From positions 1 through 36,517 of the forward strand of contig NZ_CAMYOM010000032.1 in NCBI RefSeq assembly GCF_947260015.1: a stretch of DNA of 36,517 nucleotides. Direction: 5' to 3'. The notes below the pieces were generated by a model, which saw only the letters and a list, made by a program, of their open reading frames with translations, was not told the origin of the DNA and ran no database searches. Source of the stretch: an uncultured Eudoraea sp. Its GTDB lineage: Bacteria > Bacteroidota > Bacteroidia > Flavobacteriales > Flavobacteriaceae. Within the stretch, counting starts at the first letter, position 1. Each line of letters begins with the position of its first letter. Both the position numbers and the translations under genes were made by a program. This document shows, piece by piece, positions 1 to 36,517 of the stretch.

Positions 1-11
1 TTATTAGACAT
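1..11 (-). CDS. possible 5' end of a DUF1501-type gene (first codons only)
   Basis: The minus strand has an ATG at 11-9 followed by codons for Ser and Asn before the window ends, 11 bases after the DUF1800 stop. In Bacteroidota a DUF1501 gene very often follows a DUF1800 gene in the same operon, so this may be its start. Only three codons are visible, so the assignment rests on position alone. Confidence 0.25.
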
Positions 12-22
12 AGTCGTAGGTT

Positions 23-1531
23 TTATTTTAGTTGAAACTCTGGTTGTCTGGATAAGTGCATCAGCAATAGGAATACTTGTTGGGGTACTTCCGGGCTAAC
101 GGCAAGCATCCATAATCCAAGTCCGCCAGGAATATAATCTGAACCGTAATAGTTTTCCGGGACATCTTCAATTTTGAAAACATCCATTGCATTTTCAAAA
201 TCCTGGGGTGTTAGCAATCCTAATGGTGTAAATTTATCTACTATGGCTCTTACCACAGTTTCGGGATTACTTGTATTGCTATCAGCAGCACCAACTGCAT
301 CCATTGCAAGGGTTTGGAATTGCAGCGGGTTGTTCTGGTAAAACATTTCCAGATATACCTCGGCAGAGAGCCATCGCCCTATCATAAAATTGGTGTTAAT
401 CCATGTCCTGTCTCTTTGCCATCCGGCAACGTCAAAAGGATCAAAAAGTTCCTGTCCTAAAAGTCGGCTTGTATCAATTACATTAAGTAAAGTTCCATTG
501 TCATACGCAAAATTGGTTTCATTAATTAGATTCAAGTAAATATCAAATGGACTCTTTATAATGACTCCTATAGCTTCATCATCAAAAAAGTGCTGACTAG
601 AGAATAATTGTGTTAATACCGGCGCTATTTCAAAGTTATTGGCAACAAAAGTGCTGGCCATACCTGAAATTATCATTTGTGCATTCCCGGCATCATCACT
701 GGAATCCGGATGAACAAAAAATTCGTATAATTTTCCACAAATAAAAGCAGCTATTTCGTTGGGTCTCTGCTGGAAAAGAATATTAATGACATCATCATAG
801 CCCCAATTGCCTGTCTGACCTAAAATAGTTTTAGGACCAGCGTCAAATCGGGTAGGATCAAATAGAACCTGTTCACAACCTATTTCTCCCCTCTCAACAT
901 AACCAGTAAGAGCCTTAGCTGTTTCAATGATATCCTCTTCGGTGTATCCGTTTCCTTCACCCAATGTAAAAAGCTCATACAATTCCCTTGCATAATTTTC
1001 ATTTGGGTTGTTACCATTATTATAAACGCCATCCAAATAATAAAGCATGGCACTGGTAAGACCCATTTCACTAATAAAGGTTCTGAAATTACCTATAGCA
1101 TTTCTTTGCAGGCAATTCGTATAATAATAAAGGAAAGAATTACAGTCATAAATATCCAGTTCAGTAACCAAATGGTTACTCCAGAAAAAGCTTAGCCGCT
1201 CCCTGAGGTTGTTGTTCAACAAGCCATTGGTATAGCTTATCCGCCATTCCTCGGCTTGGGCACGTCTAACCTGTCTTGCCAGATCGTCGTCTGCCGGATA
1301 GTTACTGTTGTTCCAATCTGCCCAGGCAGGAGCCGGAGTAGGGGCCATAGTGACCGCTTCATTGATCAAACTATTTACCAGAGTGCTGGCATCCGCGCCA
1401 ACCGCATCGTTGATAGTTTGTACTGAGGCACTAAAACCGAGTCTTCTGTACAAATGCGCCGCCCTTATTTTATCCAAGGGTGTTGTGTGTGGCGCTAATG
1501 TAGAGGTATTACAATTAACGAAGTATTCCAT
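23..1531 (-). CDS. DUF1800 family protein
   Basis: A 502-residue protein with the usual layout of the DUF1800 family. An N-terminal helical region carries the HLYRRLGF segment (about residues 26-33). A central part has RLSFFWSNH (about 112-120), NENYARELYELFTLG (about 175-189) and TAKALTGY, and the C-terminal region contains LSRQPEFQ. These segments are typical of the family, whose biochemical role is not established; it is often encoded with a DUF1501 protein. No signal peptide is visible at the chosen ATG, which is 189 bases from the divergent yraN gene. Any partner gene would lie beyond the left edge. Family assignment is strong, function unknown. Confidence 0.85.
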   Translation of the reverse strand: MEYFVNCNTSTLAPHTTPLDKIRAAHLYRRLGFSASVQTINDAVGADASTLVNSLINEAVTMAPTPAPAWADWNNSNYPADDDLARQVRRAQAEEWRISYTNGLLNNNLRERLSFFWSNHLVTELDIYDCNSFLYYYTNCLQRNAIGNFRTFISEMGLTSAMLYYLDGVYNNGNNPNENYARELYELFTLGEGNGYTEEDIIETAKALTGYVERGEIGCEQVLFDPTRFDAGPKTILGQTGNWGYDDVINILFQQRPNEIAAFICGKLYEFFVHPDSSDDAGNAQMIISGMASTFVANNFEIAPVLTQLFSSQHFFDDEAIGVIIKSPFDIYLNLINETNFAYDNGTLLNVIDTSRLLGQELFDPFDVAGWQRDRTWINTNFMIGRWLSAEVYLEMFYQNNPLQFQTLAMDAVGAADSNTSNPETVVRAIVDKFTPLGLLTPQDFENAMDVFKIEDVPENYYGSDYIPGGLGLWMLAVSPEVPQQVFLLLMHLSRQPEFQLK

Positions 1532-1720
1532 AGTTTTTTAGGCTTTAAGAACGTTCATGTGTTTAGGGGCAAATTCTTAACGCGTAAATTTTATGGATAT
1601 TATTATCATCCAAATATTTTCGTTATTCTGCATGGAAATTACAATCTTCTTCTTGAAATTAGGTCCGATTTGCCGATATTTTCGACAAACTGCTTTATTT
1701 TTTAAGAAATCGGAGAATTT

Positions 1721-2080
1721 ATGGGCGTGCATAATGAGTTTGGGAAGGAAGGTGAAGAATTAGCCGCAGCTTATTTAGTGAAAAAAGGATACCTTATTAT
1801 ATGTCGTAATTACCGCTACCTGAAGGCTGAAATTGACATTATTGCGCAAAAAGGTAATACAATTGCTATTATTGAAGTAAAGTCGAGAAGCTCGGCATAT
1901 TTTGAAAACATTGCTGAAACAGTAAGCAAAAAGAAAATAGGCTTGCTGGTAACGGCCGCGGATAATTATGTAAACACAAATAAACTTGATAGGGAGGTAA
2001 GGTTTGATATTATTACTATCCTTAAAAAAAATAACAAATTTTTCATAGAGCATCTGGAAGATGCTTTCTATCATTTTTAA
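1721..2080 (+). CDS. YraN family protein (UPF0102, predicted nuclease fold)
   Basis: A 119-residue protein, the usual family length. The restriction-endonuclease-like core is visible: GKEGEELAAAYL at about 8-19, the acidic pair in AEIDII (Glu37, Asp39), and EVKSRSS (Glu52, Lys54). This is the EID...ExK pattern of the YraN/UPF0102 family. The family has a predicted nuclease fold, but its substrate is not firmly known. The ATG is preceded at 5 bases by GGAG, an unusually good Shine-Dalgarno match for this phylum. It is followed after 52 bases by the ACT-domain gene on the same strand, which has its own candidate promoter. Confidence 0.85.
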   Translation: MGVHNEFGKEGEELAAAYLVKKGYLIICRNYRYLKAEIDIIAQKGNTIAIIEVKSRSSAYFENIAETVSKKKIGLLVTAADNYVNTNKLDREVRFDIITILKKNNKFFIEHLEDAFYHF

Positions 2081-2107
2081 AAATTTATTTTATTTATAAC
2101 ATTTTGT

Positions 2108-2115
2108 TATATTTG
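2108..2115 (+). promoter_or_regulatory. candidate -7 box for the ACT-domain gene
   Basis: TATATTTG matches the Bacteroidota -7 consensus TAnnTTTG exactly and lies 17 bases before the ATG at 2133. That would give a leader of roughly ten bases. I do not see a TTTG -33 box at the right spacing, so this is half a promoter match only. Confidence 0.45.
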
Positions 2116-2132
2116 TAGCCACACTTTTAGAT

Positions 2133-2792
2133 ATGAAAACAATCTCATCTGTTGTAGAACATTACATAAAAAAGAAACCATTTTTACAAAGTGCTCTTGC
2201 ACAGGGAATCATTAATCTCACTTCCCTGTCGCGTCTTATCAAACCGGAAATTCAGGAAGAATTGGGGAAAGATATCCGCAATGGGGCTATAGTTATGGCG
2301 CTTAAGCGTTTGTCAGATGATCTTGAATTCAGAGCGACCCACAAAATTATAAAAGTGCTTAAAAATATCGGGGAAATCACGGTGCGCTCATCATTAACAG
2401 ATTTTACTTTTCTGGTATCTGATTCCATTTTAGAAAACCAAACTGAACTCCTGGAAGAGGTGAATAAAAATAAAGATGTCTTTTACACCTCTTCAAGAGG
2501 AGTTAATGAGCTTAATATAGTTGTAAGCAATAGTTTGGATAGTATCATAGAAAAGTTATTTAAGGAAGAAAAGTGTACACAGAAAGCTGAAAACCTGTCT
2601 TCCATTACTGTAAAACTCCCGGCGGAGAATGTTTCTGTTCCAGGGATTTACTATTTCATTTTTCAGCGATTGGCGTGGGAGGGGATTGTCCTGTACGAAG
2701 TTATTTCTACAACCAATGAATTCACTATCATTGTAAATGATGAACAGGTAGACATTGCTTTCAAAACAATAAAGGATTTAAAATCGCTGTAA
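2133..2792 (+). CDS. ACT-domain protein, aspartate kinase regulatory-domain-like
   Basis: A 219-residue soluble protein with no kinase domain. The N-terminal half is helical, and residues about 20-70 read like a small DNA- or protein-binding helical bundle. The C-terminal half (about 155-218) has the beta-alpha-beta pattern of an ACT domain: a strand SSITVKL, a GIYYFIFQRLAWEGIVLYEV helix and strand, then EFTIIVN and a final helix. Such proteins in Flavobacteriia are often labelled 'aspartate kinase' because of the ACT region, but the KFGG nucleotide-binding part is absent here. A ligand-sensing role is inference. It ends in a terminator that overlaps its stop codon. The true aspartate kinase is at 11735-12985. 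Confidence 0.65.
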   Translation: MKTISSVVEHYIKKKPFLQSALAQGIINLTSLSRLIKPEIQEELGKDIRNGAIVMALKRLSDDLEFRATHKIIKVLKNIGEITVRSSLTDFTFLVSDSILENQTELLEEVNKNKDVFYTSSRGVNELNIVVSNSLDSIIEKLFKEEKCTQKAENLSSITVKLPAENVSVPGIYYFIFQRLAWEGIVLYEVISTTNEFTIIVNDEQVDIAFKTIKDLKSL

Positions 2793-2808
2793 AACAGCGA
2801 TTTTAAAT
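2776..2808. terminator. bidirectional intrinsic terminator between convergent genes
   Basis: Perfect 14-base arms at 2776-2789 and 2795-2808 enclose a 5-base loop. The stem has a GC-containing core (TCGCTG/CAGCGA) flanked by A-rich then T-rich sequence, so it can act on both strands. The left arm includes the last codons of the ACT-domain gene, and its stop codon starts one base after the arm. The mfd gene converges from the other side. Confidence 0.8.
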
Positions 2809-2997
2809 TAATGCTGCCAGGCATGAAGAGATGTATATTAACTTACCTTGTAGATCATTCAAATAAAGATAATTAATACCGCCAGGCTAACATAAGTGGT
2901 TTATCATATTCAATAAAATAAAAGTCTTTAAGTATTTTTAGGGAAGTATCTCCGGGGAATTACTCTAAATATCCAGGTAGTGAATAATAGTGGTACA

Positions 2998-5900
2998 TCA
3001 AATAACTGCCTTCTGCTGTTTTTTTGACAATGGTTGAAGTACTTCCAGAGCTTTATTTACAGATTTAATACGATCGAAAATTAAAAGTAACCTAAGCCCA
3101 TTACGGGTTTGTTTTTCTTTAAGCTTGCAGGTTTCATTATGCTGTTGTGCATAAGAAAGAACATTTGAAAAATCCGGGCTTTGGAAAAAGGCAGACTGCT
3201 GATCTGAAATAAAGTAGCCCAATAGTTTCCCTTTTTTTAAAACTACTTTTTCTAATCCAATACCCGTGGCAATCCACTTGATTCGAACTGAGTTAAGCAA
3301 ATCCTCCACCTGTGTTGGGTACGCACCAAATCTGTCAATAAGTTGAGACTCGAATTCTTGAAGTTCTTCTTCAGTACTAAGCGTGTTTAATTCGGTATAG
3401 AGGTTTAATCGTTCTGTGGTGTTGTTAATATAATCATCGGGGAACAGCAATTCAAAATCTGAATCTAACTGTGTATCTTTTACAAATATTTTTTCCTTTC
3501 TTTCAGTTTCCTCATAAAGGTCCTTGAATTCATTTTCTTTTAATTCATCAATAGCTTCGGACAATATTTTCTGATAGGTTTCAAAGCCAATTTCGTTTAT
3601 AAACCCACTTTGTTCGCCCCCCAACAGATCTCCTGCACCGCGAATTTCAAGGTCTTTCATTGCTATGTTAAAGCCACTTCCCAATGCGGTATACTGTTCC
3701 AATGCCTCAATTCGTTTCCTGGCATCGGGGGTCATTACCTCATATGGGGGTGTAATGAAATAACAAAAAGCCTTCTTATTACTTCGGCCAACACGTCCCC
3801 TCATCTGATGCAGATCACTTAATCCAAAGTTATTTGCATTATTGATAAAGATGGTATTTGCATTTGTCACATCCAAACCACTTTCTACAATGGTGGTAGA
3901 GACCAAAACATCAAATTCCCCATTCATAAAAGCCAGCATTAAAGTTTCCAATTTCCTGCCCTCCATTTGACCGTGCCCTATACCGATTTTTGCATCAGGC
4001 ACCAACCGCTGTATCATTCCGGCAACCTCCTTAATATTTTCTATTCTGTTGTGAATAAAAAATATTTGCCCACCTCTTTGAATTTCATAGGATATGGCAT
4101 CACGTATTACTTCTTCACTAAATTGTGTCACATGACTTTCAATGGGATACCTGTTTGGTGGTGGTGTGTTTATAACAGATAAATCCCTCGCCGCCATTAA
4201 ACTAAATTGCAGCGTTCTTGGAATAGGAGTAGCCGTAAGCGTAAGAACGTCTACATTTTCTTTTATTGATTTTAATTTGTCTTTAACTGCTACCCCGAAT
4301 TTTTGTTCTTCGTCAACAATAAGCAATCCCAGGTCTTTAAACTGAACATTTTTGCTAGCCAATTGATGTGTGCCTATAAGGATATCTATTTTGCCTGATT
4401 GTAATTCATCAAGAATTATGCGCTTCTCTTTTGCAGTTCTAAAACGGTTAAGATAATCTACTTTAACCGGCATTTCCTTCAGTCGTTTGGAGAATGTTCT
4501 GTGGTGTTGAAATGCAAGGATAGTTGTAGGTACCAAAACTGCCACTTGTTTTCCGTTTTCTGCCGCCTTGAATGCCGCCCTTATTGCAACTTCAGTTTTT
4601 CCAAACCCAACATCGCCGCAAACCAGCCTATCCATAGGCCTTTCACTTTCCATATCTTTTTTGATATCTGCTGTAGCAGTTCCTTGATCCGGGGTGTCCT
4701 CATAAATAAAAGAGGCTTCCAGTTCCAGTTGCAAATAGCTGTCTGGTGCGTATTGAAATCCTTTGTCCAGTCTTCTTTTGGCATAGACTTTAATAAGATC
4801 AAAGGCTATTTTCTTTACTCTGGATTTTGTCTTTTGTTTAAGTTTTTTCCAGGCTGCAGATCCTAATTTGTAAATTTTAGGGACCGCTCCATCCTTTCCA
4901 TTGTATTTGGAGATCTTGTGTAATGAATGAATACTTACATAAAGGATGTCGCGCTCACCATACATTAATTTAATAGCCTCTTGTTTTTTGCCTTCCACGT
5001 CAATTTTTTGAAGCCCGCCAAATTTGCCTATCCCATGGTCTATATGGGTCACATAGTCGCCTATTTCCAATTTGTTGAGGTCTTTTAGTGTAATGGCCTG
5101 TTTTTTGGCATAACCGTTTCGCAAATGAAATTTGTGATAGCGCTCAAAAATCTGATGGTCTGTATAACATGCAACCTTAAGGTCGTGGTCTATAAAACCT
5201 TGATATAATGGGAAGACTTTAGTTTTATAGTGCACATTTTCATCTACTTCATCAAAAATGTCATGGAATCTTTTGGTTTGTACTTCCGAGGAACAGAAAA
5301 TATAATTTTCATAACCCCGGTTGTTGTTCTCATTGAGATTAGTGATAAGTAAATCAAATTTCTTGTTGAAGGAAGGCTGAGGTGTAATATTAAAATCAAC
5401 ACTCTCAGAATTTGGTGTATTATCAAAACCTCCTAAAGTAGCGAGGGTAAAATTTGTTAATTGCTCTTTAAGCAAGCTGGAATTGGTAAATAATTCTTCG
5501 GGTTTCGATTGTTTTAGGTCAGAATTGAGTTCTCCAAATGCCTTTTGCGCTTTTTCAAAAAACAAATCAACCCTGTTATAAGTTAATTCCGGGTTTTTTA
5601 GGAATATTACGGTGTCCGGACTAATGTATTTCAGGAAACTTTCACGGCTTTCATTGAGGTGTTTATTTTCTACGTTGGGAATTATTCTAATCCGGTTAAC
5701 CTTGTCGGTAGATAGTTGGGTCTCTACATCAAAAGTCCGGATACTCTCTACTTCATCACCAAAAAATTCAATTCTATAAGGTTCATCATGTGAAAAGGAA
5801 AAGACATCCAGAATGCCCCCACGGACGGAGAACTCACCAGGTTCAGTAACAAAATCGACCCGTTTGAAGTGATATTCAAAAAGCACTTCATTTAGAAAAT

Positions 5901-6360
5901 CCAATGAAAGCGAGTCAGACTTATTTATTTTAAGGGTGTTTTTAGTTAATTCTTTTCTAGTGACAACCTTTTCAAAAAGTGCATCCGGGTAGGTAATGAT
6001 AACTGCAGGTTTTTTTCGGGAATTTATACGGTTCAAAACTTCTGCCCTCAGCAATACATTAGCATTGTCGGTTTCTTCAATTTGGTAAGGTCTTCGGTAG
6101 CTTCCCGGATAGAAGAGCACGTCCTTTTCACCTATGAGCTGCTCAAGATCATTAAGTATATATGCGGCTTCTTCTTTATCATTCAAAACAAGGAGAAAAG
6201 GACGATCTGTTTTATTAAAGATTGCTGAAATTAGAAAGGAAAAAGAGGATCCGCTAAGGCCATTTAAACTAATGTTAGGTTGGTTTTGGACAATAAAATC
6301 CTTCAGTTTCCTGAGTTGAGGAGACTGCGCATACAGTTGCTGCAATGAAGATTTGGTCAA
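2998..6360 (-). CDS. mfd: transcription-repair coupling factor Mfd
   Basis: About 1120 residues. Mfd is the ATP-driven translocase that pushes stalled RNA polymerase off lesions and recruits UvrA. In order: an N-terminal UvrB-like region (to about 340); a CarD-like RNA-polymerase-interaction domain with EIGDYVTHIDHGIGKF (about 440-455) and GERDILYVSIHSL; a RecG-like helicase core with Walker A GFGKTE (about 587), DEEQKFGV (about 690) and TATPIPRTL; the GRVGRSNKKAFCYF segment; and a C-terminal UvrA-masking domain (YTELNTL, LIDRFG). No ATG is in frame near the start. The possible starts are TTG at 6378 or TTG at 6360. I chose 6360 because its product (MTKSSLQQLY) resembles family starts and because a -7 box covers the upstream TTG. 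It lies downstream of pdeM in the same direction. Confidence 0.95.
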   Translation of the reverse strand: MTKSSLQQLYAQSPQLRKLKDFIVQNQPNISLNGLSGSSFSFLISAIFNKTDRPFLLVLNDKEEAAYILNDLEQLIGEKDVLFYPGSYRRPYQIEETDNANVLLRAEVLNRINSRKKPAVIITYPDALFEKVVTRKELTKNTLKINKSDSLSLDFLNEVLFEYHFKRVDFVTEPGEFSVRGGILDVFSFSHDEPYRIEFFGDEVESIRTFDVETQLSTDKVNRIRIIPNVENKHLNESRESFLKYISPDTVIFLKNPELTYNRVDLFFEKAQKAFGELNSDLKQSKPEELFTNSSLLKEQLTNFTLATLGGFDNTPNSESVDFNITPQPSFNKKFDLLITNLNENNNRGYENYIFCSSEVQTKRFHDIFDEVDENVHYKTKVFPLYQGFIDHDLKVACYTDHQIFERYHKFHLRNGYAKKQAITLKDLNKLEIGDYVTHIDHGIGKFGGLQKIDVEGKKQEAIKLMYGERDILYVSIHSLHKISKYNGKDGAVPKIYKLGSAAWKKLKQKTKSRVKKIAFDLIKVYAKRRLDKGFQYAPDSYLQLELEASFIYEDTPDQGTATADIKKDMESERPMDRLVCGDVGFGKTEVAIRAAFKAAENGKQVAVLVPTTILAFQHHRTFSKRLKEMPVKVDYLNRFRTAKEKRIILDELQSGKIDILIGTHQLASKNVQFKDLGLLIVDEEQKFGVAVKDKLKSIKENVDVLTLTATPIPRTLQFSLMAARDLSVINTPPPNRYPIESHVTQFSEEVIRDAISYEIQRGGQIFFIHNRIENIKEVAGMIQRLVPDAKIGIGHGQMEGRKLETLMLAFMNGEFDVLVSTTIVESGLDVTNANTIFINNANNFGLSDLHQMRGRVGRSNKKAFCYFITPPYEVMTPDARKRIEALEQYTALGSGFNIAMKDLEIRGAGDLLGGEQSGFINEIGFETYQKILSEAIDELKENEFKDLYEETERKEKIFVKDTQLDSDFELLFPDDYINNTTERLNLYTELNTLSTEEELQEFESQLIDRFGAYPTQVEDLLNSVRIKWIATGIGLEKVVLKKGKLLGYFISDQQSAFFQSPDFSNVLSYAQQHNETCKLKEKQTRNGLRLLLIFDRIKSVNKALEVLQPLSKKQQKAVI

Positions 6361-6375
6361 CCGTTTAAATTTGTG

Positions 6376-6383
6376 CAAATATA
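6376..6383 (-). promoter_or_regulatory. candidate -7 box upstream of mfd
   Basis: On the minus strand TATATTTG matches the -7 consensus TAnnTTTG exactly. If used, transcription would begin downstream of the TTG at 6378 and leave the TTG at 6360 as start, with a very short leader. No clear -33 element is seen, so mfd may instead depend on readthrough from pdeM. Confidence 0.4.
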
Positions 6384-6415
6384 AATCCTGAAAGCTTGGC
6401 AGACCATGATTTGGC

Positions 6416-7048
6416 TCAAATTTTTATAATTATGTCATCTGCAATAGCAAAAACCTCGTCCTTCAGAGCTTTCTTCATGGTATAAGATCCTGTAAATTTA
6501 CCAAATGCCGGAAGGATTAATTGATCTTGTGTCTTGAAGAAACAAGGAAGTCGAAGAGATTGTTTTCCTCTGCCTCTAAGTTTAATTGCCGGATGAATAT
6601 GTCCTGCAAAATTAAAATATCCTTGTCGCTCTTCCGGATGATGTGTGAGCAGAAATTTTTCCGAGGCTAATTCTGATACTACCTGAATTCCAATTCGCTC
6701 ATACCTCAGAGGTGAAATTATATCGTGATTCCCTCTAATTAAAATAAATTTTAGCTTAGAATTCTTAACCCAGGTTTCAAAGAGTTCCCATTCGCGGTTT
6801 AATGAAGAGTGAAACAAATCTCCTAAGAAACAAACTACTTTGGGATCAAAAAAAGCGATAGTTGAATCAAGCAAATCAAAATTTTTGTAAATGGCCCCCC
6901 GGGGAACGGCTGCACCAAATTTCCTAAAATGAGAGATTTTACCCAAATGCACATCACTGATCAAAAGGATGGCCTGCTCCTGCCAAAAAAGTGTACCGCT
7001 TGGATGCAGGATGAAATTCTGATCTTGAATTTGAATAGTTTGGGTCAT
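6416..7048 (-). CDS. pdeM: ligase-associated metallophosphoesterase PdeM
   Basis: A 210-residue calcineurin-type phosphoesterase with all metal-binding motifs: SDVHLGK (31-37), GDLFH (76-80), RGNHD (105-109), THHP (135-138) and GHIHP (149-153). The FRKFGAAVPRG segment after the first motif and the position next to an Lhr-type DExH helicase match the 'ligase-associated DNA damage response endonuclease PdeM' family. It lies 73 bases downstream of the helicase and about 55 bases upstream of the chosen mfd start, all on one strand. It is expected to be a cytoplasmic DNA-acting or nucleotide-acting phosphoesterase; the exact substrate is not visible. Confidence 0.88.
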   Translation of the reverse strand: MTQTIQIQDQNFILHPSGTLFWQEQAILLISDVHLGKISHFRKFGAAVPRGAIYKNFDLLDSTIAFFDPKVVCFLGDLFHSSLNREWELFETWVKNSKLKFILIRGNHDIISPLRYERIGIQVVSELASEKFLLTHHPEERQGYFNFAGHIHPAIKLRGRGKQSLRLPCFFKTQDQLILPAFGKFTGSYTMKKALKDEVFAIADDIIIKI

Positions 7049-7121
7049 TTTTTCAAAGATAAATCATGTAATGTTTATGTGATAAAAGAATTCTAATTAG
7101 ACTTCCCTTTTCATTAATTTT

Positions 7122-9671
7122 TCATTTGCTTTTGGTTAAAATGGCGCTCATTCTCTTGATACGGTCTGCTAACTTTTCACTGGATAGTTTTTCCCTCAAT
7201 CTGTCCGTGATTAATGGGAAAGAGAAGGGTGTAGGACTGGTACAAGGTCTCCATACGATCTCCTGCCCCGCAATACGTTCCAGAGCAATTCGCAAACGAC
7301 CTTCTTCCAACTGATGTTCAAAAGTCTCTCTGAAGGCTTGCTGATACAATAGGTTGTCCGATTCATAATCCTTGAAAACATCAAACAAAAGCTGAGAATT
7401 ACTCTGTAAATGCTTCATTTTAATTCCTTTTTTTGGGTATCCTGTAAAAACCATTCCGCCAATTACTGCAATATCGCGGAACTTTCGACGTGCCATCTCA
7501 GTTGAATTCAAGCTTTTTTGAAGATCATCGATCAAGAAGGAGGTCGTAAATAAATCGTTATCAAGAACCTGTTGCATATCCACTTCTTTATCCGATAAGA
7601 GTTCAAAGCCATAGTCATTAAAGGCAAGCGAAAAAGTAATAGGAGATAGCAGGCTAATTCTGTAGCTCAGTAAACTGCCCATTGCCTCGTGTACAAATCT
7701 ACCTTCAAAGGGATAAAAAATATGATGGTAACCATCCTGAGTTTGAAATGTCTCTATTAAAAACTCATCAGGTTTAGGCACTGTACTTTCCAATTGCTGT
7801 CTGGCAAAAAGGCCGCTGAGTGCTCTAATCTCCGCTGACTGTTCTTTTTCATTCAATTGTACTGAATAAAGTTCTTCTCTCAGCAATTTTGACATTTGTG
7901 CAGAAAGTGTTAATCTGCCGCCCATCCATGCTGGCACCTTTGAGGATTTTTTGGATGAATTTCGTACATGAGCCTGCATTTCCTTTATGCGGATAAATTC
8001 CAGATTTCTACCCGCAAAGGTAAACACATCGCCTTGCTTTAATTTGGAAATAAAAGATTCCTCTATGGTACCAATATAACCACCTTTCTGATAGCGAACA
8101 GTAATATTTGCATCGCCAACAATAGTGCCTATTTGAAACCGATGCCTCATGGCAACCCCGCGATTGTTTACTTTGAATTTTCCGTTTTCATCTACCTCAA
8201 CCTTTTTATATTCATCATAGGATTGTAAACTCTGACTTCCCAAAACAATGAAGTTTAAAAGCCAGTGCCATTCATCGAGGGTAATACTTTGATAGCAAAA
8301 GGTTTGCTTAATTTCCGGAAAGATCTTGTCAGGAAAAAAACCATCTGAAACGGCAAGTGTGATTAAGTACTGTATTAAAACATCAAAGCTATTGAGATAG
8401 GGGATTCTGTCTTCAACTGCTTTTTTTTCTACAGCCTGTTTTAGGGCAGAAGCCTCTACTAGTTCGATGGCATGGGTAGGAAGGAAATAAATAACACTTT
8501 CTTCGCCGGGTCGATGACCACTTCTTCCCGCTCTCTGTAAAAACCGGGCAATACCTTTTGGCCCTCCAATTTGCACTACAGTTTCTACCGGAGCGAAATC
8601 TACACCGAGATCCAGGCTTGATGTACACACCACAGCTTTTAGACTTTCATTTCTTATGGCTTGTTCTACCCATTGCCTTGTTTTCTTATCTATACTTCCG
8701 TGATGCATGGCAATTTCCCCCGCTAATTCGGGATGTTTTTCCAGGATTTTTTGGAACCAGATTTCACATTGACTTCTCGTATTGGTAAATATTAGGGTTG
8801 TTTTACTATTATTAATTATTGGGATAACTTCATCAAGCAAGCGCAGTCCCAAATGGCCCCTCCAGGGAAAAGTTTCCATCTCTTTGGGAATAATGCTTTT
8901 TACGGTAATCTTTTTTTTGAGATTGGCCCTAATCATGACAGAATTTTGGTGAGCAGAAGATTCAGGACCCAGCAGTACTTCTCGCGCCTGCTCAAGATTG
9001 CCAATGGTAGCAGAAATACCCCAAATACGTATATCTTTTGCAATTCCCTTAAGTCGTGATAGCCCAAGTTCTGTTTGTACTCCTCTTTTGGTGCCCAGCA
9101 ATTCGTGCCATTCATCTACCACAATTGCAGAGCAGTTCTTAAAAATTGTATCATATCCTTTTGTGGCTAAAAGCAATTGCAGACTTTCCGGGGTCGTAAT
9201 GAGCAGGTCGGGCATAATGCTCCGTTGTCTGGTCCTTTCGGCAGTTGAAGTATCTCCTGAGCGTATGCCAACGGTAAGTTGGGTATCTAAATCCCGGATC
9301 ACTCTTTCTGCAGATTGTTTGATTTCCTGTGACAAAGCCCTTAGGGGAGTAATCCAAATTGCTTTAAGTCCTTTTTTATGTTTTGTCTTATATTCAGGGT
9401 TATTTTTAATATAGTTTAAAACAATAGGAAACCAGAGTGCATAGGTCTTGCCACTCCCTGTGGGGGCATTTAGCAGGCCGTGTTTTCCATTTAAAAAGGC
9501 CGACCAGGTTTTTAATTGAAAAGGGTAAGGCTTCCAATCTTGTTGCCTGAACCAATCTTCTGCCAGATTATAAAGTTGTTTTTCTGTCATTCTTTCCCTT
9601 CTGGCTTTCGACACAAATTGAGCCTGCGGATAGCTCTGTGAATTTACAAATTTCTCTTTAAAATCAATCAT
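7122..9671 (-). CDS. ligase-associated DExH-box helicase (Lhr type)
   Basis: 849 residues, near the family length. The helicase core shows Walker A APTGSGKT (69-76), TPLRALSQ (108-115), TTPESLQ (159-165), DEWH (186-189) and SAT (220-222). A second RecA lobe has MHHGSIDKKTR, TSSLDLGVDFAPV and QRAGRSGHRPG. A winged-helix and Lhr-core region follows (VYIxFAGRNLEFI-like residues and FYPFEGR). This is the Lhr-type 3'-5' DNA helicase of the ligase-associated DNA repair cluster. The usual ATP-dependent ligase and metallo-beta-lactamase exonuclease genes are not adjacent; the upstream gene is divergent and unrelated. An alternative start at Met28 would give an N-terminus closer to shorter relatives. 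Confidence 0.92.
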   Translation of the reverse strand: MIDFKEKFVNSQSYPQAQFVSKARRERMTEKQLYNLAEDWFRQQDWKPYPFQLKTWSAFLNGKHGLLNAPTGSGKTYALWFPIVLNYIKNNPEYKTKHKKGLKAIWITPLRALSQEIKQSAERVIRDLDTQLTVGIRSGDTSTAERTRQRSIMPDLLITTPESLQLLLATKGYDTIFKNCSAIVVDEWHELLGTKRGVQTELGLSRLKGIAKDIRIWGISATIGNLEQAREVLLGPESSAHQNSVMIRANLKKKITVKSIIPKEMETFPWRGHLGLRLLDEVIPIINNSKTTLIFTNTRSQCEIWFQKILEKHPELAGEIAMHHGSIDKKTRQWVEQAIRNESLKAVVCTSSLDLGVDFAPVETVVQIGGPKGIARFLQRAGRSGHRPGEESVIYFLPTHAIELVEASALKQAVEKKAVEDRIPYLNSFDVLIQYLITLAVSDGFFPDKIFPEIKQTFCYQSITLDEWHWLLNFIVLGSQSLQSYDEYKKVEVDENGKFKVNNRGVAMRHRFQIGTIVGDANITVRYQKGGYIGTIEESFISKLKQGDVFTFAGRNLEFIRIKEMQAHVRNSSKKSSKVPAWMGGRLTLSAQMSKLLREELYSVQLNEKEQSAEIRALSGLFARQQLESTVPKPDEFLIETFQTQDGYHHIFYPFEGRFVHEAMGSLLSYRISLLSPITFSLAFNDYGFELLSDKEVDMQQVLDNDLFTTSFLIDDLQKSLNSTEMARRKFRDIAVIGGMVFTGYPKKGIKMKHLQSNSQLLFDVFKDYESDNLLYQQAFRETFEHQLEEGRLRIALERIAGQEIVWRPCTSPTPFSFPLITDRLREKLSSEKLADRIKRMSAILTKSK

Positions 9672-9776
9672 GAATATAGAATCCCGATTTGAAGAAATTT
9701 GTTAAATATTTTGATTAATTATTAAAAGTATAACCTTTAAAAAAAGTATCTTTACAGCTTAAATTAGTACTGTTTT

Positions 9777-10199
9777 ATGCCTATAATAGATTTATATTTT
9801 CATAGTGAACATCGTCGAAATTTAGCACATTTTGCCTCTTTAGCATCTCTGGCTGCAGTTGATGGCGAGGTTAATCCCAGGGAAAAAGTTTTGTTGGATA
9901 ATTTTGCCCGTAAACTTGATATTACCCATGAGGAATATAAAGAGGTAATGAAGAAATCTAACAAATATCCTATTACTGCCTCGAATAGTCTAAAAGAACG
10001 CCTGGAGCGATTATATGATCTCTTTAGGTTAATATATGCTGATCATGATGTGGAAGACGTGGAAATGGTACTGTTAAAGAAATATGCTATCGGATTGGGA
10101 TTTCCGACCAAAAAAGCCAACAAAATTATACAAGAGTCTGTGGCTATTTTTAGCGGTAGGATCAATTTTGATGATTATCTCTATATCATAAAGCATTAG
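9777..10199 (+). CDS. TerB-like (TerB family) protein
   Basis: A 140-residue all-helical protein. It has the acidic repeat arrangement of TerB domains: AAVDGEVNPREKVLLDNFA (about 26-44) and ADHDVEDVEMVLLKKYAIGLG (about 83-103), related to each other like the two halves of the fold. TerB domains bind divalent metal and occur in tellurite-resistance loci but also in many unrelated contexts. No other ter gene is present, so a tellurite role should not be inferred. It is divergent from the helicase (105-base gap) and convergent with fbp. It starts at the only nearby ATG. Confidence 0.7.
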   Translation: MPIIDLYFHSEHRRNLAHFASLASLAAVDGEVNPREKVLLDNFARKLDITHEEYKEVMKKSNKYPITASNSLKERLERLYDLFRLIYADHDVEDVEMVLLKKYAIGLGFPTKKANKIIQESVAIFSGRINFDDYLYIIKH

Positions 10200-10204
10200 C
10201 AAAA

Positions 10205-10241
10205 GGAAAACAATAAAAAACGAAAGCACTATTGGTTTTCC
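10205..10241. terminator. possible terminator between convergent TerB-like and fbp genes
   Basis: Arms GGAAAACAATA (10205-10215) and TATTGGTTTTCC (10230-10241) pair with one bulged base around a 14-base loop. The right arm covers the fbp stop codon. The stem is AT-rich, so it would be a weak terminator. Confidence 0.35.
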
Positions 10242-11251
10242 CGGTCTCTTTGTCTGGCCATAAATTCTTCTGCTTTTTCTACCATTTTAGGGCTGCCACA
10301 GAAAAAAGGCACGCGTTCGTGCAATTCTGTCGGTTGTATTTCCATTATTCTTGTAAAACCATCACTGGCTTTTCCATTTGCTTGTTCTGCTATAAAAGCC
10401 ATGGGATTACATTCGTAGAGCAGACGTAATTTACCGTTAGAAGCCATACTACTCTTAGGGTATAGATAAATACCACCCTTTATCATATTTCTGTGAAAAT
10501 CTGAAACCAGAGAACCAATATATCTTGATGTGTACGGCCGGTCTTCCTCTTCTAATTGGCAGTATTTGATATAATCCTTTACACCCTGATGAAAATGAAT
10601 ATAATTACCTTCATTAACCGAATATATTTTACCTGTTTCCGGATACTGCATATCCGGATGGGAAAGATAGAATGTGCCTATAGCCGGATTTAGTGTAAAT
10701 CCGTTTACGCCATGTCCTGTAGTATAAACCAGCATCGTTGAGGTGCCATAAACTATATAACCGGCAGCCACTTGATTAATTCCGGGCTGTAAAAAATCCT
10801 CGAGCTTAACAGGTGTCCCCACTGGAGTAACTCTCCGGTAAATGGAAAAAATAGTCCCTACAGAAACATTTACGTCTATATTTGAGGAACCATCCAGGGG
10901 ATCAATTAAGACAACATATTTATTCTGATGTAGTTCATCATGACTGTTAATTGTAATAAAATCATCTTCTTCCTCAGAGGCTATACCGCAAACGATTTCC
11001 CTGTTTTTTAAGGTTTGTATAAATATTTCATTGGCCATCACATCTAGTTTTTGCTGATCTTCGCCCTGAATATTAGTATCTCCGGCTGCCCCGAGGATAT
11101 CCACAAGCCCTGCCTTATTCACCTCGTGGTTTACTACCTTACAGGCTAAACGAATTGCATTTATCAGTCTGGAAAATTCCCCTGAAGAGTATTGAAATGA
11201 AGTCTGGTTTTCAATAACAAATTCACCAAGAGTTTTATTTTTTTTATCCAT
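10229..11251 (-). CDS. fbp: class 1 fructose-1,6-bisphosphatase
   Basis: 340 residues, the normal length. The enzyme hydrolyses fructose 1,6-bisphosphate to fructose 6-phosphate in gluconeogenesis, in the cytoplasm. Visible features are the acidic ASEEEDD segment (about 90-96), the metal-binding signature [10 protein letters not shown] (about 116-125) followed by [12 protein letters not shown], the [13 protein letters not shown] segment, and the substrate-binding GGIYLYPKS...[17 protein letters not shown]...SDG block near the C-terminus. It is a single gene with its own ATG. The divergent GNAT gene starts 113 bases away. Confidence 0.96.
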
Positions 11252-11337
11252 AAAAGAAGGTTGTTTTATATGAGTACAAATATCGGTTATTTTGTTAAAC
11301 TATATCGTTTTCGTAAGCACTAAGTTTTTTAAGTTTA

Positions 11338-11345
11338 TAACTTTG
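11338..11345 (+). promoter_or_regulatory. candidate -7 box for the GNAT-aspartate kinase unit
   Basis: TAACTTTG fits TAnnTTTG exactly, 19 bases before the ATG at 11365. No good -33 TTTG is found at standard spacing. It would drive both the truncated GNAT and the overlapping aspartate kinase. Confidence 0.45.
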
Positions 11346-11364
11346 TGTTTTATTTGCAACAATT

Positions 11365-11766
11365 ATGAAATATAGTATTAGAGAGGCCGTAGCAGCCGAT
11401 ATGCCTGCGGTTTTACAACTTATTAAAGAACTGGCAGTTTTTGAGAAAGAAGAAAATGCCGTTGAGACCACAACGGAAGATTTGGTGCGCGATGGTTATG
11501 GAAGTGATAAACTATTTCATTGTTTTGTGGGTGCTACAAATGAAACTATAGCAGGGATGGCCCTATTATATCCACGCTATTCAACCTGGAAAGGATCTAT
11601 ATTACATCTGGAAGATCTAATTGTGGCGGAAGCATTCAGGGGGGGTGGACTTGGTACCGCTCTTTTAGATGAGGTTGTAAAATACGGATCAAAATTGGGC
11701 GTTAAACGTATATCATGGGAAGTCTTGGATTGGAATGATCCGGAAATTTGGAGGAGCATCGGTTAA
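11365..11766 (+). CDS. GNAT acetyltransferase, C-terminally truncated
   Basis: A 133-residue protein related to spermidine/spermine-type GNAT acetyltransferases, which are normally about 155-165 residues. The start (IREAVAADMPAVLQLIKELA), the strand HLEDLIV and the acetyl-CoA loop FRGGGLGTALL (about 93-103) are intact. After WEVLDWNDPEI (about 119-129) the family continues with a P-x-I-x-F-Y-x-x-x-G stretch and a last strand. Here it stops after four unrelated residues (WRSIG), inside the start of the aspartate kinase gene. The final strand and helix, which help form the active site, are therefore missing, and the protein is probably inactive or misfolded. The 32-base overlap with the kinase gene and the abrupt loss of similarity suggest a deletion junction near 11746-11755. 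Confidence 0.8.
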   Translation: MKYSIREAVAADMPAVLQLIKELAVFEKEENAVETTTEDLVRDGYGSDKLFHCFVGATNETIAGMALLYPRYSTWKGSILHLEDLIVAEAFRGGGLGTALLDEVVKYGSKLGVKRISWEVLDWNDPEIWRSIG

Positions 11767-12985
11767 AGATGCCAATGGAATAAGAAATTTAGTTAAAGTC
11801 CTTGAGGAAACAGGACATCAGAACACATTTTTGGTGGTTTCTGCAATGGGAAAAATGACCAATGCAATGGAGGCTGTGGTTAAAGCGTATTTTGATAAGC
11901 GGGTGGGATTAAAAAATGCTTTTGAGGAAGTAGTCTTGTATCACCAAACTATTCTGGAGGACTTATTTGAAGATAAAAAGCATCCGGTTTATGAAAAGGT
12001 TGCTCTTCTGTTTGAAGAGGTGCAAGGCTTTTTAGCATGGAACAAATCTCCAAATTACAGTTTTGTTTATGACCAGGTGGTAGGATATGGTGAATTACTA
12101 TCAACCACCATCGTGAGTATGTACTTAAATGAAGTAGGCATAAAAAATTTCTGGATTGATATTCGGGATTTTATTAAAACTGATGACAATTATAGAGATG
12201 GCAGGGTAAACTGGGAAAAAACACAACAGTTAATTTCAGAGGGTGTAGAAAAGAATAAATTATACATTACACAGGGATTTTTGGCAAGTAACGATAATAA
12301 TTTTACCACAACACTTGGCAGAGAAGGTTCTGATTATACTGCTGCTATTCTCGCATACTGTCTCAATGCCAATTCTGTTACCATATGGAAAGATGTTCCG
12401 GGAGTCCTTAATGCAGATCCGAGGTATTTTGAAGAGACAAGTCTTTTAAACAAAATATCTTATCGCGAGGCTATAGAACTAGCTTTTTATGGGGCTTCTG
12501 TAATCCACCCTAAGACTTTACAGCCACTGCAGAGAAAGGAAATACCACTGTATGTAAAATCGTTTATTAATCCCAGGGGTGCCGGGACTACAGTTGGCAA
12601 AGGTATAAAGATTGAACCCGAAATTCCTTGTTTTATCGTTAAGAAGAACCAGGTGCTGATGAAACTCTCCTCCCTTGATTTTTCATTTATTGTTGAGGAT
12701 AGTATAGGTGACCTCTTTAAATTGCTTCATGATTATAGAATGAAGGTGGACCTTATTCAAAATTCCGCAATTAGTTTTTCCGTATGTGTAGATAATAAGT
12801 TTAACCGGCTTAATGATTTATTGGATCAACTGTCCGGTAAGTTTAAGGTGGTCTGCCATGAAGACGTTTCTTTGTATACCATCCGACATTTTAATACAGA
12901 TGCTATAGAATCTTTACAGAATGGGCGAGATGTTCTTATAGAACAGCGCGGAAAGGAAACCTTGCAAATCGTGGTAAAGCAATAA
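11735..12985 (+). CDS. aspartate kinase (monofunctional)
   Basis: 416 residues. It phosphorylates aspartate, the first step toward lysine, threonine and methionine. The N-terminal kinase motif KFGGASVKDA (4-13) is complete, as are VVSAMGKMTN, TLGREGSDYTAA (about 191-202), IWKDVPGVLNADPR and IHPKTLQP. Two C-terminal ACT-type regulatory segments follow, from about residue 300. The ATG at 11735 lies inside the upstream GNAT reading frame, and the pre-KFGG segment (MIR) is about one residue shorter than usual (M-x-V-x-KFGG), consistent with a start codon borrowed from GNAT sequence after a deletion. Translation probably depends on coupling to GNAT. The lysine/threonine feedback type cannot be told from sequence alone. 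Confidence 0.92.
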   Translation: MIRKFGGASVKDANGIRNLVKVLEETGHQNTFLVVSAMGKMTNAMEAVVKAYFDKRVGLKNAFEEVVLYHQTILEDLFEDKKHPVYEKVALLFEEVQGFLAWNKSPNYSFVYDQVVGYGELLSTTIVSMYLNEVGIKNFWIDIRDFIKTDDNYRDGRVNWEKTQQLISEGVEKNKLYITQGFLASNDNNFTTTLGREGSDYTAAILAYCLNANSVTIWKDVPGVLNADPRYFEETSLLNKISYREAIELAFYGASVIHPKTLQPLQRKEIPLYVKSFINPRGAGTTVGKGIKIEPEIPCFIVKKNQVLMKLSSLDFSFIVEDSIGDLFKLLHDYRMKVDLIQNSAISFSVCVDNKFNRLNDLLDQLSGKFKVVCHEDVSLYTIRHFNTDAIESLQNGRDVLIEQRGKETLQIVVKQ

Positions 12986-13070
12986 ACTAAAAGCAGACTT
13001 TTACTATGTTAAAAAAAGGGGGCTCTCCTCTTGATTTTCCTATATTTACTTATATATAGTCACATATTCT

Positions 13071-14882
13071 ATGGGTTTAGTCACCGTAAAAGAAGTAGCC
13101 AAGGCAATTAATCTCCAGCGATATGGTTTTTTGGGAACGTTCATGGGATGGATCCTGGTAAGGTTAACCAAGTTGTCGGACATTAATAAGTTTTATGACA
13201 ATAATAAGCAATTGGAAGGACCTGAATTCCTCGACGCCATCCTTGAGCACTATGAAATAGACTTTGAAATTCCGGAAGGTGATTTTAAGAGACTACCTAA
13301 GGATGGAGCCTACATTACTATAAGCAATCATCCGCTGGGAGGTATTGATGGGGTTTTACTTCTTAAGTTGATGTTGCAACAGAGACCGGATTTCAAGATT
13401 ATTGCTAATTTTTTACTTCACCGGATCGAACCAATGGCGCCCTATATCATGCCTGTGAACCCTTTTGAAAATCACAAAGATGTCAAAAGCAGTATTGCAG
13501 GTTTTAAAAACGCTTTGAGCCATTTAAGGGATGGACATCCCCTGGGTATTTTCCCGGCAGGAGAAGTATCTACCTATAAAGATGGGAAACTAATAGTTGA
13601 CAAGCCCTGGGAGGAATCTGCTTTAAAACTTATTCGAAAAGCTGAGGTGCCTGTTGTTCCTATTTATTTTCATGCAAAGAATAGTAAATTATTCTATCAT
13701 TTATCAAAGTTCAACGATATCTTCAGGACGGCTAAATTACCTTCTGAAGTTACAACACAAAGGAACAGGGCCATTAAAGTAAGAATAGGACAACCAATTT
13801 CCGTGAAATCCCAGAAGGAAAATAAAAGCTTAGAGGAGTTTTCAGAACTGTTACGTAAAAAAACCTACATACTCGCAAATGCTTATGAAAAAGAACGCTT
13901 AACAGTTCAGATACCCACCACTTTAAAAATACCAAAACCTCCAAGAAAGATAGTAGGTGAAATAAGGACAGAGGTAATACAAGGAGAATTAGAAAAATTA
14001 AGAGAGAAGGATTGTCGTTTATTGCAAAGTAAGAATTATGAGGTGTTCCTGGCTCAGGAAAAAGATATGCCTTTTATTCTTAAGGAAATAGGAAGACAAA
14101 GAGAACTGACATTCAGAGCAATAGGCGAGGGCACCAATAATTCTATTGATCTGGATAAATTTGATTACTACTATCACCATTTATTTTTATGGGATAACGA
14201 TGAAAAAAAAATAGTAGGTGCCTATAGAATGGGGATGGGGTCCGAGATTTTTAAGATCTATGGAATTGATGGTTTCTATTTACAGGACCTGTTTGGTTTT
14301 GAACCTGAATTATACGGAATGATGCGGCAGTCCATCGAAATGGGACGCGCATATATTGTTAAGGAATATCAGCAAAAACCAATGCCTTTGTTTCTGCTTT
14401 GGAAGGGCATAGTTCACACTACATTAAGGCATCCCGAACATAAATATTTAATTGGTGGAGTTAGCATAAGTAACCAATTTTCAAATTTTTCCAAGTCCCT
14501 GATGATAGAATTTATGAAATCAAATTATTGGGATCCATATGTAGCACAATATATCAGGCCGAAAAAGGAATTTAAAGTGAAATTAAATGATGCGGATAAG
14601 GATTTTATATTTGATGAAACGGAGGCAGATCTCAATAAATTTGACCGCTTAATTGAAGAGGTTGAACCCGGCAGCCTTAGGTTGCCAGTACTTATAAAAA
14701 AGTATATTAAACAAAATGCCCGGGTAGTAGCTTTTAATGTTGACCCGTTATTTAATAATTCGGTAGACGGCTTGATGTATATAAAAATAGCAGACTTGCC
14801 AGAGAGTACGGTAAGGCCTGTGATGGAGGAATTCCAGGCAGAGTTGGAAAGAAAGTTTACCGAAAATAGCGATAGCTCCTAG
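13071..14882 (+). CDS. bifunctional acyltransferase, OlsF-like (ornithine/amino-acid lipid synthesis)
   Basis: 603 residues with two acyltransferase halves. The N-terminal half (about 60-270) is a lysophospholipid-acyltransferase domain with SNHPLGGIDG (85-94, the His...Asp catalytic motif) and FPAGEVS (161-167). The C-terminal half (about 310-520) resembles OlsB-type GNAT N-acyltransferases (RELTFRAIGEG, FDYYYHHLFLWD, VGAYRMG). The same order is known in OlsF of Serratia and Flavobacterium, where the C-terminal half N-acylates ornithine and the N-terminal half adds the second acyl chain. The product here is expected to be an aminolipid (ornithine or glycine lipid), made at the inner face of the membrane. 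It lies 85 bases after the kinase gene. A TATATTTA at 13041-13048 is a possible -7 box. Confidence 0.8.
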   Translation: MGLVTVKEVAKAINLQRYGFLGTFMGWILVRLTKLSDINKFYDNNKQLEGPEFLDAILEHYEIDFEIPEGDFKRLPKDGAYITISNHPLGGIDGVLLLKLMLQQRPDFKIIANFLLHRIEPMAPYIMPVNPFENHKDVKSSIAGFKNALSHLRDGHPLGIFPAGEVSTYKDGKLIVDKPWEESALKLIRKAEVPVVPIYFHAKNSKLFYHLSKFNDIFRTAKLPSEVTTQRNRAIKVRIGQPISVKSQKENKSLEEFSELLRKKTYILANAYEKERLTVQIPTTLKIPKPPRKIVGEIRTEVIQGELEKLREKDCRLLQSKNYEVFLAQEKDMPFILKEIGRQRELTFRAIGEGTNNSIDLDKFDYYYHHLFLWDNDEKKIVGAYRMGMGSEIFKIYGIDGFYLQDLFGFEPELYGMMRQSIEMGRAYIVKEYQQKPMPLFLLWKGIVHTTLRHPEHKYLIGGVSISNQFSNFSKSLMIEFMKSNYWDPYVAQYIRPKKEFKVKLNDADKDFIFDETEADLNKFDRLIEEVEPGSLRLPVLIKKYIKQNARVVAFNVDPLFNNSVDGLMYIKIADLPESTVRPVMEEFQAELERKFTENSDSS

Positions 14883-14919
14883 TTTAATTCCTTCTCTGCA
14901 AATAGTTAAAAAAAATCTT

Positions 14920-15441
14920 TTAGTTTATACCAACAATTTCACTTCGTCGTTCAAATAGTAAATTGTCTTTCCAAATTCCGTCCAACTGGCCTATTCTTTC
15001 ACGTTTACCCAAATAGCGAAATCCAGTTTTCTCATGAAGTTTGATGCTAGCTGTATTTTCGGGAAAAATACCTGATTGTAAAGTCCACATACCTTCTATT
15101 TCACTGGCGGTAATAAGTTCTGCCATAAGAAGTTTACCAATGCTAAGACCTCGTGCTTTTTCTGCCACATAAACGCTTACCTCTGCAACACCGCCATAAA
15201 CACATCTGCCAGAGACGGGAGATAGTGCCGCCCAGCCTACGACCATATCATCTCTTAAAGCTACCAATCTGCAACTTGAATTATGATTTCTATTCCATTG
15301 CTCATAGGAGGGAATCTCCTTCTCAAATGTTGCAAAGCCTGTATCAATGCCTTGCTTATATATTTGAGCAACTTCCGGCCAATGAGCCTCAGACATTTCT
15401 CTAATTAAAAAGCCGGGCCTGGTTAAATGGATTCTGGACAT
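14920..15441 (-). CDS. GNAT acetyltransferase, phosphinothricin/ArsN-like
   Basis: A 173-residue GNAT protein with the layout of the phosphinothricin acetyltransferase group: IREMSEAHWPEVAQIYKQGI, a substrate segment FATFEKEIPS, the strand AEVSVYV, the acetyl-CoA loop KARGLSIGKLL, NTASIKLHEKTGFRYLG, and a C-terminal GIWKDNLLFER. ArsN enzymes of this group acetylate arsinothricin in ars operons. The gene is third in an arsR-DUF6428 operon (21-base gap), which favours an ArsN-like role, but phosphinothricin-like or other amine substrates are possible. The loop has Ser where Gly is commonest, so activity should be tested rather than assumed. Confidence 0.75.
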   Translation of the reverse strand: MSRIHLTRPGFLIREMSEAHWPEVAQIYKQGIDTGFATFEKEIPSYEQWNRNHNSSCRLVALRDDMVVGWAALSPVSGRCVYGGVAEVSVYVAEKARGLSIGKLLMAELITASEIEGMWTLQSGIFPENTASIKLHEKTGFRYLGKRERIGQLDGIWKDNLLFERRSEIVGIN

Positions 15442-15462
15442 CTTGGTTATTTTACCAATTTA

Positions 15463-15951
15463 CTAACAGCAACCTCCACCTGGAGAACAACAGGCTTCTT
15501 TTTCTGCATTAATTTCAACAGGAACCCCGCATTCCTCTTTAGCCTTACAGTCAGTTTTTTCTACGGCCAATTTAATAAGTAAACGGTCTTCAAGAATTTC
15601 GTACTCATCAATAAACAGCTGAGCGGCGTGAAAGTTAGCGTTGCCATATTCAATCTTAAGCTCGGCTTCTAAATCCATAGGTTTAATTTCGTTTACCCTG
15701 TTTAGAATTTGAAGTGCTTTAGAAACAGACATATACTTTGTTTTATCTAATTCGGACGGACTTTCCCAGAGTTGAACTATGGTTTCTTTCCAAAAATCAG
15801 TTCCTGCACCACAATCCACAGAGTCAACGATGATATTTTTTACCTCGGTAAGGTGATAGTTCGCGCCTACTAATGTTCCTTTATTATAGTCAAATACTAA
15901 TTCTTTATTTCCGTTTTCGTTCAATAGAGCTATAAATTCTTTTGTTTTCAT
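15463..15951 (-). CDS. DUF6428 family protein with Cys-rich tail
   Basis: A 162-residue soluble protein typical of the DUF6428 family, which in Bacteroidota lies between arsR and arsenic-resistance genes. The start KTKEFIALLNENGNKELVFDY and the middle YHLTEVKNI are family-like. The tail ends ACCSPGGGCC (153-162), with Cys135 and Cys141 before it. Six clustered cysteines suggest metalloid or metal binding, but function is not established. It lies 10 bases downstream of arsR and 21 bases upstream of the GNAT gene. Confidence 0.75.
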   Translation of the reverse strand: MKTKEFIALLNENGNKELVFDYNKGTLVGANYHLTEVKNIIVDSVDCGAGTDFWKETIVQLWESPSELDKTKYMSVSKALQILNRVNEIKPMDLEAELKIEYGNANFHAAQLFIDEYEILEDRLLIKLAVEKTDCKAKEECGVPVEINAEKEACCSPGGGCC

Positions 15952-15961
15952 TATTTCGTTT

Positions 15962-16285
15962 TTAGCAACAGTTTATATATGTAGTTTTAAAGAAATTATT
16001 AATGAGGGCACCTATGTCCTGCCATTTTTTTTGGTTGATACAGTAACAGACCCTTTTACCGCTTATTTCGCCCTCAATTAAATCTATGCTTTTGAGTTCC
16101 TTTAAATGTTGGGAAATGGTAGGTTGTGCGAGGCCTATTTCTTCAACTATATCATTACAAATACAGTCTTTCTGACAACTAATATGCTGTAAGATGGCAA
16201 TCCGGGCGGGGTTGGCCAATACCTTTAAAATGGTAGCCAGTTCATTTTGTTGGGCAGTAAATATTTGCGATTTGGTTGTTCCCAT
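15962..16285 (-). CDS. ArsR/SmtB-family metalloregulator
   Basis: A 107-residue winged-helix repressor. LATILKVLANPARIAILQHI (16-35) and the recognition helix LAQPTISQHLKEL (52-64) are typical. The alpha3 region has Cys37, Cys41 and Cys43 (the C-x-C motif of ArsR-type arsenite sensors), with further cysteines at 80, 82, 106 and 107. It should release DNA on binding As(III), Sb(III) or a related thiophilic metal and so induce its own operon. A 12-base palindrome lies immediately upstream. It is the first gene of the operon. No arsB/ACR3 pump or arsC gene is nearby. Confidence 0.88.
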   Translation of the reverse strand: MGTTKSQIFTAQQNELATILKVLANPARIAILQHISCQKDCICNDIVEEIGLAQPTISQHLKELKSIDLIEGEISGKRVCYCINQKKWQDIGALINNFFKTTYINCC

Positions 16286-16296
16286 TACATATTTAT

Positions 16297-16310
16297 ATAT
16301 TGCAATATTA
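16297..16310 (-). promoter_or_regulatory. candidate ArsR operator overlapping a -7-like box
   Basis: ATATTGCAATAT at 16297-16308 is a perfect 12-base palindrome, 11 bases upstream of the arsR ATG. It overlaps TAATATTG (16303-16310, minus strand), one mismatch from the -7 consensus. An autorepressor site here would block polymerase directly. Confidence 0.55.
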
Positions 16311-16329
16311 CGATAATAGATTTAATAAA

Positions 16330-16361
16330 AAAAAGTCAGATCGTAAAAAACCTGACTTTTT
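16330..16361 (-). terminator. intrinsic terminator of the TM2 gene
   Basis: Arms 16330-16339 and 16352-16361 (AAAAAGTCAG / CTGACTTTTT) form a perfect 10-base stem with a 12-base loop. On the minus strand it is followed by an eight-T run, five of the Ts in the stem. It starts 5 bases after the TM2 stop codon and so separates that gene from the arsR promoter. Confidence 0.85.
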
Positions 16362-16366
16362 AAATC

Positions 16367-16924
16367 TTAGAACCATGGTTTTTTACCCACCTGGTAGGTG
16401 TTATAGAAATCCTCATCAGATTTAGTGAGGTAAATGATTCCTTCAATTAATCCGATCATACCAGTTATCCAAACCATAAAAACTCCAACTCCAACGCAGC
16501 TAAGCACGAAGCCAACAATGGTTATTCCCAATAGGATAAAACCTTCTTTCTGGTAACCCAATATAAATTTATGAATTCCTAAAGAGCCTAATATTATAGC
16601 CAGTACCCCTGCCAGTATTTTTTTATTGTCACTTTCCGTGACTCCTTTCACGCCCTCAGAAAATTCATTTGCAGTTTTCTTGGCGTCCTCAGCAAAATCA
16701 CTGGCAGCTTCTTTTGTGTCTTGTGCAAATTCTTTAGCCGATTCTTTGGTCTCTTCAGCAAATTCCTTGGCTTTTTCTTTGGCTTCTTTCGCAGATTCCT
16801 TGGCCTTCTCTTTGGCTTCTTTAGTAGATTCTTTTGCATCTTCAGCAAATTTCTTTGCTTTGCCTTTTGCTTTATCAAAGGTGCCTTCTGCTTTGTCTTC
16901 GGGATCCTTATTTTCTTCTGACAT
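16367..16924 (-). CDS. TM2-domain membrane protein with LEA-like N-terminal arm
   Basis: 185 residues in two parts. Residues about 10-95 are almost only K, A, E, D, S, T and F in a repeating pattern of about 11 residues (AKEKAKESAKE, AKEFAEETKES, AKEFAQDTKEA), like group 3 LEA proteins and other amphipathic apolipoprotein-like helices. Residues about 100-165 are a TM2 domain: KKILAGVLAIILGSLGIHKF, then GYQKEGFILLGI, then two hydrophobic segments. It probably sits in the inner membrane with the charged arm in the cytoplasm. A stress or envelope role is inference. It is flanked by a candidate promoter (16953-16980) and a clear terminator, so it is probably transcribed alone. Confidence 0.75.
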   Translation of the reverse strand: MSEENKDPEDKAEGTFDKAKGKAKKFAEDAKESTKEAKEKAKESAKEAKEKAKEFAEETKESAKEFAQDTKEAASDFAEDAKKTANEFSEGVKGVTESDNKKILAGVLAIILGSLGIHKFILGYQKEGFILLGITIVGFVLSCVGVGVFMVWITGMIGLIEGIIYLTKSDEDFYNTYQVGKKPWF

Positions 16925-16952
16925 GATTATTTTGTGTTGGTTAATACTCTCT

Positions 16953-16980
16953 TAAATGTAATAATTATTTTGGTATCAAA
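16953..16980 (-). promoter_or_regulatory. weak candidate promoter for the TM2 gene
   Basis: On the minus strand TTTG at 16980-16977 and TACATTTA at 16960-16953 resemble -33 and -7 boxes with a 16-base spacer, slightly short. The -7 box has one mismatch. Confidence 0.3.
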
Positions 16981-17362
16981 GAAATGCCTTATCCACTGGT
17001 TCCCAAAGCTCTAACTTATTGCCTTCCGGATCCAGAATCCATCCAAATTTCCCATACTCATATTCCTCAATTTCTCCTACAATGGTAACACCTTCCTCTT
17101 TTAAAGCGGCTAATAGTTCTACCAAATTTTCAACCCGAAAATTCATCATAAATTCCTTTTTGCTCGGCTTAAAATAGGAGGTATCTTCTTTGAAGGGGCT
17201 CCATTGTGTAGAACAATCATTACCTTCTTTGTCTTTCCACCAAAAGGTGCAGCCGTATTGGTCTGTATTCAACCCCAGATGATTTTTATACCATACTTTT
17301 ATTTTATCAGGATTTTTAGTCTTAAAAAAAAATCCACCAAGTCCGGTAACTCTATTTTTCAT
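16976..17362 (-). CDS. VOC-family protein (glyoxalase/bleomycin-resistance fold)
   Basis: A 128-residue vicinal-oxygen-chelate protein: a first beta-alpha-beta module GGFFFKTKNPDKIKVWYKNHLG, and a second with MMNFRVENLVELLAALKEEGV and GWILDPEGNKLELWEP, where Glu is the usual metal ligand. The family includes glyoxalases, dioxygenases and resistance proteins, so the substrate cannot be inferred. It lies 10 bases downstream of the DUF1801 gene and is probably cotranscribed with it. Confidence 0.75.
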   Translation of the reverse strand: MKNRVTGLGGFFFKTKNPDKIKVWYKNHLGLNTDQYGCTFWWKDKEGNDCSTQWSPFKEDTSYFKPSKKEFMMNFRVENLVELLAALKEEGVTIVGEIEEYEYGKFGWILDPEGNKLELWEPVDKAFL

Positions 17363-17372
17363 AATTATCAGC

Positions 17373-17828
17373 TTATTTTTTCCAGGCCTGTTCGTATATA
17401 TTTATCCACTGTTCAGCAGTCATTTTTGCCGCTAATTCGCCTATTAGCGAATAGGGAATATGCGCTATGTTTTTAAAACGAATACAACTTTTACCCATAT
17501 CTAATTTGGTTTTTACATGTTTAGGATATTCCGAAACAAACCAGTTATATAAATCTTTATCACTATAAATTCCCATATGATAAAGGGCTATAAAGTTTTT
17601 TTGTGAAGCAATATTTATAAATGGCAAAGGGAGCACAGGATTACAATGGTATCCTGACGGATATATAGAATGGGGCACGACGTAGCCTATCATACCATAG
17701 CTCATAACTTCCTCAAAACCCTTGGGAAGATTTTTTAAGATAGTTTCGCGTAACTTAATTATAGGTTCTTTTCTGTCCTCGGGCAGTTCGGAAATATATT
17801 CTTTTGGTGTCTTGGCGTTTGATTGCAT
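17373..17828 (-). CDS. DUF1801 domain-containing protein
   Basis: About 151 residues from the ATG at 17828; an upstream ATG at 17879 would add 17 unlikely residues (MLTCSFLRYDYNRNKTT). Visible DUF1801 features are YISELPEDRKEPIIKLRETI, the KGFEEVMSYGMIGY segment and a C-terminal helix. The family fold (YdhG-like) is known but its function is not. It heads a two-gene unit with the VOC protein. Confidence 0.7.
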   Translation of the reverse strand: MQSNAKTPKEYISELPEDRKEPIIKLRETILKNLPKGFEEVMSYGMIGYVVPHSIYPSGYHCNPVLPLPFINIASQKNFIALYHMGIYSDKDLYNWFVSEYPKHVKTKLDMGKSCIRFKNIAHIPYSLIGELAAKMTAEQWINIYEQAWKK

Positions 17829-18099
17829 AGTTGTTTTATTTCTGTTGTAGTCGTAGCGTAAAAATGAACACGTAAGCACCTAATTTAAATACCATGTTTT
17901 TCATGCTCTGGGATTTTTGTGTTGGTTCAAAACTAAAGAGCAGGGGAGGGATACATTTTATACTAAAGTACTAAATTGCTTCTTTTGTTGTTTAAAAAAG
18001 CATTAATTAAATGAACCTCATAGCCTTATTGATTTGGAAGGCCAGTGTTCTTCTTATCGTGTTCAGCGTTATCAGGAGTTTGGAGACATGAATTTTTGT

Positions 18100-19731
18100 T
18101 TAGCTCTTTTTACTTTTTTTACCCTTTTTGTCTTCCTTAATAATCATTTTTTGTACCCCTTTCCCGGGAACGATTCTAATGAAACCATTAATTAATCCTT
18201 GAACAATATAATTAATTGGTGAGCGAGCTACATTCCTTTTAGTTTGATAGTCGGCAACAAGATATTTGTCCTGACCAGGCATATTATTTGCCCGAATGGC
18301 GGTATTTGCAATTGCAGAAAGAAATCCCATATTTTTAGATTTGTCTTTGTTCTTTTCATTCAGCAATTTCACTTCTAAGTTGCTATAATCAAATACCATG
18401 TTGTTTTGGGATTTTAATTGGCCGGCGTTCATTTGAAACTTAATCCGGTTCATTTGTCCGGTTACCATTTCAACACCTGCCAGAGGTTTTAAAGTAGAGT
18501 TTAAGTTGGTCAAACCCATGGCTCCAACATCTACGAGCAGTGAAAATGTTTCTTTATCATATGGAACATCTAGTTCAACATTAATTGGGGCTTTACCTTT
18601 AAGGCTAGCACTAATTTTTGCTTCTAAATGACCTTTATTTATTTGTTCTTTGGGCATGTTAGTGATGCCGGTAATAGTTCCATTAATTTCCTGAATTTTA
18701 AGCGATCCTGATTCACTTTTTTTAACTCCAAGTTCATTATAGGTTACTGAAGAATTTGAAATTTGAATGGAGTCTATAAGAATTTCCATGGGAATTGAGT
18801 TAATAATACCTTGAAACAAAGGTTTAACTACATCCGGAGGCCTGGGAATATTCTTGTTTCTTTGCAGTTTAATGTTCAGTTCGTCTAAAGAAATCTTTCG
18901 GGCTTCAATATCTAGTTTTGTATAGAAATCGCTAGATGGCTCAAGCTGATGTATACCAATTTCTTTTACATTTAACTCAATAATATCGTTTTGGACCCCG
19001 GCGCGCTTACTAACTTCAACCCAATCTATTGAATAGCCCAGGGAAATATCATTCAGCAAAAATTCTTTGTCCATCAGGTTGTAATGAAGACTACCTAAGC
19101 TAATATCTGTATAGTCGTTTGGTTTGAATGTAATACTATCTATATCTATATTTAAATTACCCACTTGAAAGGGGATCAGGTTTTTGAATTTCAAAGAATC
19201 AGTTTCTATTTCAGTCGCCAGTATATTTAATCGCTTAACCTGACCTTTTATGTCTTTTGAATCAGAATCTTTTAAAATAATTGAACCATTTTGAATGCGA
19301 AAACTGTTTAGATCGGCACGCGATATTATATCACCAAACATTACTTGTAACCCTTTTCCGCTGGTACTTTTAGTAGTATCTGCACTAAGTGTCACTTCAA
19401 ATATTGGTTGTTCGAAGGCAATCTCATCTAAATTTAATTTTTTGCCAAACAACAATTCTCTCCATACTATTCCATTAATGGTAGCGTAATCTACATGTCC
19501 TGTAATTATGGTTCCGTTTCCAGGGTTTAAAGGTTCAATACGGACTTCGTCTAAAGTTACCCCTTTAAAAAAGGTGCCTAAATCAAAATCAGAATACGTA
19601 ATGTTGTAAGCTCTATCGGGATTTGAATTTAGCCTGACTTCGAATTTCGATTCAATCCTCCATTCCAGCCCCTTCATAATCAGGAATATTATTCCTAAAA
19701 CTACTAGCACTCGAATGGTGATCTTTTTCAT
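18100..19731 (-). CDS. AsmA/DUF748-like membrane-anchored protein
   Basis: 543 residues. An N-terminal transmembrane anchor (about 6-22) is followed by a long beta-strand-rich region with repeated LNLDEIAFEQP- and IGIHQLEP-type strands, typical of AsmA- and DUF748-like periplasmic proteins proposed to help lipid movement between membranes. The C-terminus is very basic (KEDKKGKKSKKS). The family assignment rests on general architecture rather than an exact motif. It is the last gene of the long minus-strand run and begins 30 bases after the dehydrogenase gene. Confidence 0.6.
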   Translation of the reverse strand: MKKITIRVLVVLGIIFLIMKGLEWRIESKFEVRLNSNPDRAYNITYSDFDLGTFFKGVTLDEVRIEPLNPGNGTIITGHVDYATINGIVWRELLFGKKLNLDEIAFEQPIFEVTLSADTTKSTSGKGLQVMFGDIISRADLNSFRIQNGSIILKDSDSKDIKGQVKRLNILATEIETDSLKFKNLIPFQVGNLNIDIDSITFKPNDYTDISLGSLHYNLMDKEFLLNDISLGYSIDWVEVSKRAGVQNDIIELNVKEIGIHQLEPSSDFYTKLDIEARKISLDELNIKLQRNKNIPRPPDVVKPLFQGIINSIPMEILIDSIQISNSSVTYNELGVKKSESGSLKIQEINGTITGITNMPKEQINKGHLEAKISASLKGKAPINVELDVPYDKETFSLLVDVGAMGLTNLNSTLKPLAGVEMVTGQMNRIKFQMNAGQLKSQNNMVFDYSNLEVKLLNEKNKDKSKNMGFLSAIANTAIRANNMPGQDKYLVADYQTKRNVARSPINYIVQGLINGFIRIVPGKGVQKMIIKEDKKGKKSKKS

Positions 19732-19761
19732 TTTATTAATGGTTTTCTTTGTACTCTGAAT

Positions 19762-20700
19762 TTAACAAAATCTGGACTTAATTTTGTCTACAATAGTCTG
19801 AGCTAATTTCTCCTTGCTCTCAATGGTCCACCCGGCAACATGCGGAGAGAGAATAACATTTTCGGCATCAATTAGATATTGAAAGGCTTGGGGGAGTTCA
19901 TGCTGAGTAAACATGTCTTCAAATGAAGTTTTCTCATATTCCAGAACATCTAATCCCGCGCCCAATATTTTACCAGATTTTAAAGCGGTAACAAGGTCTT
20001 TGGTTACTATACATTTTCCTCTTGCCGTATTTAATAACCAAAAAGGTTTTTGAAATGCATTGATAAACTCAGTGTTAATCATTCCCAGGGTTAGTTCGGT
20101 TTGAGGTACGTGCAGGCTTATTATGTCTGATCTTTGCTCCAATTCCATGATCCCTACCTGCCGGGCATTTTCATCAGATACCCCCCCAACAATGTCGTAG
20201 CAAATTACTTCGACATCAAAACCGCTGAGTTTTTTAGCAAAGGCTTTTCCTGTATTACCATAACCGATTATACCAACAGTTTTGCCATCAAGTTCTACCC
20301 CCCGGTTTCCTTCCCTGTCCCATATGCCTGTTTTTACTTCACGGTTGGCTTTGGTCAAATTATTAAAAAGGGCCAATAATAATCCCAGGGCATGTTCCCC
20401 AACAGCATTGCGATTACCTTCGGGGGCCGCCGCTAAAAAAATTCCTTTATCCCAGGCATAATCCATGTCGATATTTTCCAAACCAGACCCAAGTCTTCCA
20501 ATAAATTTGAGGTTTTGGGCTTTGTCCAAAAAGGTTTGGTCTATGGCAAATCTACTTCTGATAATTAGCCCGTCATAGAGGTGAATTGTCTTTTCAACCT
20601 CAGATTTGGGCGCAGTATATTCTTCAACATTCTCAAAACCCAGGGCTTTGAATTCCTCTATGAGCAAAGGATGGTTGTTGTCTAGGTGGAGGATTTTCAT
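19762..20700 (-). CDS. D-2-hydroxyacid dehydrogenase (NAD-dependent, SerA-like)
   Basis: 312 residues. The N-terminal part has RLGSGLENID (69-78), the nucleotide-binding loop is GYGNTG (146-151), and the catalytic set is Arg227 (LNTARG), Glu256 (DVLEYE) and His287 (SPHVAG). The enzyme reduces or oxidises a 2-hydroxy/2-oxo acid; it lacks the ACT domain of full-length phosphoglycerate dehydrogenases, so its substrate cannot be fixed. It lies 6 bases after the cupin gene. Confidence 0.9.
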   Translation of the reverse strand: MKILHLDNNHPLLIEEFKALGFENVEEYTAPKSEVEKTIHLYDGLIIRSRFAIDQTFLDKAQNLKFIGRLGSGLENIDMDYAWDKGIFLAAAPEGNRNAVGEHALGLLLALFNNLTKANREVKTGIWDREGNRGVELDGKTVGIIGYGNTGKAFAKKLSGFDVEVICYDIVGGVSDENARQVGIMELEQRSDIISLHVPQTELTLGMINTEFINAFQKPFWLLNTARGKCIVTKDLVTALKSGKILGAGLDVLEYEKTSFEDMFTQHELPQAFQYLIDAENVILSPHVAGWTIESKEKLAQTIVDKIKSRFC

Positions 20701-20706
20701 TCTTTT

Positions 20707-21072
20707 TTAAATTTTTGGATATTCGGTTTGTGTCTTTGCGTGCTGCACGTTTCCCGTATGGGCCGTTGCCAACTTCTCGAAGAGCAATAAATGTACTTCT
20801 TCATTGTTTTTTGTAGACGGATTGTGTTCTACACCCTTTGGAACAACTATGATTTCACCTTCATTCACAACCTCTGTCCGGTCTCTGAATTGCATATATA
20901 AAGTACCTTTTAAAACCTGAAATAGTTCATCCTCATTTTCGTGGGAATGCCATACAAACTCTCCCTGAATCTTTGCGAGGATTACCTGCATATCATCTAC
21001 CTCCGCTATTTTATGCGGGTGCCATGTTTTACTAAAGGCGGCATGTTTCTCTTTTAAATTTATAGCTTTCAT
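20707..21072 (-). CDS. cupin-domain protein
   Basis: A 121-residue single-domain cupin: motif 1 WHSHENEDELFQVLKGTLYMQF (His/Glu metal ligands) and motif 2 EIIVVPKGVEHNPS with His. It could be a small-molecule isomerase, dioxygenase or sensor. Its placement between a nitrilase and a 2-hydroxyacid dehydrogenase, with 38- and 6-base gaps, suggests a shared metabolic role, but this is inference. Confidence 0.85.
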   Translation of the reverse strand: MKAINLKEKHAAFSKTWHPHKIAEVDDMQVILAKIQGEFVWHSHENEDELFQVLKGTLYMQFRDRTEVVNEGEIIVVPKGVEHNPSTKNNEEVHLLLFEKLATAHTGNVQHAKTQTEYPKI

Positions 21073-21110
21073 TTCTATTAACTTAAGTCTAATTTATTAT
21101 AGAACATATT

Positions 21111-22031
21111 TTATTCCTTTTTGGTTTCAGGCTGATCTTTGACGTCAAATTCAAAAATATCATTCCTGGCGTAATGACCAATTACATCAAAATCGAGTTT
21201 GTTTAACTTAATTTCTTCAAGATCTATTTCAGCTACAAGAACTCCGGCTTTATCATAAAATGGACCGGCAAGAATTTTTCCGTTAGGAGCAACTATAAGA
21301 CTTCCTCCGCGACACATTGTTTCGGGCTCATCGGCAACAAGAGTCTGGTATTTTTCCGGATACATTGATTTGGTAAAATACTGGTTGCAACCTAGCACGT
21401 AGCATCTGCCTTCTAAAGCGATATGTTGCATTGTGGAGGTCCATTCTTCCCTGGCATCTGCCGTAGGGGCTATATAAATTTCAACGCCTTTTCTGTACAT
21501 TGACATTCTGGCCAGAGGCATATAATTTTCCCAGCAGATCAGGCCTCCCAACTTGCCTATTTTAGTTTGATAGGTAGTTAATGATTCACCAGATGCTTCT
21601 GCCCAGACAATTCTTTCGGTTCCTGTAGGTTTAATTTTTCGATGCGTACCCAGCAATCCGGAAGTAGGGGATATATAGAGCATTGAACAGAATAGACTAC
21701 CACTAATATCATCTTTTTCGGTTACTCCAATAACCAGGTAGGTCTTATTTTTTTTTGAAATGTCTTCGAGTCTTTTAAGGTCTTCACTCTGTACATTGAG
21801 GCTGTTTTCATAATATTCAGCATAGAGCTTGCGCCCCTTTTCAGATCTGCTGCCTATGGTGGCACCGAATGTAAATCCTCTTGGGTAACCCGGAATAAAA
21901 GATTCCGGAAAAACCAATAAATCACATCCCTTCGCTGCATATGTTTTGGTGATCTGCTCAATTTTAGAAATTGTTTCCACCTTATTAAAAAAAACAGGGC
22001 TTTCCTGAACTAATCCAACTTTTATTAGCAT
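21111..22031 (-). CDS. nitrilase (carbon-nitrogen hydrolase, nitrile-type branch)
   Basis: 306 residues from ATG 22031; the longer frame starts with TTG at 22088 and adds a non-family 19-residue segment. The Glu-Lys-Cys triad is visible as Glu43 (FPESFIPGYP), Lys132 (HRKIKPTGTER) and Cys166 (ICWENYMPLARM). The CWENYMPLAR...IYIAPTAD pattern is characteristic of true nitrilases and cyanide-hydratase relatives rather than amidases, so conversion of a nitrile to acid plus ammonia is expected. It lies downstream of mgtE and upstream of the cupin. Confidence 0.88.
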   Translation of the reverse strand: MLIKVGLVQESPVFFNKVETISKIEQITKTYAAKGCDLLVFPESFIPGYPRGFTFGATIGSRSEKGRKLYAEYYENSLNVQSEDLKRLEDISKKNKTYLVIGVTEKDDISGSLFCSMLYISPTSGLLGTHRKIKPTGTERIVWAEASGESLTTYQTKIGKLGGLICWENYMPLARMSMYRKGVEIYIAPTADAREEWTSTMQHIALEGRCYVLGCNQYFTKSMYPEKYQTLVADEPETMCRGGSLIVAPNGKILAGPFYDKAGVLVAEIDLEEIKLNKLDFDVIGHYARNDIFEFDVKDQPETKKE

Positions 22032-22106
22032 AGACTGAAATTCTTGAATAGAATTTATTTTAGATTTCGGGAACTCTAAGGTATCCAATTTTAATAAAAG
22101 TGAAGT

Positions 22107-23459
22107 CTAAATTCCCAAAATAACTTTTGCTATCCAGAAATAAATCAGGATTCCGAAAATATCATTACTCGTTGTAATAAAAGGACCGGTCGCAATAGCC
22201 GGATCTATACCCCTTTTATCCAGAAACAAGGGAATAAAGGTTCCGATTATTCCTGCAACGATGATTACCACAACCAGGGAAATTGAAATGGCAAGTGCCG
22301 CAGGAAAATTGCCTTGCCAGAACCATGTAAAAACTAAAAGAACCAGTCCCAGGATTAGACCATTTAGTGCCGCCAGAAGCATTTCTTTAATGAGACGGTT
22401 ACTAATGCTTCCCTTGAGGTCATCATTGGCGAGTCCCTGTACTATGATGGCACTTGATTGCACACCAACATTACCTGCCATGGCGGCAATTAAAGGTGTG
22501 AAAAAGAATATGATTGCATGTTTGCTTATCATTTCTTCAAAACCTCCCATGATAGCCGCTGCACCAATACCGCCTAAAAGTCCTAAAAACAACCAGGGTA
22601 AGCGGGCTCTTGTCAAATCCCAAATACTATCATCGGCCTCCACATCCTGTGAGATACCTGCTGCCAGCTGGTAATCTTTCTCAGCTTCTTCCTTTATAAC
22701 ATCTACGATATCATCAATGGTAATTCTCCCAACCAACCTGCCAATCTCATCAACTACGGGAATGGCTTCAAGGTCGTATTTGGACATAATTTTAGCTACT
22801 TCCTCGGGTTTTTCATTTACGTTAACCCGATCCACTTTTGGAATATAAACATCTTTAATCGGAGATTTAGTGGAAGTGGTTAAAAGATCCTTAAGTGAGA
22901 GTCTGCCTTTTAGTTTGTCATCATCGTCTACCACATAAATAGAGTGCACCCTGGTAACATTTTCGGCCTGGGCCCTCATTTCTTTTACGCAGGTAAGTAC
23001 GTTCCAATTTTCATTTACTTTTACCAACTCCTTGGCCATAAGTCCACCTGCAGAATCTTCATGGTAGCGCAAAAGATCTACAATATCTTTGGCATGTTCC
23101 CGGTCTTCTATTTCCGAAATTACTTCTTCAACTATTTCCTGTGGAAGTTCTCCCACAATATCCGCTGCATCATCTGTGTCCAGTTCATCTAATTCTTCCG
23201 CTATTTCCTTGGAAGATAAATTATTAAGAACAGCCTCCCGCATATCATCATCCAATTCAATGAGTACGTCGGAGGTTTTATCACTATCCAGAAGTTTAAT
23301 AAGATAAGTAGCCGATTCTTCACTAAGATCATTCGCTATTTCTGCAATATCGGCATAGTGGAGCTCTGCCATGAAAGACTTTAAATCTCCGTCTTTCCCG
23401 GATTCTATAAGCAGTTCAATTTCTGCAAGTAGCTCGTCTGTAAGTTTAAATGGAGTCAT
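22107..23459 (-). CDS. mgtE: magnesium transporter MgtE
   Basis: 450 residues. An acidic N-terminal domain (to about 130, with [17 protein letters not shown]), a CBS-domain pair (about 130-255; [20 protein letters not shown]) and a five-helix membrane part (about 285-450) with the conserved [11 protein letters not shown] and [12 protein letters not shown] segments that line the ion path. It is a Mg2+-gated channel in the inner membrane. A GTG at 23462 precedes the ATG by one codon; I chose the ATG. It overlaps ksgA by 14 bases, implying translational coupling. Confidence 0.95.
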
Positions 23460-24306
23460 CACCTATCATCTTGGTCAGCGCGATAAATTGGGTAACAGCC
23501 AATTCTTCGGGACGCCGGTCAAAGATAGCATCTTCTTTTAGATTATCAGAAAGGTTAAATATTTTTAAGCTGTTTCTTAAAGTCTTTCGCCGCTGGTTAA
23601 ACCCTGTTTTAACTACTCTAAAAAACAATTTTTCATCACAATCCATTGTTAAATCATCTTTTCTTACAAGTCTTAATACCCCTGACTCTACTTTTGGAGG
23701 GGGATCAAAAACCTCTGGATTAACAGTGAAAAGATATTCGGCATGATAGAACGCCTGGACCAAAACAGAAAGAATACCATAGGTTTTATTTCCTTCTTTG
23801 GCACAAATTCGCTTAGCGACCTCTTTTTGGAACATTCCTGAAAATTCCGGAACCCTGTTCCGAATTTCCAATAACCTGAAAACAATCTGCGTAGAAATAT
23901 TATAAGGGAAATTACCGGTTATGGCAAAAGGTTCCATATTAAACAATGTTGAAAGGTCGTATTTCAGGAAGTCGGCCTGTATTATCTCAAGTGAATTATT
24001 TTGCTGCAGAATTTCATTGTGTTCCAACTGAAAGCTATGTTTAAGGTAAATGATAGATTCCTCATCCAGCTCCATCCCTACAAGGTTCATAGAGCGCTGC
24101 AACAAATATTTTGTGAGAACTCCTGTACCGGGCCCAATTTCAAGCACATTGGTGTAACCATCCATTGAAAGCGTATCGGCTATTTTTTTGGCAATTTCTT
24201 CATCTCTAAGAAAATGCTGCCCCAGATATTTTTTAGCTTTAACCGGACTTTCTACCTGGTAGGCACTCTTCTTAAACGAGCTGTGTTTTTTACGTTTTTT
24301 GCCCAT
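23446..24306 (-). CDS. rsmA: 16S rRNA dimethyladenosine transferase KsgA (RsmA)
   Basis: 286 residues. It dimethylates two adjacent adenosines near the 3' end of 16S rRNA using S-adenosylmethionine. It shows GQHFLRD (29-35), EIGPGTG (56-62, SAM loop), GMELDEESI and the catalytic NFPYN (132-136), with a C-terminal RNA-binding part ([12 protein letters not shown]). A basic tail of about 22 residues precedes the usual start. It is 3 bases after the DUF4286-GGCT gene and overlaps mgtE, the usual flavobacterial order. Confidence 0.95.
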
Positions 24307-24309
24307 AGT

Positions 24310-24957
24310 CTAGTTTGGTTGCGGGGTAGAGCTTATATAAGCCCAGGCACTTTTGCCGGAGTTCAGGACTACTTTAACTCTTTTATAGGCCGGGCCTTCG
24401 TATTTATCAACTTCCAAAATTTCTTTTTTACTACACATAAAGACTCTGCCATTCACAAAATCCGCAGGCTCATTTGAACTTTGCATAACAGGATATACAC
24501 CAACTACTTTCTCATCTGATAGCTTATAACCTATTAGGGTATCACTAAAACCTGAAAGTGTTCTTGAAAAAACAGTTAACTGGATATTTTCTTCCTGCAA
24601 AGTACCGTAAGTAAAAAGATATTCGGTAGCATTAAAACTATGAGCGGTATACTCTTTAATAACAGTGAGTTCAGTTCTGAAGGCGACAAATTTATTTCCG
24701 AAGTGTTTTGATACTTCCTCGCGCATTCTTTCAGCATCCTCAGCGTAATATTTATCTAAAATATCTTTGTTTTCAGCGGTGTACTGTATGGAATAAGTAA
24801 TACCTCCCATTTCTTCTTCTACAAGTACTTTTGCTATCTTAGCCTTTATGAATTTTCCTGTCTCCAGGACCTCCGGAATATGCGTTTCCTGCATCCATTC
24901 CAACCATTTATCGTGAACAGATTCATCTATATTAATGGTAACATTGTAGATAATCAT
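24310..24957 (-). CDS. DUF4286 / gamma-glutamylcyclotransferase-like fusion
   Basis: 215 residues made of two domains. Residues 1-102 are DUF4286 (MIIYNVTINIDESVHDKWLEW, ending FRTELTVIKEY), normally a complete protein of about 100 residues at this locus. Residues about 113-212 add a GGCT/AIG2-like domain with YGTL (117-120), IGYKL, GRVF and the DKYEG segment (184-188), whose Glu187 aligns with the catalytic acid of the family. The added domain could cleave gamma-glutamyl amines or peptides to 5-oxoproline. The fusion is in one uninterrupted frame and lies between the TPR and ksgA genes. Confidence 0.75.
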   Translation of the reverse strand: MIIYNVTINIDESVHDKWLEWMQETHIPEVLETGKFIKAKIAKVLVEEEMGGITYSIQYTAENKDILDKYYAEDAERMREEVSKHFGNKFVAFRTELTVIKEYTAHSFNATEYLFTYGTLQEENIQLTVFSRTLSGFSDTLIGYKLSDEKVVGVYPVMQSSNEPADFVNGRVFMCSKKEILEVDKYEGPAYKRVKVVLNSGKSAWAYISSTPQPN

Positions 24958-24989
24958 ACATCAAATATTATAAGTCAGTATATGCAAAT

Positions 24990-26774
24990 TTAGTTAATAC
25001 TATCGCCACGTAATATTCGGAAATTTTTGCGCGCCTGAGGAAAGTAGTAGCTGTCCTGATAATTGTAAATTATTTTCTCATAATGTTCTTTAGCTTTTTC
25101 GGGTTCATTTAAGATGTTCCTATAGAGCTCTGCAAGGGCAAAATGAGCGTCATCGGCCAAAATATCATTTCCATAAAACTCAACAATTTTAAGATAGTTA
25201 AATTCTGCCGCCTCATAATCTTTGTTAAGTTCCAAAAGTTCACCTTGTTTTAATAGGGCCTCATCTTCTATTTTTTCTCCCTTGTGATTTATGAGAATAT
25301 CATCGAGGACTTTAATTGCCTCATTTGTGTTCTGCTGATAAGACAGGAGATCTGCTCTCGCATACTTCTTTAATGCAGTCTGAGTTGAATCTTCCAAAGA
25401 ATTATCTGAAATTAAAAGGCTTAACTGCATGGCATCGTTTGCAATAAGTTGCGAAGTTGAACCCCTTAGGACCTTTAATTGAGTAAATGCCCAATCAAAA
25501 TCGCCCTTGTAAAAACTAGTCTGAGCTACTTTAAATCGCGCATCCTGACCTAAAACATCATTTTTTAAACTTTTTTGGACTTGGGAAAAATTAATTAATG
25601 CTTCGTTGAACTTCTGATCAAAAACAAGGATGTCTCCAAGGGCAAGTTTTACATAAGCTTTACTGTAGCGTTCCAGGGGGAGATCTAAACATTTTTTGAG
25701 GATAGCAATTGCCTCCTCGGGTTTACCTTTTTTAAAAGTGAGGAAATGGGAATAGGCAATTTGCAATTGCAAGGTGTGATTTTCATATCCATATACTTCC
25801 ATCAAAGATTCAAATTGCCCTTCTACCTCATCAAGTTGCTTCGAGCTTGCATCCAAAAGTTCAATATCAATAAGGCTCAGGCGTGCATTGAGTTTGATTA
25901 CCGGATCATTAGAATTTTTATCGATATAGGTAAAAATTGCTTCAGCATCTTCAATGGCATTGTCCTCCAAAGCAATGTCACCCAGACCAATTAAACGTTG
26001 AAGTGTAAAAGCCCCGGATCTTTTATAGATGGCTTTTTCCTGATTAAAGGCACTGTTGTATTGCCTTTGTTGTACAAACAACCAACTCAGGATTTCATTC
26101 CAAAGGATATCCGGATTTTTTTGAGCCTTTAGGAGCAATATTTTTTTCAGCTTGAGATTATTTGGATTCTCAGGGTCTGAGGTAATAAAATTATCAAGAT
26201 TTCGAAGTACATTAGTCTGAGTAGCCTTGCCAACAGAGATTAATTCCAAATAGGAGTCGTACATCCTTTCTATATCTCCTTGTTCACCATAAATACGGGC
26301 CATTTGAAAATTATAGTCTAGCTGTGGATTAAGCTCCATAGCCTTCGAGTAGGCTCTAAGGGCATAGTCTAAAAGGGCATAGCGCTGAAATCTGAACCCT
26401 ATTCCATAACCATAATTTGGATTTACTTCAATTTTCGAAAGTGCAATTTCATAATTCTCTTTAGCCTTAGCTGTCTGGTCCTGAAGCAGGTAATTGTACC
26501 CCAATTCAATATAAATAGTTGGGTACGGGTTCCCTGATTCTATCTTCTTTAAAAGAAAGGCCTGGGCTTCTTCATACTTTTCGAGCTGCTGGTAGCAGGC
26601 AATCAGGCCGTCGGCATAATCTGTGCGTCTTGGGTTTTTTTCTGCCAGATTTTTATAAAAGACTGCCGCTTTCTTAAATTCACCATCGTTGAAATACTGC
26701 TTCGCCAGAAAATCTTCTTGAGCCCAGGATTGGAAGGTACAGATAAGACAAATAAATAATAAGGCAAATCTCAT
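24990..26774 (-). CDS. secreted TPR-repeat protein
   Basis: 594 residues with a signal peptide (MRFALLFICLICTFQSWAQ) and repeated 34-residue helical pairs over nearly the full length (for example DGLIACYQQLEKYEEAQAFL and AALEYNYLKIVEFYG-type units), the pattern of tetratricopeptide repeats. It probably acts as a periplasmic protein-interaction scaffold. It is the first gene of the long minus-strand run and is preceded by a candidate promoter. Function unknown. Confidence 0.8.
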   Translation of the reverse strand: MRFALLFICLICTFQSWAQEDFLAKQYFNDGEFKKAAVFYKNLAEKNPRRTDYADGLIACYQQLEKYEEAQAFLLKKIESGNPYPTIYIELGYNYLLQDQTAKAKENYEIALSKIEVNPNYGYGIGFRFQRYALLDYALRAYSKAMELNPQLDYNFQMARIYGEQGDIERMYDSYLELISVGKATQTNVLRNLDNFITSDPENPNNLKLKKILLLKAQKNPDILWNEILSWLFVQQRQYNSAFNQEKAIYKRSGAFTLQRLIGLGDIALEDNAIEDAEAIFTYIDKNSNDPVIKLNARLSLIDIELLDASSKQLDEVEGQFESLMEVYGYENHTLQLQIAYSHFLTFKKGKPEEAIAILKKCLDLPLERYSKAYVKLALGDILVFDQKFNEALINFSQVQKSLKNDVLGQDARFKVAQTSFYKGDFDWAFTQLKVLRGSTSQLIANDAMQLSLLISDNSLEDSTQTALKKYARADLLSYQQNTNEAIKVLDDILINHKGEKIEDEALLKQGELLELNKDYEAAEFNYLKIVEFYGNDILADDAHFALAELYRNILNEPEKAKEHYEKIIYNYQDSYYFPQARKNFRILRGDSIN

Positions 26775-26787
26775 ATTGGAAATTTAT

Positions 26788-26823
26788 CAAATTTAACCAA
26801 GCTCTTTAAAAAACACTGTCAAA
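26788..26823 (-). promoter_or_regulatory. candidate promoter for the TPR-ksgA-mgtE run
   Basis: Minus-strand TTTG at 26823-26820 and TAAATTTG at 26795-26788 match both Bacteroidota consensus boxes. The 24-base spacer is longer than usual. The -7 box ends 13 bases before the TPR ATG. Confidence 0.45.
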
Positions 26824-26878
26824 GAAAACATAATATCGCTGAACTGAACTTTTTCCCGAATTGATAGAACACGAATAT

Positions 26879-26899
26879 AAGTTCCAAATCATGGAACTT
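26879..26899 (-). terminator. possible hairpin downstream of serS
   Basis: AAGTTCCA (26879-26886) and TGGAACTT (26892-26899) form a perfect 8-base stem with a 5-base loop, 29 bases after the serS stop. The following minus-strand sequence is only moderately T-rich (TTATATTC), so it may be a weak terminator or an mRNA-end stabiliser. Confidence 0.45.
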
Positions 26900-26928
26900 C
26901 CCCCAATAGGTCCATCAAGTAAAATAAT

Positions 26929-28200
26929 TTAATCTATCCTACTAAAACCTGTATAGGGGACCAGGATATCCGGAATGTTTATACCGTCTGCGGTCTGGTA
27001 ATTTTCCAGGATCCCTGCTAAAACCCTTGGTAAAGCCAGTGAACTGCCATTTAGTGTATGAGCCAATTGTGTTTTGTTGTTTTCATCTCTGTAACGAAGC
27101 TTTAATCTGTTTGCCTGAAAAGTTTCGAAATTAGAGACGGAACTAATTTCTAACCAACGTTCCTGAGCAGTTGAAAACACCTCGAAATCATAAGTTAAGG
27201 CTGAGGTAAAGCCAAGGTCGCCGGCACAAAGGCGTAAAACCCTGAATGGCAACTTTAATTCCCTTAAGATATTTTTTACATGTTCTACCATAGAATCCAA
27301 TGCCTGGTAAGAATTATCAGGATGTTCTACCCGCACTATTTCTACCTTGTCGAATTGGTGAAGACGGTTGAGTCCCCGCACATGTGCCCCGTAACTGCCT
27401 GCTTCCCTCCTGAAACAAGGGGTATATCCTGTATAACAAATAGGTAAATCATTTTTATCGAGGATAGTATCTCTTAAGACATTAGTGATAGGTACTTCGG
27501 CGGTTGGTATTAGGTAAAGATTTTCTTCAGTAACATGGTACATCTGGCCTTCCTTATCCGGGAGTGACCCTGTGCCATAGCCGGAAGCCTCATTTACCAG
27601 GAGGGGAACCTGCATTTCCGTATATCCTGCTTCGGTATTTTTATCTAAAAAATAGGCAATCAAGGCGCGTTGCAAACGGGCGCCTTTTCCTTTGTATACC
27701 GGAAATCCTGCTCCGGTGATTTTAACACCCAATTCAAAATCTATGATGTCATATTTTTTAGCCAGCTCCCAATGAGGCTTGGCATCGCCACCCAGCACAG
27801 GAATATCTCCTTCCCGGAAGACTTCTTCATTATCTTCTTCACTATTTCCGGCCGGGACGGATTCATGCGGGGTATTAGGAATTTGATACAGTGCTTCCTG
27901 CAGCTCATCTGCAACAGCATTTAGTTCTTCGGTTAGCCTCTTAGAATCTTCTTTTAGCTGAGTTGTTTTTTGTTTAATCTGGTTTGCTTCTTCTGCTTTT
28001 CCACTTTTAAAAAGCATACCAATCTCTTTTGAAAGTTTATTGCCTTCTGCCAGTATATTATCCAAATCTGTTTGCAGCGCACGTCTTTTTTCATCAAGGC
28101 TCAGTACCTTATCCAAATGAAGTTCTGCATCAAAATTGCGTTTTTTTAAAGCTTTCGCAATCTGATCTTTATTTGTTCGTAAGGCTTGTAACTGCAACAT
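26929..28200 (-). CDS. serS: seryl-tRNA synthetase
   Basis: 423 residues, the normal length. An N-terminal long coiled-coil arm (about 1-105, LQALRTNKDQIAKALKKRN...) grips tRNA-Ser. The class II core has motif 2 FRREAGSYGAHVRGLNRLHQ and motif 3 LNGSSLALPRVLAGILENYQ. It charges tRNA-Ser (and tRNA-Sec where present). It has a well-matched candidate promoter (28220-28251) and an ATG at 28200. Confidence 0.97.
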   Translation of the reverse strand: MLQLQALRTNKDQIAKALKKRNFDAELHLDKVLSLDEKRRALQTDLDNILAEGNKLSKEIGMLFKSGKAEEANQIKQKTTQLKEDSKRLTEELNAVADELQEALYQIPNTPHESVPAGNSEEDNEEVFREGDIPVLGGDAKPHWELAKKYDIIDFELGVKITGAGFPVYKGKGARLQRALIAYFLDKNTEAGYTEMQVPLLVNEASGYGTGSLPDKEGQMYHVTEENLYLIPTAEVPITNVLRDTILDKNDLPICYTGYTPCFRREAGSYGAHVRGLNRLHQFDKVEIVRVEHPDNSYQALDSMVEHVKNILRELKLPFRVLRLCAGDLGFTSALTYDFEVFSTAQERWLEISSVSNFETFQANRLKLRYRDENNKTQLAHTLNGSSLALPRVLAGILENYQTADGINIPDILVPYTGFSRID

Positions 28201-28219
28201 GTTAAGTTGATTTAAGGCG

Positions 28220-28251
28220 CAAATTTAGGGTTAAATGATTAATGTATCAAT
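28220..28251 (-). promoter_or_regulatory. candidate serS promoter
   Basis: ATTG at 28251-28248 (one base off TTTG) and TAAATTTG at 28227-28220 (exact TAnnTTTG) with a 20-base spacer. The -7 box ends 19 bases before the serS ATG. This is the best-spaced promoter match in the window. Confidence 0.6.
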
Positions 28252-28305
28252 TTGGAACAGCAACATTTTATTTTATCACCCATATTTAATTAATAAAAAG
28301 GGTCC

Positions 28306-29646
28306 CTATTTAGAAACCGGTAATTCGGCTTTGGTTTCTTTAGATGGTAAAATCCAGTTATTATGCCAAAAATAGTCCCATCGTTCTGCGGCGAGATCTG
28401 CTTCAGGATCTATAAAGGGCTTTAACTTACCACCATTTACCCGGACTCTGGAATTAACATAAACGGAAATATCCGCACCGTCTTCAGAATAAATATTTTT
28501 AAGATGCTGTGCAAACTGCCAAATAAAATCAGGATATGCAGAAATTCTTCCTCTTTGCTTTTTTGTCAGGTAGTCCTTCAGATTAACATTAATGACATTT
28601 CCATTATCATTATCTATCACTTTAAAATTAATTATACCAGACCTGCCTCTGAGCATCATCCGCCAGCTCAATCTATGTCCCTCTTCGGTCCACAGAACAT
28701 CATCTTTTATAAAATGATGTCTTATGGGAAGAATAAGTTGTATCGTAAAGTAAATTCCAAATCCGAGTAAAAAGAGGTTTCTGTATTTAGGGATAATGAC
28801 TTCAGAAGGTTCCGGTAAGGGTTTCTTTTTAAAGAAAATCCGCCTAATAGTTTCCGGTTCAAAAAAGAAAACTGTAAAAGCCAGTGCAAGGTAGGGGAAG
28901 ATCCCAATTTGAAATACTATAGAATTGAACAGGTGAAAGAAAATTGCGAAGGCAAAAGCGATTTTTCTGGAAGGCTTCCACAGTAAGGCAGGAACGATGA
29001 GTAAATCGAATAAAATTCCCATGACTGAAATAAATTTATGGACCCACGATTCCTGCAATAAATCGCCTATGAGCCAATAATGAGCCTTGTTTTGCATCAG
29101 AATTGCAACAAAACTAAAATCGAGCCAATCCGCGTATAGTTTGGCCCCGGCCGCATAGGTATATACAATAAAAAGTTGTAGTACTATTATCCATTTTACA
29201 TAGCTGTACATGCTCTCGCTCCTAATCTGTGGCTTAGCCCTGGCGTCTAATGAATATGCCTGGTTAGCAGGGAAAAAGCACATTATCAGGGAGATTAGTA
29301 CCAACAAATAATAGTGATTGTTGTATGATGTTTTTTGCATCAGGTAAACAGCTGTCCAGAGAATGGTAAATGAAATAATACTGAATCTGTACTTATAACC
29401 AAGAGCAATGAAAATACCCAGGGTTCCCATAATAAAGAAGTAGATATACATCCCTGAACCGGGTAATGGTTGTAACCATTCAAAACCAATAAAAGAAAAG
29501 TTGAATGTGGGCTCTATCAAAGTTCTCCTGACCCATCCTGTTAAGATGGCTCCATAGCATTCCAGGCTGATAAGAATCCCAAGAAATATGCGAAAAATTA
29601 GTAAGGGACTGTTGTCTATTCTTTTAAAGAAAAAGTAATTAAACAT
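28306..29646 (-). CDS. HTTM-domain protein, vitamin K-dependent gamma-carboxylase-like
   Basis: 446 residues with several hydrophobic helices (about 12-35, 60-120, 145-175, 200-270), then a soluble C-terminal part with GHRLSWRMMLRGRSGIINFKV, a KDYLTKKQRGRISAYPDFIWQFAQHL block and RVRVNGG. This fits bacterial HTTM (horizontally transferred transmembrane) proteins related to gamma-glutamyl carboxylase, including the SWRMM region beyond the membrane domain. Catalytic activity in bacteria is largely untested. Its ATG directly abuts the ribF stop (TAG-ATG). serS follows 105 bases later with its own promoter. Confidence 0.75.
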   Translation of the reverse strand: MFNYFFFKRIDNSPLLIFRIFLGILISLECYGAILTGWVRRTLIEPTFNFSFIGFEWLQPLPGSGMYIYFFIMGTLGIFIALGYKYRFSIISFTILWTAVYLMQKTSYNNHYYLLVLISLIMCFFPANQAYSLDARAKPQIRSESMYSYVKWIIVLQLFIVYTYAAGAKLYADWLDFSFVAILMQNKAHYWLIGDLLQESWVHKFISVMGILFDLLIVPALLWKPSRKIAFAFAIFFHLFNSIVFQIGIFPYLALAFTVFFFEPETIRRIFFKKKPLPEPSEVIIPKYRNLFLLGFGIYFTIQLILPIRHHFIKDDVLWTEEGHRLSWRMMLRGRSGIINFKVIDNDNGNVINVNLKDYLTKKQRGRISAYPDFIWQFAQHLKNIYSEDGADISVYVNSRVRVNGGKLKPFIDPEADLAAERWDYFWHNNWILPSKETKAELPVSK

Positions 29647-30573
29647 CTAACTTGAAATTATGGCATTTGACGTTTCTTTATCTTTTAGCAACTGCGCTTT
29701 AAGTTCCTCCAAAGAGTTGAACTTATGTTCATCGCGGATGCGCTCTATAATATCTACCTGGATATTTTGATCATATAAATCCGCTTTAAAATCAAAAAAA
29801 TGGATTTCAATGCTCTTTGAGGAACCATCTACAGTAGGATTAAAGCCGATGTTCATCATCCCGTAAAAAAGCTTGTCATTAAGGATGCTTTTTACTACAT
29901 AAACTCCGTTTTTAGGGATGAGTTTGTATTTTTCTTTAATAAATAAATTAGCTGTGGGAAAGTTTAATTGTCGTCCCAGTCCTTTGCCTTTTTTAACATC
30001 ACCCGTTAACATATAGTTATACCCGAGGTATTCATTGGCAGTCTTTATATCTCCTTCCATAAGCGCATTTCTGATTTTTGTAGAACTTACAGAAACATCA
30101 TCTATTTCCTGTGCCGGAATTTCTTCAACTTCAAAATTTAGAGTATTCCCAAAGGCGGAAAGATCCTGGATATTGGCATTTCTGTTACGGCCAAAGCGGT
30201 GGTCATAACCTATAATAATTTTTTTGACCTTTAATTCATTCACCAGGATGTCCCTAACGAATTCTGTGGAAGAAAGACGTGAAAATTTAAGAGTGAAGGG
30301 ATGAATAATCAGGTAATCCAGACCAATTAACTCTAAAATTTTGATTTTTTCCTGGATGGTATTCAGGAGCCTTATTTCAGTATCTTTTTGTAAAACCATT
30401 CTGGGATGCGGGAAAAAAGTAAGTACGGTAGATCGCAGGCCGGTTTTTTTGGCATCATTTATGAGACGTTCAAGTATTTTTCTGTGTCCTATGTGAACAC
30501 CGTCAAAAGTTCCAATGGTTATAGCAGTAGTCTGCTTTTTATCGTAATTGGAAATGCTTTGAACTGTGATCAC
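29647..30573 (-). CDS. ribF: bifunctional riboflavin kinase / FAD synthetase RibF
   Basis: 308 residues. The N-terminal nucleotidyltransferase part has GTFDGVHIGH (21-30) and TFFPHPR; the C-terminal flavokinase part (about 185-300) has GLGRQLNFPTANL and YYGMMNIGFNPTV-type residues. It makes FMN, then FAD. The start is GTG (30573), giving the expected N-terminal strand ITVQSI before TIGTFDG; no in-frame ATG is closer. The divergent metalloprotease gene starts only 51 bases away. Confidence 0.95.
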   Translation of the reverse strand: MITVQSISNYDKKQTTAITIGTFDGVHIGHRKILERLINDAKKTGLRSTVLTFFPHPRMVLQKDTEIRLLNTIQEKIKILELIGLDYLIIHPFTLKFSRLSSTEFVRDILVNELKVKKIIIGYDHRFGRNRNANIQDLSAFGNTLNFEVEEIPAQEIDDVSVSSTKIRNALMEGDIKTANEYLGYNYMLTGDVKKGKGLGRQLNFPTANLFIKEKYKLIPKNGVYVVKSILNDKLFYGMMNIGFNPTVDGSSKSIEIHFFDFKADLYDQNIQVDIIERIRDEHKFNSLEELKAQLLKDKETSNAIISS

Positions 30574-30623
30574 ACAAATAAAATAATAAAAAGACTTACT
30601 TTTAAAAGTTTAAAAATCTCTTG

Positions 30624-33600
30624 ATGTTAACAAAACTACGTCTTGTTTTAACAATTTCAATAATATTTCTCTCCTTTTACGGATCTGCGCAATCCAAATA
30701 TTGGGGTCAGGAGATTTCTCCCACTAAGTTTTCTTCACCTTCACTATCCAAACCGGACGTAACTAAGGTAAGGGTTTTTGATTTGGATCAGGCATCTTTA
30801 TCTGAGGAACTTTTATCTATATCTACCCTAAATCAAGCTCCCGGAATAATTTATTTTCCAGATGTCAAGGGGAAACTAAGGGCATTCAAAGTTTCAGAAA
30901 ATTCGGTCTTGTCACCGGAACTGGCAAAAAAATATCCCGGGATAAGGTCCTATTCAGGCTATAGTGTGGATGGAAGTAAAGACCGTATTCGATTTAGCAT
31001 TTCACACAAGGGAGTACAAAGCATGATAGTGCATGCAGGAAGCGAAAAGACGACTTTCATGGAGAAAGTCTCAGATGGAGGCAGTACTTATGTAGTTTAC
31101 GACAGAAGTTTACATTCGAAACTCAACAGCGACTTTATTTGTTTTACCAAATCAGGGATTGAAAAAAGCATCAACGGTTCTGTTTCAAAACTGGTGGATG
31201 ATCAAACCCTAAGAAAATACAGAGTAGCAATTTCGGCAACGGGAGAATATACTGAATTTCATGGAGGTACAGTTCCAGACGCCCTAGCGGCAATAAATGC
31301 CACACTTACGAGGGTAAATCAGGTTTTTGAGACCGATTTGGGCGTTACTTTAGAATTGATTGCCAATACAGATTTGGTAATATTTACAGACCCTGATACC
31401 GATCCTTACGGGGGAAACTTAAACACAGAAGTTCAAAATACACTTACAACAACAATTGGCGAGGCAAATTATGATGTAGGTCATTTATTTCATGAGGATA
31501 CGAATGGAGGTAATGCGGGCTTTATAGGGTCTGTTTGCACAGATAATCAAAAAGGAAGTGGTTACGCTGCTGCCTTAAGTCCACAAGGTGATATCTTCGA
31601 TCTCGATTTTGTAGCACATGAATTGGGGCATCAATTTGGCGCAAATCATACCTGGTCCTTTGAATCTGAAGGCACCCTGGTACAAGCAGAACCCGGTACC
31701 GGAACCACCATTATGGGATACGCCGGAATAATACCCGGAGAGAACGTAGCCCCAAATGGAGATGACTATTTCCATTATAACAGCATATTTCAAATTATAG
31801 AATATCTTCAGACTACAAGTTGTGGAGAACTTACACCTTTAGTAAACAACCCTCCGGTTATTAATCCAATAAGTAATTATATTATTCCCAAGGGAACACC
31901 TTTTGTATTATCAGGAAATGCCATAGATCCCGATTCTGCAGACATACTTACTTATGCTTGGGAACAGATTGATAACGGCGTGGTCACTACAGAAAACTTT
32001 GGACCCGACAATCCAAGTGGCGCAAATTTCAGATCGCTTAAGCCCACTACAGATCCGGACAGATATTTTCCAAAATTATCAGAGGTTAACCAGGGGAATC
32101 TTACGCAAACCAATCCGCCGATAAATTCGGCCTGGGAAACGGTTTCCAATGTGGAACGCGAAATGAACTTTGCCTTAACCGTAAGAGATAACGCAGCAGG
32201 AGGGGGGCAGGTAGCTTCAGAGCTGGTAAAGATTGATGTTTTAAATAGCGCTGGACCATTTGTTGTAAATTCTCAAAACACAACGGAGACCTATACGGCC
32301 GGATCTGTGCAGACCATCAGCTGGGATGTCGCCAATACTAACAAAACACCAATAAATACCCAGCAGGTAGATATATTCTTATCTACAGACGGAGGCCTAA
32401 GTTTTCCAATACAGCTGGCAACGGCAGTTCCAAATGATGGCAGCCATGAGGTTCTTATTCCTGGCAATAGTACTACAACTGCACGTATCATGGTTAAGGG
32501 CGCAAACAATATTTTTTTCAGTATGAACTCTACTGATTTTGTAATTGAAGATTCTGAAGTTATCTTAAATTTTGCAGAACTCAATTATGAAGTTTGTGAA
32601 CCCAGTGACCTTGTGGTACCGTTTATATATGAAACCTATTTAGGGTTTAATGAGGAGGTTACTTTTAGTGTTCAGGGTATGCCTGCCGGCCTCACGGCAG
32701 TTTTTACACCACCAACTGCAACAATAAATAACACTCCGGTTTCCATTACTTTTTCTAATACAGATCTTGTTCTTCCCGGGAATTATCCCGTGACCGTCAC
32801 TGCAACTTCTTTGAGTATCACTAAAGATGTAACATTAAATATTAATATTAGCGATGCTAACTTCTCAGATGTGGTTTTACAGACTCCCATTGATATGGCA
32901 ACAGAGGTAGGTCTGCAACAACAACTTACCTGGGAGTTGAATGCACAGTATACCTCATATGATATAGAAATTGCCACAGATATGCTGTTCGCTTCAGTTA
33001 TTGAATCTGCCAGCGATGTTATTTTTAATACCTATTTACCCGAAAACCTTCAGGAAGAAACCATTTACTATTGGAGAATAAAACCAAAAAATTCTTGTGG
33101 GGAAGGAACTTTTGGCCCACCATTCAGCTTTACGACTATAACAATTAGTTGCGACATTGAAACGGCTAAAGACTTGCCCGTAGATATAACTTCTATAGGT
33201 ACACCAACAGTAACTACTATAATTACATTCTTAAATGATTTGCCGATAACTGATGTAAATATAGGTTTGGAATTAGAACATACTTTCCTGGCAGATCTTA
33301 TAATTAGTATTACATCGCCCCAGGGTACGCAGGTTATTTTAACTTCCAACTCTTGTGGGGAATTGGAAAATATTGATGCTGTTTTTGATGATGACGGAGA
33401 TGCTTTTATCTGTGGTGGCGGAGCGGCCGCAATTAGTGGCACAGTAAGCCCCTTGGGTTCATTAGCCTCCTTTAATGGCGAATCTTCTTTTGGCGAATGG
33501 ATACTAACAGTTTCTGATACTGCCCCGGCCGATGGGGGTAGCATTGATAACTTTTACCTGGAAATCTGCGGTGAAGGTGAATTGAGACCCGACGATGATG

Positions 33601-34406
33601 GAGATGGGGTTTTTGACGATGGAGATGACCTTTGCCTGGGAACACCTCCGGGAACCGAGGTGAATGCAGACGGTTGTCCCGTTTTTCGTTTTGCTGCGGA
33701 TAATTTTAACCTGGCAATAGAAAGTGAATCCTGCATCACCAGTGATAACGGATCATTTGAAATAACCGCCGTAATGTCTATGGATTATACGGTTAATGTA
33801 TTGGGCAACGGGTTGAATATAACCGAGGACTTTACCAAGGATTATAAATTGGAAAATTTAGCTTCGGGCACTTACTCGGTTTGCATAACTGGAACGGATG
33901 GAGTAAATACTTTTGAGGAAATCTGTTTTGACGTAGTAATAAATGAACCCGAACCTCTAGGTGTAAGTTCTGTGGTCTCTTTAGATGGGCTGCAGGCAGT
34001 TCTGACATTATCAGGTTCCCAATTGTATAATATTGAATTAAATGGGAGCCTTACCCAGACTGAAGGCTCAGAAATTGTACTGGATCTGAAACAGGGACTA
34101 AATACCTTAAAAGTTTCTACTAATCTGACCTGTCAGGGGGCATATGACGAGACTGTCTTTATTCCCGCTATTCCTGTTATATATCCAAATCCGGTCGTTG
34201 AGACTTTAAATATATTTTTAGGACCAACTACGGGTCCGGGGGACATTACCGTTTTTGCATCTGATGGGCGACTTATCAGCAGTCAAAAGTATGCTGGTAA
34301 TGAGGATACACTGACACTTAATTTTGCCGGATTACCTTCAGGGCTGTATTATGTAAATGTCAAAGGAGAAACTCTTAAAGGAACCTATAAAGTATTGAAG
34401 CGATGA
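30624..34406 (+). CDS. secreted M12-type metalloprotease with T9SS sorting domain
   Basis: 1260 residues from ATG 30624 (an upstream TTG is less likely). A signal peptide ends near GSAQS. A propeptide-like region extends to about 190. The catalytic domain has HELGHQFGANH (332-342, zinc motif) and a Met-turn TIMGYAG with Met364. Then come Ig/fibronectin-like modules (about 405-835), a P-type (proprotein-convertase) domain (about 843-982), a Ca-binding DDDGDGVFDDGDD segment near 990, and a C-terminal T9SS type A sorting domain (last 75 residues, YPNPVVETLNIF ... GLYYVNV ... KVLKR). It is exported through the type IX secretion system, so it acts at the surface or outside. Its stop overlaps the lipoprotein ATG. 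Confidence 0.93.
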   Translation: MLTKLRLVLTISIIFLSFYGSAQSKYWGQEISPTKFSSPSLSKPDVTKVRVFDLDQASLSEELLSISTLNQAPGIIYFPDVKGKLRAFKVSENSVLSPELAKKYPGIRSYSGYSVDGSKDRIRFSISHKGVQSMIVHAGSEKTTFMEKVSDGGSTYVVYDRSLHSKLNSDFICFTKSGIEKSINGSVSKLVDDQTLRKYRVAISATGEYTEFHGGTVPDALAAINATLTRVNQVFETDLGVTLELIANTDLVIFTDPDTDPYGGNLNTEVQNTLTTTIGEANYDVGHLFHEDTNGGNAGFIGSVCTDNQKGSGYAAALSPQGDIFDLDFVAHELGHQFGANHTWSFESEGTLVQAEPGTGTTIMGYAGIIPGENVAPNGDDYFHYNSIFQIIEYLQTTSCGELTPLVNNPPVINPISNYIIPKGTPFVLSGNAIDPDSADILTYAWEQIDNGVVTTENFGPDNPSGANFRSLKPTTDPDRYFPKLSEVNQGNLTQTNPPINSAWETVSNVEREMNFALTVRDNAAGGGQVASELVKIDVLNSAGPFVVNSQNTTETYTAGSVQTISWDVANTNKTPINTQQVDIFLSTDGGLSFPIQLATAVPNDGSHEVLIPGNSTTTARIMVKGANNIFFSMNSTDFVIEDSEVILNFAELNYEVCEPSDLVVPFIYETYLGFNEEVTFSVQGMPAGLTAVFTPPTATINNTPVSITFSNTDLVLPGNYPVTVTATSLSITKDVTLNINISDANFSDVVLQTPIDMATEVGLQQQLTWELNAQYTSYDIEIATDMLFASVIESASDVIFNTYLPENLQEETIYYWRIKPKNSCGEGTFGPPFSFTTITISCDIETAKDLPVDITSIGTPTVTTIITFLNDLPITDVNIGLELEHTFLADLIISITSPQGTQVILTSNSCGELENIDAVFDDDGDAFICGGGAAAISGTVSPLGSLASFNGESSFGEWILTVSDTAPADGGSIDNFYLEICGEGELRPDDDGDGVFDDGDDLCLGTPPGTEVNADGCPVFRFAADNFNLAIESESCITSDNGSFEITAVMSMDYTVNVLGNGLNITEDFTKDYKLENLASGTYSVCITGTDGVNTFEEICFDVVINEPEPLGVSSVVSLDGLQAVLTLSGSQLYNIELNGSLTQTEGSEIVLDLKQGLNTLKVSTNLTCQGAYDETVFIPAIPVIYPNPVVETLNIFLGPTTGPGDITVFASDGRLISSQKYAGNEDTLTLNFAGLPSGLYYVNVKGETLKGTYKVLKR

Positions 34407-35080
34407 GAGTTATTTTAATAGTTTTCATAAGCCTGCTTTTTACTGCCTGTAAAAAAGACTCACCCAAGCCACCTTCAGCGGCGGTTTTAGTTTTCCCTTT
34501 GCAGAACTCCCTCTGTACCACAGGTGTAAGTATAACTCCGACCACAAGCAGGGTAGAGTTCATGTGGCAAACCGCGAACAACACAAATACCTATGAATTA
34601 AGGGTATCGAATCTTATAACTGATATTACCCAAACGGTTAGTACGCAATCCACCAGTGCAGAAATCACCATAGAAAAAGGAGCTCCGCATTCATGGTTAG
34701 TTATTACCAGGAATACAGAGGTGCAGGAAACTGCTTCAAGTGCATCCTGGCAGTTTTTCAATGCAGGTTCCCAAATTACCCATGCTCCCTTTCCTGCACA
34801 AATAATAGCACCTTTATCCGGGGCATCAGTGGTGCGTGATATCAACGGAGAAATCATTTTGGAATGGTCCGGAGCAGATGTTGATGAGGATATTGTAGGT
34901 TATGAGATATTTCTTGATATAGCTTCTCCTCCGCAGGTTTTGGCAGCTTCGCCCGCCTCTTCTGTGTCCAGTATTAAAATAAATACTAGTGCCAATACGG
35001 TATATTATTGGAAAGTAATCACCAAAGATGCCGAGGGAAACAGTTCAGATTCAGGGATTTATTCCTTTCGGGCGTTATAA
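34403..35080 (+). CDS. putative lipoprotein with fibronectin-like modules
   Basis: 225 residues. Lipobox LFTAC places the acylated Cys at residue 16. The mature part contains two beta-rich repeats (about 45-118 and 128-224) with the aromatic/acidic pattern of fibronectin type III modules (VEFMWQTANNTNTYELRV ... VYYWKVITKDAEGNSSDSG). It has a 4-base overlap (ATGA) with the metalloprotease, so the two are probably translated together. It may anchor or assist the protease; this is inferred only from context. Confidence 0.8.
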   Translation: MRVILIVFISLLFTACKKDSPKPPSAAVLVFPLQNSLCTTGVSITPTTSRVEFMWQTANNTNTYELRVSNLITDITQTVSTQSTSAEITIEKGAPHSWLVITRNTEVQETASSASWQFFNAGSQITHAPFPAQIIAPLSGASVVRDINGEIILEWSGADVDEDIVGYEIFLDIASPPQVLAASPASSVSSIKINTSANTVYYWKVITKDAEGNSSDSGIYSFRAL

Positions 35081-35127
35081 GATCAAGACAATTTGGTTAA
35101 TAGTACTAGTAAGTGTGAAAAAGTGTA

Positions 35128-35757
35128 CTAAGTATTGTTATACTCATTCATGGTTATCTTTACTCCGGCGAGGACAAAAGATGAGATAAGTTCATTAGCT
35201 CTCTCCAGCCGTTCAGGAAGTTCACGTTTTTCTTCATCATTCCATTTTCCAAGGACATAGTCTACTTGTCTTCCCTTATTAAATTCAGAACCAACTCCAA
35301 TTCGCAATCGGTTATAAATCACAGTTTGTAAGCTATTTTGAATATCCTTAAGACCATTGTGGCCACCATCACTTCCCTTAATTTTTAGTCTCAGTGTCCC
35401 AAAGGGGAGGTTTAAATCATCGGTGATGACAAGGATATTTTCTATTGGAATTTTTTCTTTTTCCATCCAGTACTTTACAGATTTACCACTTAGGTTCATA
35501 TAGGTAGATGGTTTTAAACATAAAACACTTCTGCCTTTTATTTTAAAGGAACCCAAATCTCCTAATTTCCGGGTCTCAAAGGAGAATTTTTGTTTTTCAG
35601 ATAGCTTGTTAAGCACCTGGAAACCAACATTATGCCTGGTGTCGGCATATTCATCACCAATGTTTCCCAAGCCAATTAGCAGGTACTTTTTCATGGAATC
35701 TGTTTCTTCTAATAGTCGTTTTTCCTTCCCAAAAAGAAATTCAATAAATCTTTTCAT
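35128..35757 (-). CDS. pth: peptidyl-tRNA hydrolase
   Basis: About 209 residues from ATG 35757. It cleaves peptidyl-tRNA released from stalled ribosomes. The core starts at MKKYLLIGLGNIG with RHNVGF (41-45, catalytic His) and ITDDLNLPFG, then GSDGGHNGLK and RIGVG. Earlier ATG 35793 lies inside the rplY terminator stem, so it is rejected; the 21 residues before the core (MKRFIEFLFGKEKRLLEE) are a short basic extension also common in relatives. A start at 35694 would give the minimal enzyme. Confidence 0.93.
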   Translation of the reverse strand: MKRFIEFLFGKEKRLLEETDSMKKYLLIGLGNIGDEYADTRHNVGFQVLNKLSEKQKFSFETRKLGDLGSFKIKGRSVLCLKPSTYMNLSGKSVKYWMEKEKIPIENILVITDDLNLPFGTLRLKIKGSDGGHNGLKDIQNSLQTVIYNRLRIGVGSEFNKGRQVDYVLGKWNDEEKRELPERLERANELISSFVLAGVKITMNEYNNT

Positions 35758-35787
35758 ACCCTCAATTGGTTCAGGGTAAAAATACAA

Positions 35788-35825
35788 AAGCATCCCGAAT
35801 CCTGATTTATACGGACGGGATGCTT
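35788..35825 (-). terminator. intrinsic terminator of rplY
   Basis: Perfect arms AAGCATCCCG (35788-35797) and CGGGATGCTT (35816-35825) with an 18-base loop, followed on the minus strand by TTTTGTATTTTT. It lies between rplY and pth, so pth may need readthrough or its own promoter. Confidence 0.8.
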
Positions 35826-35847
35826 AGTAAGAATAGTTTTAACTTAT

Positions 35848-36517
35848 TTATTCGGCATCTTTAGCTGGGGCTTCTCCACCTTCAGCAGCAGTTTCTGTTG
35901 CACCTTCTTCACCTTCTGCACCTTCTGCACCTTCTTCTCCTTCTATTCCTTCTTCATCTTCAACTTCTTCTTCTATGACTGCACGGGCAGTTTTAACCTG
36001 GACGACCACAGTAGATTCTGGTTGTAGAATTGAAAATTCATCATTTAGCAAGGATTCTACCAGGATGTTATCTCCAATTTTTAATTCGGAAATATCTATG
36101 TCAAAGAAATCGGGAAGGTTATCTGGTAAGGCTTTAATAGTCAGTGTTCTATTTCTGAATAGCAGGCGTCCCCCATTTTTTACTCCCGGAGAACTACCTT
36201 GTAAACGAACAGGAATTTCCATTGAAACCTCTTTGTCGTCAAACAGTTGGTAAAAATCTACGTGTAGAATTCTATCAGTTACAGGATGAAACTGTATATC
36301 CTGCATTACGGCTTTTAATTTGACACCTTGATCCAAATCAACCTTTACAGTGTGGGCTTTTGCAGTATACACTAATTTTTTGAATGCTAATTCATCCGCT
36401 GAAAAGTGCAATGGTTTTTCCCCTCCGTATACCACGCAAGGAACCTTTCCAGCATTACGTAGGGCCTTCGTTGCCTTTTTGCCCACGCTTTCTCTTTCTG
36501 ATCCTTTGATTGTAATT
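35848..36517 (-). CDS. rplY: 50S ribosomal protein L25/Ctc (5' end outside window)
   Basis: The frame is open to the window edge: residues [10 protein letters not shown] precede the GTG at 36486, which is therefore an internal Val codon and not the start. The true ATG lies just beyond the edge. The N-terminal L25 domain ([20 protein letters not shown]) binds 5S rRNA; the TL5/Ctc-type second domain ([20 protein letters not shown]) follows. The C-terminal tail is a long acidic low-complexity run of E, G and A, common in Bacteroidota L25. It is closed by the terminator at 35788-35825. Confidence 0.93.

Follow-up and report, generated by a model that had tools for sequence, protein, structure and literature searches.

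Illegitimate joins formed during gene exchange have been studied mostly in laboratory transformations. In homology-facilitated illegitimate recombination (HFIR), which the available text of PMC3240628 describes for Streptococcus pneumoniae, Acinetobacter baylyi, and Pseudomonas stutzeri, one end of the incoming DNA is homologous, the other is joined illegitimately, and recipient DNA is deleted; microhomology of 3-10 nt is usual at the junctions but not obligatory. Imports by natural transformation are described, in the accessible part of PMC13344027, as short discontinuous segments of <100 nt to >30 kb set in recipient DNA. Within the available open-access text, we found no report on recombination in Eudoraea.

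The DNA analyzed here (the window) is a whole contig of 36,517 nt (G000:C32) from a 3.42-Mb draft genome in 98 contigs of Eudoraea, a marine genus of the family Flavobacteriaceae. It carries, in this order, genes for a fructose-bisphosphatase on the reverse strand, a GNAT acetyltransferase, an aspartate kinase, and a two-domain acyltransferase (Table 1). Two Eudoraea relatives, G001 and G006, served as stand-ins for the donor-like and the recipient-like parent, respectively, and G006, chosen for its long contig, was the yardstick across the whole window. We propose, with a probability of about 0.66, that the locus was shaped by one homologous import whose illegitimate right end deleted recipient DNA. 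Like the HFIR products in the available text of PMC3240628, it has a homologous left end and a non-aligned right end at which recipient DNA is deleted. It differs from them in that the join lacks microhomology, in that there is no wholly foreign insert (the tract is homologous to relatives up to the join), and in that ~0.1 kb rather than an average of ~1 kb is deleted. The event thus appears to work like HFIR, although we do not file it as a proven or textbook member because it has neither microhomology nor a non-homologous insert. As in the transformation mosaics of PMC13344027, so far as its accessible part describes them, a short donor segment seems to be set in recipient DNA, but here one edge doubles as a deletion. 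The event is of a known kind and unusually legible, and since a donor-like and a recipient-like relative have both been sequenced, both edges can be placed within ~20 nt.

Table 1. Coordinates of the features discussed, in window positions.
Feature	Position	Strand	Remarks
Class 1 fructose-bisphosphatase gene	10229..11251	-	5' 183 codons within the G001-like tract, remaining 157 outside
G001-like tract (putative import)	10703..11743		Covers the first 183 fructose-bisphosphatase codons, the intergenic stretch, and the 5' portion of the GNAT gene
Final 99 nt of the tract	11645..11743		No difference from G001 before the join
Truncated GNAT gene, SSAT/thialysine-acetyltransferase-like	11365..11766	+	133 aa; from ORF, profile, and alignment
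Join	11743..11744		CCGG (GNAT side) meets AAATTTGG (kinase side); 109 nt missing relative to G006, 50 relative to G001
Overlap of GNAT end and kinase start	11735..11766	+	32 nt
Aspartate kinase gene	11735..12985	+	416 aa; new start MIR-KFGG replacing MRVF-KFGG
Two-domain acyltransferase gene, 3' of the kinase	13071..14882		Nearest NCBIfam model OlsF (ornithine lipid synthase)

A GNAT gene lies upstream on the same strand in 101 of 102 distinct loci having this kinase, with loci whose kinase genes agree over their first 300 nt merged into one count and those with other kinases (L002, L003) or other GNATs (L042-L045) excluded; one listing of confirmed stretches gave the best 80 of 556. The GNAT has at least 155 aa in 98 of these 101 loci, the exceptions being the window, G001, and L080, which is cut by a contig end. 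The kinase begins with M-x-[VI]-[FY]-KFGG, close to the M-x-V-x-KFGG that a preliminary description of the sequence had taken as usual, at 100 of the 101 loci, that is, in all 100 relatives and not in the window. Since relatives have full-length GNATs and normal kinase starts, the overlapping arrangement is, by this comparison, derived rather than ancestral. An ordinary family overlap was rejected, as the commonest spacing is a 4-nt overlap (37/101 loci) with full-length GNATs, and the outcome that would have refuted the preliminary description, the window's overlap with a full-length GNAT in all relatives, was not seen. At one locus, L027 (G032:C1), the kinase has neither a GNAT nor a fructose-bisphosphatase neighbor.

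In a nine-genome alignment of the genus, the window tracks the GNAT gene through GATCCGG and then runs into AAATTTGGAGGAGC, which encodes Lys-Phe-Gly-Gly-Ala of the kinase. The intervening DNA, which measures 109 nt in G006, G003, and G008, 108 nt in G005, and 50 nt in G001, is lost from the window, and relative to G006 it comprises the GNAT end, the spacer, and the kinase start, as the preliminary description had proposed. The cause named there, deletion at a GAAATT repeat, did not hold up. A scan of 11300-12000 located GAAATT at 11743 and 11784; the second copy lies inside the kinase gene, while the first was made by the join itself, its G coming from the GNAT side and its AAATT from the kinase Lys-Phe codons, and in the aligned genus relatives the GNAT side of the break contains no copy. 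When G006 and G001 stand in for the parents, microhomology at the join is 0 nt: the bases that follow CCGG in them are CC or TT, and the base preceding AAATTT is T. Ku-dependent end joining was likewise rejected because no Ku homologue was found in the source genome. The window's junction had no exact match in viral contigs.

The two sides of the join differ in species affinity. Between 10703 and 11739, 165 of 195 informative sites are G001-like and 30 are G006-like, an excess of 135 that is the largest in the window; 5000 shuffles gave at most 17. The left edge falls in the interval 10694-10703, where homologous sequences within the fructose-bisphosphatase gene align. On the right, the last G001-like site is at 11739 and the first G006-like site at 11758, with the join between them, so the edge of the mosaic and the edge of the deletion coincide. 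Bases 11744-11757 do not tell the two parents apart, and G001-like sites beyond them (11773, 11782, 11789) are scattered among more numerous G006-like ones. In most 500-nt bins, identity of the window to G006 is about 82-94% (about 85-94% over most of the 36.5 kb), and its identity to G001 over most of that length is about 72-88%; in 100-nt bins of the tract, identity is mostly 73-85% to G006 (90% in one bin) and mostly 91-99% to G001. The fructose-bisphosphatase gene is itself a mosaic by synonymous divergence, with dS to G001 of 0.33 within the tract and 1.12 outside, and dS to G006 of 1.78 within and 0.61 outside. In the GNAT gene, only the distances from the window to G006, G003, G002, and G009 rise, while their mutual distances are as usual, which points to the window lineage as the recipient.

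A tree of the tract unites the window and G001 with support of 100/100, and the AU test rejects a clade of the window and G006 there (p-AU = 7.6e-46 with nine rows, 6.4e-4 with six). Topology tests on the flanks were mostly indecisive because the G001 branch is long. A grouping of the window with G001 was not rejected for the kinase (p = 0.12), the left flank at 10235-10694 (p = 0.20), 11744-14900 (p = 0.0535), or 3020-9600 (p = 0.0756); the best tree for 20000-33800 groups the window with G001 at weak support (68/72), and the row nearest to the window in a nine-row kinase tree is G007, not G006. Since the AU test does not reject the window-G001 grouping in the flanks, the case there rests on distances rather than topology, the window-G001 distance being ~0.09 within the tract and ~0.3 in 11744-14900. 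Because its two lips have different affinities, G001-like on the left and G006-like on the right, the join is, on this alignment evidence, a species boundary and the right end of the putatively imported tract.

The GNAT gene of G001 is also broken: 59 nt are absent from the same CCGG onward, and the frame reads WNDPVR before a stop. In G001 the remainder of the GNAT gene end is still present and the kinase start is normal; past the CCGG the window and G001 continue differently. Since the 99 nt before the CCGG are identical in the two, despite 79 mismatches across the full tract of 1,041 nt (P = 0.0004 on shuffling the 79 mismatches; 0.00145 on variable sites only), the left lip is likely common to both by recent descent. 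Because the 59-nt loss of G001 begins at the same CCGG, the donor probably carried a broken GNAT gene of the G001 type already. The truncation in G001 (locus L010, G001:C36, 1440-1530), starting at that CCGG, also counts as an independent one, with the kinase start intact.

Other G001-like tracts occur in the window and on another contig, C4, so exchange with the G001 lineage appears not to be confined to the join. The second tract in the window spans 41-1672, where 128 of 173 informative sites are G001-like; it lies at the contig end and covers most of a DUF1800 gene (23-1531). On C4 (L144-L146, G000:C4:20001-80000), three G001-like stretches exceed the 99.9% shuffle level; they are less pure than the tract at the join. 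Contig C22 has one marginal G001-like stretch, with an excess of 15 against a 99.9% level of 14 and 17,841 of 52,169 bases compared. The source genome encodes a ComEC-type protein, but this is not proof of competence because ComEC relatives also occur in the E. coli control.

Under the single-import reading, a G001-like Eudoraea donor would have replaced ~1,041 nt of a G006-like recipient. The left end would be an ordinary homologous crossover within the fructose-bisphosphatase gene, and at the illegitimate right end the donor's GATCCGG in the GNAT gene would have been joined to the Lys-Phe codons of the recipient's KFGG, deleting ~109 nt of recipient DNA that held the GNAT C-terminus, the spacer, and the kinase start. 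The edge of non-homology left by the donor's presumed GNAT deletion may be where strand exchange came to a halt. The same sequence could instead have arisen in two steps, if the donor lineage bore the full deletion joining CCGG to AAATTTGG and a later ordinary homologous crossover fell within the next few bases on the right. According to the available text of PMC3240628, illegitimate joining is far rarer than homologous crossover, and the bases right of the join fit either parent up to 11757; yet this history needs the switch to have landed in 11744-11758 by chance, and the known donor-like genome, G001, has another right lip together with a normal kinase start. We regard this two-step history as unlikely, and a single event would account for the coincidence of the edges.

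The 109 missing nucleotides and the new ATG of the kinase would also be expected from a simple deletion at a short repeat within one lineage, with no import, as the preliminary description had it. That explanation is very improbable given that species affinity changes at the join and that the breakpoints share no repeat in relatives. The description was right about the missing DNA and the new start codon and not about a repeat-mediated cause, the illegitimate end of an interspecies import being the most likely one in the light of the alignments. An assembly artefact, whether a gap closed in error or a chimaera built from Eudoraea strains sampled together, has to be weighed as well, as co-assembled strains can yield mosaic contigs, the draft is in 98 contigs, and the second tract lies at a contig end. 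The sides of the join have no overlap in the stand-in genomes, however, so a k-mer walk would presumably have needed a bridging molecule. Both frames are also readable across the join, with the kinase staying open, G001-like tracts lie inside another contig too, and each gene was found in one copy only in the source genome, all of which makes an artefact improbable. A wild genome appears here to retain an illegitimate join from gene exchange.

The GNAT protein keeps its native frame to residue 126 (WNDP) and then takes 7 residues from kinase DNA, ending in VLDWNDPEIWRSIG, which bears out the preliminary description of a family-like frame that then stops. The ~28 further residues expected in this family are real as a continuation, although relatives have ~32-40 past WNxP. 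The acetyl-CoA-binding core is present (PF00583, residues 37-126, 58.6 bits against a cut-off of 20.7). Diamine acetyltransferases 1 and 2 are the closest solved structures when the intact G006 GNAT is the query. Alignment to the SSAT/thialysine N-acetyltransferase branch (PDB 3bj7, 2bei, 2fe7, 12jc) covers residues 1-126, but unlike members of that branch the window protein lacks everything past WNDP, including the Tyr equivalent to SAT1 Tyr140, as counted on the alignment with the SSAT structures. The codon for this residue is lost: the pattern WN..[AV][ILV].FY, which holds the catalytic Tyr, occurs at 99 of the 101 loci and is missing from the window and G001, and neither the catalytic Tyr of WNxxxIxFY nor the C-terminal strands were found in the window GNAT. 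In the available text of PMC7271128, Tyr140Phe abolishes SAT1 activity, and in that of PMC4964394, helix alpha4 and strand beta6 form the GNAT acceptor site. The 133-aa protein is probably inactive, since the SSAT-type catalytic Tyr is gone.

No second intact GNAT copy was found in the source genome at E <= 0.001. Matches to this GNAT at E <= 1e-20 occur in 291 of 299 family genomes, and among the 150 matches listed from these 291 genomes, all but the window's reach at least residue 156 of 159. Relaxed selection on the short GNAT was considered and rejected: dN/dS between the window and G001 over 126 codons (0.148; 0.051/0.347), computed separately because G001 is absent from the 15-pair table, is slightly high relative to 15 genus pairs of intact GNATs (0.053-0.137) and far from neutral, a value that fits recent truncation and proves nothing. 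G032 and G283, which belong to one genus, have no GNAT match at E <= 1e-20 in either genome.

The kinase ORF begins with MIRKFGGASVKD, and its ATG is built, as had been noticed, from the Asn-Asp codons (AAT-GAT) of the GNAT gene. Capture of a new in-frame start was borne out too: this is the sole ATG, GTG, or TTG in the kinase frame after the preceding stop. Under the single-import reading, the kinase would stay readable through an ATG that lies out of frame in the conserved WN[DE] motif of the GNAT and places a branched residue, Ile, two before the Lys, as the family has. The protein retains KFGG and an AA_kinase domain (PF00696, residues 4-276), is 94% identical to the G006 kinase, and matches TIGR00657 at 258 bits (cut-off 208.7). 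Compared with monofunctional aspartate kinases of that family, it keeps KFGG and the rest of the sequence, but its N-terminus is MIR instead of MRVF, one residue shorter, and its ATG sits within the upstream gene. The dN/dS against G006 is 0.052; the kinase sequence is strongly constrained, and the event is too recent for selection since then to show. The kinase is probably functional with the new N-terminus. Even a weak start might be tolerated because kinase-domain genes also occur in two other frames of the source genome (818 and 1146 aa).

The 4-nt overlap common in the family suggests translational coupling of GNAT and kinase. Such coupling could persist in the window because the GNAT frame ends 29 nt beyond the kinase ATG codon, and ribosomes leaving the short GNAT frame there could still supply kinase translation. 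Folding energies at the start site are all similar (-9.1 kcal/mol in the window, -8.0 in G006, -8.8 in G001). A broader reading, which we offer as tentative, is that the GNAT deletion spreads between Eudoraea species by recombination, that its edge halts strand exchange and is blunt-joined to nearby recipient DNA, that secondary deletions start at the old edge, and that the short GNAT frame persists as a leader bringing ribosomes to the kinase. The locus illustrates how an import can harm one gene and remove the start of its neighbor while leaving the neighbor readable, in this case because an out-of-frame start codon was available. For annotation, what looks like overlapping genes with a short GNAT is here a scar, not a designed arrangement.

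Elsewhere in the window, ~1.9 kb at 17842-19741 align with nothing at the corresponding position of G006 or G002 but are mostly alignable in G001, G003, and G009; this stretch contains a 543-aa ORF (18100-19731, reverse strand) with no Pfam match. The acyltransferase 3' of the kinase matches OlsF at 406 bits, under the cut-off of 620, and its two halves match the GlsA and GlsB glycine-lipid models.
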